DNA of 64,000 nucleotides from Odontesthes bonariensis (taxonomy: Eukaryota > Chordata > Actinopteri > Atheriniformes > Atherinopsidae): positions 17,597,822 to 17,661,821 of the forward strand of contig NC_134516.1 in NCBI RefSeq assembly GCF_027942865.1, in the 5' to 3' direction. This document shows, piece by piece, positions 1-64,000 of the stretch (position 1 is the stretch's first letter; every line of letters begins with the position of its first letter). The translations under genes and the position numbers were made by a program. A model generated the notes under the pieces. That model was not told the DNA's origin and did no database searches. It worked only from the letters and a program-made list of their open reading frames with translations.

Positions 1-60
1 TTTAAACTTTAAACCCATTGGGGGATGAATAAAGTGTTTTTCTATTCTATTCTAGAAAGA
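1..60 (-). repeat. Dispersed fish repeat, 3' tail fragment
   Basis: On the minus strand this reads as AATAGAATAG-type sequence followed by CTTTATTCATCCCCCAATGGG. A very similar stretch occurs at 54500-54560 on the plus strand. The form resembles the 3' tails of non-LTR retroelements common in fish. It lies in txndc16 intron 15 and is cut by the window edge. The family name is not known to me. Confidence 0.5.
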
Positions 61-224
61 GCCACAGAGCCCAAAAAGATCTGCCAACACCTCACCAAAC
101 ACAGCTTTTGTCCTCTGCATACTCCAGCTACCCTGTGTTTGATCATTTCTACAGTCATTGGCATTTCTGCAGAAACAGCCTTGAAACAGCAAAGATGGAG
201 TGAATGTGAAAGCAGAGCCGGTAC

Positions 225-3200
225 CATTTCTCTGCCGGTGCGCCTGTCAGCAGTCCACTCAGCACGTCTCCTCTCAGTGACTTTGCTGCTTCCACAAACG
301 CAGAGAAACCTGGCAGGAGAAACATCGAGGTCACCTTTTATGCAGGCATTAATAAAAAGATAAAGCAGGCTATGAAGACACATGGAAAAGCAGGAAAATT
401 CCATATTCAGTCTTATTTCCGTTTAATCTGCTCTGAACTCCGATATTTGAAGGCATTCAAAATTACATCTTAAAAGATTACAATAGGATCAAATCTGGGG
501 AGTATTTGGAGTCTTTGTACCGTTTTTGGTGTCGAGGTTCAGTGCTCTAACACCAGATGCCAAATCCTGATATTCAAAATACTTTTTAGACGTAATTTTT
601 AGCTTCTTCCCTCCATTTTGAGTGTTTTAGCTGATATATGTTTCAGTTTCTTTCCTCATCACAATAATCTGGTTCTGGTTCCTGAATGGTTCCGGTTCTC
701 TCTGGTTCCGGTTCCTGAATGGTTCCGGTTCTCTCTGGTTCTGGTTCCTGAATGGTTCCGGTTCTCTCTGGTTCTGGTTCCTGAATGGTTCCGGTTCTCT
801 CTGGTTCTGGTTCCTGAATGGTTCTGGTTCTCTCTGGTTCCGGTTCCTGAATGGTTCCGGTTCTCTCTGGTTCCGGTTCCTGAATGGTTCTGGTTCTCTC
901 TGGTTCTGGTTCTCTCTGGTTCTGGTTCTCTCTGGTTCTGGTTCCTGAATGGTTCTGGTTCTCTCTGGTTCTGGTTCCTGAATGGTTCTGGTTCTGGTTG
1001 CTGAATGGTTCTGGTTCCTGAATGGTTCTGGTTCTCTCTGGTTCTGGTTCTCTCTGGTTCTGGTTCCTGAATGGTTCTGGTTCCTGAATGGTTCTGGTTC
1101 CGGTTCTCTCTGGTTCTGGTTCCTGAATGGTTCTGGTTCTCTCAGGTTCTGGTTCTCTCTGGTTCCGGTTCCTGAATGGTTCCGGTTCTCTCTGGTTCCG
1201 GTTCCTGAATGGTTCTGGTTCTCTCTGGTTCTGGTTCTCTCTGGTTCTGGTTCTCTCTGGTTCTGGTTCCTGAATGGTTCTGGTTCTCTCAGGTTCTGGT
1301 TCTCTCTGGTTCTGGTTCCTGAATGGTTCTGGTTCTGGTTGCTGAATGGTTCTGGTTCCTGAATGGTTCTGGTTCTCTCTGGTTCTGGTTCTCTCTGGTT
1401 CTGTTTCCTGAATGGTTCTGGTTCCTGAATGGTTCTGGTTCCGGTTCTCTTTGGTTCTGGTTCCTGAATGGTTCTGGTTCTCTCTGGTTCTGGTTCCTGA
1501 ATGGTTCTGGTTCCTGAATGGTTCTGGTTCTCTCTGGTTCTGGTTCTCTCTGGTTCTGGTTCCTGACGGTTCTGGTTCTGGTTCCTGAATGGTTCTGGTT
1601 CTCTCTGGTTCTGGTTCCTGAATGGTTCTGGTTCTCTCTGGTTCTGGTTCCTGAATGGTTCTGGTTCTCTCTGGTTCTGGTTCCTGAATGGTTCTGGTTC
1701 TGGTTGCTGAATGGTTCTGGTTCCTGAATGGTTCCGGTTCTCTCTGGTTCTGGTTCTCTCTGGTTCTGGTTCCTGAATGGTTCTGGTTCTCTCTGGTTCT
1801 GGTTCCTGAATGGTTCTGGTTCCTGAATGGTTCTGGTTCCTGAATGGTTCCGGTTCCTGAATGGTTCCGGTTCTCTCTGGTTCTGGTTCCTGAATGGTTC
1901 TGGTTCTCTCTGGTTCTGGTTCCTGAATGGTTCTGGTTCTCTCTGGTTCTGGTTCCTGAATGGTTCTGGTTCTCTCTGGTTCCGGTTCCGGTTCCTGAAT
2001 GGTTCCGGTTCTCTCTGGTTCCGGTTCCTGAATGGTTCCGGTTCTCTCTGGTTCTGGTTCCTGAATGGTTCTGGTTCTCTCTGGTTCTGGTTCCTGAATG
2101 GTTCTGGTTCTCTCAGGTTCTGGTTCTCTCTGGTTCTGGTTCCTGAATGGTTCTGGTTCTGGTTGCTGAATGGTTCTGGTTCTCTCTGGTTCTGGTTCCT
2201 GAATAGTTCTGGTTCTCTCTGGTTCTGGTTCCTGAATAGTTCTGGTTCTCTCTGGTTCTGGTTCCTGAATGGTTCTGGTTCTCTCTGGTTCTGGTTCCTG
2301 AATGGTTCTGGTTCCTGAATGGTTCTGGTTCCGGTTCCTGAATGGTTCCGGTTCTCTCTGGTTCTGGTTCCTGAATGGTTCCGGTTCTCTCTGGTTCTGG
2401 TTCCTGAATGGTTCCGGTTCTCTCTGGTTCTGGTTCCTGAATGGTTCCGGTTCTCTCTGGTTCTGGTTCCTGAATGGTTCTGGTTCTCTCTGGTTCTGGT
2501 TCCTGAATGGTTCTGGTTCTCTCTGGTTCTGGTTCTCTCTGGTTCTGGTTCCTGAATGGTTCTGGTTATCTCTGGTTCTGGTTCCTGACGGTTCTGGTTC
2601 TGGTTGCTGAATGGTTCTGGTTCTCTCTGGTTCTGGTTCCTGAATGGTTCTGGTTCTCTCTGGTTCTGGTTCCTGAATGGTTCTGGTTCTGGTTGCTGAA
2701 TGGTTCTGGTTCCTGAATGGTTCCGGTTCTCTCTGGTTCTGGTTCTCTCTGGTTCTGGTTCCTGAATGGTTCTGGTTCTCTCTGGTTCTGGTTCCTGAAT
2801 GGTTCTGGTTCTCTCTGGTTCTGGTTCCTGAATGGTTCCGGTTGCTGAATGGTTCCGGTTCCTGAATGGTTCTGGTTGCTGAATGGTTCCGGTTCCTGAA
2901 TGGTTCTGGTTCTTGAATGGTTCTGGTTCTCTCTGGTTCCGGTTCCTGAATGGTTCCGGTTCTCTCTGGTTCTGGTTCCTGAATGGTTTTGGTTCTCTCT
3001 GGTTCTGGTTCTCTCTGGTTCTGGATCCTGAATGGTTCTGGTTCTCTCTGGTTCTGGTTCCTGAATGGTTCTGGTTCTCTCTGGTTCTGGTTCTCTCTGG
3101 TTCTGGTTCCTGAATGGTTCTGGTTCTCTCTGGTTCTGGTTCCTGAATGGTTCTGGTTCTCTCTGGTTCTGGTTCCTGAATGGTTCTGGTTCTCTCTGGT

Positions 3201-6200
3201 TCTGGTTCCTGAATGGTTCTGGTTCTCTCTGGTTCCGGTTCCTGAATGGTTCTGGTTCTCTCTGGTTCCGGTTCCTGAATGGTTCTGGTTCTCTCTGGTT
3301 CTGGTTCTCTCTGGTTCTGGTTCTCTCTGGTTCTGGTTCCTGAATGGTTCTGGTTCTCTCTGGTTCTGGTTCCTGAGTGGTTCTGGTTCTCTCAGGTTCT
3401 GGTTCCTGAATGGTTCTGGTTCCTGAATGGTTCTGGTTCCTGAATGGTTCCGGTTCTCTCTGGTTCTGGTTCCTGAATGGTTCCGGTTCTCTCTGGTTCT
3501 GGTTCCTGAATGGTTCTGGTTCTCTCTGGTTCTGGTTCTCTCTGGTTCTGGTTCCCTCTGGTTCTGGTTCCTGAATGGTTCTGGTTCTCTCAGGTTCTGG
3601 TTCTCTCTGGTTCTGGTTCCTGACGGTTCTGGTTCTGGTTGCTGAATGGTTCTGGTTCTCTCTGGTTCTGGTTCTCTCTGGTTCTGGTTCTCTCTGGTTC
3701 TGGTTCCTGAATGGTTCTGGTTCTCTCTGGTTCTGGTTCCTGAGTGGTTCTGGTTCTCTCAGGTTCTGGTTCCTGAATGGTTCTGGTTCCTGAATGGTTC
3801 CGGTTCTCTCTGGTTCTGGTTCCTGAATGGTTCCGGTTCTCTCTGGTTCTGGTTCCTGAATGGTTCTGGTTCTCTCTGGTTCTGGTTCTCTCTGGTTCTG
3901 GTTCCCTCTGGTTCTGGTTCCTGAATGGTTCTGGTTCTCTCAGGTTCTGGTTCTCTCTGGTTCTGGTTCCTGACGGTTCTGGTTCTGGTTGCTGAATGGT
4001 TCTGGTTCTCTCTGGTTCTGGTTCCTGAATGGTTCTGGTTCTCTCTGGTTCTGGTTCCTGAATGGTTCCGGTTCTCTCTGGTTCTGGTTCCTGAATGGTT
4101 CCTGAATGGTTCTGGTTCTCTCTGGTTCTGGTTCCTGAATGGTTCTGGTTCCTGAATGGTTCCGGTTCTCTCTGGTTCTGGTTCCTGAATGGTTCCGGTT
4201 CTCTCTGGTTCTGGTTCCTGAATGGTTCCGGTTCTCTCTGGTTCTGGTTCCTGAATGGTTCTGGTTCTCTCTGGTTCTGGTTCCTGAATGGTTCTGGTTC
4301 TCTCTGGTTCTGGTTCTCTCTGGTTCTGGTTCCTGAATGGTTCTGGTTCCTGAATGGTTCTGGTTCTCTCTGGTTCTGGTTCCTGAATGGTTCTGGTTCT
4401 CTCTGGTTCCGGTTCCTGAATGGTTCCGGTTCTCTCTGGTTCCGGTTCCTGAATGGTTCCGGTTCTCTCTGGTTCTGGTTCCTGAATGGTTCTGGTTCTC
4501 TCTGGTTCTGGTTCCTGAATGGTTCTGGTTCTCTCAGGTTCTGGTTCTCTCTGGTTCTGGTTCCTGAATGGTTCTGGTTCTGGTTGCTGAATGGTTCTGG
4601 TTCTCTCTGGTTCTGGTTCCTGAATGGTTCTGGTTCTCTCTGGTTCTGGTTCCTGAATGGTTCTGGTTCTCTCTGGTTCTGGTTCCTGAATGGTTCTGGT
4701 TCTCTCTGGTTCCGGTTCCTGAATGGTTCCGGTTCTCTCTGGTTCTGGTTCCTGAATGGTTCCGGTTCTCTCTGGTTCTGGTTCCTGAATGGTTCCGGTT
4801 CTCTCTGGTTCTGGTTCCTGAATGGTTCTGGTTCTCTCTGGTTCTGGTTCCTGAATGGTTCTGGTTCTCTCTGGTTCTGGTTCCTGAATGGTTCTGGTTC
4901 TCTCTGGTTCTGGTTCCTGAATGGTTCTGGTTCTCTCTGGTTCTGGTTCCTGAATGGTTCCGGTTGCTGAATGGTTCCGGTTCCTGAATGGTTCTGGTTG
5001 CTGAATGGTTCCGGTTCCTGAATGGTTCTGGTTCCTGAATGGTTCTGGTTGTCTCTGGTTCCGGTTCCTGAATGGTTCTGGTTCTCTCTGGTTCTGGTTC
5101 CTGAATGGTTCTGGTTCTCTCTGGTTCTGGTTCCTGAATGGTTCTGGTTCCTGAATGGTTCTGGTTCTCTCTGGTTCTGGTTCCTGAATGGTTCTGGTTC
5201 CTGAATGGTTCCGGTTCTCTCTGGTTCTGGTTCCTGAATTGTTCTGGTTCTCTCTGGTTCTGGTTCCTGAATGGTTCCTGAATGGTTCTGGTTCTCTCTG
5301 GTTCTGGTTCCTGAATGGTTCTGGTTCTCTCTGGTTCTGGTTCCTGAATGGTTCTGGTTCTCTCTGGTTCTGGTTCCTGAATGGTTCTGGTTCTCTCTGG
5401 TTCTGGTTCCTGAATGGTTCTGGTTCTCTCTGGTTCCGGTTCCTGAATGGTTCTGGTTCTCTCTGGTTCTGGTTCCTGAATGGTTCTGGTTCTCTCTGGT
5501 TCCGGTTCCTGAATGGTTCTGGTTCTCTCTGGTTCCGGTTCCTGAATGGTTCTGGTTCTCTCTGGTTCTGGTTCTCTCTGGTTCTGGTTCTCTCTGGTTC
5601 CGGTTCCTGAATGGTTCTGGTTCTCTCTGGTTCTGGTTCCTGAGTGGTTCTGGTTCTCTCTGGTTCTGGTTCCTGAATGGTTCTGGTTCCTGAATGGTTC
5701 TGGTTCCTGAATGGTTCTGGTTCTCTCTGGTTCTGGTTCCTGAATGGTTCTGGTTCTCTCTGGTTCCGGTTCCTGAATGGTTCTGGTTCTCTCTGGTTCT
5801 GGTTCCTGAATGGTTCTGGTTCTTTCTGGTTCCGGTTCCTGAATGGTTCTGGTTCTCTCTGGTTCCGGTTCCTGAATGGTTCTGGTTCTCTCTGGTTCTG
5901 GTTCTCTCTGGTTCTGGTTCTCTCTGGTTCTGGTTCCTGAATGGTTCTGGTTCTCTCTGGTTCTGGTTCCTGAGTGGTTCTGGTTCTCTCAGGTTCTGGT
6001 TCCTGAATGGTTCTGGTTCCTGAATGGTTCCGGTTCTCTCTGGTTCTGGTTCCTGAATGGTTCCGGTTCTCTCTGGTTCTGGTTCCTGAATGGTTCCGGT
6101 TCTCTCTGGTTCTGGTTCCTGAATGGTTCTGGTTCTCTCTGGTTCTGGTTCTCTCTGGTTCTGGTTCCTGAATGGTTCTGGTTCTCTCTGGTTCTGGTTC

Positions 6201-9200
6201 CTGAATGGTTCTGGTTCTCTCAGGTTCTGGTTCTCTCTGGTTCTGGTTCCTGACGGTTCTGGTTCTGGTTGCTGAATGGTTCTGGTTCTCTCTGGTTCTG
6301 GTTCCTGAATGGTTCCGGTTCTCTCTGGTTCTGGTTCCTGAATGGTTCCGGTTCCTGAATGGTTCCGGTTCCTGAATGGTTCCGGTTCCTGAATGGTTCC
6401 GGTTCTCTCTGGTTCTGGTTCCTGAATGGTTCTGGTTCTCTCTGGTTCTGGTTCCTGAATGGTTCCGGTTCCTGAATGGTTCTGGTTCCTGAATGGTTCT
6501 GGTTCTCTCTGGTTCTGGTTCCTGAATGGTTCTGGTTCTCTCTGGTTCCGGTTCCTGAATGGTTCTGGTTCTCTCTGGTTCCGGTTCCTGAATGGTTCCG
6601 GTTCTCTCTGGTTCTGGTTCCTGAATGGTTCTGGTTCTCTCTGGTTCTGGTTCTCTCTGGTTCTGGTTCCTGAATGGTTCTGGTTCTCTCAGGTTCTGGT
6701 TCTCTCTGGTTCTGGTTCTGGTTGCTGAATGGTTCTGGTTCTCTCTGGTTCTGGTTCCTGAATGGTTCTGGTTCTCTCTGGTTCTGGTTCCTGAATGGTT
6801 CTGGTTCTCTCTGGTTCTGGTTCCTGAATGGTTCTGGTTCCTGAATGGTTCTGGTTCTCTCTGGTTCCGGTTCCTGAATGGTTCCGGTTCTCTCTGGTTC
6901 TGGTTCCTGAATGGTTCCGGTTCTCTCTGGTTCTGGTTCCTGAATGGTTCCGGTTCTCTCTGGTTCTGGTTCCTGAATGGTTCTGGTTCTCTCTGGTTCT
7001 GGTTCCTGAATGGTTCTGGTTCTCTCTGGTTCTGGTTCTCTCTGGTTCTGGTTCCTGAATGGTTCTGGTTCTCTCTGGTTCTGGTTCCTGACGGTTCTGG
7101 TTCTGGTTGCTGAATGGTTCTGGTTCTCTCTGGTTCTGGTTCCTGAATGGTTCTGGTTCTGGTTGCTGAATGGTTCTGGTTCCTGAATGGTTCCGGTTCT
7201 CTCTGGTTCTGGTTCTCTCTGGTTCTGGTTCCTGAATGGTTCTGGTTCTCTCTGGTTCTGGTTCCTGAATGGTTCTGGTTCTCTCTGGTTCTGGTTCCTG
7301 AATGGTTCCGGTTGCTGAATGGTTCTGGTTGCTGAATGGTTCCGGTTCCTGAATGGTTCTGGTTCCTGAATGGTTCCGGTTCTCTCTGGTTCTGGTTCCT
7401 GAATGGTTCTGGTTCTCTCTGGTTCTGGTTCCTGAATGGTTCCTGAATGGTTCTGGTTCTCTCTGGTTCTGGTTCCTGAATGGTTCTGGTTCTCTCTGGT
7501 TCTGGTTCCTGAATGGTTCTGGTTCTCTCTGGTTCCGGTTCCTGAATGGTTCTGGTTCTCTCTGGTTCTGGTTCCTGAATGGTTCTGGTTCTCTCTGGTT
7601 CCGGTTCCTGAATGGTTCTGGTTCTCTCTGGTTCCGGTTCCTGAATGGTTCTGGTTCTCTCTGGTTCCGGTTCCTGAATGGTTCTGGTTCTCTCTGGTTC
7701 TGGTTCTCTCTGGTTCTGGTTCTCTCTGGTTCTGGTTCCTGAATGGTTCTGGTTCTCTCTGGTTCTGGTTCCTGAGTGGTTCTGGTTCTCTCAGGTTCTG
7801 GTTCCTGAATGGTTCTGGTTCCTGAATGGTTCTGGTTCCTGAATGGTTCTGGTTCCTGAATGGTTCCGGTTCTCTCTGGTTCTGGTTCCTGAATGGTTCC
7901 GGTTCTCTCTGGTTCTGGTTCCTGAATGGTTCCGGTTCTCTCTGGTTCTGGTTCCTGAATGGTTCTGGTTCTCTCTGGTTCTGGTTCTCTCTGGTTCTGG
8001 TTCCTGAATGGTTCTGGTTCTCTCTGGTTCTGGTTCTCTCTGGTTCTGGTTCCTGAATGGTTCTGGTTCTCTCAGGTTCTGGTTCTCTCTGGTTCTGGTT
8101 CCTGACGGTTCTGGTTCTGGTTGCTGAATGGTTCTGGTTCTCTCTGGTTCTGGTTCCTGAATGGTTCTGGTTCTCTCTGGTTCTGGTTCCTGAATGGTTC
8201 CGGTTCTCTCTGGTTCTGGTTCCTGAATGGTTTCTGAATGGTTCTGGTTCTCTCTGGTTCTGGTTCCTGAATGGTTCTGGTTCCTGAATGGTTCCGGTTC
8301 TCTCTGGTTCTGGTTCCTGAATGGTTCCGGTTCTCTCTGGTTCTGGTTCCTGAATGGTTCCGGTTCTCTCTGGTTCTGGTTCCTGAATGGTTCCGGTTCT
8401 CTCTGGTTCTGGTTCCTGAATGGTTCTGGTTCTCTCTGGTTCTGGTTCCTGAATGGTTCTGGTTCTCTCTGGTTCTGGTTCCTGACGGTTCTGGTTCTGG
8501 TTGCTGAATGGTTCTGGTTCTCTCTGGTTCTGGTTCTCTCTGGTTCTGGTTCCTGAATGGTTCTGGTTCTGGTTGCTGAATGGTTCTGGTTCCTGAATGG
8601 TTCCGGTTCTCTCTGGTTCTGGTTCTCTCTGGTTCTGGTTCCTGAATGGTTCTGGTTCTCTCTGGTTCTGGTTCCTGAATGGTTCTGGTTCTCTCTGGTT
8701 CTGGTTCCTGAATGGTTCCGGTTGCTGAATGGTTCTGGTTGCTGAATGGTTCCGGTTCCTGAATGGTTCTGGTTCCTGAATGGTTCCGGTTCTCTCTGGT
8801 TCTGGTTCCTGAATGGTTCTGGTTCTCTCTGGTTCTGGTTCCTGAATGGTTCCTGAATGGTTCTGGTTCTCTCTGGTTCTGGTTCCTGAATGGTTCTGGT
8901 TCTCTCTGGTTCTGGTTCCTGAATGGTTCTGGTTCTCTCTGGTTCTGGTTCCTGAATGGTTCTGGTTCTCTCTGGTTCCGGTTCCTGAATGGTTCTGGTT
9001 CTCTCTGGTTCTGGTTCCTGAATGGTTCTGGTTCTCTCTGGTTCCGGTTCCTGAATGGTTCTGGTTCTCTCTGGTTCCGGTTCCTGAATGGTTCTGGTTC
9101 TCTCTGGTTCCGGTTCCTGAATGGTTCTGGTTCTCTCTGGTTCTGGTTCTCTCTGGTTCTGGTTCTCTCTGGTTCTGGTTCCTGAATGGTTCTGGTTCTC

Positions 9201-12200
9201 TCTGGTTCTGGTTCCTGAGTGGTTCTGGTTCTCTCAGGTTCTGGTTCCTGAATGGTTCTGGTTCCTGAATGGTTCTGGTTCCTGAATGGTTCCGGTTCTC
9301 TCTGGTTCTGGTTCCTGAATGGTTCCGGTTCTCTCTGGTTCTGGTTCCTGAATGGTTCCGGTTCTCTCTGGTTCTGGTTCCTGAATGGTTCTGGTTCTCT
9401 CTGGTTCTGGTTCTCTCTGGTTCTGGTTCCTGAATGGTTCTGGTTCTCTCTGGTTCTGGTTCTCTCTGGTTCTGGTTCCTGAATGGTTCTGGTTCTCTCA
9501 GGTTCTGGTTCTCTCTGGTTCTGGTTCCTGACGGTTCTGGTTCTGGTTGCTGAATGGTTCTGGTTCTCTCTGGTTCTGGTTCCTGAATGGTTCTGGTTCT
9601 CTCTGGTTCCGGTTCCTGAATGGTTCCGGTTCTCTCTGGTTCTGGTTCCTGAATGGTTCTGGTTCTCTCTGGTTCTGGTTCCTGAATGGTTCCGGTTCCT
9701 GAATGGTTCTGGTTCCTGAATGGTTCTGGTTCTCTCTGGTTCTGGTTCCTGAATGATTCTGGTTCTCTCTGGTTCCGGTTCCTGAATGGTTCTGGTTCTC
9801 TCTGGTTCCGGTTCCTGAATGGTTCCGGTTCTCTCTGGTTCTGGTTCCTGAATGGTTCTGGTTCTCTCTGGTTCTGGTTCTCTCTGGTTCTGGTTCCTGA
9901 ATGGTTCTGGTTCTCTCTGGTTCCGGTTCCTGAATGGTTCCGGTTCTCTCTGGTTCTGGTTCCTGAATGGTTCCGGTTCTCTCTGGTTCTGGTTCCTGAA
10001 TGGTTCCGGTTCTCTCTGGTTCTGGTTCCTGAATGGTTCTGGTTCTCTCTGGTTCTGGTTCCTGAATGGTTCTGGTTCTCTCTGGTTCTGGTTCTCTCTG
10101 GTTCTGGTTCCTGAATGGTTCTGGTTCTCTCTGGTTCTGGTTCCTGACGGTTCTGGTTCTGGTTGCTGAATGGTTCTGGTTCTCTCTGGTTCTGGTTCTC
10201 TCTGGTTCTGGTTCCTGAATGGTTCTGGTTCTGGTTGCTGAATGGTTCTGGTTCCTGAATGGTTCCGGTTCTCTCTGGTTCTGGTTCTCTCTGGTTCTGG
10301 TTCCTGAATGGTTCTGGTTCTCTCTGGTTCTGGTTCCTGAATGGTTCTGGTTCTCTCTGGTTCTGGTTCCTGAATGGTTCCGGTTGCTGAATGGTTCTGG
10401 TTGCTGAATGGTTCCGGTTCCTGAATGGTTCTGGTTCCTGAATGGTTCCGGTTCTCTCTGGTTCTGGTTCCTGAATGGTTCTGGTTCTCTCTGGTTCTGG
10501 TTCCTGAATGGTTCCTGAATGGTTCTGGTTCTCTCTGGTTCTGGTTCCTGAATGGTTCTGGTTCTCTCTGGTTCTGGTTCCTGAATGGTTCTGGTTCTCT
10601 CTGGTTCTGGTTCCTGAATGGTTCTGGTTCTCTCTGGTTCCGGTTCCTGAATGGTTCTGGTTCTCTCTGGTTCTGGTTCCTGAATGGTTCTGGTTCTCTC
10701 TGGTTCCGGTTCCTGAATGGTTCTGGTTCTCTCTGGTTCCGGTTCCTGAATGGTTCTGGTTCTCTCTGGTTCCGGTTCCTGAATGGTTCTGGTTCTCTCT
10801 GGTTCTGGTTCTCTCTGGTTCTGGTTCTCTCTGGTTCTGGTTCCTGAATGGTTCTGGTTCTCTCTGGTTCTGGTTCCTGAGTGGTTCTGGTTCTCTCAGG
10901 TTCTGGTTCCTGAATGGTTCTGGTTCCTGAATGGTTCTGGTTCCTGAATGGTTCCGGTTCTCTCTGGTTCTGGTTCCTGAATGGTTCCGGTTCTCTCTGG
11001 TTCTGGTTCCTGAATGGTTCCGGTTCTCTCTGGTTCTGGTTCCTGAATGGTTCTGGTTCTCTCTGGTTCTGGTTCTCTCTGGTTCTGGTTCCTGAATGGT
11101 TCTGGTTCTCTCTGGTTCTGGTTCTCTCTGGTTCTGGTTCCTGAATGGTTCTGGTTCTCTCAGGTTCTGGTTCTCTCAGGTTCTGGTTCTCTCTGGTTCT
11201 GGTTCTGGTTGCTGAATGGTTCTGGTTCTCTCTGGTTCTGGTTCCTGAATGGTTCTGGTTCTCTCTGGTTCTGGTTCCTGAATGGTTCCGGTTCTCTCTG
11301 GTTCTGGTTCCTGAATGGTTCCTGAATGGTTCTGGTTCTCTCTGGTTCTGGTTCCTGAATGGTTCTGGTTCCTGAATGGTTCCGGTTCTCTCTGGTTCTG
11401 GTTCCTGAATGGTTCCGGTTCTCTCTGGTTCTGGTTCCTGAATGGTTCCGGTTCTCTCTGGTTCTGGTTCCTGAATGGTTCCGGTTCTCTCTGGTTCTGG
11501 TTCCTGAATGGTTCTGGTTCTCTCTGGTTCTGGTTCTCTCTGGTTCTGGTTCTCTCTGGTTCTGGTTCCTGAATGGTTCTGGTTCTCTCTGGTTCTGGTT
11601 CCTGAATGGTTCTGGTTCTCTCAGGTTCTGGTTCTCTCTGGTTCTGGTTCCTGACGGTTCTGGTTCTGGTTGCTGAATCGTTCTGGTTCTCTCTGGTTCT
11701 GGTTCCTGAATGGTTCTGGTTCTCTCTGGTTCTGGTTCCTGAATGGTTCTGGTTCCTGAATGGTTCTGGTTCTCTCTGGTTCTGGTTCCTGAATGGTTCT
11801 GGTTCTCTCTGGTTCTGGTTGCTGAATGGTTCTGGTTCTGGTTCCTGAATGGTTCCGGTTCTCTCTGGTTCTGGTTCTCTCTGGTTCTGGTTCCTGAATG
11901 GTTCTGGTTCTCTCTGGTTCTGGTTCCTGAATGGTTCCGGTTGCTGAATGGTTCCGGTTGCTGAATGGTTCCGGTTGCTGAATGGTTCCGGTTGCTGAAT
12001 GGTTCTGGTTCTCTCTGGTTCTGGTTCCTGAATGGTTCTGGTTCCTGAATGGTTCTGGTTCTCTCTGGTTCTGGTTCCTGAATGGTTCTGGTTCTCTCTG
12101 GTTCTGGTTCCTGAATGGTTCTGGTTCCTGAATGGTTCTGGTTCTGGTTGCTGAATGGTTCTGGTTCTCTCTGGTTCTGGTTCTCTCTGGTTCTGGTTCC

Positions 12201-15200
12201 TGAATGGTTCTGGTTCTCTCTGGTTCTGGTTCCTGAATGGTTCTGGTTCTCTCTGGTTCTGGTTGCTGAATGGTTCTGGTTCTGGTTCCTGAATGGTTCC
12301 GGTTCTCTCTGGTTCTGGTTCTCTCTGGTTCTGGTTCCTGAATGGTTCTGGTTCTCTCTGGTTCTGGTTCCTGAATGGTTCCGGTTGCTGAATGGTTCCG
12401 GTTGCTGAATGGTTCCGGTTGCTGAATGGTTCTGGTTCTCTCTGGTTCTGGTTCCTGAATGGTTCTGGTTCCTGAATGGTTCTGGTTCTCTCTGGTTCTG
12501 GTTCCTGAATGGTTCTGGTTCTCTCTGGTTCTGGTTCCTGAATGGTTCTGGTTCCTGAATGGTTCTGGTTCTGGTTGCTGAATGGTTCTGGTTCTCTCTG
12601 GTTCTGGTTCTCTCTGGTTCTGGTTCCTGAATGGTTCTGGTTCTGGTTGCTGAATGGTTCTGGTTGCTGAATGGTTCTGGTTCTCTCTCTGGTTCTGGTT
12701 CTCTCTGGTTCTGGTTCCTGAATGGTTCTGGTTCTGGTTGCTGAATGGTTCTGGTTCCTGAATGGTTCTGGTTCCTGAATGGTTCCGGTTCCTGAATGGT
12801 TCTGGTTGCTGAATGGTTCTGGTTCTGGTTGCTGAATGGTTCCGGTTCCTGAATGGTTCTGGTTGCTGAATGGTTCTGGTTCTGGTTGCTGAATGGTTCT
12901 GGTTCCTGAATGGTTCCGGTTCTGGTTGCTGAATGGTTCTGGTTCTGGTTGCTGAATGGTTCTGGTTGCTGAATGGTTCTGGTTCTCTCTGGTTCTGGTT
13001 CTCTCTGGTTCTGGTTCTCTCTTAACTTGATTGATTAGTTTCTTCCCAGTAAACAAACACAGCCAACAGTCTTGTTTTGGCACATGGATGCTGTCAGGTC
13101 AGTTAATTAAGTTAATATAAACGCTAAAAACCAACCTTCTACAGTTGCTTGTATTTGATTCTGAAGGATATCTTGTGATCCGTTAGTTTGAGTAACATCA
13201 TTTAGACTTTTTGGATTCCGACCATGAAAGGGATCAAAGGTCGTCATCAGCCGGTGAGGTGGAGCGAAGCGGCCTCTTACCCGTCTGTGAATTTGCCTGG
13301 AACAGTCCCAGGATCCTGTCAGGTCTGAACCCTGAGAGCTCAGGGTGAGGTACTTCCTGGAGGAATGATGTCACTTCCTCTTGGGCGGACAGCAGCAGAG
13401 GAGAGGCCGTGCGGCTCCTGGTTAAAGAGTCAGAAGGTCGACACACGTTTATCTCAAAGTCTAATAAATAACTCCCATGGCACACGTTGGTTATTTTCTT
13501 CTCACATCATGATGAAGCGGTGCAGCGCCTCACTACCCAGCATGCCTCTGTAGTGCTGGGCTGACTCCTGGGGGCGGAGCAACAGGACACCGGGAAAGGC
13601 CGTGATTGGCTGGAAAGGGACGGCCGCGCCCGGCTCAGCGGCACACAGGTCGGTCCACTCTCCACAGTCGATGGCGCTCATCTGAACATCGTCAACGTCT
13701 GAATCTAAAGAGACAATTTAAGGAGACATCTGATGACATCTTACAGATGAGTCATAACAACAAGTCAGAGACTCAAAGCTCAGACGTAAGCATCTGTGGC
13801 ACCTGCTGTGGGACTGGGAGCACAACTAAAGAAGGAGGATCAAAAGAATCTGCGGACCACTGGAATTAAAGAAAGAGATTATCCTCATGGTTATATTTAC
13901 CTCATTTAGACGCCAGGAATCAAATCAAAACTTTATTTATAAAGCACTTTTCATACATTAAAAATGTAGCACAAAGTGCACAAAGTGCTACATTTTTGGG
14001 AAGGTTCCCAAAGCACAGCCTGAAACCATGCTGCAGAATCCAATGAGCAGCCCATATTATAGGTTTATTTTATCTAAGAAAGCCACCTCGTCTTCAAAGC
14101 TTAGTTAAACCGTCAGAAATCTGGGAGTGACCTTTGACCTTTGATCTGAGGTCGGACAAACAAATGAACAATGTTGTCAGGACTAGTTTTTTCCAGTTGC
14201 ATCTCCTGGCCAAAGTTAAAATGTTTTTAAGTTGACCTTGAGAAAGCCATCCATGCCCTAATAAGTTCAAGGTCAGACTATTGCAATGCACTTTATGTTT
14301 CCCAGTCTTCTCTCAGCCGCCTTCAGCTGGTGCAGAACGCTGCTGCCCGTCTTTTAACCAACACCAACAGACGTGTGCACATCACTCCTGTTCTTAACTC
14401 CCTCCATTGGCTTCCTGTCCTTTATAGAACTGATTTTAAACTTTTAAATGTTTGTTTTTAAAGCTCTTAACGGCCTCGCCCCATCGTATTTATCTGAGCT
14501 GTTAACAGTCCTGGTCGAGCTCTGAGGTCAACAGATCAGTTTCTGCTGGAATTTTGTTGTATTTTATTGCTTTCACTGTTCTTTTATTGTTTTTATTTGT
14601 TTTTACTTATTCTTCTCTTTATTTATTATCATTTTTTTTATTATTATCAATGTGTTCCATCCCCGACCCTGTCAGCTTACAGCTGTTTAACAGCCACGTC
14701 TAGTCTTTAAACTGCTGAGTGTCGGGTATAACCGACGGTTGGACCTTTTTCATGAAGTTTGGCCACTTGTTAGGACTTTTCCACACGAGAAAGGACTCGT
14801 TAGGTCACATCCTCCGACATGCATTCGTTTACCTGCAAGTCTCTCTGCAACTTCAATGAAGGAGCTGAGAAAAGCCACTGAAACAGCATCCCCTGGTGGT
14901 GAGAAATAAAAACAGCGCTTGATTTAACCCAGACATGATCAACTTTAACTTTATATTTTTTTTTATTAACAATATGTTTATTGTTTTTTAGAAAGAACAT
15001 ACAGTCACAGGGACAGTAACATTACGAACATCCCTCCTCCCCCCACCCTCGACAGCACAGTCAGGGAAAAAAAAAAACTTTAACTTTATATTTGACACAC
15101 TGAAGTTCTTTTTTAAAAGAATTAACACAAAAGAGCGATAAACATGCCGCAGGAGTAATCTGCGTCTTACATTTGAGGTAGAAGAGCGCCACCGTGAGGC

Positions 15201-18200
15201 TGCTTTGTGCCACTCTGGTGTGGAAGTTGTCGGAGGTCAGATGGGTTATCGAGTCCAGGTCCAGCGAGTCGCCTCGGTTTGCAAAGACAGACGCTGCAAT
15301 TTCATCATCCAGCTTTCCTGGAGACACAAGCAGAACCAGAAATGTACTCCTGCTCCTCTTTTTCTTCCTACTGGTTCATGTTTGATTCCTCTCTGCCACA
15401 CTCTTGCAAATATGCATTTCTACATATAAAACACTCCACAAAAAAAGAAACAACACAGCCAATACATTTTCAATTAAGACCACATTTATCTTAATACTGG
15501 GATGAGCGGAAGCTGGCATGCATGTCCTTGACTTTCTTCATGTTGTATTTGTAGTTTGTTGTTGTAATCATAGTGAGAAATTCAGGATGAGCACGGTTTT
15601 TTTGCTGGTTTTTGCCCTTTTTTAGTTAAAAACCGATCCATTGTGCCTGCATCTCGCGCTGGCTAAAGGAGCTAGCGTGCACTGCGGTTTAAGCGGGCTG
15701 CGTTGCCAGGTTTAACAGAGCCCCCTTTAGGAAACACCATTAAGCCTTAATTAATACTTAATAAAAATACTTAATACTACAAAAACGCAAACTTAATAAA
15801 AATACTTAATACTGTGCAGTATTCGCTGTGTGTTATTTGAAAAAAATGTATTGTTATTTTTACCATATTGTTATAAGCTACTATGCGAGTGCGAGCCACC
15901 AACTAAAGCTTGAGGAGCCGCACAATGAGTATCTCTGCTCTACATGTTTACCAAAATGTGAATCCTCCTCCTCGTCCTCCTCTTCATCCTCCTCTTCCTC
16001 CTCTTCTTCTTCTTCTTCTTTCTCTTGGTTTGTGAAGAGCTCCAGCACATCATCGAGGCTGTGTAAGGTCAGATACTTCACCTCTGAGCCCTGGAAGCGC
16101 ACGCAAACACAGAATAAGAGGAAGGAGTAACTTCAGCCTGTCAGTTGGTGTGTGAGCGCCGTACCTCGTCGGGCAGCCGGTAAGCAGCGTTGTATTCGTC
16201 GGGGGTTTTCACTGCAGGACTCTGCCTGTTCAACACAGCCAGACAGTGACAAAGATGGACTGAGACTTTGGGGTAACGGTATCAGAGACGGCAGAGACGT
16301 GTGTTCAGATGGGAGATCATACGTGTACCTGCAGGTTCTGCACACCTGTGTACAAGCAGCAGCAGAGCGAGCCCACGCAGCCTCCAGGCCAACGTCGCGG
16401 CAGTGCCCAGGTCCAGGTGCTCGGTTGCGGGATGAGAGAACAGGAATACCTGCGGGGTCAGCTGGTACGGGAACTGTGGGGACGGGACTGAGGAGGGGTC
16501 CACGTATACTTCAGACTGGCAGGGAGAGACAGGACTTATATTCACAGCTGCCTTTTTAATGGAGCTGCAGCAGAGACATCCCTATGTGTGAATGCGTGAG
16601 AACACGTGCAAGTAAAATAAGGAGGAGATTGTTGGCATCTTTAACCCAGATAGTCACCGTGGTTCAACTTCAAATCGGACGGCTGTGGCAGGACTTTCCC
16701 ACCATGATTGGTTAGCAGTTAGCTCAATCTGATTGGTGCGTTAACCCGAGCATCACCACTGGTTACTCACAGGCGAGTGTATTTGATTTGTACCCGTCAT
16801 CACACACTCAAATATATTAATACAAGCTACAAGACTTTTGTCTCTAAGATGTGCTGCAGAATCAGACAAAACTGCAGCTAAAAGTAATTCATCAAGCACA
16901 CGAGTCCATGAGTGGACCTGTGGGGCTGGTCTTTATCCATCCTCAGACGGAATGATAAGAGTGCCACAAAAAATAATAAACCTGGAAAAGAATAGGAAAG
17001 AAATAAACAAATGTATTTTAAATTAGGGCTGGGCGAGTTAACTTGTTATTATCACGTTAACTCGTTAATTATTTAACGCCGATAAATATTTTATCGCGCA
17101 TTGACGCAGGTTTTATTATTTATTTTATTTTGTAAAAGTCTGTTGCTGTCTGCGGCGGAACCGGAAAAGAAAGTAATCGGCGGATCCACCAAACATGGAG
17201 AAGGGTACGGAACTTTTACTCTGCCATTTTCATTTTAAAGTTCTTCCAGACGACGGAGTCGACAGAACCAAAGTCATCCGTAAACACTGCCAAGTTGAAT
17301 TGTCTTCTCACCGTAGTAGTTCCAGTCTAAAATATCACTTAAAGGCAAAACACACAACTGATAGCAGCAAGTCATTCAAGGAAACAGACAGTGGAGCGAG
17401 GCTTCTACATAAAAACTACAGAAAGATGCTGATGTTAAAAGTGTGTTTGCACAACAAATGTTATGACACTTTCATTCATATGGCAGCACATTTAAAATAA
17501 AGCTAAAAGCTATTCACTACTTTTGAATTCATTTTTGCATTTTGCGTACAAATGCGATTAATCGTGATTAATCAGGGAAATCATGTGATTAATTAGATTA
17601 AACATTTGAATCGTTGCCCAGCCCTAATTTTAAAAAGGCAGAAATATAAAGCCAAATGTCCCTTTTATGTTTTGTCATTTCTTTGTCTTTAGATGTAAAA
17701 ATACAGATGTGTTTGCTCTTTAAACGGCGCTCTTATCGTTCCATACGGCAGACACACTCAGAGTCTTAGATGTTGGTCTGTTTTTTACCACCAGCGGCGC
17801 CTCCATAAGCTGCAGGAAGGAGTGCAGGCTCAGCGTGGACAGGAGCCTCCTCATGCGCGTCACAGGGCAGCGCTCGGCAGTCATCGGGGTCACGAAACCA
17901 CTGTGAACTCTGCAGTGGAGGAACCACACTCGAGAGGACAGAGACGACTCGTTGACTCTAAAACAGATGCAGAGAGAACTGCTCTTGTACAAATCTCGAC
18001 TAAACCAATAATACATCAAACCATTAACTGTCTTCAGCATTAATAACCTAAAGACTTCGCACTGTATTCTATCTAGTTAACGCACGAGTTAAATGTTGAT
18101 TGTTTTTGCCTTTTCGTGGTGTGTTTCTTAGAGTATTTGCTGGTCTGAGGTCTCAGGAACAAGCAGCCATTCAACTAAATTAGATTTACTCTTATCTTGT

Positions 18201-21200
18201 TACATCTGATAGGCTTGCACAATATTTTCCACCACAAGCTCTGCTCCTGCCAGCAAACACGGCTGCGTTTGATTCACATCACAAAAAAAAGAAAAGGATC
18301 TTACCCCAACTGCTTCAAAACCGGACCTCCGGTTATGAGAATAAACTGATATTTAGATCCGTACACGTACGCCGTCTCCATCATCGATCTGTGCTCTGAA
18401 TTAACACAATTAAATTCATTTAGTGGCAGTTATGTCAGTTTTCTAACTCCATCAAACATCAAGAGAGCTCACAGAATACTAATTAGTTATCAGTCACTTC
18501 TGTTTCTGTCACTTTAAGCCCTTTTTTCCCCCTCTCCATCCTCACCTAATGTCCCCAAACTGCGAACGTAACCCAAAACAATGTCCTTCTTCCCTCTGGC
18601 AGCCTTCTCCATGGCCAGCAGGTCGGCGTCTGTGTGGACGTACTTTACCTCTTCACGCAGGATGGCGCTGAAGGAGAAAGACACAGAAACTGGTTTCCAT
18701 CGATCTCACACGACATTCCTGTGCCTGAATATTCTAGACTTAACTCCGTCTCTGTTCCCCTTGTTCTTTCCAACTTCTCTGCCTTACCTCCATAACATTG
18801 TAATTCATGGGCTTACTCACAATAGGACTTCAGAGACGATGGAGTTCACATCAAACACTGTGTCCAAGTCGAAACTCAAGAACTCCTTTCCGCCTCTGCA
18901 AACACAAAGACGTGGGGCCGAGTTTCAGAGGGTTCAGTGCAAAGCAGCTCAGCTCACATGAAGGTTACGGCGCTCGTTTGGGTTGAAACAGCTGTGCCGA
19001 CAAGTATTTCTGTCATTCAGCCTAAATAACCTCTTAGTTGTACATGATTAACCATAAGATTGTGACCACTGACCTGAGGGGGATTATGCTGTCACAATAC
19101 CACCTGGCAAAGCATGAGATACATCAGGCAGAAAGTCAGCCTTTTGTACCGTGAGTTGATGTGTTAGAAGCAGAAAAAACGGGAAAGTGGAAGCATTAGA
19201 GCGACTCCGACAAAGGCAAAACTGTGCGAGGCAGACGGCTGGGTCATACCATCTCCACAACTGCAACACTTGTGGGATGTTTGCTCTGCAGAGGTAAACC
19301 CAGAGGTGAACCTACAAAAGGGTATCAGGCAGCCCAGACACACCGATGCACCTGGGGAGCAAAGACTGTCCTCCAATCCAATAAAAGGAGCTAATGCAGC
19401 TCACAAAGTTGAATAAGTTCATGGTGGTTCTGACAGAAAAGTGTCACAGTTTGTTGCAGACCTGCTTCTTCTGCTGAAAGCTCTTTCCACAGACAGGTCA
19501 GCATCAGAATCTGGAACAATGGGTTTGAACCGGTGCTCCAAATTCTCCAGATCTCAGTCATGTTGATCATCTCTGTACAGGCTTAAAGGCTCGCCTGGTG
19601 GCTCGGTGTCAGATACCACAGCAGACCTTCAGATGCAGAGTCCATGCCTCAGGGGGGCCTACTGAGCATCCGGCAGGGGGTCATGTCATAGCAGATCTAT
19701 GTAAAGTCTCACAAACACAATCAACTCGTCTTTTTTTTTTTATCCTACAGTGACGTCTTATCAGCAGCAATCCATCCAAACTACCAGTTTGCCTCTGGAG
19801 GCTGGAACATTTATCTGATTACCAGGCGTGAAAGGAAGTTAAAGCTGGGAGCTTCAATTAGAGGTTTTAATACTGTTTACAAGCAGGTTGGGGGAGACAC
19901 ACTGCTGATGGAGGCTTCTTAGATCAAAAACTGATCCCAATGTAGAACTACGTTTCTCCTACACTGACCATTTTCAGTTTTTTTCTTTGTTAAGCCGCTT
20001 AACTCTGACCTATGAATTATTCAGGCAGGAAAAAGGCTCCTAACTCAAGGGATGAACCAGAGTTGTGTCCACACAGAACAGACAACTTAGGAAAGAAGCC
20101 ATTTTAAACTGGATCTTTAGGCACTTTGTTCCCAGCAGCCTGTCACAGAGACACATCATCTGTTCCCATTTCTTTAGCTTCATCTGTGAAAAACAGCAAA
20201 GATAACACAGTCTGACAGACAGAAAACAGGATTTCTGCAGCAACAAGGTGATTCCCAAAGAGCTGTTAGCTGAAAACTTGGCATATCTCAGCATGGTGTG
20301 CAGTGTGTCCTTAAAACATTTGAGGAAACTGGACCAGTGGAGGACAAAAGAAGAAGCGTCAGGCCTAAAGAACTATCTACAGCAGATGAACAGGATCTGA
20401 AAGTGATGTCCTTCAGAAAGAGGAAAACATCCAGCAAAGACCTGACACAGGAGCTGAGAGATGCATCTGGACCTTCAGCTGATCCATCTGCTGTTGGCCC
20501 AAGCCTCATCAGAAACGGGCTCCATGGAAGGGTGGCTGTCAGGAAGCCGTTCTTAAGGAAGGGAAACAGGGAGAAAAGGCTGAGCTGTGCCAAAGGACAC
20601 AAGAAGTGGGCTGAAAATCAGTGGCAGCAGGTCTGATGGAGGGATGAATCCTCCCCAGAGCCCGGAGCTCAACATTACTGAAGCAGTGTGGGATCATGTT
20701 GGCAGAGAACGGAACAAAAGGCAGCCCACATCCAAAGAAGAGCTTTGGGATGTCCTTCAAGAAGCCTGGAGAACTATTCCTGAAGACTGCTTAAAGAAAG
20801 GACACAAAGCTTGCACCCACGGTTTCCTGGTTATTTTCTGACTAATCATCACTGAAAACTTCCACTCGACCCACCTGAACAGAAAAGCTGTGTGCCGCAG
20901 TCTTCCTTCCGTGCAGTATGTGCGAACCAGCCCTTTCTTACAGCTGACCTGCAACGGCAAAAAGGCAAAAACAGAATGTATCTGCCACACACTCACCTGT
21001 TGGTGTGCTAATCTTAAAGCGGACATATAATGGGACTTTTTTCTGTGGCAGACGGCATATATTTGGTATGTCTCAAGTCAAAAACCCAGAGAAAACACAA
21101 CCAAGGCATTTTGTTTTAGGCCCTGTGTATCATTCAATGAACCATTTAGATGTAATTTATGTCACTTTTCAAGGTTAACCAGCCTCCTCATCAGTATCTC

Positions 21201-23175
21201 CACCTGACTACAACTTCAGATGGTGTGGAAAGTTCAAACTCTTAGATTTAGTCTCATCATTAGTTATATTCTTCATTGAACTGAAGAAATAAGTGAACTC
21301 GTAAATAATGCTCTGGCAGTCCTTTAATATTTTATATCCCAACATGGAAATTTGACTTTGAATTGTGGGTCTTTAATATATTTACCAGCTGGATGTTAGA
21401 ATTCCTGTTTTCCATTTGTCACTGCTGTCACAAAAACAACTGCTGGGGAAAAATTGTCCAAATAAGCAACGGTTCTTAATGTTAGCTGCTTAAAACTTCG
21501 ATAAAACGCAGAGGAAAGGAACGACAGTGAAGTTTAAAGTCTATGGAGCCAATTTGTTATGATTTCTTACAATGCGAGTCCTCAGTGGTGTTTTCACCCG
21601 ACCAGCAGAACTATTAAGTTCTGCGATGTGTTTAAACAACTTGGGCCAGTTCAACACATGACTGGTGATGAGATGGTGCCTTAAAAGAGGGATCAGTAGC
21701 CTTTCAGCTGCCCATGGTCCAACTGCAGATGAAGGAAATTTAAGTATTTGAGTATAAAATAACGGGTGAAGTACTTTTCCATCAGTTTGGTTTGTGGTCT
21801 GAGCTCTCTCACACGAGCATTAACATGCTCCAGGGTTATTGAGTACTACAGATCTCAAAAGAGGAAAAACCCTGAGGAAAAGAGGGGCAAAGTGGAGTTA
21901 AGTTGGTCAGTCCACGTATGAATCGAGGTGGAAATCTTTGTTGTTTTGACCAAAGAATGTCGTGGAGATTTCATTAAGATCTCAGGAAATTGTGTCAGCT
22001 TTGGGGAAAAGGGCAGAAAATGTCAACAAAAGGAGCACAAAGCATAGATAGGGCTGTGACTACCTTGCCAACCAGAACTCCATAATCCTGCAGAGCTTCA
22101 GCAGACTTCTCCAACTCCACCAGGAACAGAGAGATGGTTGGAGAGACTGGAAACAGGACGGAGCACAGGGAAACGCTGTTAGTCTTGAATAATTCAAGCG
22201 TCTGATTACCAGACAGGATAAATGGATCTTCTCATTTATATTATCATCTTCTAACTGAGTCAAGACTGATATTTCACTTTAAATGTGAATCAGTGAATGA
22301 TTGTAAAAGACCTTTTTACATCAGATCGCATCATAATCAACGTTTATCAGCATCTGGGCAGTCGAGCAAGGAGGGCAAATACATCCCAATTATTAAATGA
22401 ACCTATCAATGCCAAAAATCCGGTGATTACATTCAAGCAGCCCATATCAATGAGTCGTGCATGAAAATAGTCCTTGACTGGATATAATGTAACTTTAAAT
22501 GACCTATTATAATTTAAAGTGACATAACATGAGCTAATATTACTCATTCCTATAAAACATTACAACTCCACGAGATATGTGGGTATGACGTAGACACTGA
22601 GAATAGCAAGAACATCTTTGTAATTATTCAAATCATATTGTGACATTTTGTAATGCTATTTCATTTCTACATTCCAGATGGACTGTCCTACCTTTTTCCA
22701 GCCATAAACCATGGCCTATAATTCTGACTATTCAGCTCGACTCAACACTTAACTGTTCTAGATGTTCTAGATTTCGCATCACCCTCAAAGTAACCCAAAC
22801 ACTTGTGAATCGTTGCTTCTTACATGAAGAAAAAGAGGTGAAGAGAACTGGTGGTGACAAACTATGTATGCTTTTATGTTTATCAGCCATGTAAAAAAAA
22901 AAAAAGACAATATACCCCGTTTAAAGTATTAGATCAAAAGAAAAAAATTATCCGGTCCTAAAACATAGTTTTCACACAAAAGATTGAGTTGTTTACCTGT
23001 AATATAGTGTGAAAAGCTTACCTTGATGCTCGAAATAGATAAACATAATCTTCCCAGAGTGCAATTTATCATAAAAGTCTGCAGCTGTGAATTCAATGTG
23101 GTCTGACGTGTTGGCCTTTTCTGAGCATCCTCCTGCCCTCATCCACAGCAGGAAGGCAGCGATACAAACCCACAT
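225..23175 (-). CDS. txndc16: Thioredoxin domain-containing protein 16 (partial, 15 coding exons)
   Basis: TXNDC16 (ERp90) is a soluble ER-luminal glycoprotein with thioredoxin-like folds that lack a redox CxxC. Coding exons in transcript order: 23022-23175, 22064-22146, 20875-20948, 18821-18895, 18546-18667, 18305-18395, 17789-17957, 16346-16515, 16165-16225, 15952-16090, 15171-15317, 14833-14892, 13506-13704, 13281-13417 and 225-309. All have AG/GT borders and matching phases, giving about 588 residues. The start ATG at 23175 opens a signal peptide (MWVCIAAFLLWMRAGGC). Diagnostic stretches are LQDYGVLVGK, VYGSKYQFIL, LLLSAQEEV and RILGLF. Exon 10 carries a glutamate-rich tract of about 20 residues. 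The next domain has WDAVSVAF where an active thioredoxin would have CxxC. A 5' UTR exon probably ends at the donor at 23473. Later exons, about a quarter of the protein, lie beyond the left edge. Identity is firm; single exon ends could be off. Confidence 0.9.
671..13022. repeat. Giant modular minisatellite in txndc16 intron 14
   Basis: About 12.35 kb is built only from short GGTT-starting modules: GGTTCT or GGTTCC (6 bp), GGTTCTCTCT (10 bp), GGTTCCTGAAT and GGTTGCTGAAT (11 bp). The commonest combination is a 33-bp unit (6+10+6+11). The plus strand is G/T-rich and nearly free of A outside GAAT; the minus strand, which is the txndc16 sense strand, is A/C-rich. Longer blocks recur: sequence near 7147 returns at 8557 and 10219 (offsets 1,410 and 1,662 bp), and a 350-bp block at 3427 returns at 3777. 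The GGTTGCTGAAT variant becomes frequent towards the right end (about 11,940-13,000). Both borders are abrupt. Because 33 is a multiple of 3, long ORFs appear in several frames and are not evidence of genes. The copy number here may reflect assembly limits. Confidence 0.97.
14090..14700 (+). mobile_element. L2-type LINE, reverse transcriptase C-terminal fragment
   Basis: Translation with frame changes gives a typical end of an L2/CR1-group ORF2: QLVQNAAAR (14326-14353), then a SLHWLPVLYR-like stretch (14402-14431) and ALNGLAPSYLSEL. Stops and frameshifts show that it is dead. It sits in txndc16 intron 12, antisense to the gene. Simple T-rich sequence follows. Confidence 0.75.
14941..15093 (-). 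mobile_element. Short 5'-truncated LINE insertion with 18-bp target duplication
   Basis: The 18-mer AACTTTAACTTTATATTT occurs at 14941-14958 and again at 15076-15093. Between them are 117 bp which, on the minus strand, end in an AATAAA-like stretch and a poly(A) run (seen as T-rich 14955-14972). A long direct repeat plus poly(A) is the signature of LINE-machinery retrotransposition. The inserted body is too short to name a family. It lies in txndc16 intron 11 in the gene's orientation. Confidence 0.75.
17015..17634 (+). mobile_element. Non-autonomous hAT-like element with BED zinc finger
   Basis: The ends are inverted copies of TAGGGCTGGGC, and the element (17023-17626) is flanked by perfect 8-bp direct repeats ATTTTAAA at 17015-17022 and 17627-17634. 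An 8-bp duplication is the hAT rule. An ORF from 17195 to 17500 encodes a BED-finger-like segment (VDRTKVIRKHCQVELS, then SSLKYHLKAKH, about residues 23-55), as at the N-terminus of hAT transposases. The catalytic part is absent, so it could only move with help in trans. It is inserted in txndc16 intron 7. Confidence 0.85.
19040..19710 (+). mobile_element. Tc1-like transposon relic, internally deleted
   Basis: Sequence from about 19150 to 19440 follows the 5' half of a common fish Tc1-like transposase. The 19530-19690 part gives its C-terminal end, recognisable as PNSPDL and CQIPQQTF in translation. The middle catalytic part is missing and frames are broken. The outer ends (ATTGTGACCACTGACCTG near 19057; GGTCATGTCATAGCAGATCTAT near 19680) look like decayed inverted termini. 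It lies in txndc16 intron 3, antisense to the gene. Confidence 0.7.
20158..20850 (+). mobile_element. Tc1-like transposase relic, central deletion
   Basis: An N-terminal part at 20298-20637 encodes ETGPVEDKRRS, RPKELSTADEQ, GLHGRVAVRKPFLRKGNR and ENQWQQV, then a stop. A C-terminal part at 20650-20840 encodes PPQSPELNITEAVWDH and RERNKRQPTSKEELWDVL. These are the helix-turn-helix region and the end of a Tc1-like DDE transposase. The DDE core between them has been lost. It lies in txndc16 intron 2. Confidence 0.85.
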
Positions 23176-23473
23176 CCTGAAGAAGAAACTGGACTGTGTT
23201 CTCTGAGATGAAAAATAAATATTTCGTACATTTGTATATATTATGACACAAAGAACAAGAACACAGTGGTCTGAGCAAAAAGGCAAACATGGTTGACTTC
23301 AGTGACACAGCTATTTGAACACTGTGCTCAGACTACAGCTGTGTTTTCTTTTTTCACAAGTGTTAGTTTGACTTTAATTCTGATACAATTTGCTCATAAT
23401 TGTCAATAAGAACACATTAGCCTCTGCAAAAAGATCCAAGCAGAGACAAGGAACAAGGTAGTCTTCGGTTACC

Positions 23474-24782
23474 TGAGAAAGTAGAGCTGGGGTGCAAAAA
23501 GGTTCAACTTTTGTCCTTCCAAGAGACAAACACTTTAGTAACCACAGCTAAACCCGTGGTGAAAGCAAAGAAAGCCATTTTTATACTTTACCACTACTAC
23601 TATTCAGAAACGTAACGTTATGTGATGCTAGTTTTTAAGCTAGCTTTGTTAGCTGCCTACTGTTGGGTATTCGTCCATGTCTCAAAGCTAAAAGCTAACA
23701 TTATCTTGTATTTGCTCAAAATAAATGTGTCGGTGTCTGTCCGTGGTAAATGTAGGTCACACAAAGATATACTTCGCAATGTTATTGTTCTTTTAATTCT
23801 CTTAAAAGAAAGATGCTCAATCAATGCTCGAGTTATAAGAGTTAACATGGCACTTCCTGTTATAGTTTCAGAATAAAACGCGTAACTTAAACGATTTCGG
23901 TTTTGGGGTGAAAATCATCTTAAGAAATAACTCACAATGTAATATAATATCATAAATAAGGTAACTTCTTCTTTAAACGTGCTGTTATTTGAATCAACGT
24001 GTTGCTTTTCGTGATTAGCTATAATGTATGCCTTTATTTTGATAGCTCCAAGACTCTAAAATCGTTGGATTTTCCTAACTTGAAGCAACTCGGGAGAAAC
24101 GTCCAATGAGCCCCATTTGAACCAATCAGATCAGGGAATAGTTTTCAGTTAAACAAACGACCAATCACAAGATCGCAGGGGGCGGGCACGTTCGCAGCTG
24201 ACATAATCGAAAGCCAATGAGGTGAGCAATGCGTGGAGGTTGGGTGGCCGTTTTAGCCAATGGAATTGTAAACTGGATAAATGGGCGTGGTTGTTTTGAT
24301 TACAGAAATATTTCTCAGAAACTGGCTGTCTTCTGTGGCTCTGCAGTCAGCTGTTTCTTATGAAAGTAATGCTGGTAACGAGCCAAAATGGCGATCCTTA
24401 AAGCGCTAGTTTCCGTTTTTATTGGGAACAAGGGGGTGGGTCTTAAACTGCATCACAGCTGATCTGGAGGTTTTTCCCCCCTCAAGTTGTTTTTTTGCAG
24501 AGCGCAGCTTTGCAGACAATCACAGGGACACCTCTGTCTTGTTTTCTTTCTTGTTATTTTTAACCCAGCGCCTTTTAAAACTATATAATTGTTTTTCCTC
24601 TTTGGTTTTGCCATTTGAAACCCCAGACTAGTTTAAGAATGCCACTTATTTCCAGAAGAAACTGCTTTTATCACAAATATCATTGTCTTTTTGTCATCCA
24701 CGGTGAATTTAGCCCAGGTTTGACCCACTTTTAGCGTCTTTGCCTTCAAAGCATCTCGTGTTAGTGCGAATCGCCAGTGGAG
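23474..24782. promoter_or_regulatory. Divergent txndc16/gpr137c promoter region
   Basis: The two genes start head to head here. Five CCAAT pentamers, all on the plus strand, lie at 24103, 24122, 24161, 24214 and 24257. A GC box GGGGGCGGG lies at 24178-24186 among them. No clear TATA box was seen. Clustered CCAAT boxes are the classic NF-Y arrangement in bidirectional promoters; that they work here is inference. The txndc16 5' exon probably ends at 23473 (CTCAG/GTAACC on the minus strand). Confidence 0.65.
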
Positions 24783-26394
24783 ATGTTTTCGGCAGGAGAG
24801 GAGCTTGATTCCCGTTTGTTTACTTCACTAAAGGAGTCATCCGGAGATGCAATCTCCCCAAGACTGGAGCTCAGTTTGACAACCATCTACACCGTCCTCT
24901 ACTCTTTCCTCTTTGTTTTCGTGTACCTGCAGCTCTGGCTCATTTTGCACTACGGCCACAAGCGCTTCAGCTATCAGAGTGTGTTTTTGTTTCTGTGTTT
25001 GCTGTGGGCAGCGCTGAGAACGACCCTCTTCTCTTTCTACTTTAAAAATGTGGTGCAGGCCAACCAGCTGCAGCCTCTGGCCTACTGGCTGCTCTACTGC
25101 TGCCCCGTCTGCCTACAGTTCTTCACCCTCTGCCTGCTCAACCTCTACTTCACACAGGTAAGGCTTCATGTTCGTGACAGATGTGGTTTAAACAGGCAAG
25201 TTTCCTTCCCATACCTCTAAATGGCATTGTCCTTCTCCTGTGTGGCACTGCTCACTCCTTTGGAGGATGGCTAATGTCCTGTGGGCAGAAATCTTGCCAA
25301 GGAAACTAACCATGTTATCTTAAGGACAATTATTTCTCAATGTGCAGTTATCAAAACTACATCTCCCAGGAGGCTTCTGTGGCCTGCTGCGTTCAGTGTG
25401 CCTCTGGAAGTCAGAACTCAAAATCATTCTACCTCTCAAGATGTTTTATTGGATCAAGATTTGACAAAATCTCCGGCTCTTGGTCTGAATCATACCTTAT
25501 TGGGCATTCTTACAAGGTGACTTCTTAGCCATTTTACTTATCTGCTGGTGTGCCCCAAGGCTTTGTACTGGGACCCATTGTCTTTTTGGTAAACTACATA
25601 ATCTCCTTGGACCCTGTCGTTTGCTGTCATGGCTTCTCACATCATTGCTACGTAGATGAAACCTAACTGTATCGACCATTCCCACCAGATTACCCAGAAT
25701 TTCAGCATGACCCTCAGCTTGTCTCTCTGACCTTCAGCTAAATCTCTCAAAGGCTGAGCTTTTAGTCGTCATCTGTCTCTACAACAAGGAACCCGGCTGT
25801 CTTTTTCAGACCGTTTTTATTTTACTCCTCGAAGAATCCAATGCAGTAAGATCTGAACTGAAGACCATATTAGCATATACAGACTTCTTATATCAGTGGG
25901 TGTAATGATTTAGATCGGGGTGTGACTGCTGTGTCAAATCACTGAATTTAATATTCCAACCTTGACTTTAAAGTCATTAAACCCGGCTACGAAGTAGTCC
26001 TCCACATAAACCGATGGAAAAACCACAGCTTGTTGTTTTGCGCTCTTTGCTTTTTGCACAAAGCAAACGGGATACAACTCCTCCTTCACTGTAGTCACAA
26101 GCTTCTTTTTTTTAATTGAGTCCAAAGTGTGGGTTTACATGTCAGGTTGGCCCAGCAAGGTAACCTTGAACTTAAATGTGTGTTTGCATAGCTTCTGTAA
26201 CAGCAAAGCAGCTGCCCAGGCTGGTGTTTCAAAGGTGGTCACCACTGCCGTGCACGTACTGCCGTGCAGTGGGGCCGAGTGGAAGAAACTCTGGAGACGG
26301 TTTGTGTCCGGGTGTGAGATGGGCTGTGCTCTCACAAATCAGTAAGTGGGCTCAGCTGTTCAGTCCCAGTTGGCTCAAAATGTCAAGAAGAAGT

Positions 26395-26450
<56 letters not shown>

Positions 26451-29400
26451 CACCACAGCTCAATTACTGCTTCAAAGAAAAGCACAGCGAAGCACAAAAG
26501 GGAAGGAAACTCGTCTAATTTCTGGCTGAATGGTGATTTAGCAACGCACCTCCCTGCGTGGTATGACTGCTGAATAAACATCATGAGCCCTCAGCTGATC
26601 TCTGGCCATTTACTGCATGCAAACCAAAGCTGCTTTCAGTAGAAGGAACCCACGATGCACAGAAACTGACTCACATCCCATGTTTGGCATCGACAGGAGT
26701 CCTTTCTTTTTTTTTGCTTTTATACATAGGAGTGTTCCTCCACATCTTCTTATCCGCTCATTATTTCCTTTAAAATAGAAAAGCATGTGACCGGCCGGCT
26801 GTGTGAGCAAACGTTTCCTGCTCGTGGTTTCATGTCTGGCCAGTTCAGGTCTGAGTTATAAATCAGATTCATTATTTCTTTCACAGCTCAAACTGGAAGC
26901 TGCCTTTGAGTTTAATATTTACCGGCTAACTTTGACCGTTGTTGTCATTTTAGCCAGTCAGAATTACACAATCCTTTTTAATAACGACATGATGTAATTC
27001 TAACCGATGAATTATAGCCTCTGTTTTCCATCAGTCTGGTGGCAGCTGAACACATCGTTACTACTACTAGTAGCTACTCTCCTTTGTCCCAGTTGTACGC
27101 ACGAGAAGGCATTAATTACTTTCAGAAAATGTTTAAAACATTCAGCTGCTTCCAACTTACTCTGTGGGCGATGATGGTACACGTAAGTACAGCTGAATTC
27201 ACTGCTCAGGCGTTGTTTTTAAGTTACTTGAATACTGATTTTTGTCAGCTGAGGTTATAAAAGGAGGATTTTATTAGAGCAGATCGATGGTTTGGGACCG
27301 ATTTCAGTGACCACGAGTTGACACGCAGTCATAATGAGCTGATTTTCAGTCACATTTGGTCGTCTGACAAAAGACAGAAAGTATGTGAATGAGAGCGGCT
27401 TCATCTGGATTTCAGTTATATTAAAATACACTTTTTTACAAAAAGGTCTAAAAAGATTCAACTTTGAAGCAAACATAAAGCACAGAGGCCCATCCATAAT
27501 ACTGTATTTTCATCTCGCTTTGAGAGGCTTTATTTTGTACCATTTCTGCCGGACTGACATGTTTTATGTCCATTTTAAAAGTGCAGCTTTGGTCTGACTG
27601 AAACATCGATTTAGCTTTTAATTCTTTTGGAGAGTTTGTTACAAAACGATGAGCCTGAACCCATCAAAGACCATCTTTGGTGGATGCTCTTTTTATACCC
27701 AAACCTGGCACCCTCGCCTAAACGCGGTTATTTGCATATTCTATAAACTTTTCTGTCTTTATTTGCCTCGATGGACTTCTTCTAAGTGTGTTGCTGCATT
27801 CAGTTCTAGAGTTCTTTAAATATTCATGTACAATGTAAAATTCATGTAAAACTTCCCAACAGTTTAAAAAATGAAGCTTGTATGTTATGCAACGATATCT
27901 TTACATCTTTAGATTTAAGATATTCAAAAAGGATCATTTAGATATCATGAAATCTATATTTCATTCATCATTTGTTATCTTTTGGGTTTTTGGAGCCTTT
28001 GTTTCAGTGTGGAACAGTGGGTGGTTTTCTGCAGTCAGACATTTGAAAAGAGGTTGTTTCATCAGCTCATAGATGCTCACAGATGAGACCTGAGTATTGC
28101 TTTGTTTTAAAAGGACACCCCGGGTGAGAACCAGCATCTTTACCTGTATCCATCAGCCGGATTGAGAGACTGCACGGCACTGTGAACGTGACGCAATCAG
28201 ATTATCTCTTTTATCCTATACCTTGGAAATATTGGGTTTAGTTACATAACTGAATGGAAAATCCTCACACATGACAAACTAGAGCCGGATAATGTTTAAC
28301 ATTTCTGCTCTAAAAATATCCAGAATAATTAGCTGCCACGGTTAAGCAGATCCATTCATCAAATCCTTTCAGATTCACTCGCACATACGTGTGATTAAAG
28401 TTAAAACCGGGGAACTCGGGAGTCTAAAATATGTTTTAGCAAAGCCGTATTAATGAGTGACTAATGATTTGTTCAACCGGTGTCACACGCAGGTTTTGTA
28501 TTAGCACATAAGTGATGAAGAGCGCTATTTACCCTTGAACTCTATGAAAGCGGACGGGTATTACGCCACAACTCGCACATGCATGTGTGGAAATGGTGGT
28601 TTTCTGATGAGTCAGGCGTCAGTCCTGCCCTGTGATTTACTTCCTCCTGTTGCACACCCCTTCCTGCAGAAAACAAGGGTCCTTCTGCAGAGATAAAGTG
28701 TTTATTCTCTGTGCACTGAAAGAAAACCTGTCATTCTGGGGCAGACGTGGACATTTAGAGGCTACAAATCGCCTCGTTCTGGTCTACTTTCACGTGTGTT
28801 GTTGCGTTTATCAAACAGAATAGTAGCCACCGTTATATCGTTCTAAATTCGAGCATTTGCAGCGTCAGACAGTAAAGAGAGTGAACATATTTGTGCTCGT
28901 CTCGTTTCCTAAAAGCCAAATAAAGTACATTTTGGTAAACAACTTTCAAAACCTCGTCTTTAACGGGGTAACTTGGGTAATCCTGATCGGTTGAGGCCAC
29001 TGTCCCGGATTTTGCACACACAAACTGAAGCTGTGCAAACTTTATATGGTTGTGATAACGTGCTGACAACCCTGTGACCAGCAGCCCGTGCAAAGTTTTC
29101 GATGCAATTAAATGCATATTTAAGGATTTTTACTTGTTGTATAAGGTCAGTTTTAGTCAGTTTTTCATTGTTTTACAAGCTAAAGCTCATGTGAATGTTA
29201 CAAAAGCCGGCAGATACTGAGATACTGCTCTGGAGCCCTATTATATTGCTTTATATGTTTGCTGCAAACATGGGCATTTTTTATACAGTAAAAACTTTTA
29301 CTCTTTATAAAGACAGGTGCTGTGTCTGGTTTAATGTGTGGGAATATATCCCAACATACTGCAGATGTCACATTCAGTGCTCTGGTTGTGTCAGAGTACA

Positions 29401-32400
29401 GTTTTATCGTCTTAGAGGGACATTGAGTCATTAAATAAAACAGAAAACAGGGAACAAAAGGTTGGGGAAGGTCTGGAAAATGTGAAGAAGACTGATTCTT
29501 TTCCCAGCCAGCAGTGATCACCTTCAAAGCACACAGTACTATGATATTTCATGTTTAGTCTGGTCAACTTATTTTAATTTATGATGAAAATAACAGTAAA
29601 GATCATTAAAAATGGATGTGTATCCATGTTTACATTTCAGACCTGGAAGTAACCGGTTCTGACTTGCATTTTGCTGAATGTCTCATACGGTGTAATGCAC
29701 AAAAAAAGCTGTTTTTGTCCTGTTTTGAATCATTCTCGACCTTCATTGGAGGAATGGAAACAAGTTTTATTGAATCCAGTCCGAGATGGCAAACAAAACA
29801 CTCCTGAGGCCGACATAAGAGTGGATGAAAATCCATCTTCTTTCTCACAACACTTAAAATACCACCTGAAGCATTTCAGGTTTCACTGTGTCACATTCTC
29901 CTGGTTTCCCTTATTAAAGGTATATTTCAGGTTTTTGAAGCTGGTTTGTATGAAGTACTTTGGAGTAAATGATTTGAAGAATCAGACGCTTTCCTAAAGC
30001 TAAAGCTTCCCACAAGGGGGCCTGCTTAAAGACCCCATCTCTTCCAACTGAAAGCACTTTTTAGGAATGATTTCACATTGCGCCACTTCTGCAAAATGAA
30101 GTCAGATCGGGTCACTTTATGTTCACTTTTAGCAATAAAAGACCCGTTTGTCCCCCTTTTGTTCCTTCCTGACCGAAGCAAAGCAACTCAAATCATTTCT
30201 AAGATGTTGCATCTGGTATATGTTTCTGACACTTTTTATGCTATTTAAGCACAGCTGATGTATAATCCTTTGTAAATGTTCAGTATGGCTCTAAACAGCT
30301 GACATGTACAGAGTAGAAGTCACGCTTTGATCTTGATATCTGAGGCAGAACGTTAGAAACGGTACGTTTTTTATTTGATTAGGTCATTTGAAGCCAGGCT
30401 GAAAAATGGTGTGTGGCTTCGTACATAAACACTTTCATGTAATCTGGCTTTGTTTTTGGCTTTGGCCTTCTTATTCTTCTTGTGTGATTTAAAGTCATGC
30501 TACACACAGCTGTGTGTTTGCTTACTTCACTGACATGCAGGAATCTCCCCGAGCTCCGTTAAAGTTCACACTCTTCTCCTAAAACAAACCCACCGAGCCT
30601 CTCTGCCTTTCTCTGCCTCGACATTAGTGAAAAATAAGATTACGAGCGTGAGTTGTTTTCATATTTCTGATCTCTCTTATCTTTCTGCAGGTGATGTTTA
30701 AGGCTAAAGCCAAGTATTCACCAGAGCTCACTAAATACAAGTAAGTCCTGGATTGTTTGGACTAAAATTAGAAAAGTGTTGCATGATTTTACTCACTAAT
30801 CATCACCTTTTCCTTCTTATCCTTCCCTTCCCTTCCACATAAACACAATCAGAGCTTCATAGCTTCAGCACATGGCACCTTAACTAGTTGTAATGAGTGA
30901 ATAAAGTCCCGTTTTGTGTCTGTTTTTTTTACCAAACTCTTTCTCTTTGCAGGGTTCCTCTGCGTTTGTTCTTCCTGTGTCTCGGTATATTTTTTCTGGT
31001 GGTGAATTTAACTTGTGCGTTGTTGGTGCAAGGAGCTCTGGTGCACTCTGAACCGCCAACGTAAGCACAAATAAGATGGATGCCAGTCATGCCTGTTCAT
31101 TTTCTAACATGCAGCTTTGAAATGAGAGCGAACGCTTGACTGTGGTGCCAATCTTTTTGTGTCCAGTGATGGTGAAATCCGACATGCAGTCTTGGCCCGC
31201 GTCCTGATCAACGACAGCCTGTTTGTTTTGTGCGCCATATCTCTGGCTGTTTGCATTTTCAAGATCGCCAAGATGTCCTCTGCCAATGTTTACCTGGAGT
31301 CCAAGGTAGAAAAGCACAGACGCTTCTATCAATACAAAAAGTTTCGAAACACGAAAATGCATCTGGAGTCACTTCTGATCGGATATCTGTTCCTCTCTCT
31401 CTCAGAGGCTCTGTGTTTTTTTTGCTTAAATTGAAATGCAGTTTTTGAGGGCCAAAGGGGGGGTCGGCTCTTCATAGGCGATGCCATAAGTGTGAGTTTA
31501 TATTCAAACGGTGTAAACCAAGCAGAAGTAGATGCACCGAAGAAAAATAAACCGGAAACAAAGAACAACAGCGAGGAAGATGGTGCAACTCTCTGCAGAA
31601 GAAATAAAAAAATAAGTTGAAACCAGCTGGAAGGCCCCCTATCATCAGATATACTGGGGTCAAAAATTGAGTTAATTACATGGCTCAGTCCAGCTATAAC
31701 CGTAGCATGTATTAGTTTTTCTGGTATGCTTTTTTTAAAATACTGAATCATGTTACTGACCTGTTGCCAATTAACCCAATCAACTGTGACTGCTAGCTTG
31801 TAATTCCACAGCTGGCCACCGGGTGGTGATATTTAGTCAATTCTGTGGAAAAATGGCAGCTAAAGTCTTCTGATGCTAACTTAGGCTAAGCCACATTAGC
31901 ACAAGCGTCCTGCAGCTTACAAGAAAACCCATAAGGACCTGATGCTTGTGTCATTTTTATTTCAACTATATTTAGCAGTGCTGCTAAACTATATCTGCTG
32001 CAAAGGAAAGCTAATTATTTTAAAGTATGTGAACACGATGTTGCTATGATGTAAACACAGGAAGAAGCTTAGATTTATGCCCCTGAAATCTAGATTTCTG
32101 GCCTATAAAGAGCTGTTTTTGTAATGCTTGTGCATCAAATCTGTGACTTATATCTAACATTACATCACAGGACGGTAGTGGACTGATGCTCAAGCTTGTT
32201 TTGACACAATGAATCTTCCTGCAGGGTACATCAGTGTGCCAAGCGACAGCTATAGGAGCCGTGGTGATTCTCCTCTACACATCCAGAGCCTGTTACAACC
32301 TCGTGGTGGTGGCGATGTCCCCACAGGACAGACCAAGTCCCTTTAATTATGGCTGGTACAGCGTCTCAGATCAGGTAATGTGACCAAGTGACCAAGTATT

Positions 32401-35163
32401 GTAGATGGGAGATATATATCTAAAGCCAGAGAACCAGAGTTTGTGGACAACCCAGAGCAATGCTTAGTGGGGTAAAGGGCTTTGTCTGGCTATAAATAAC
32501 TCTGAGTGTGTGTGTGTGTGTATTGACCTAAATCAAGGCTCAGGCCTTGAGACACTCTACCCATTTCAAAAGGTTCATGCATGTGTGTGTATTTGCTGGA
32601 CATTCTAGACTTTATTATGATTTAATCGGTCTCTGTAGACCAGCTGTCATTCATGCGAACGTCATTCTTTTCTCCCACGTGCCTCACAGGACCGTGTGCT
32701 TTATGCATGCACTGAATTATTTAATGAGCTAATTAAACTCGCCGCTATATTACCAGCCAGGGTATGGAATAACCCAACCAGTGGGTTTGAACGCATATAA
32801 CCAAAGCTGTAGTACATTTTAAGCTCTATGTTCTTCTTCATGTCTATGTGCTTATTTTGAAGCCATCATGTAGTTAAGCATAGAGTTTACATTAAAGATG
32901 GATGCACCTTAAGTGCTTTAAATCTGCACTCCTTCATTTCAGCAGGGGGCGACTTCTATAGTTGGAAAAAGAAGTCTTCATTGAGCTAATATCTAAAACA
33001 AATTACCATGGTTACTCAGACTTTTCCTCACAAACTTAGCTGGATCTCAGTTGTGAGCCTTATTCTAATCCCATTTTATAATTATAGCCAATGTAGTGTT
33101 AAAACACTGCCAATGCAGTTTCACTATTCGGACACAACGCTGAAGTTGCCATCCGATTCGCTAATCAAAGGGATGGGCATAAAGGGCCATTTCACTGAAT
33201 TTTTTTGCATTTTGATCGCCCAAAACAAGGTTTCACAAATCCCAGACAAGGTTTTAATGAATCTATAGCCTCTTTACAATAATTCCATCCAGATTTGAGC
33301 AGTGCAACTATTGTAGTTTCCATACAGGACTTAGTTTAGGGTGATCAGAATACAAAAAAAGCAGTAAAATGGCCCTTTATGCCCATCCCTTTGATTCGCG
33401 AATCGGATGCCAACTTCAGCGTCGTTATTCGGACCTGGTTTTAACTTCACCAAAGTTTTAGACTATTTAATTAAAGTGTGATCATCAGAAAAATGATCTC
33501 TTTACACTGTGTGAGAAACAAATGATCTTAAATGAGAATGTGCACTCACAAGATAGAAAACGCGTGAGAGTAGATAATAAAACGGGGTTTTGTGTATGTG
33601 TGTTAAAGGCTGACGTACAGGAGATCAGTGGTAAGGCCTACATTGTGTTCGGGATCATTCTTTTCTTCTGGGAGCTGCTGCCCACCAGCCTGGTTGTGCT
33701 TTTCTTCAGAGTCCAGAAACCCCACCAAAACCTGGTATGTTGAGATCTGTTGCCAACTTTCCAAACAGCCTTAACGTGTGACGTGGTTTTAACTGGTCTG
33801 TATTTTTCAGGCTCCGGGGGGCATGATCAACAGCCACAGTTTCAGCTCCAGAGCTTATTTCTTTGACAACCCCCGGCGGTATGATAGTGATGATGACCTG
33901 TCTAGAAGCATCAATAGGACTGATCGGGCCAGGTGTGCACTCACATACAGTCTTTTATTTTATTCAATATTAGTATTACTAAGGGCCTGAGCATTTATTC
34001 TGTTTTTGAGCAATTGTTTCTAATACAAATGTATTGAATCCCCTTATTTCAATCTTTAAATGCTGTTTTCTCAAAATCGTTTTTTTTGTATTTTTCCAGT
34101 ACTGTATCAATATCTCAGCCTATGGAGCACCTACTAACACCAAACTTTCCAGTTATACACTTAGCAGTATTCTGAAGATGTTTACAGAAGGATTTGTTTA
34201 TAAATCATTCCTGGCCTGACTTATGTGACATTATAATAAAAAAATATGGCGAAAATCAATGTTTTTTTTTTTAGGCTGTGGACAGTATATTTTGATTTCC
34301 TAGGAAATGAAAACAGATATCCTGAAATCCCTCTGTAATTTTCTTTTCATTTTGTGTGTAAACAAACTGTAAAAAAGGATTTTGCACCTGGCTTTATCAT
34401 ATTTTCAGATCCATCTTCCGGAAATATATGCAAATTTGCGCATATTTAACGAGATAATGCCACATTTGCATAATTAAACATACAAATTTCTAAAACTTGT
34501 AATTCTGTAATACTTATTCTAATCCCCTTTTATAATTATAGGCAATGTAGTGTTAAGACACTGCATTGGCTTCACTATTCGGACCTGGTTTTAACTCCTC
34601 TTTGCAACGACAAAATAATGTACTTCACCAAAGTTTCAGACTACTTGATTAGCGCATATTTGATGAGATGATGCTGAATTTGCATAATTAAACATACAAA
34701 TTTCTAAAACTTGTAATACATTTTTTTTTCTTACTTGTATAAGTAATCAACTGAGGAAGTTTCATGGTGATATCTATTATTTTAAAATAATACCCTATTC
34801 ACCTGTAGTGTCTGTAGTGTTATATTTTGCCCTTTTCCTCATCTTTTATCCTCTTAAACCTTCTCTCTCGCTCTCAGTCTCCTTTCCACCACACCCCAGC
34901 TGGCACCATCCAGTTGGTATGGCTCCATCCAACGTAATGGGACTTTAGCGACGGGGGTGGCATCTGCCCAGCAGCCACCACCTTCCACGGCCCCCCTCCT
35001 CTTCGCCTATGGAAACATCCAGAGTCACCATCACCACCATCACAACTACTACTCCACCCCACAGAACAACAACTACCCGCATCACCATCACAGTAACTAC
35101 TATTCTACGCCACAGAATTATTACTGCGGCTCACAGATGTATTTCTGCACTCCACAGAATTAA
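24783..35163 (+). CDS. gpr137c: Integral membrane protein GPR137-family (GPR137C), seven-pass
   Basis: The GPR137 family are seven-pass lysosomal membrane proteins linked to Rag GTPase/mTORC1 control. Exons: 24783-25157, 30691-30740, 30953-31060, 31167-31305, 32225-32374, 33609-33734, 33811-33932 and 34878-35163. All are AG/GT bordered and in phase, totalling 451 residues plus stop. The family hallmark [18 protein letters not shown] is in exon 1. Membrane segments: three in exon 1, then one each in exons 3, 4, 5 and 6. Exon 7 carries [18 protein letters not shown]. Exon 8 encodes [20 protein letters not shown], a run of six histidines and [13 protein letters not shown] repeats. I took ATG 24783 as the start; an in-frame GTG six bases upstream is not needed. 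The paralogue choice (C rather than B or GPR137) rests mainly on the head-to-head neighbour txndc16. Confidence 0.88.
25330..25870 (+). mobile_element. L2-type LINE, reverse transcriptase fragment
   Basis: Translation across frameshifts gives [18 protein letters not shown] (from about 25547) and HHCYVDET at about 25643-25663. These match the region of L2-like reverse transcriptases around the YADD box, with the active-site box changed to YVDE. An upstream part near 25480 is compatible with the preceding RT segment. It is dead, lies in gpr137c intron 1, and is in the same orientation as the gene. Confidence 0.75.
26399..26449 (+). repeat. (GT)n microsatellite
   Basis: An uninterrupted GT dinucleotide run of about 51 bases lies in gpr137c intron 1. 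A shorter TG tract occurs at about 44213-44231. Confidence 0.98.
26450..30690 (+). other. Rest of gpr137c intron 1, nothing recognised
   Basis: This is intron sequence between exons 1 and 2. Short ORFs occur on both strands but none has a family match, good splice borders or unusual composition that I could see. No RNA gene was recognised. Confidence 0.6.
33126..33434. mobile_element. Fold-back MITE with 8-bp target duplication
   Basis: A 293-bp element (33134-33426) consists of two long inverted arms of about 85 bp around a short loop. Both arms include GATGGGCATAAAGGGCCATT (one as its complement). It is flanked by ATTCGGAC at 33126-33133 and 33427-33434. The same flanking sequence without the insert is present at 34512-34650, where ATTCGGAC occurs once (34577-34584). 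An 8-bp duplication suggests hAT-type mobilisation. It lies in gpr137c intron 5. Confidence 0.88.
34438..34716 (+). repeat. Local segmental repeats in gpr137c intron 7
   Basis: A block of about 66 bp starting GCGCATATTT and containing TTTGCATAATTAAACATAC occurs at 34438-34503 and 34652-34716, a period of 214 bp. The sequence between the copies (34512-34650) is homologous to 33059-33133 plus 33427-33480 in intron 5, which is the empty-site copy of the MITE target. Confidence 0.8.
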
Positions 35164-35715
35164 GCAGGGTCCACAGCAAAGAAGCTGATTTTGAGTGATT
35201 CTGTGTTTTTGTCAGAATTTTCTTTATCCTGCCGCATTTAAACCGCATTATATTCTAAAAATATTGACCTACAAATAATTTGGGTCACCAATTACGCAGA
35301 AATGTGGGGATTTAACAAGCCAGAGAGTCAGAGTGCCATGACTTCTAGCTTTTTTTTGGACATCAGCAACTCTGAGCGTGATGTATGAACCGCAAATACA
35401 GAGTTTCAGCATCAATGGCTGATATGCCTGACGACCTAAAAGCTTTTTCTGTTGAATACTGTGGTCGGATTATCCTAAATTGAGACAGATAATCATCATT
35501 CCACTAGTAAATTTCAAAGTTCTCCACACACAGGGACTTTACATCAAGCCAAAATGGCGAATCCCGAAGCTGTTAGTCAGTAGTTCAGGATTTTTGAGAC
35601 GTCCTACACATATACTCAAACAACACCTGTCAAATAGTTTTTTGAGTTATGTGACTGTGTTTGTGATGGGCGCATATATGATAATACAATCATTTAAGGA
35701 GCATTAAAAGGGTAA

Positions 35716-36590
35716 TTTAGGCTGCTTGGGATGCTGGCCAGCTAGCAGGATATTTTCACTCGTACTCCCAGTTACATGTGACAGGAATTAGCTGGTGCTA
35801 ATTCGCCAGTGGCTACAGAAGCAGGTGTGCAAGGTTACACCCAATGCTAACAGTTAGCCTAGCCTAAAAAAACATTCTCAGAAACGTTGCTAAATGAAAA
35901 CACAAATAGTTAAATCTATCACAGACTTGGTAGCTTTATGTTGCTGGAATTTATCACTTTGGTTCAGTTGGGGTAGTTAATTTTGCTGCCACACGAAAAT
36001 ATGTCGGCTAGCTGGAGACTTTAGGTTGCTTAAGGTAGCGGCTAGCTAGCAGAATATTTTCTTTTCACTGTTAAGTTTATGTATTAGTTGGTAATAATTT
36101 GCCAATGGCTGCTGAAAAGGGAGTGTTAGGCTATACCCAGTGCTAACAGTTAGCCTAGCCTCAAAAAAATACATTCTCAAGACACTTTTTTTTGCAAAAT
36201 GAAAACAAAAAACTATAATTTATCTCATAGTTTCTTGGTAGCTTTATGTTGGGAGGCAATTTCTCTTTTGTTCAGCTGGGGTGGCAAATTGCTGTTAGCA
36301 AGCGGAAGACTTTAGGTCGCTTAGGGTACTAGCTGACTAGCAGAATGTTTTATTTTCACTATGAAGTGACTTAGTTGGTGGTGATTTGCTGATGGAAAAA
36401 GGGAGTGTTTTGTTATACCTAATGCTAACAGTTTTAGCCAAGTCCCCAAAAAACATTCTCAGAAAACACAACAGTTAAATTAACCACAAAGTTAGTAGTA
36501 TTGTGTTACTTATTCCTTTTTAATTGTTCATTTAAAAAAAAAAAATGCTATCAGCAAGTATAAGACATTTGGCTGCTGGCTTAATCCTTT
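35716..36590 (+). repeat. Diverged tandem repeat, about 295-bp period, in gpr137c 3' UTR
   Basis: Three degenerate copies begin near 35741, 36041 and 36332, each with a GCTAGCAG-A-TATTTT-like start. Each then has an AATGCTAACAGTTAGCCTAG-like stretch, an ACATTCTCA box and a GGTAGCTTTATGTTG-like box (the third copy is more decayed). The copies differ by many substitutions and small indels, so the duplication is old. It follows the gpr137c stop codon by about 0.55 kb. Confidence 0.8.
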
Positions 36591-37977
36591 ACCCTGATTG
36601 CTACGTGTACATTTTGATATGTAATATAAGCTTACAGTTCTTTTAACTGTCTGGCTGTAATCAAAATACTGATTTTAAGTGTTTAATCATCAATGTTAAC
36701 TTCTCACAGCCCAGGAATTCTTTCCATGAACTTATATGTAGCTGCAATATGGGAGTCAGTATTGGTAAGGGAAAATTCAAGCTTCCTTTGTCAATATAGA
36801 GTGAAACTTATGACCCGGCGCCCAAATCATGTGAAGAACGTTGTGTTTGAAACAAACAACTCTTATCTGGATCATTTGGAAAACATAAGAGATTCCATAT
36901 CAGTGTGTGACCTGCAATTTGGAGACGACTCAGCCCGTACACTGTTTATTTCCTGACTGGAAGAGTCTCTGAAGCTCATTTGTGACCAAATATTCTTCAC
37001 ATAATCTGATGTTTTGTGAGCTGTGAGGCAGAAATTTGCACTTAGACGAAGATAACCTTCAGAGGAAAAAGGCCACGGAGCCTGAATGTAGGTTTTTCGT
37101 CTCCTATCTTGTATTTTTCTTCTGTAATAGTCTGTATTTTACTATTTATCCTGTGAGAAAGGAAGCATCAATGTGCCATCACATTTTGTCATATCTAATA
37201 CCTGCATTCCTGAAAGAAAATATTTTTGCACAAGAATTTGTCCGATGATGTACGTCTTTAATCATTTGTGTCTCTACACACCAATCAGTTTTTAATATGT
37301 GTGAGATCTTAGATTTGTTTTCAAAGTTTAGTGTGCTTTTATATTACATAGATTTTTACTAATAGATTTTATATTTCTTTTCTCTCTTTTTTTTTTTAGC
37401 TTTTCCTCTGTTCTCATAACCTATTTCTGGATCTCATGACAGAGTACAGCCTGTCAGCAATACTCTGAAGGAGCATTTTTGTTGTTTATGACCCACCTCT
37501 TAGACCAAATCAGTGCATCTGTGCTAAACAACAGAAACGCTGCACATTGTTGTACTTCAGCTGACACAAAAATCAACCTGTAAATGACCATGAAAACTTT
37601 GACTTCTTTACAAACTGAGAGTCGGAACTAAATTGGCTGTTTTATTCTACAAAATAATCTGTGAAATCATTTAAACTGATGCTCGTGCTTTAAGATTCCC
37701 TCGCTTTTGTCATTGAGGTTTACCGGATACTTTGACATGCAGCGGATGAAGTGAAGTTCTCATTGTTGGGTCCAGCTGTTTATCTGCAGTGTAGAATGCA
37801 TGTTTCTGCTTCCCGGGGTCGTATTCTTTGTGTAAAATGTTATTTGCTCTTTAAAAATGCAACTAATTCTTTCATGGACTGTTTCATGTTATTGATGGTT
37901 TTATCTGTGGCCATGATGAATGTAACCTGTGCAACAGATCACTAATGATGTATGCGAGGAAAGCACTACCATGTTGA

Positions 37978-37983
37978 AATAAA
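37978..37983 (+). terminator. Candidate gpr137c poly(A) signal
   Basis: An AATAAA hexamer sits in TTGAAATAAAGGCC about 2.8 kb after the gpr137c stop. No exon-like sequence was seen between them, so a long 3' UTR ending here is plausible. Other AATAAA hexamers exist, and the assignment is not proven. Confidence 0.4.
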
Positions 37984-40051
37984 GGCCTACTGCACTGTTG
38001 TCAAAAACAAAAAGTAAACCGGAGCCTATTCAGTGTTTCTTACGATTAGACGACTCACGAACCTGTCTACCCGACCCAGACCGATGCCAGAGTGTGGCGA
38101 GGAGATCAAACCGCCGCACAATGTTCTCATTGTGTTTGCTACAGTGTGTCTAACTGCTTCTGACCTTTCCCACCAAAACACGCAGCACGTCATGTGGCTG
38201 CATTTACCGGTTAACAAGGTTACGACTGGAGTCAGGACAGCAGCTGGCCATCTCTCCTGGGGGGTGGGCAGTCGAGTTTGTTGCTGATCTGTGTACAGCA
38301 GCTTATTGCACCAGGAAATACATTTGCTGCTGTGAATAGATTTAAACTGAAACAGGTGAGACGCATATTTAAAATCCCTGGAAGTTCACTGGAGTTTTTT
38401 TCTTGGGCTGTCATAGTGCCACACTGATACTGAGGGCTAAACCCATAGCTGGCACCACTTAAAGTTTTCCATTTCTTGTTTTGGTCTGAATTTAAATGGC
38501 AGTTTTACCTGTGAGATAATCCAAATTTAACTCCCAGTGGGCAGGACTTGGTTAGATGTCGTCGCTTGGAAACTACTGAATTTTGTGGTAAAGACTTGGG
38601 AAAAGCTTTAAGTTGAGTAGCCAGAATAGAGTGCATATTTCTCACATTTTTGCCCTGTTAGATTTAGAGTAGACTTTAATATTCCATTTCTGCTTTGTAC
38701 CACCTTAAAAATCTCATCGTTCCCCATCAAACCACAAGATCTCTTTGCTCTGGCCTGCTTGTAACTCCCAGAATGGGAGGCAGAGCCTTCAGATTCCAGG
38801 TTTATCTCCTTTGGGACCAGCTCCCAGTTCAGATCTTTACTTAATTCATGATCATCTTAATCCTCATGTTTGTATTTTGACTCGCTTTTATTGGTTTGTG
38901 TTAATATTTCAGTGCTAGGGCAAATGATTTTCATGACTTTTGGTCATCTTTTACTCTTATTTCTTCATAATAATTATATTTTTTCTTCAATCAGGCACAT
39001 TAAACGTGTGAAAAGCCCCATAATAAATTAAGATGAATTTATAGTCTTCCGTTCGACTTCCTAATTAATTACAAACTAAGGAGTCAGCTACCCTCCATCT
39101 GCTTCCTTTTATTCTGTAGAAAAAAGGACAAATCTTTCTTAAAGTATTGAAAATGCCTATTGAGTATCAGTTCATATTCCACTCAAACGTTTCACAGGAG
39201 GACACTTTGACTGAGTTTGAATGCCACTGCACATCACATTTAAGCTTTAAACAGCAATCTAAATGCACAAAGTCATCACTTTTCTATCACTTTTTCCTTA
39301 GACGAAACTCATGATTTATCATTTATTTTGACACAAAGGAAAGTAAGTAGACATTCTTGAAGTCAGATCAATCGTTTTGAAGAAAAAAATGAAAATTTAG
39401 GAAAAGTAAGTTGTTAAACAAGTCTGGATCCTGACTTAAAAGAGCCCGGTTGTTCCTGATTTAAGCCCACTTGTGCGATCAAAGAAACATTCAAGTTTTA
39501 TCCACAGTCTGTTTTTCCATCTTATCCCTTCAGAAATGGAATATAATGCATTTAAATCACAAATGGTTCAAAAGACTAATATGGGATTTATATTTTAAAT
39601 CAATTTGTAGCTGCCTCGTCTCTAAAAAGGCATGGATTAACACGCAAAAGTACTTTTTTCCCAGTGTTTATAAAGTTGAAAAATGATCATATTTGAACAA
39701 ACTCTTCATTAATGACCCTAACATGCCTGAAGGAGCTGAAATTAAAGGTTTGAAACCCGGCAAGAGACAGAAACACCCCATTAATTAAATATTTAAGGCA
39801 TCTTGGTCATCAGGCTTCAGAGGAAGCACAAACATATACAAACGTACAAAATACACGAGCATCCCCCACACACCGGATCTGTAATGGCGTTTCTTTCTGA
39901 CCATTAGCACATCTAAAAATCAATACTTCACTGTATCGATTTCCAAAAACTCTCTGCAGGCGACCGCGTTAAGAGTTCAAAGGTCGTCGTCGTCGCTGCT
40001 GTCCCAGGAAGCGAGGTCTGTCGACCTTTGAGAGAGGAGTCTGTGCCTCTG
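37984..40051. other. Tail-to-tail intergenic region, gpr137c to acp2
   Basis: The region holds the likely 3' UTR of acp2 (read leftwards from 40051) and unassigned sequence. I saw no coding exon, RNA gene or clear transposon here. Confidence 0.6.
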
Positions 40052-43000
40052 TCAGGATTCCTCCCCGACTTCCTGGTTTATCACATGATGGTAGCCCCTG
40101 CTTCTGGTTGGCTCCTTCTGCCAGCAAATGACCCCGAGGAGGAGGGCGATGAGGATGAGAAGCAGAAAGCCGGACAAGGCCAGGCTGATGATGACCTCTG
40201 AAAACGGGGAAAGAAAAAACAAAAATATGACGGTAAGAGGGGTCATAAGTGGCTATGGAACTGGAAACCTGCACATCTGGAAAGGCTCCAATGCTGAAAG
40301 GTATAAACAGGTGTTAGAGCAACATCTGCTCCCTTCTTCAGGGAAGGCCTTGCTTATTTCAGCAGGACAGAGTTAAACCACATCCTGCATTTGTTCCAAC
40401 AGAGTCCAGCTGCTGGACTGACCTGCTGCAGTCCAGATGTTTCACCACCTGAAACATCTGCACTGACCTGCCTGCAGTCCAGATGTTTCACCACCTGAAA
40501 ACACTTAAAATACAACAAAGAAGCTCCAGAATCTTCCATCAGACAGGAATGGGACAACATTTCCTCTCCCAAAGGTCCAGCAGCTGGTCTCCTCAGTTCC
40601 CAGATGTTTACAGATGTTCTTAAAAGAAGAGGGCTCGCACAGCGTCCCAACTTTTTAAGTTCACTCTCCTTTATTCATGTAGATCTGGGTTTTAAAGAAG
40701 TGACGACTGAGACTTTATGTGAACATTTTGAAATGTTGTAAAGATAAATAATAAATCAAAATAACTATTTAAACTTCTCAATTTGAATTTCCTTACATTA
40801 TCGTTGCTACAGTTTGTGACAGTTTTCAAAAGTATTTAATAAAAAAAAAAAAAAAAAGAGAAAACAATACAACAAATTCTGGGGTGCCAGTCAGGTATCC
40901 CTCCTGAAAAATAGGATAATTTAATTTAAATACTTTCGTATATGATACAGCCACACAAAGGTGTCGACCCTTAATTGGTTAAATGACAAACAGAAATGTT
41001 CTTTTCGAGCAACAGCACACAGGGGAAAAAACAAAAACTCAACAACAATATCTCTACTTTTCTGGTTTCGAACGACAGATATGGACACAAGATAGGTTCC
41101 TCCGTTTCTGTGATGGATGAACATTGATGCAAAATTCCCGGAATTTTCAAAGACGGAAACTTTCCATGGAAATTTAAGGGAATTAACTGGAATTTATGGG
41201 AATTTTCAAAATTGGTTTAAAAAAAAAAAAAAAGTTTGGCTCTTCTAGGGAACTTAAATATAGTTGAGGAAAGTATATTTTAGCATAATCTTGACTAAAA
41301 CAAACAGATGCCATTCCTCAATCACATGCACAGAGCACACTGCTTACTGCACGGCTATAGGGCTCGGGCACGTGACGTCACTACGTGAGCGGCGGCCATA
41401 CTGGAGGCTCAGAACTGTTTTGTTTACATTGTTTTCCACTGCGCGCAGACGTACTCCCGCCTGGTCTCGGAACTTTCTTTGTTGGTTTATCTATTTTACT
41501 TATTGTCTTTGCCACTATGGTCGCACGTTGCTGTGTCGTGGGGTGCAATAGCGTAAGCCGTGACAGGAATGGGGGGGGGAAATCGTAAATGGTTTATCTT
41601 TTTACCGGTTTCCTGCTTGGAGGCGCACCCACGGAGATAACAAAGCGTCGTCGACTAGCATGGATCGCTGCTGTAAGACGACCAAGCATAACTTTCCACT
41701 CAATCCCGGTGTTGATGAGTGTGTTCTCTGCATTTTCATTCTGGTAAGTTACAGACTTTTGTGTGCTGAGGTAAAGATCCCCGCCTTCACAAGAGGACAC
41801 TGTCAGTTGGAAGCAAGGGATGTCTCAATGGGTTAAAAGCGGAGGACAAATTTCGTGTGTATGCATGTATACATGACAATAAATCTGATCTTAATCTTAA
41901 TTTAATGTGGAAAATACAAGGAAAATTGCCCATCTCCATATTCACATGGAAAGGGCGATTGGAACTGTCAGAAACAATACACCTTTTTGTCAGCAAAAGT
42001 ACCTATCAACATAGTTTTGCCATGCGAAGGTGAAGACAAAACATTCTTTGACAAGATTGTGTCTGTATGTTGTACTCTGACCACCATGAGCATGAGTGTT
42101 GTGCAAAGTTGAAGTCGTCTGAAATAAATATGCTTTGAGATACAGCCAAGTGTGTGTTTCATTATTTATTTACAAGTAGAGTAACATGACAAAAGTGTAA
42201 AGTGTCATTATAATTGAAACTGTTGCAAAGTATAAGCACTGACACCACATACTATATACGCAATTATGTCCTAAAGGGTGACAATCCATTCCTTGCTCGG
42301 TATTTCATAAGGGTCCAGTCCGTTTAAAACCCCAATCTTCTGTATGTACCGATATCTGGCTTCCTTCTGTAATGTATCCCGGTATATCCCACATCCTTTC
42401 TTCGATTTTAACATGCTTTTCTCTCACTTTTCTCTCACTGTTTGGTCCTTGATCTGCGTCTTGCCTCAGGGTTTGTTTACGAGATTGTGCCTCCAATATG
42501 GCGACCATATCCCAGAATGCAACGCGTGTGCCCGAGCCCTATTGAGACCACACCCCCTACTGGCACTGTGCATGCCTCCATCACATGTACAGAAGATTTC
42601 TATAAGACTGGACCACACTTTTGAGCCTGAAGCACAAAGACTATTGAAGGCACACATTTGAGCCTGTGGACTTAACAAAGTGAAGTAAGTTTTGATGATA
42701 TTCTGGGGAAATATATTTATTAAATGTTTAAATTGCAAATATCAAACCAAACCTAAGGCTCTGACACAGAGCCATCCTCAACAAGGCTGGAAAGTGACAC
42801 TGAAGAGGAAGACTCAGAGTTGGATGTTGCTGAGGCCCAGGAAGAGTCTATTGACTGAGCAAAAATGCAGAGGATTGCTTGAAGGAAGATTTGCATGTTT
42901 AATGGGACGTTTTGGAGGAACATTTAACATTTTGAATGGGACTTTGTGGAGATTTTTGGATGGAGGGGGGGGTTGCATTTTTGAATGAGTGGGGTTAGGG

Positions 43001-46000
43001 GATGGGTAATATTGAACCCAACACTCCTGTTTTTGTTCATCCATGAAACAAGTAATTAGAACGTGTTCTACTCTACTTACAAATAAATCTGTTGAAATAT
43101 CTGTTAAACATTTTGTATGGATGTTTTCTCATGACTTCTGTTTATATTTATGCTTGCATATTATATTCCCAGTTAGTTCTCCTAAATTCCCATTAGTTCC
43201 CATAATTCCCATGGAAAGTTTCCAATATGGAATATATCCAAAATTCCCAAGCTTAACTTCCCATGGAAATTTACCGGAAACTTTCCGCCCCTTTGCAACC
43301 CAATGAACATTATATTCAAAATCACTATAGAGCGTAATAAATATTTTACTTTGGGAACTTACGAAAGTTGAAAGATGTCGCCATGTGCAACTGAGAGTTC
43401 CAATCTGGAATGCACGCTTGTCACGGTTTGTAAATACGTGTGTCCGCCTCTAGCGTCAAAAGGTAAACGGCCACTTAAAAAAAAAAAAAAAAAATGAGGT
43501 ACTGGCGTCAACTTGAACACGGACCACTCAGGTGAGTACACGGCCATGTTTGGGGCGTGTTCGTAAGTATGGCGTAACAATAAGAGAGACGAAAACTGTG
43601 CAACACAGCTCCAGAAATTGGTACAGATGCATGAGAGCGAGCACACAGACAGATTTTATTGATCTCAGCCGGGTGTGCAGACCATGTGGATGCTGTTCTC
43701 GTTGTATTTGCAGTTTGTGCACATGGACCGATACATTTTCACAGACGCCGTGCATCCCTGAAACCGCAGAGCCCCCCTATACTGCACGCATTATGATGCA
43801 ATCATGGAAAAAAATGTTACAGTGTTTTTTTTAATTAAAAATGGTCTCAAAAGAGCATTTTTATATTTTTTTTGAAAAAAAATGTTTTAGGGGGGGGGGT
43901 TATTTTGGGTATGTTGCCATACGGCAACATTGTGCGATAAAGGAACGAGCCATTGTGAATTATTCACAAATATACCCAATATTAATGAATGATTAGAGAC
44001 CTGTTCTTTATAAATAAACTGTTTTTATTGTTTCATATATCAATCACTGACTTCATTCATAAATTCACAAAAATAAATTTAATTCCAGTTGAGATCTTTT
44101 GCCTTGGGGGGAACGGGTACTGCAACCGGTTCCTCCTCTTGCTCTTCAACTACCGGAATAAACAGATGGAAATTTTTAGTTTGTGCACAAACTCTCTCTC
44201 TCCCTCTTCCTCTGTGTGTGTGTGTGTGTGTCACACGTCTATGTGTGTGTGTAGCCATGCACGTGTTCGTGTGCATAGTTGCAATGTACTGTATGCCTTG
44301 TTTTGGAATGCTATAAAATGCATGACATCAGCTCACCACTTTTGCTAAGATACAATATACAAACTTTTTCATTACACATATTCTATATACCTGAGTGACA
44401 CATGACACTGTACATACCTGTCTCTTCATCGTCTGAGTGAGCTAGGCCTAATTCTGCCTGCACTTGAAACTCCTCGTCGCTCATCCCTAACTCATCCTCA
44501 CTTTCTGGGTCAGGAATTGCCACCTGTACTCTGGTTATGGCCTCTCTTATCCTGACATTCCCATAAAAAAACTGCTGGGTTCATTTTCTAAACAAAATAA
44601 TGCATAAAAATGCAAAAATACATGAGCAAGGTGCATTCAAGCATGTATGTTTCAAAACTCTCCCAACAGACCACACTGCATAAGTATTAGCAAATGTTGT
44701 TCCATTACCGCACAATGTTGCCGTATGGCAACAAACCTATTTTACTGAATAAAAAAGTAAATAATATGTGATATTATATACATATTACATAAAAAGGCTA
44801 TAACTTACCCCAGTTTCTTGCAGATATTTTTTGTATTTTGAAATGATGTCACATTCAGGAAATAATCTTCATAAAATCAGGAGCATTTCTGACAGTGACT
44901 GAAGCCATCGCCAGCGTGGGAAAGAATGGCTGTGAAAGCTAGAGGGATGTCCTGTGATGTTGTCAAAGCTTGTCATTGGCTGTAGAAGGGTTCTACCATG
45001 GATTTCAGACGAATCAGAGTCCACGTTTATTTTCAAATTTCCAGAAATCCCTCCAAAAAGGGTATGTTGCCATATGGCAACACCGTGCAGTATAGGGCTA
45101 AAATCCCGATTCACCGCCTGGACACAGCCAGGTTTTAGGTTTTATTCCGCGTCAGCAGCAGCGTGTGTTCCTCACCTTTATCGCTCCCGTGGGAAGGCAG
45201 CTGACACTCCTTGTCCCTGTCCTCTGAGATGGAGAGCTTTGTAATTCTCACAAACTCATCTAGGGGGCAGTGAAGGGTGCAGCCCGGCAGCTGGAGCGGG
45301 TACGGCTCCACGGAGGTGTCGTTTCGGTAGAACATCGACACTGAAGCAGAGCTGGGCGGACACAGAGAGGCAGGTTCAGCCGTTTTAATGCATTCTCTGT
45401 TTAAACAGTTAATATCAGAGCAATGGAACACAGGATGAGCATTACAAAGCATAAAAAACTATTCCAATTGAGTTCTATCTACCCGTTGTCGTCCGTGTGC
45501 AGCTCAAACATGTGACAGGAGGCGTAAGGTGGCTGTTTTCCATTGAAGACATCCAGGCTGGCCTGAAGAGCAGCTACGGTGGTGTCGTGCTGCAGAACAG
45601 ACACATTTAAGGATATTCATGCTCTCTGAGGAAGCTCACATGACCGCGCAGCCCCTGAAGGTAACAAAAAAGGTCAAATAAAGTAGTATCCATCAACATT
45701 AACTGGCTCACCGCTGAGAGCATCATCATCTTAAGGTGCTGCGTTGAGTCTGGGACGGCCATCTTGGAAAGATTCTTGACTATTTCATTCAGCAGAATTC
45801 CTGAAAGATAAACGGCGTCTTTTATTTTACTCATTAAACCATTTAGTTAAGGACGAGTGGTGATATTTTACTGTTTTATCAATTTCTTTTGAACTCAGAT
45901 AAAGCTCATAAACACCAAATATTTGCTCCAACTAGAACTCAGCTCCATTTTTAACACAAAAAATAATGCACCATTTTCTCCTTTCTTCCATCTGGGAAAC

Positions 46001-49000
46001 TAATCATGGGAAGTTTTTTTGGAATGGGAAAAGAGCCAAACGTAAGTGTAACTGCCAACAAAAACACATCTCATTCTGAAATCAGCAAGGCTTTGCACAT
46101 CAAAGATCTTGGCTGGGACTTTTTAAGCAAACACATTCTTGAGAAAACATGCCGAGTGAGACTGAACACAAAGTCTTCACGGATAGAACGTCCCACGGAG
46201 GGACACAACGAGGTGCTGAACGGTGGAGTAAGATAGCAGAGGACCAACACATAACACACAGAAAGAATTTCTCCAGTAGATAAAAGGTCACATTTATCAT
46301 CTCATGGAAGAAACAAACACAAAGTTCTGAGTACGTCACTGCCCACACACACACCTCCCTGTAGCCGACTCTTCTCTTGTCGTTTGTAGACTCCAAACGT
46401 GATCTGCACACATTGAACATCAGATATTAATCCCTGCATTTCAAAACGTACGATTAGAGCCAAGATGCTGCGGCAGCTTCTACCTGAAACCCGAAGTCTT
46501 TGAGCATCCTGAGCTTCTCCATGACGCCAGGAGTCACCCAGTCAGGAGCCGACTTGTTGTGGCGGGACTGAAAACGCAACAAACACAGTTCGATGTTTAA
46601 AACCCACAAAGATCCAACAGGTCGACCCACTTTCTCTGTGCATGTGTCAGTTCAGCAGAATCTGTCCTGGCTTCTGCTGCCACTTCACACATTGTTGCTT
46701 CATTCTTGGGTGAATGCACTCCGTGACCCAGCAGCATGGCGGCATGCTAAAGTTTGGACACCCCTGGTCAGAGTTTCAGTCTCTTTGAGTAGAACACGAC
46801 CCATAACCGAAAAGGCACAAAGTTAAACATGACTCATGTCTTCCTGAGTGAAAAGTGTCCTCTGCTCTCTTTCACTTCTTGTTTTTTGGGGGATTATCAC
46901 ACATTATTTACTCAAAAGGCTTCCTGTTTTGTGAGATTCTTGAACTGGTTTTTCTTGAGTCGCTCGGGAACCTGAGCCAGAGCCTTCTGAGGAAGTCCGC
47001 TGTGGCAGTGACGTGCATTTGGGATCATTGTCCTGTTATAGAAGCCGCCCTCTTTTCCTCTTCAGCCCCTTTACAGACATGTGACGCTTGTTAACAGAAT
47101 CCTTTCCTTCCAGACATATGATCTTCATTCAAGAGATCCCTGTCCAACAAGTTCTGTTTTCACTTCATCAGCTGAAAATCAGTCATTTAAGGTGCATTTC
47201 AAGCAGAAATGATTATTATCCAGGAAGCTTAAATATTATTTCAGCCACAGGTCGTTTGTTTTTCCACTGAAGTGTGATTTATGGGGCGAATTAAAGTGTG
47301 ACATCCCGCATCAGAGCGTTGGAGCTGCTGCTCTGATCAGTTGAAGCAGCAGTTGGGCTAATTACTGAAATATTGTGCATTTTTATGTTTTTTCTTAATG
47401 TAACCACTGTGAAACGCTAAGATATTAAAGTTTTATTGCTCTGATTTAGTGTTTTCTGTGCATCTTACACCCTTCCCTTTTTTACAATACTTATATATTT
47501 GCACTCTCTTTGCACCGTTTTTGGTGGCTTTAAATTTCGTTGTACCATGTATAATGACAATAAAGGCATTCTGATTCTGTGATCAGACCTGCTTCTCCTT
47601 CATAATCAATCCTGCTCCACCACCAGTTTGCACGAACGTCGAACTTTGAATGTTGTTTTCACAGACGGTACAAACTACCACTTATTATCAGGAGTCTCGT
47701 CTGAACTTTATACTGTGTTTGCATTTAATAACATCGTCAGGTGTTCATTATGCTGTTTATGTGCATGTAAGTGGATAGTAAAGAGTTACATTTACTTGAG
47801 TAAGTTTTTGAAAAAATTATACTTCTCGGAGTAGTTTTAAATCTCTCTACCTTTTACTTTTACTTGAGTAGATTTGTACAAAAGAAACTGTCCTCTTACT
47901 CCGCTACATTAGGCTACAATGAGCTCGTTACTTTTCTTCTTACCTCTTTGGTATTCTACGCCTCATTATTTTTATTATTATGTTTTATTCTGACAGAGAG
48001 AGACTTCCGCCAAAGGCTCTACCATCTGACTGTGTTTCACCAATCAGACGTAACCGTGCAGTTTGGTCACGTGACCATACTCAATCTCAGCGGTGGGACG
48101 GGTTAGCTTTACAGTTTACAGTCGTAGCAAACAAAGAAACAGATGAAAAATGTCAGAATCAACGGTGGGAAATGCAGACACAGACGAGGCCTCATACTGA
48201 AAGCATGTTTACCTTACAAAGAGTGAGAAACAGCAGCTACATTATGTGTCTTCTGTGTCAACCAAAACAAACGGACATTTCAGCAGAAACTCAACATCTA
48301 ACTTGAGGAAACATGTAGCGCTAAGTTTCCTGAATTCATTTCCCCCCCATGGATAGGTGAATGTTTGTTTTTTAGGTTACATATGTTTTAAACATTTCCT
48401 AAGTCTCTTTTATTTTTTATTGAAGTACTTGAATTTACCTGGATTATTTTTAATTTAAGCTATTTTGTAATTAATTAATTGTAATTTATTTTATCAGTTG
48501 GATGAACTCTAATTTGCCTAAAGATGATTATTTAGTATTTTTGTCTGTCTGATGAATTCTTGTGTTAACAAATAAATCAGACGTTACTCAACAGTTACTC
48601 AGTACTTGAGTAGTTTTTTCACCAAGCACTTTTTTACTCTTAAAGTAATTATTTGGATGACTACTTTTTACTTTTACTTGAGTCATATTATTCTGAAGTA
48701 ACAGTACTTTTACTTGAGTAAAATTTTGGCTACTCTACCCACCTCTGCTCTGCACCAACATATATGGCAGTAAGCTAATATCTGTTAGCTAACACACGGT
48801 ATTTTGAGCAGGATGAGAAGAAAAAGAAGTCATTTAGAGGTGTGAGCAGCATTATTCAGTGAGTTAGTCAGAACTAACCCTCATCTATAAGAAAACCAAT
48901 GCGATTAATTTTTACATAACTGTTGGGATGATGTTTGTCTAGCGCTGGATACGATCCTTTATGAATGCATGTGATGTTTATTCACACCAGGCCTTTGAAT

Positions 49001-52000
49001 AGAGCTCTATACAAAGCTTCAGCTGTGTCTCCTCGTGTCCCGTGAAGAGAGCAGAACTTTAAAGAATCGGATGTTATAATATTATCAGATCTCACTGGAA
49101 ATAGCGTGTGTGAGTCCCCTCATTGTTCAGAAAGACCCGTTTGGCTTTTGAGGCCCCTCAAAAACAGCATTATTAAACTATGTTGGGGGAATCAAAAGAT
49201 CTGTTTGCTTGGAAAACTGACAAACTCTGACCGGTTGTTGTTTTTGTGCAGATAAACTGAGTGGTTTTCTATAGAAACTCAGAATACACCGGGGAGGGTC
49301 AAACATGTGTTAAAAGAAGTGTTTAACGTGACATAATGACATGGCTGTGTGCTGGCTCCCTGGCTGTGGAAAACCAAACCAGTTCTTAACTCAAAGCAGC
49401 ACAGAACTGCATAAAAGTCATCTGAGAAACTTACTGAGGTGTCCAAACTTTTGCACAATTGTTTTCTCTTTTCATTGCGCTCTCTAAAGGCTTTTTGAGT
49501 TCTCTGAACTCTGCATTGCAATAAAAATGGACCCAAACGCCGCTCAGCCCAAAGTATTTAATAACTATTAGGCCAAAGAAACAGCTGGCTGTTGCACGGC
49601 GCTGCTCCTGAATCAGCTTATTTGCTAGAAGAGTTCTTTAAAACCTGATAAAAATCAGCAGAATCACAGCCAGAACACATGAGATTCGATCAGTTAGTCT
49701 AAAGATAGCTTCATTAGCTACACAGCCGTTGGATTGTCTCGATTAACAGAATATTTTTGTAGTTGTAGAAAATGTTTCTGGTTCATTTATTCATCGGAGC
49801 CCTCGAATAGTCACTCATGTCTGAATAACCTCCATATGAATAAGAACCAGGGGCTTCTCTAAATGCCATGTTGTTGTTGCCGATACAAAAACACGGATAG
49901 GAGTGTGTGTTTGAGTGCATTCTGACCTCACAGAACAGCGTGTCATACACACTCCAAACCGACTCCACAGTCGTCTTTTCCAGTCCCGTTTTATTCCTCA
50001 CCAGCTCTATGATGTCCTGAAGAAGAAATACAAACAGAAACACAATGAAATGAGGAATATTTATTCTACAGATGCACACACTCATGAAAAGCAAGGATTT
50101 GTGACTTTCATATCAGAGTATTGGACTTTTTTCTGTAATTTTGAGTTATCCCGTACGGTACAATACGACCCCAATTCCAAATAAGTTGTGCAAAATGTCC
50201 CTGCGTTCTGTTTTTATTTACATTTACACATCGTTTCAAACTATTTTTGGAACTCAGATTGCATATCAACCTCAGAAAACATTATTTTTTGGAAAATCTT
50301 TTCTATTTTTGGAACAGAAAAGATCAGATTTTTTTCTTCTTTAATTTAGGAAAACTATTCTAAACTCTTCCTAACATCAGATGATCCCCAAAGATTTCCA
50401 AGAAATATTGAACAGACACAGTGTGGACGCGGCCCGGAGCGTAAGAATAAAGAAAAGGAGACGAGATGGGAAGCTGCACCTGGTATGTTTTGGTAACGTT
50501 AATGAATTCCTCTGTGTGTTCAGTTTCATTCATCAGCTGTTTGTAGCGAGGACAGTCTCCCAAAGGATATGAGAGAAGCTAAAAAAAAAATTTAAGAAAT
50601 ACAATTAAAAGGATGACAATAGGTTGGGCTAAATCAGCTGATCCAATCATTTCCATTTTCTACCAACCCTCTCCTCGCTCCCCGGCACCGTGTGGACGGG
50701 TATGGGCTGCCACTTGAAGCCTGGTCTGAACACCTGCTGACCACTGGGGGGGTAGAGACCTGGATGATGGTGACGGACAGCACAGACTATCAGGGTGAGG
50801 AGGAAAAGGGAGTTCTCAAAGAAAAGGGAGATAAGAAGGGGTGTCTCATGCTCTGACCTGCTAGGTTGGCCTCAGCACTCATCAGGGTGCGATCATAGTC
50901 TGTGCTGCGAACGAAGATCTGGCAACGGGAAGTTGGAAAAAACAGATCCGAACATGTTTTATCATCAAAAACGTACCACTGTGGTTAACTAGTATAATGC
51001 ACCAATACAGAAAAGGGTTCCTCTGATTAAACAGATGTTTCACGTGATGGAGCGTCCACCCCGTACCTCGTGCCGGTTGTAGGATTCATTGAGGAAGTTC
51101 TTGTATCGAGTCCTAAGAAACTGGCCCAGCTGGAAGTGCTGCCTCATCCCCTCCTAGCAGTAGATTTATGATAGAAAATAAGTTTTACCCCTGTTAACAT
51201 GTCCATAAGATGCACTTATGGGTTACAAATAATATCACAAGCGAAACCATCCATCAGTGATGCAGCTGAGGATTTCTGCAGAGGCGCAGAAAGACGAGTT
51301 CAGACAAAAAAAAGACTGGAAGAACCAGCCTGCTGGGTGGGACTGTGCAGCTACTCTGCCTGCGCTGTATGAACCGATGAAAATTCAATGCACTGGTGTT
51401 GTCTTTAATTCACCTGGATAGGGATTTTGTTAGATAATGCTGCAGTTTATATTTAAAAAAATAATAATAAATCAAGATTTTATTAGAGTAGAGCGACGGT
51501 GTAGAAAATGTTTTCAGGGACCACGAGAAGACACGCAGTCCGGACAGATCTGCAGGTACAGTTTAGTGAAACTATATACATGAGAGCAGCTTTATTGGGT
51601 ATTCAGCTGCATCAATAAACACTTTTTTACAAAAAGATGGGATTTTAGAGCCATTTTAATCCAGTTGACGTGTACATGACTCAGCGATTCATTGCCCAAC
51701 CACTTCCTCTGGATGCGTTATTCCAATGTTGTCTGATTTCAGCAGCACTAACATGTTAACACATCTTCGAAGTCCTGTTTTTAGTTGGACGAACTCAACA
51801 ATTCATTTTAATCAATTACTTTTAAGGTTAATTTAAAAGCTTTAAAGCATCAGCCTGTTATCTCATTGTGTTTTCCAGCTTATAGCTCACAACTCCAGTC
51901 ACCTTCAGCAGTTTCCAAAATGAACTCAAACTTAACGTTCTAAAATATCTCTTAATTTACTTTAGGTCTTTCATGGACTGGTGCGTTAGGACATTTTTAC

Positions 52001-55000
52001 CGAAACAGAATGGTTCATTGTTAAACACTCCTTGTACCTGTGATAGCTGTCCAAAGCCTTGTGGCCAGTCACTCTCCTGGTAGGGGTCGGTAGGATAGGC
52101 TTTGACTGGTGATCTGTCACCGTGCCGAAACAGCTGAAAATAAGGAGAGAAGATGTGTCAGGTGGCATGTAACTGATGATGACACAAAAGTCCCTTTTCG
52201 AGGGAGATTTCAACATGAAAACTTCCATTATTGCTGCATAAAAAATGCTGACAAGACTCACAATGTTGGATATCTGCAAGCTGAAAGTTAGTTAAACCTT
52301 TCACTAAATAAAGACACCGCCTTATGCATGCAACATCTGCAAACACAGTGCAGCTCAACTTAGGTGCTGTTTACACATACCCGGGTATTTTGACAAACGA
52401 AGACCTTTCCCTTCGTTTGTGCCTTTCGTTTATACACAAACGGAGTTTTTTCCTCCGAAAACGAAGCTAAAAAAAAACTCCGGCAAAAGTGGAGATTTTT
52501 TAAAAACTCCGTTTAGCGTTTGTGTGTAAACTGGTTGAAAGAGACAAAAAGGGAGTTTTGGGAATGGAATGAGGAGTTGTCGTCATAGTACAGAGCCCCG
52601 CCCCTATCCGCCATGTTGGCAGGATGCTAGCGTGAAAACGCCATTCTCTCCGTCCATTGTTTATCTGGCAAGCATGGAGGTACTAGCAGCATTTCTGTTG
52701 TTAAGAGCTATACTCGCTTGTGTGATTTTGAAAATTACAGTCATACAATGTATTGAACAACAAAGACATTTTTCACGGCTTTAGCAGTTTTATAGTCCAG
52801 CGCAACGTGTAAAAGTAGCTCAGTCTCGCTATCAGTCCACACACATGAGCCTGGCGCCATATTTTCTTCTTGAAAAGGATCCGGACGTTCTTCCTGTCAG
52901 CGGTTCTCTATTAGGCTTCTGATTGGCTTGTGTGGAATTCTCATTGTTCTAACACTGCCACCGTCAGGCTTGGCGTAATTTAACAGCTCCTGATAGCATA
53001 TTTATGCTGATCAACGTAGACGTGTTTTTTTTTTTTTTAAAACGGGGCTGTGTGCACCAAGTTTTTTTTGCAAACGAAGGTTAGAAAATATGCGTTTATC
53101 AAAATACCCGGGTATGTGTAAACAGCACCTAAAATTCACACCACCTAAAACCTTTGTGCTGCTTGTATCTGTGCGAGTAACGGTTATAACATTCAGTCAG
53201 CTGACGGTATAGATCTTTGTCAAACGCTAAAATCATTCACAAGCCATTGGGATGAACAGCTTTTAGCACCAGATTCTTAAAAAGAGCTGCAAATAAACAG
53301 TAAAACCAGTTTGTTTATGTCAATCATCATAACACATCTCTAAACATTACTAATATTGACATTTTACTGGGATTTTTTTATGCAAAACTGCTTGTTTTGA
53401 GTTGATTTGAAAACTACAACACTGATATAGGTAAACTGCTGTAGCAGAATCCAGTCAATTAGGTTTTGTTACTGCTGCCCACAGTTTCTAGCTCACATAA
53501 AACACTTTCAATTTCCTCTTTTCAAGCCACTAAAGAGACGTGTAACTTTTTGGTTTTTACATGCATATTGAAATCACAAATGCATGACTGATGCATCCAT
53601 AACAGCCAAAAAGTTTGTAAACTCTATTTGTAGGATGGATTATCCTTTACCAAGACCTACTCTTGTCCCCTCCAGGAGCCATTCCCAGATCTCTAGCAGG
53701 AAACTAGGTAACCGTTTCTAAGAATGAGTGCAGTAAGAAGATCGTGTGGCATTAAGCGAGCTGAACAGCAGTTTCTGTAACAGCCAAAAAAGCAACTGTC
53801 ATAGTAGGAAATCAATGTTGACCGGTTAACCCAGGCTACCTCTAAGTGTCATATCTTAACACTGAGATGCACAAGATGCTTTAACACTGAAAAAACATGA
53901 CAGCGCTTAAAGCTATTTCAATTCTCACGTCCCTGATAGAATCATTGGCTCTTAAGTTGGATAAATAGAGGGTCAGAAATGGATCCCAAAGTAGACTGGC
54001 ATAAAATGAAAACATTTTGACCTGTTCAATGAGGTCTTTGGCTGTGTTTTAGATAACACTATTTTGCATATGTCTCGTTATTTTGCATAGAAAGTAACGA
54101 GGCAGACAAAATTCACCGACCAGTGACATGCAAAGGTAATAAACACAAAAGCTTGAAGTCTTGCTTTCAAGTTATATTAGACTAAGAAGAAAAGAAACCC
54201 TCAAACCACCCACAAGGCAACAAAAATGCCATTGTATATTCCTTTGTTCCTGTCATGATAATAACTTGTTGCTGGTTCCAGGTCAGCTCTCTTAACAACG
54301 TTTACAAAGTGATTCCTTTAAAACCTGTTTGAAGTGGCCAGGTCAGACAGGTAATGCAGCACTGGCAACCAAACCACAAATATTTGAACATTTTTCAAGT
54401 TTCGGGTTGCTGATGGAGTTTTGATCACATAGCAATTACAGGTGTGGATTCAGCAAACCCCATAGCATTAGATATAAACCACATAGAAGAAGAAGAAAAA
54501 TAGAATAGAAAAATACTTTATGTATCCCCCAATGGGGGAAATTCAAAATGACGTTGAAAAATTCAAAACATGAACGGTATTATTTGTTCAATGCTGAAAC
54601 CTGTTACTTTACCATTATCAAAATTTGCAGTTTAACTAGTGACTTATTGATGCTAGCTAGCTAAGTGAACCAAACACAAAAACGCTATAATTTTAAAAAT
54701 AACTACCACTGAAATGTATTATTTTTGTGCCGAATTGACCACAACACTTAAAAAACTCCGACAGGCTTAACTCGTATCAGATAAATAAGCATTTTTACAC
54801 AGAAGTAAAGATAAACACAACACTTCCCGATATTTTACATACAGTTTTGGTGAACCAGGGATTCGCTGCTCAGAAAAAACGCAGCTTCCGAACCGTTAAA
54901 ACGGAAATGGAAGTTACTCACCACGGTCACGTATACTAGTTTTTTTTCAGCAGAAACTTGTCCACACACAGAGACCACCGTGAAAAGAAAAAGCACCGCG

Positions 55001-55011
55001 GCGGTCACCAT
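40052..55011 (-). CDS. acp2: Lysosomal acid phosphatase 2
   Basis: ACP2 is a histidine acid phosphatase that hydrolyses phosphomonoesters in lysosomes and reaches them as a type I membrane precursor. Exons in transcript order: 54922-55011, 52038-52133, 51067-51153, 50858-50918, 50668-50759, 50480-50578, 49927-50016, 46484-46567, 46355-46403, 45712-45800, 45483-45589, 45176-45351 and 40052-40197. They total 421 residues, against 423 in human. The signal peptide starts at ATG 55011. The catalytic RHGDRSP with its nucleophilic His is at residues 33-39, and the HD proton-donor pair is at 280-281. [10 protein letters not shown] and SRLQGG are family marks. A transmembrane helix (about 376-397) is followed by a short tail with GYHHV, matching the tyrosine sorting signal of the human tail. 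Several N-x-S/T sites are present. The exon 5 donor is GTTGGT, weak but required by frame. ACP3 is less likely, given [11 protein letters not shown] and VYDTLFCE. Confidence 0.93.
40380..40660 (-). repeat. Unnamed dispersed DNA-transposon relic with short tandem duplication
   Basis: A 29-bp block beginning CTGCAGTCCAGATG is repeated at 40426-40454 and 40472-40500. The stretch ends near 40647 with GCGTCCCAACTTTTT, which resembles the terminus of an abundant fish DNA element. A similar terminus (ACCCCAATTCCAAATAAGTTG) is seen near 50170 in acp2 intron 6. Family assignment is uncertain. Confidence 0.45.
41358..42541 (+). mobile_element. P-like element remnant with THAP domain
   Basis: The termini TAGGGCTCGGGCAC (41358-41371) and its complement (42528-42541) are exact inverted copies, with further inverted subterminal sequence. 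From ATG 41518 a THAP zinc-finger start is readable ([16 protein letters not shown]). It is broken by a frameshift at a run of nine G, then continues as [17 protein letters not shown] and VCSLHF to a splice donor near 41743. C-x4-C and C-x2-H fit the C2CH pattern. The rest of the transposase is missing. No target-site duplication was found. Confidence 0.75.
41812..41905 (+). mobile_element. Retroelement 3' tail fragment
   Basis: The block ends in ATACATGACAATAAATCTGAT followed by short CTTAAT repeats, a form typical of fish non-LTR retroelement tails. It lies inside the P-like element, which makes a third nesting level. Confidence 0.5.
43776..45096 (-). mobile_element. Non-autonomous DNA transposon, possibly piggyBac-like
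   Basis: The termini CCTATACTGCACG (43776-43788) and CGTGCAGTATAGG (45084-45096) are inverted copies. Three near-palindromes of the form ATGTTGCCATACGGCAACAT lie at 43911, 44715 and 45064. On the minus strand, 44420-44565 reads as an acidic segment ([18 protein letters not shown]) ending at a donor-like GTATG, and 44079-44160 as a second small piece ([18 protein letters not shown]). Acidic N-termini occur in piggyBac transposases, but no catalytic domain or TTAA duplication was seen, so the family is tentative. Confidence 0.55.
47480..47580 (+). mobile_element. LINE 3' tail fragment
   Basis: TTTGCACTCTCTTTGCACC, then TTTCGTTGTACCATGTATAA and TGACAATAAAGGCATTCTG follow the typical 3' end of a fish LINE. 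No coding part remains. Confidence 0.6.
47770..48747 (+). mobile_element. Non-autonomous hAT-like element with BED-finger remnant
   Basis: Both ends are rich in TTACTTGAGTA motifs in opposite orientations, and the right end finishes CTACTCTACCCACCTCTG, as in a common fish hAT family. Near 48240-48320 a broken zinc-finger frame reads CLLCQPKQ and, in another frame, [10 protein letters not shown], as in BED fingers of hAT transposases. No intact transposase is present. Confidence 0.65.
50165..50345 (+). repeat. Dispersed repeat fragment in acp2 intron 6
   Basis: It begins ACCCCAATTCCAAATAAGTTG, close to the terminus of an abundant fish DNA transposon, and continues with A/T-rich sequence. Only one end is visible. 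Confidence 0.4.
52360..53132. mobile_element. MITE with perfect 34-bp terminal inverted repeats
   Basis: The left end 52360-52393 (starting TTAGGTGCTGTTTACACATA) is an exact reverse complement of 53099-53132, 34 of 34 bases. The 773-bp body has no transposase; its short ORFs look random. The inner sequence repeats CAAACGAAG-type motifs near both ends. No clear target-site duplication was found. It lies in acp2 intron 1. Perfect termini suggest a fairly recent insertion. Confidence 0.9.
53133..54499 (-). other. Rest of acp2 intron 1, nothing recognised
   Basis: This is intron sequence between the MITE and the retroelement tail. No exon, RNA gene or known repeat was identified. Confidence 0.5.
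54500..54560 (+). repeat. Dispersed fish repeat tail, same family as window start
   Basis: AATAGAATAGAAAAATACTT then TATGTATCCCCCAATGGGGG matches the complement of bases 1-60. It probably represents a retroelement 3' tail. Confidence 0.5.
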
Positions 55012-57099
55012 ATTGCTGTCTGTGTGACTGGACGGCTCTGACAGAGCAAAGAAGGGCTTCATAGGGTTCCTTTTACTTCGGCAGTCAAGCCGGCCATTGC
55101 TAAATACTAACCAAGCCTGAATAAGACCGGAAGTGAAAAAATAAAATATGATGTCATAGTAGAACAAAAGCAGCAACAAATAAGTAAGGGAGATGTGCTG
55201 TTTCCATTTAATTCAAAAATATTTTTTCACCGTATTTTACGTTTTCACCCTCATGTGGACTCTTTCCTGATGAAAACAGCAGACGTTGCTTGTCCAGTCC
55301 AACATTTTATTTTTATGGGCACGGTTGGAACGGTTAAAAACAGAAGTGAGTGAACAACCAATCAGTGCCCGAGCTTGTTGTCAACGCAACGACTGTAAAG
55401 TTCAATTGAGGGATTTTTTTTCTTTAAAAACGTAATTATGTTGTCGATGTACGGGTGAAATATTAACGATAAAGCTAAACAAGCAGTTTTATGTGATGTA
55501 TTTTAATTTGATTTAAAGAGGCCGACCCTGGGATGACACTTTTCTATCTCATTTAAATGTCAATAACCTATAATGATTGGGTGCCACAGAATAAATAAAC
55601 CGTTAAAGATTAAGAATGGGGATTGAGTGAGAAATTAGGAAAAAAATCTGTATACAGACACACACATATATATATTATGTAAACATGCAATACTATTAGA
55701 TAACTTGAACTACTTTGAAACCACTAGTTTTGGACTGAGTATATTTTATTTGCAATTAAATTAGAAAATTAGTAGAAAGGCAGAATTTGTGCATTTATTG
55801 TTCTTTTGTGTGGAACAGCTTCAAGTATGCCAGCTGTGTATTCACCAATTTACACACTTGATTAGTAAAATAAAGTTTACTTACTGTGTTTTACTTAAGT
55901 ATAATATAATTTACTGTAAAAATGCCACTAATAAGCCAAGTAACCTTGAAATGAGCATGCTTCTCATATATTTAATAGACAGTACACTTTTATATGTGAT
56001 TATATATATTTTAACAAGGTTCTTTGTACCAAAAGTCAACGTTATGCCTTGATTTGATAAAGTGGTTTGGGTCACAATAAAAAATGTTAATTCATGTAAA
56101 GCATATTAGTAAAAATGTATAATATATTTTGGAAATTAAGTAAAATACAAGCAGCAACTATCAAACAACTTAGTAATTTGGTTGTTCAGTTTGACTTGTT
56201 GCATTAGGCCCATTTTTTGTGTTGTTTAGAACATGAAACAGCATCAAACTTATAAACCTTGAGTTTCCATGTAGATCTGTACAGTTTCACAACTCTGAAA
56301 ATACACAGTTCCATCATTGAAAGACCTTCAATAACTGTCCCATGCTGTCCCACATCCACAGTCATATGCAATAAGAGCGGACAACAGAAACTGTTTGAAG
56401 ATTTAAGACCAAGACAAGATTGAAAGACTACAAACATAACCTCACAACAATCAGGAACACTGTCTTGTTGACGAGAGATTTACATTCTTCACATTGATCT
56501 GGTTAAATCTGGTCTCTAACCTTGTCAGTCAATTCCCATGTGAACTTTGTAATTGACAAGCGCCCTAAACATTCCTGTAACATCGGGCCCATGAGGTCAT
56601 GCATTTCTAGCCACATGACATCCATGCTTAACCTATCATGAAAGTTCTAGTTACTTGATTATTTTATAAATAACTACACTTGGGTTTAACTGTCAGATTA
56701 CCCAAATTCTCCCAGTACAGCAGAAAAGTACAGTTTATGTAAGACGAAGAAAGACCATTTGAATACTGACAGTCGTATGTAGTTTTTCCTTATCTAGTTT
56801 ATGCCATGTACAGTCGTCATTATATACTGTTCGTACTTTGGTACAGCTCGACTCTCACTAATTTTTGCCTTGAAGTTCTTCTTCTCTGCCACTAGAGGTC
56901 AGTGTTGTTATTTGTATCATTCAGTCCAACCAGCTGTGAGACTTGGACTGCTGCTTTTTTCTTGCTGTGAATTGAATTTGCAAGCATACCACTTGAAGAT
57001 TTTATACTGGACATTCGTGATAGGTCTTTTAAACAACTAATAGAATCAAAGTATGGTTTATAATTAGTGGTAAACAGAGATCTTTACTGTCTGCCTCCA
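55012..57099. other. Intergenic, upstream of acp2
   Basis: The acp2 promoter should lie just upstream of 55011, but no TATA, GC-box cluster or other clear element was seen. The remainder is A/T-rich with short unconvincing ORFs. Confidence 0.55.
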
Positions 57100-58180
57100 T
57101 GCGGCACCGGGTCATGCTCTCTTTAAGAAAGATTCAGGCACAGATGTGTTTAAAGTTAAACACAAGGTGCCCAGGTCCTGTGGCTGCAGAACCAGCCCAG
57201 ATCATCAGCCCTCCACCACCGTGCTTGACAGCTGGTGTGAGGTGTTTGTGCTGATATGCTGTGTTTGGTTTCCTCCAAACGTGCTGCTGTGCATTATGAG
57301 CAAACATCTCCCCTTTGGTCTGCTCTGTCCAAAGGACATTGTTCCAGAAGTCTGGTGGTTTGTTCAGATGCAGCTTTGCAAACCTAAGCATCACCAAGAC
57401 CAAGTACCGCAGCCTTGGGGACAGAGCGTTCTCCATCGCTGCCCCTACCCTTTGGAACTCCCTGCCCCCCGCCATCCGGAACTCCGATACACTCCCCTCA
57501 TTCAAAAGCCAGCTCAAAACCCACCTGTTCAAAATCACCTACAACACCTGATAAAATGTTCCTCTGTCCCCCACCCTATGTGCCGAAAGTCTGTAACAGT
57601 GTTTTTCTCTTGTCTTTTTGTTTATAATGTCTTGTTTTTGTCTCTGCTTTCTGTTTGTTCCTTATGTAAAGCGTCTTTGAGCATTTGGAAAAGCGCTATA
57701 TAAAACTTATGTATTACTATTATTGTTATTAAGCTGTGCTGCCATGTTCTTTTTAGAGAGAAGAGGCTTTCTCCTGCAGCCCATCCAAACAAGCCATACT
57801 TGTTCAGTCTGTTTCTAACTGTGCTGTCATGAACTTTAACCTTTAACATGCTAACTGAGGCCTGCAGAGTCTGAGATGTAGCTCTTGGGTTTCTGACCTT
57901 GGGGTGACCTTGCTGGGACGTCCACTCCTGGGGAGATTGACAGCTGTCCTGAATGTTTTCCACTTGTGAATAATCTTTGTCTCTGTTAATGATGGACTCC
58001 AGATAGTTTGGAAATGGCCTTATAACCCTTCCAAAATCGATGGGCAGCAACAGCTGCTGATGTCTTTCCTCCTTGGCATTGTGTTAACACAAACCTGAAC
58101 GCTGCAGAGCAGCAAACTGACAGAACTTCTGCTTTTATAGAGCTGCTCACACTGACTGATGGTCAGTTAATCAGGTCAAC
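57100..58180 (-). mobile_element. Tc1-like transposon relic split by a LINE
   Basis: On the minus strand, 57736-58050 gives the N-terminal transposase region (DSTVRNRLNKYGLFG) and 57134-57384 gives the catalytic part (PPDFWNNVLWTEQTK, HNAQQHVWRKPNTAYQHKHL, VKHGGGGLMIWA). The C-terminal third is not clear. The two halves are separated by an L2-type 3' end of about 350 bp. The right end (near 58140-58180, TTTTATAGAGCTGCTCACAC) looks like a Tc1 terminus region. Confidence 0.85.
57384..57735 (+). mobile_element. L2-type LINE 3' end nested in Tc1 relic
   Basis: A plus-strand frame (57385-57551) encodes KYRSLGDRAFSIAAPTLWNS, then LPPAIRNSDTLPSFKSQLKT and HLFKITYNT, then a stop: the C-terminus of an L2-like ORF2. 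The 3' UTR ends GCGCTATATAAAACTTATG and a TTATTATT-like run, the usual L2 tail. It is 5'-truncated and inserted into the Tc1 relic. Confidence 0.88.
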
Positions 58181-59563
58181 GTGCATGCACACTACATTCA
58201 AAGACCACAAACATAATATATAGTAGGTAAACAACATCATCCAGAATTAATCCTCCAGTATTGTTGTCAAGTGATTGTACATATTTGCTTGTTAAATGTC
58301 AACTATAATCTCTTTGTTGCTTTGTTTTTGGCTGTGGCTGTTTATATCAAACACAATGTGTCACTAATTCCTTTATGTTTATGTTTTTGCTCGTACTTCA
58401 GATTATAGGTGGCTGCTGATGCTTAAAAACACATGCTGCAGTCGATCTTAAACCCTAATGATTTCACACCTGCAAAGACAGGAAAAATGCCTTCAATCTG
58501 AATCGGACACATCAACAATAACAGTAATAAGAGCAATAGTGTTAAAAGAGGGCAGGGATTAGCCTTAATCTGTAGTATCTGTGAGGCTGTTGCTCATTAA
58601 GAAGCAGGATACCCTCATCTATTACACGGACAACTCAGAGATTGAGGTATAATCTGCTTGTTGGGAGATTATAAAAAACAATCCAAGTGTGTGCTCACAG
58701 CAGGGGGGTCCTCCCCCTCCCCACATGGACATGACTAATGATGATGAAGATCACAGGCAGAATTACTGACATAATTACCAGGATGATCTGATGAGCAGAT
58801 GCCAGAGCCTTCACAGCCTCCTGCCGCAAGCGCTCATTAATCACCACTGTCCCTGCCGCCTTTTGCTCACCTTTGATTATGATTCTTACTGTAAAGACGT
58901 TGTTTTTTTTTCTCTTTGCATGAATCATTTCTGGGAAAGGTTGAGTGAGCCCCAGCTGCCAGATGATGGCAGCATTTCTGCAGCTCGTGGCTGGACTCGA
59001 GCCTCTGACGCATTTGCTTTTGCCTCCTCAAAGTGTGAGACGGCTGTTTTCCCCTCAGCACGAGCACAACAGAACACCAAGTCCCGGGCAAAAACACGCC
59101 GTTCCGACTCCTTCTTTTTAAGGAAACAAAAGCCACTTTTCCAAGAGATAATGAGCATGGAGATAAGTACATTTAGTCAGAGAGCTGGAGTGGAGTTTGA
59201 ATGGTGATGGACTGAAATGGGAAATGCAGCGCTACAGCTGGAGAGGAATACCCACAGGTTTAAAAATAGGCCACAACACTCCTTATGTAAGCTTGAGACG
59301 TCAGGGTTGTTTACAGTCTCACTGCCTGACAAATGAATGGTTACAATCCAGCATTGTGTTGCACATTTCAAATCCTTATTAATCCAAATGGGCTCAGTTG
59401 GCCCGCTCGTCACATTCAAAATGCCTCCCTGCTTTTAAGTTAAATATACTTAAAGCGAGGCTTTGGGTGTGAGAGAGTTTTTGCTTTCATTTCACAGCAG
59501 CATGAACGGGAATGCACATTTCTTGAAGGGCTTGTGATGTTTTCTGTCTCTGTACAGGAGAGC
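58181..59563. other. Intergenic, upstream of irs2
   Basis: No gene was recognised. Several overlapping small ORFs at 58695-59207 on both strands have no family match. The region nearest irs2 could contain distal regulatory sequence. Confidence 0.5.
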
Positions 59564-59662
59564 GGGGGCGGGGCTTGCCTTTCTTGAATGATTGAACCAG
59601 CCAATAGGCGGCCAGCTGGGGGGATGATGGACAGGCACTGCCCCTGCACGACGCCCCGCCCC
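59564..59662 (+). promoter_or_regulatory. irs2 proximal promoter elements
   Basis: GC boxes GGGGGCGGGG (59564-59573) and CCCCGCCCCC (59653-59662) flank a CCAAT box at 59601-59605, about 290-390 bp before the irs2 ATG. The layout fits a TATA-less, Sp1/NF-Y type promoter; function is inferred. Confidence 0.55.
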
Positions 59663-59953
59663 CCTATGACTCTGTGTTTTATTCTGTTTTTAGAGCAGCA
59701 GCGTCACATGTTGTTTTTCTCCAGGATCAGACCAGTCACTGGTTCGCTCTCACTGCACTGTTTCTTTTTCCCTGGCGGACATTCATCTGCGTCTGTTATG
59801 GATTAGACTTTTTATTTGTTGGTTTTGTTTTTTTTTAAAAAGAAAAAGAAGAAAACTGGTTACATTTCAAGTCTTTTTTTCCTTTTTTGTCACTGTGAGT
59901 TTTACTGCGTTGCTGTTTCTGCCGATCCGGACTTTTAAGAGAAGCAGAGAGAG

Positions 59954-62900
59954 ATGGCAAGTCCTCCGGCACCGGGAGGACACCTGTTATCTAATGGGAC
60001 CAATGACGTGAAGAAGTGCGGATACCTGAGGAAGCAGAAGCACGGACACAGGCGCTTTTTCGTGCTCCGGGAGCCGACGGAGCGCTGCCCTGCCCGGCTG
60101 GAGTATTACGAAAGCGAGAAGAAATGGAGGAACAAGTCCGCTGCGAAGCGGGTCATAACTTTGGACTCCTGTCTGTGCGTAAACAAACGGGCCGACGCCA
60201 AACACAAGCACCTCATTGCCCTCTACACCAAGGACGAGTACTTCGCTGTGGCTGCAGAGAACGAGCAGGAGCAGGAGGACTGGTTCATGGTGCTGACCGA
60301 CCTAATAGCAGAGGGGAAAGTGTTCGACAGCCCCGCTTCCACCTCCTCTTTAGTGGGCTTTGAGGAAGCCAGCTACGGACTCATTGCTCCTGCAGCCACT
60401 GTCTATAAGGAGGTATGGCAGGTCAACCTGAAATCCAAAGGCTTGGGTCAGATAAAGAACCTCACTGGAGTGTACAGGCTGTGTTTGTCCAGCCGGACCA
60501 TCAGCTTTGTCAAACTGAACTCTGAAACAGCTGCTGTCAGTTTACAGCTGATGAACATCAGGAGATGCGGCCACTCGGACAGCTTCTTCTTCATAGAGGT
60601 GGGCCGGTCTGCGGTCACCGGGCCCGGGGAGTTCTGGATGCAGGCCGAGGACTCGGTGGTGGCGCAGAACATCCACGAGACCATCCTGGAGGCCATGAAA
60701 GCGATGAAGGAGCTGTCGGAGTTCAGGCCGAGGAGCAAGAGCCAGTCGGCCAGCACCAACCCCATCTCTGTGCCCACGCGACGCAACCTCAACAACCTTC
60801 CCCCGAGTCAGACCGGCCTGGTGAGGAGGTCCAGGACGGACAGCACAGCAGCCACGTCTCCAGGGAGGAAGTTCACTTCCTGTCGGATCAGAACGGCCAG
60901 TGAGGGGGACGGCAGCGTGACCCGGCCCGTGTCCATGTCCATATCTGTGATCGGGAGTCCCACCAGCCCCAGCTGTGGGAACCATCTCAGCAGGTCCCAC
61001 ACCCTCAGCAGCGGGCGCACCTGCAGAATGCTCGAGTCCAATCTCCATCACAGCCGCTCCATGCCCGTGTCCAACTCCCCCCCGGCCGCCTCCAGCCCCA
61101 TCAGCATGTCTCCCAGAAGAGGGGCCGGCGTCTCCACCCCTGACAAAGCCAGGCGGCCCTACAGCTGCAACGCCTCCATCTCCGGCTCCCTCAGCGACAC
61201 CGGCTTCATGCTCTGTGATGACTACAGCTCCAGCCCAGGTGAGCCCAGGTTCCTGTACCTGACCCGCAGCGACACCCCAGACTCCCTGTCCAGCACACCT
61301 CCATCCCGGGACACCAGCGACCCCTGTGGCTACATGATAATGGAAGGAGCCAACGGTCTGGCAGCGGGGGGCGAGGGTTCGGCCTTTGACAAGGCTTACA
61401 GGAAGCGAACACACTCCCTGACCACGCCACGCCAACAGAGGGTGGTGGCGCCGCTGTCCTCGGCCTCCCTGGATGACTACACGCTCATGAAGATGGCCAA
61501 CAGACAAAACTCCCACTCCGCCTCCCCCAAAGTGTGCTATCCCGAGGATTATGGAGACATAGAAATCGGTTCATCCAGGAGCTCCAGCAGTAACCTTGCC
61601 GATGACGGCTACATGCCCATGACGCCGGGTGTAGCGCCTCAGTCAGGCAAGACAGACAATTACGTGCCCATGAGCCCCATGTGTGTATCGGCGCCGAAGC
61701 AGATCGTGAACCCTCGCGTGCACCCCCAGGCCGCCGGCGGCGGCGGCTACAAGACCATTTCTCCCTGCAGCAGCTCTCTGGAGGACAGCGGCTACATGAG
61801 GATGTGGTGCGGGTCCAAATCCTCCATTGAGAGCCCGGACAGGCATGGTGAATACATGAACATGTCGCCTGGAAACCCACCTCCTCTCCAGACCTCACCT
61901 GATTACTACCTGGGCCTGCTGGCTGGTGAACCGGCATCGGTTCGGCCGACCTATCAGAACGGCTCCCTCACGCTGCCCGCTAAACTTCAGTCGTCTAAGA
62001 GTGAAGACGGCAGCCAGTACGTGTTGATGAGCCCCCAGAGTTTGAGGCAGAGGGCAGAGTCGGACTATTATTCAGTGATGCAGCCGAGCGCGGCTCAGAC
62101 TTCCCCGCTGAGCCCCTCGGTGCCGTCCCCGGTCAGACACAACCGAGCAGAGAGTCTGACCTACCGGGGCAGGCTGGGCCGGCCCAACAGGCTTTCTCTG
62201 GACACCCTGAGGACCCTGCCCAGCATGAACGAGCACCCCCTCCCCGGAGAGCCCAGGAGCCCCGGCGAGTACATCAACATCGATTTCAGCAGCAGCAGAT
62301 CCTCGCCGCCCTCCGTTGTGTCCACAGAGAGCCAGTCTTCATCGCTTGGGTCCAGCGGTGGGGGTCCGGGGAGGTTGTCTCTGACGAACTACATCAACCT
62401 GGAGCTGGGGTCCCACTCGCCAAAGGAGGCTGGCACTCCCGCTGAGCGCTTGGACACGCTCCCAGAGTTATCCTCCTGCTCAGAGGAGGATAGGGTGTAC
62501 CGTGTGGAAGGTGAGAAAGGCTCCCAGCGCCTCGATGATGAGGTGAAAAATGACTACACTGAGATGACCTTTGGGATGACCAGCTCGCCCCCGCAGCTCG
62601 TCCCACAGAGTTCAGCAAGGTATGTAAAAAGTCCGTGAATAAACGTTGTGTCCACTGGTAACGAGAAAAGCACGAGAAAGAAATACACATGATGTTTTAA
62701 ACGCTGTTTTCCAGCTGCCAGACCAGCAGGGAGAGGCCGCCCTCCCTGGAGGATCAAGGTGTCCCAGAAAACATCGGCGTCTTCCTGCTCGGCGCCGCCT
62801 CTGCCTCCACGGTGGACCCGGATTGCGCCGCCAAGGTTATTCGAGCCAATCCGCAGGGGCGGCGGCGCCACAGTTCGGAAACCTTCTCCTCCACCGCCAC

Positions 62901-63214
62901 CGTGACCCCGGTCTTTCCCTCCTTCGCCCACGGCGAGGCGGTGAAGAGGCCCAGCTCGGTGGAGAACATCTCGTCCCGGAGCAGCGAGGGCTCCGACGAG
63001 GAGTACGGCAGCCCGGTGAACCGGCAGAGCTCGGCCGGCTACTCTAACGGACTCAACTACATCGCCTTGAACCTCCTCGACAACAGGGACGTGGAGAAGT
63101 GCGGAGACCTGGTGGGCTTTAAAGCCACCAGCAGCTGCAAAGGGGACATCAATGGATTACACAGCTCACCATACGTCTGTTTGGGCTTCAAGGAGGCTGC
63201 AACCACTGCCAAAG
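59954..63214 (+). CDS. irs2: Insulin receptor substrate 2 (3' end beyond window likely)
   Basis: IRS2 is a cytoplasmic adaptor phosphorylated by insulin/IGF-1 receptors that recruits PI3K, Grb2 and SHP2. Exon 1 is 59954-62619. An N-terminal PH domain (about residues 18-125: CGYLRKQKHGHRRFFVLR, ALYTKDEYFAVAAENEQEQE) is followed by a PTB domain (about 151-256: EVWQVNLKSKGLGQIKNL, GPGEFWMQ). YxxM sites for PI3K p85 are YMIM, YTLM, YMPM, YVPM, YMRM, YMNM, YVLM, YSVM and YTEM; YIN sites are EYINIDF and NYINLEL. A 95-bp intron (62620-62714, AG/GTATG to CCAG) must be removed, since otherwise a stop follows at 62636. Exon 2 (62715-63214) restores conserved sequence: AAKVIRANPQGRRRHSSETF, then SSTATVTP, SVENIS and LNYIAL, the SHP2-type site. 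At 63214 an AAAG/GTGCGTGAG donor probably leads to a tiny last exon, as in human; if unspliced, the stop is at 63220-63222. IRS2 is preferred to IRS1 from PH, PTB and tail wording. Confidence 0.93.
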
Positions 63215-63281
63215 GTGCGTGAGCTTTATATCAGCTGCACAGCTTTTAAATGACTTCTCTCTGAAAGTCATTTTAGCCGTT

Positions 63282-63540
63282 ACCCAGATAGCAAACATGG
63301 TTCACATCTGCAGCTTTCTGTGACCCACATTTGGTTTTGAATGGCAGCGTTGACTCAGAGTGAATGCAGCTGCCTAACAGCACGTCACATCTGGCCCATA
63401 TAGTACCTGCAGTAGCCTAAGGGCCGGCTCATGACCTCTGACCCACGACTGCCCCACTTTTAACACTTGCCAGCGCCACTACTGTGCCATGAGTGCTAAA
63501 AGTAGCCCAGATGAAGCCCAAATGTGTCTGCTATCTGGGT
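63282..63540. mobile_element. Small MITE in irs2 intron 2
   Basis: ACCCAGATAGCA (63282-63293) and its complement TGCTATCTGGGT (63529-63540) terminate a 259-bp non-coding element. Imperfect inverted similarity continues inward (ACATCTG and CAGATG boxes). No clear target-site duplication was seen. Similar short elements are common in fish genomes. Confidence 0.65.
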
Positions 63541-64000
63541 GCTGTTTGACAGGTGTGAAGTGTCTCTTTTTAACTGCTGAAACACCCAAAGATGAAAGCG
63601 AGCTGCGTTTCCTCTGATTTCAAATTGGCTCTGTGGATTTCAGAGCACATAAGTTGGTGGTGCTGACGCTGCCTTCACAGACTGCTCCTGGGCTCTGAGC
63701 TCTGAGCTCTGACTTTGGTCTTCGCTTCTGGGAACAATCCACCTTTAGGCTTAAACAGCAGGGTGCCGTTGTGCTTCGTCCAAACAAAAGGGAGATTTAC
63801 CGTCATTCTCTGAAAAAAAATTTCCCCTCCCTGATTTTGAGCTCCTCAGTGTAATGCGACACCGGTATTTCCCGCACTGTCTGAATGCAGCACAAGGCTG
63901 CCGTGAAACGTGATCAGGCTGAGAGCTACGAAGTAAACAAGGCCGCCTTGCTGCAGATGCCTCGTTATGAATGGAAGTAACTGATTAAAGATTAACGTTC

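Follow-up and report, generated by a model that had tools for sequence, protein, structure and literature searches.

A 12.35-kb hexamer-based tandem array makes up most of a predicted txndc16 intron in Odontesthes bonariensis

We found that one intron of txndc16 in Odontesthes bonariensis consists almost entirely of a single tandem array, which accounts for 95.2% of the intron (310-13280). The array is very probably a single-locus intronic minisatellite and a candidate VNTR, grown by nested duplication from a hexamer theme that is found genome-wide. As far as the literature searched shows, it is new as a locus; it is ordinary in kind, and function is not required to account for it. The window, that is, the whole stretch of 64,000 nucleotides analysed here, corresponds to C16:17597822-17661821 in an assembly of 945 Mb and 187 contigs. 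The words of the array are given on the + strand, and the gene sense is the minus strand. The intron and its parts are as follows:

310..13280, minus strand: txndc16 intron with the array, 12,971 bp
310..669, minus strand: acceptor-side intron flank, non-repeat, 360 bp
670..13022, strand not applicable: tandem array of YGGTTC-type hexamer pairs with CTGAA and TCTC separators, the usual dimer being 33 bp
13023..13280, minus strand: donor-side intron flank, non-repeat, 258 bp

The array was reported by TRF at 668-13022 with a period of 33, 373 copies, 86% matches and a score of 12452, and it was overlapped by a second TRF row with a period of 17. Both periods lie within the range of a minisatellite, a head-to-tail repeat with a unit of about 10-100 bp. 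When set to 670-13022, the array measures 12,353 bp and is gap-free, with no N. After the array was cut into words, 1,493 YGGTTC-type hexamers, mainly TGGTTC (1,279) and CGGTTC (142), were found to make up 72.5% of its bases, and CTGAA (369) and TCTC (335) were found as separator words. In the 33-bp dimer, which is the usual arrangement, one pair of hexamers is followed by CTGAA and a second pair by TCTC. The separators followed this alternating order as CTGAA-2-TCTC 254 times and as TCTC-2-CTGAA 241 times, while the non-alternating orders CTGAA-2-CTGAA and TCTC-2-TCTC were observed 82 and 65 times, respectively. The initial annotation described the array as pure. Its extent and the lack of foreign inserts hold, but the word is too strong, since the array is not uniform and mixes several words in a mosaic.

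Repetition within the array was nested at 6, 12, 16/17 and 33 bp, and then in irregular blocks of up to about 1.1 kb. The longest exact internal repeat was 1,095 bp at an offset of 1,662, and several further exact repeats of 200-420 bp were found. Two parts of the array stand out:

8414..9531, strand not applicable: duplicated block of about 1,117 bp at 99.3% identity, offset 1,662; the 1,095 bp from 8421 are exact, and the second copy runs from about 10076
11470..13022, strand not applicable: right part of the array, more diverged, with the TTGCTGAA variant commoner from about 11670

All 12 of the other offsets tried gave stretches of at least 150 bp at 96-99% identity. We scanned the array in 61 windows of 200 bp, with the limits of centre, left and right set after inspection of the data, and found a best ungapped internal match of at least 96% in 36 of the 42 central windows (3070-11270), in 4 of 12 on the left and in 0 of 7 on the right. 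For the last 200-bp window of the array the best ungapped internal match was 67%, a value to which indels may contribute. A nested and irregular structure of this kind would be expected from repeated slippage and unequal exchange. Judging from this one allele, we infer that the array may have begun as a short run of hexamers that lengthened by slippage within the txndc16 intron, and that ever larger blocks would then have been duplicated by unequal exchange or a conversion-like process. Such block duplication would have homogenised the centre of the array and left the ends diverged.

The long identical blocks (1,095 bp) make polymorphism and collapse both plausible. The array could be real and yet have a wrong assembled length or wrong internal blocks, through collapse or because near-identical blocks were falsely duplicated, since exact repeats, the longest being 1,095 bp and several others 200-420 bp, can mislead assemblers. 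However, the array carries no N, and the many distinct variant words along it would serve as anchors for long reads; we consider such an error unlikely.

To place the array within the gene, exon candidates on the minus strand were predicted with simple splice matrices. Those within the window that bear on the gene model are as follows:

225..309, minus strand: txndc16 exon downstream of the array intron, 85 bp; the 3′ limit at 225 depends on a weak donor
13281..13417, minus strand: txndc16 exon upstream of the array intron, 137 bp; placed by phase, splice sites and the exon chain
13506..13698, minus strand: txndc16 exon candidate with a weak thioredoxin-like match
18305..18395, minus strand: txndc16 exon candidate, matching TXNDC16_2nd jointly with 18546..18667
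18546..18667, minus strand: txndc16 exon candidate, matching TXNDC16_2nd jointly with 18305..18395
23022..23176, minus strand: txndc16 early coding exon, matching TXNDC16_N below the cut-off

The joined exons 18667-18546 and 18395-18305 matched Pfam TXNDC16_2nd with an E value of 5.4e-30, and the exon ending at 23022 matched TXNDC16_N at E 4.6e-4 and 21.1 bits, a score that does not reach the cut-off of 27. The presumed donor at 224 is weak, scoring -1.8 with these matrices. Exons 13417-13281 and 309-225 agreed in phase, and seven predicted exons chained in phase without a stop to give 359 aa. Four of these lie inside the window and three outside, the latter having been predicted from 20 kb of fetched sequence extending past the window; the last of the seven has an uncertain start, with several AG available.

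The two exons that flank the array gave no match on their own in Pfam or PDB searches. Their codon scores were modestly coding-like only, and exon 309-225 scored 0.200 with an antisense frame nearly equal at 0.192. Profile support for the flanking exons appeared only after the downstream exons were added. With exact splicing, the three downstream exons alone matched Thioredoxin_6 at 25.0 bits (E 1.9e-5, profile 39-183), and the match rose to 32.6 bits (E 9.4e-8, profile 1-183) when 13417-13281 and 309-225 were prepended. In the controls, where both flanking exons were shuffled, the match improved in 0 of 5 cases (23.5-24.7 bits, profile starts 33-39), and approximated junctions led to the same outcome as exact splicing. 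Because the match takes in no more than the 7-8 final residues of exon 13417-13281, the gain comes mostly from exon 309-225; phase and splice sites also argue for the predicted exon 13417-13281. The array hence lies between two same-strand exons of one gene, as an intronic array should. Taken together, the TRF array, its share of the intron, the Pfam TXNDC16 matches and the Thioredoxin_6 gain confirm the earlier proposal of a 12.35-kb array filling one txndc16 intron, and the seven-exon chain without a stop bears out the matching phase that had been assigned to exons 13281-13417 and 225-309.

We analysed the motif content of the array on the sense strand of the gene. This strand contains 2,019 AG and 11 GT, the latter confined to a single variant context; its longest pyrimidine run is 3, it has 20 stop codons, and neither ATG nor AATAAA occurs in it. 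At threshold 3 of the simple splice matrices, 0 donor-like and 0 acceptor-like sites were detected on the sense strand of the array, whereas a comparison sequence of 9.3 kb of txndc16 gave 17 and 42, respectively; a caveat is that these matrices also place the presumed real donor at 224 below the threshold. On the antisense strand, 0 donor-like sites were found above the threshold, and 18 weak acceptor-like sites were found. Among random units of array composition, 49% had neither GT nor a pyrimidine run longer than 3, against 2.0% of random units of local intron composition. The scarcity of splice decoys thus follows from base composition and is not evidence of selection, and selection against such decoys was rejected as unsupported beyond what base composition explains. 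In our reading, the low splice-motif content helps to explain how the array could be tolerated and is not a sign of selection. Tolerance would be expected because both splice-signal regions lie outside the array, and because competing splice sites are almost absent from the transcribed strand, which also has no start codon and no AATAAA. Were the intron retained, the txndc16 frame was computed to stop 15 codons into the intron, ahead of the array. The suggestion in the initial annotation that the array could hinder splicing gains no support from the sequence, in view of a sense strand nearly without splice motifs and of the non-repeat stretches of 258 and 360 bp left at the two intron ends.

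By analogy with two human loci, the array might instead act as a length-dependent modulator, the growth of which lowers txndc16 expression or alters the splicing of neighbouring exons. For ABCA7, exon 19 skipping has been correlated with the length of the VNTR (PMC5954066), and for CACNA1C, reduced expression in fibroblasts and testis has been associated with long alleles (PMC13131567); the txndc16 array also makes up nearly the whole of its intron. However, its sense strand offers no splice-site-like decoy at the threshold, and the ABCA7 array begins with the splice donor, whereas the donor and the array are separated by 258 bp here. On balance, we regard a modulating role as improbable.

With respect to structure, no G-quadruplex pattern of four G tracts with loops of 1-7 nt, either two-tier or three-tier, was found on either strand of the array; with loops of up to 12, two-tier G-tract matches numbered 371 on the + strand and 4 on the minus strand. 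A structured RNA was also rejected: no Rfam family was found in the window at the gathering score. As sense RNA, a 264-nt sample of the array was no more stable than its shuffles (z 0.13). As DNA, the same sample was more stable than shuffles on the + strand (z -5.6) and, to a lesser degree, on the minus strand (z -2.4), with weak folding energies of -19.8 and -11.8 kcal/mol, respectively. It is exceedingly improbable that the array encodes a repetitive protein on the sense strand of the gene, and a coding array was rejected: long stop-free minus-strand frames of up to 1,651 aa do occur in all three frames, but they are expected, since 43% of random units of array composition are stop-free in every frame, and the 20 sense stops, the frame shifts repeatedly imposed by 4- and 5-nt separators and 16/17-nt units, the lack of a sense ATG and the lack of any splice-site-like motif at the threshold within the array all argue against coding.

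A diagnostic 22-mer of the unit has 309 copies genome-wide, all on the + strand, and 309 in the window, indicating that the unit is private to this array. A dispersed satellite family with the same unit was rejected on this basis; the hexamer theme alone is common to other loci. Exact matches to the unit were found neither in viral_contigs (two patterns) nor in genome_contigs (one pattern).

A looser genome DNA search, in which the best candidates were scored, returned at least 134 matches to other arrays. These were merged by eye into 35 loci, of which 33 were placed, the C27 and C113 loci being left out. We counted 19 of the 33 loci at most 2.5 Mb from a contig end, compared with 12.7% expected under a uniform distribution over those contigs, and 32 of the 33 at most 5 Mb from one, compared with 25.4% expected; contig C22 carries 11 of the 33. 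The pattern (GGTTCY)x4 occurred 649 times in the genome, against 19 occurrences of the pattern read backwards. The first 100 of the 649 places were merged by eye into 40 loci, with three loci on C4 left out. Among the matches listed, 27 of 37 loci were within 5 Mb of a contig end, against 21.7% expected, and the interior loci (10 of 37) were all on C2. Clustered hexamer loci are not independent. In the samples examined, the hexamer theme was thus found in many differently built arrays, mostly close to contig ends. Twenty fetched hexamer regions had the hexamer in common and differed in spacers or periods, and the spacer contexts CTGAATGG and GGTTCTCTCTGG were present in 0 of the 20, as judged from the largest hexamer cluster of each. 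The txndc16 array itself is interior, the nearer end of its contig being 17.6 Mb away.

Taken alone, the array is of limited importance: it offers a large marker, which may be polymorphic, and poses a trap for assembly. It does provide a data point on whether transcription and splicing select giant intronic repeats, because over 12 kb hardly any splice-site motifs occur on its transcribed strand. Introns may conceivably filter giant minisatellites by the content of the transcribed strand, such that only arrays with a sense strand almost invisible to the spliceosome, with no GT, pyrimidine tract or poly(A) signal, would grow beyond 10 kb; we put this forward as a speculation that is probably wrong. 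If it were true, large intronic arrays would show a genome-wide strand bias, and the txndc16 array would be an extreme case.

Among the papers listed by the literature searches, none reports this locus, and those listed for TXNDC16 and tandem repeats deal with TXNDC12 and ferroptosis and with cattle selection scans. Other papers describe short-repeat content that differs between teleost lineages (PMC10546739) and, in C. elegans, a minisatellite linked to alternatively spliced regions (PMC4039745). The array had initially been called unusual, which is fair for its size, although some human introns contain arrays that match or exceed it, and those of CACNA1C and ABCA7 contain comparable ones. 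The intronic VNTR of CACNA1C, termed TRACT, consists of 30-bp units over 3-30+ kb, and its expansion is ascribed to perfect single-variant tracts (PMC13131567). The txndc16 array resembles it in being intronic, in having units of about 30 bp with point variants and in its kilobase scale, the CACNA1C range including 12 kb. It differs in being a mosaic that combines two kinds of separator with irregular duplicated blocks. The VNTR in intron 18 of ABCA7 has 25-bp units and spans 298-10,678 bp (PMC5954066). It is also an intronic array, the long alleles of which greatly enlarge their intron; unlike this array, which starts at the splice donor, the txndc16 array has non-repeat DNA between it and each splice site. 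Human VNTR arrays of more than 10 kb have been tabulated, some with an irregular higher-order structure at the kilobase scale (PMC2588610). Among them, the 18-kb array of 61-bp units at Xp22.33/Yp11.32 is of the same size order and likewise combines a short unit with irregular blocks at the kilobase scale, but it is pseudoautosomal, whereas 17.6 Mb separate the txndc16 array from the closer end of its contig.

The YGGTTC hexamer is common to many minisatellites of differing build across the genome, as exemplified by 20 fetched regions carrying other arrays of this type (L009-L028). Two samples showed that, among the matches listed, the minisatellites sharing this hexamer lay mostly close to contig ends. 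A genome-wide count identified 649 (GGTTCY)x4 runs versus 19 for the reversed pattern, a 34-fold excess.

Contrary to the contig-end trend, 10 of the 37 placed (GGTTCY)x4 loci formed an interior group on contig C2 (32.46-38.46 Mb), among the matches listed. One further locus in these matches, left out of the 37 for want of a length for its contig, was found on C4 at 18.35 Mb.

Outside the window, we observed a second minisatellite at C16:17595733-17596594 (7612-8473 of L031, the fetched stretch extending past the window), which differs from the main array in its unit. It is about 860 bp long, with a 24/36-bp unit and 85% matches, and occupies most of the 1,310-bp interval between two later txndc16 exon candidates.

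Further features were identified within the window:

15881-16132, minus strand: open frame inside txndc16 that includes an extended acidic stretch of E/D
15962-16020: simple repeat in this acidic frame
20274-20633, plus strand: Tc1/Tc3-type transposase piece (HTH_Tnp_Tc3_2, E 2.6e-10)
24765-25220, plus strand: open frame
57622-58083, minus strand: Tc1/Tc3-type transposase piece (HTH_Tnp_Tc3_2, E 1.3e-6, below the cut-off)
59939-62638, plus strand: open frame (899 codons) that encodes PH and IRS-type PTB domains

The acidic frame is possibly a txndc16 exon. The 24765-25220 frame, which gave no Pfam match at E 0.1, is presumably GPR137C-like. The 899-codon frame is an insulin receptor substrate gene.
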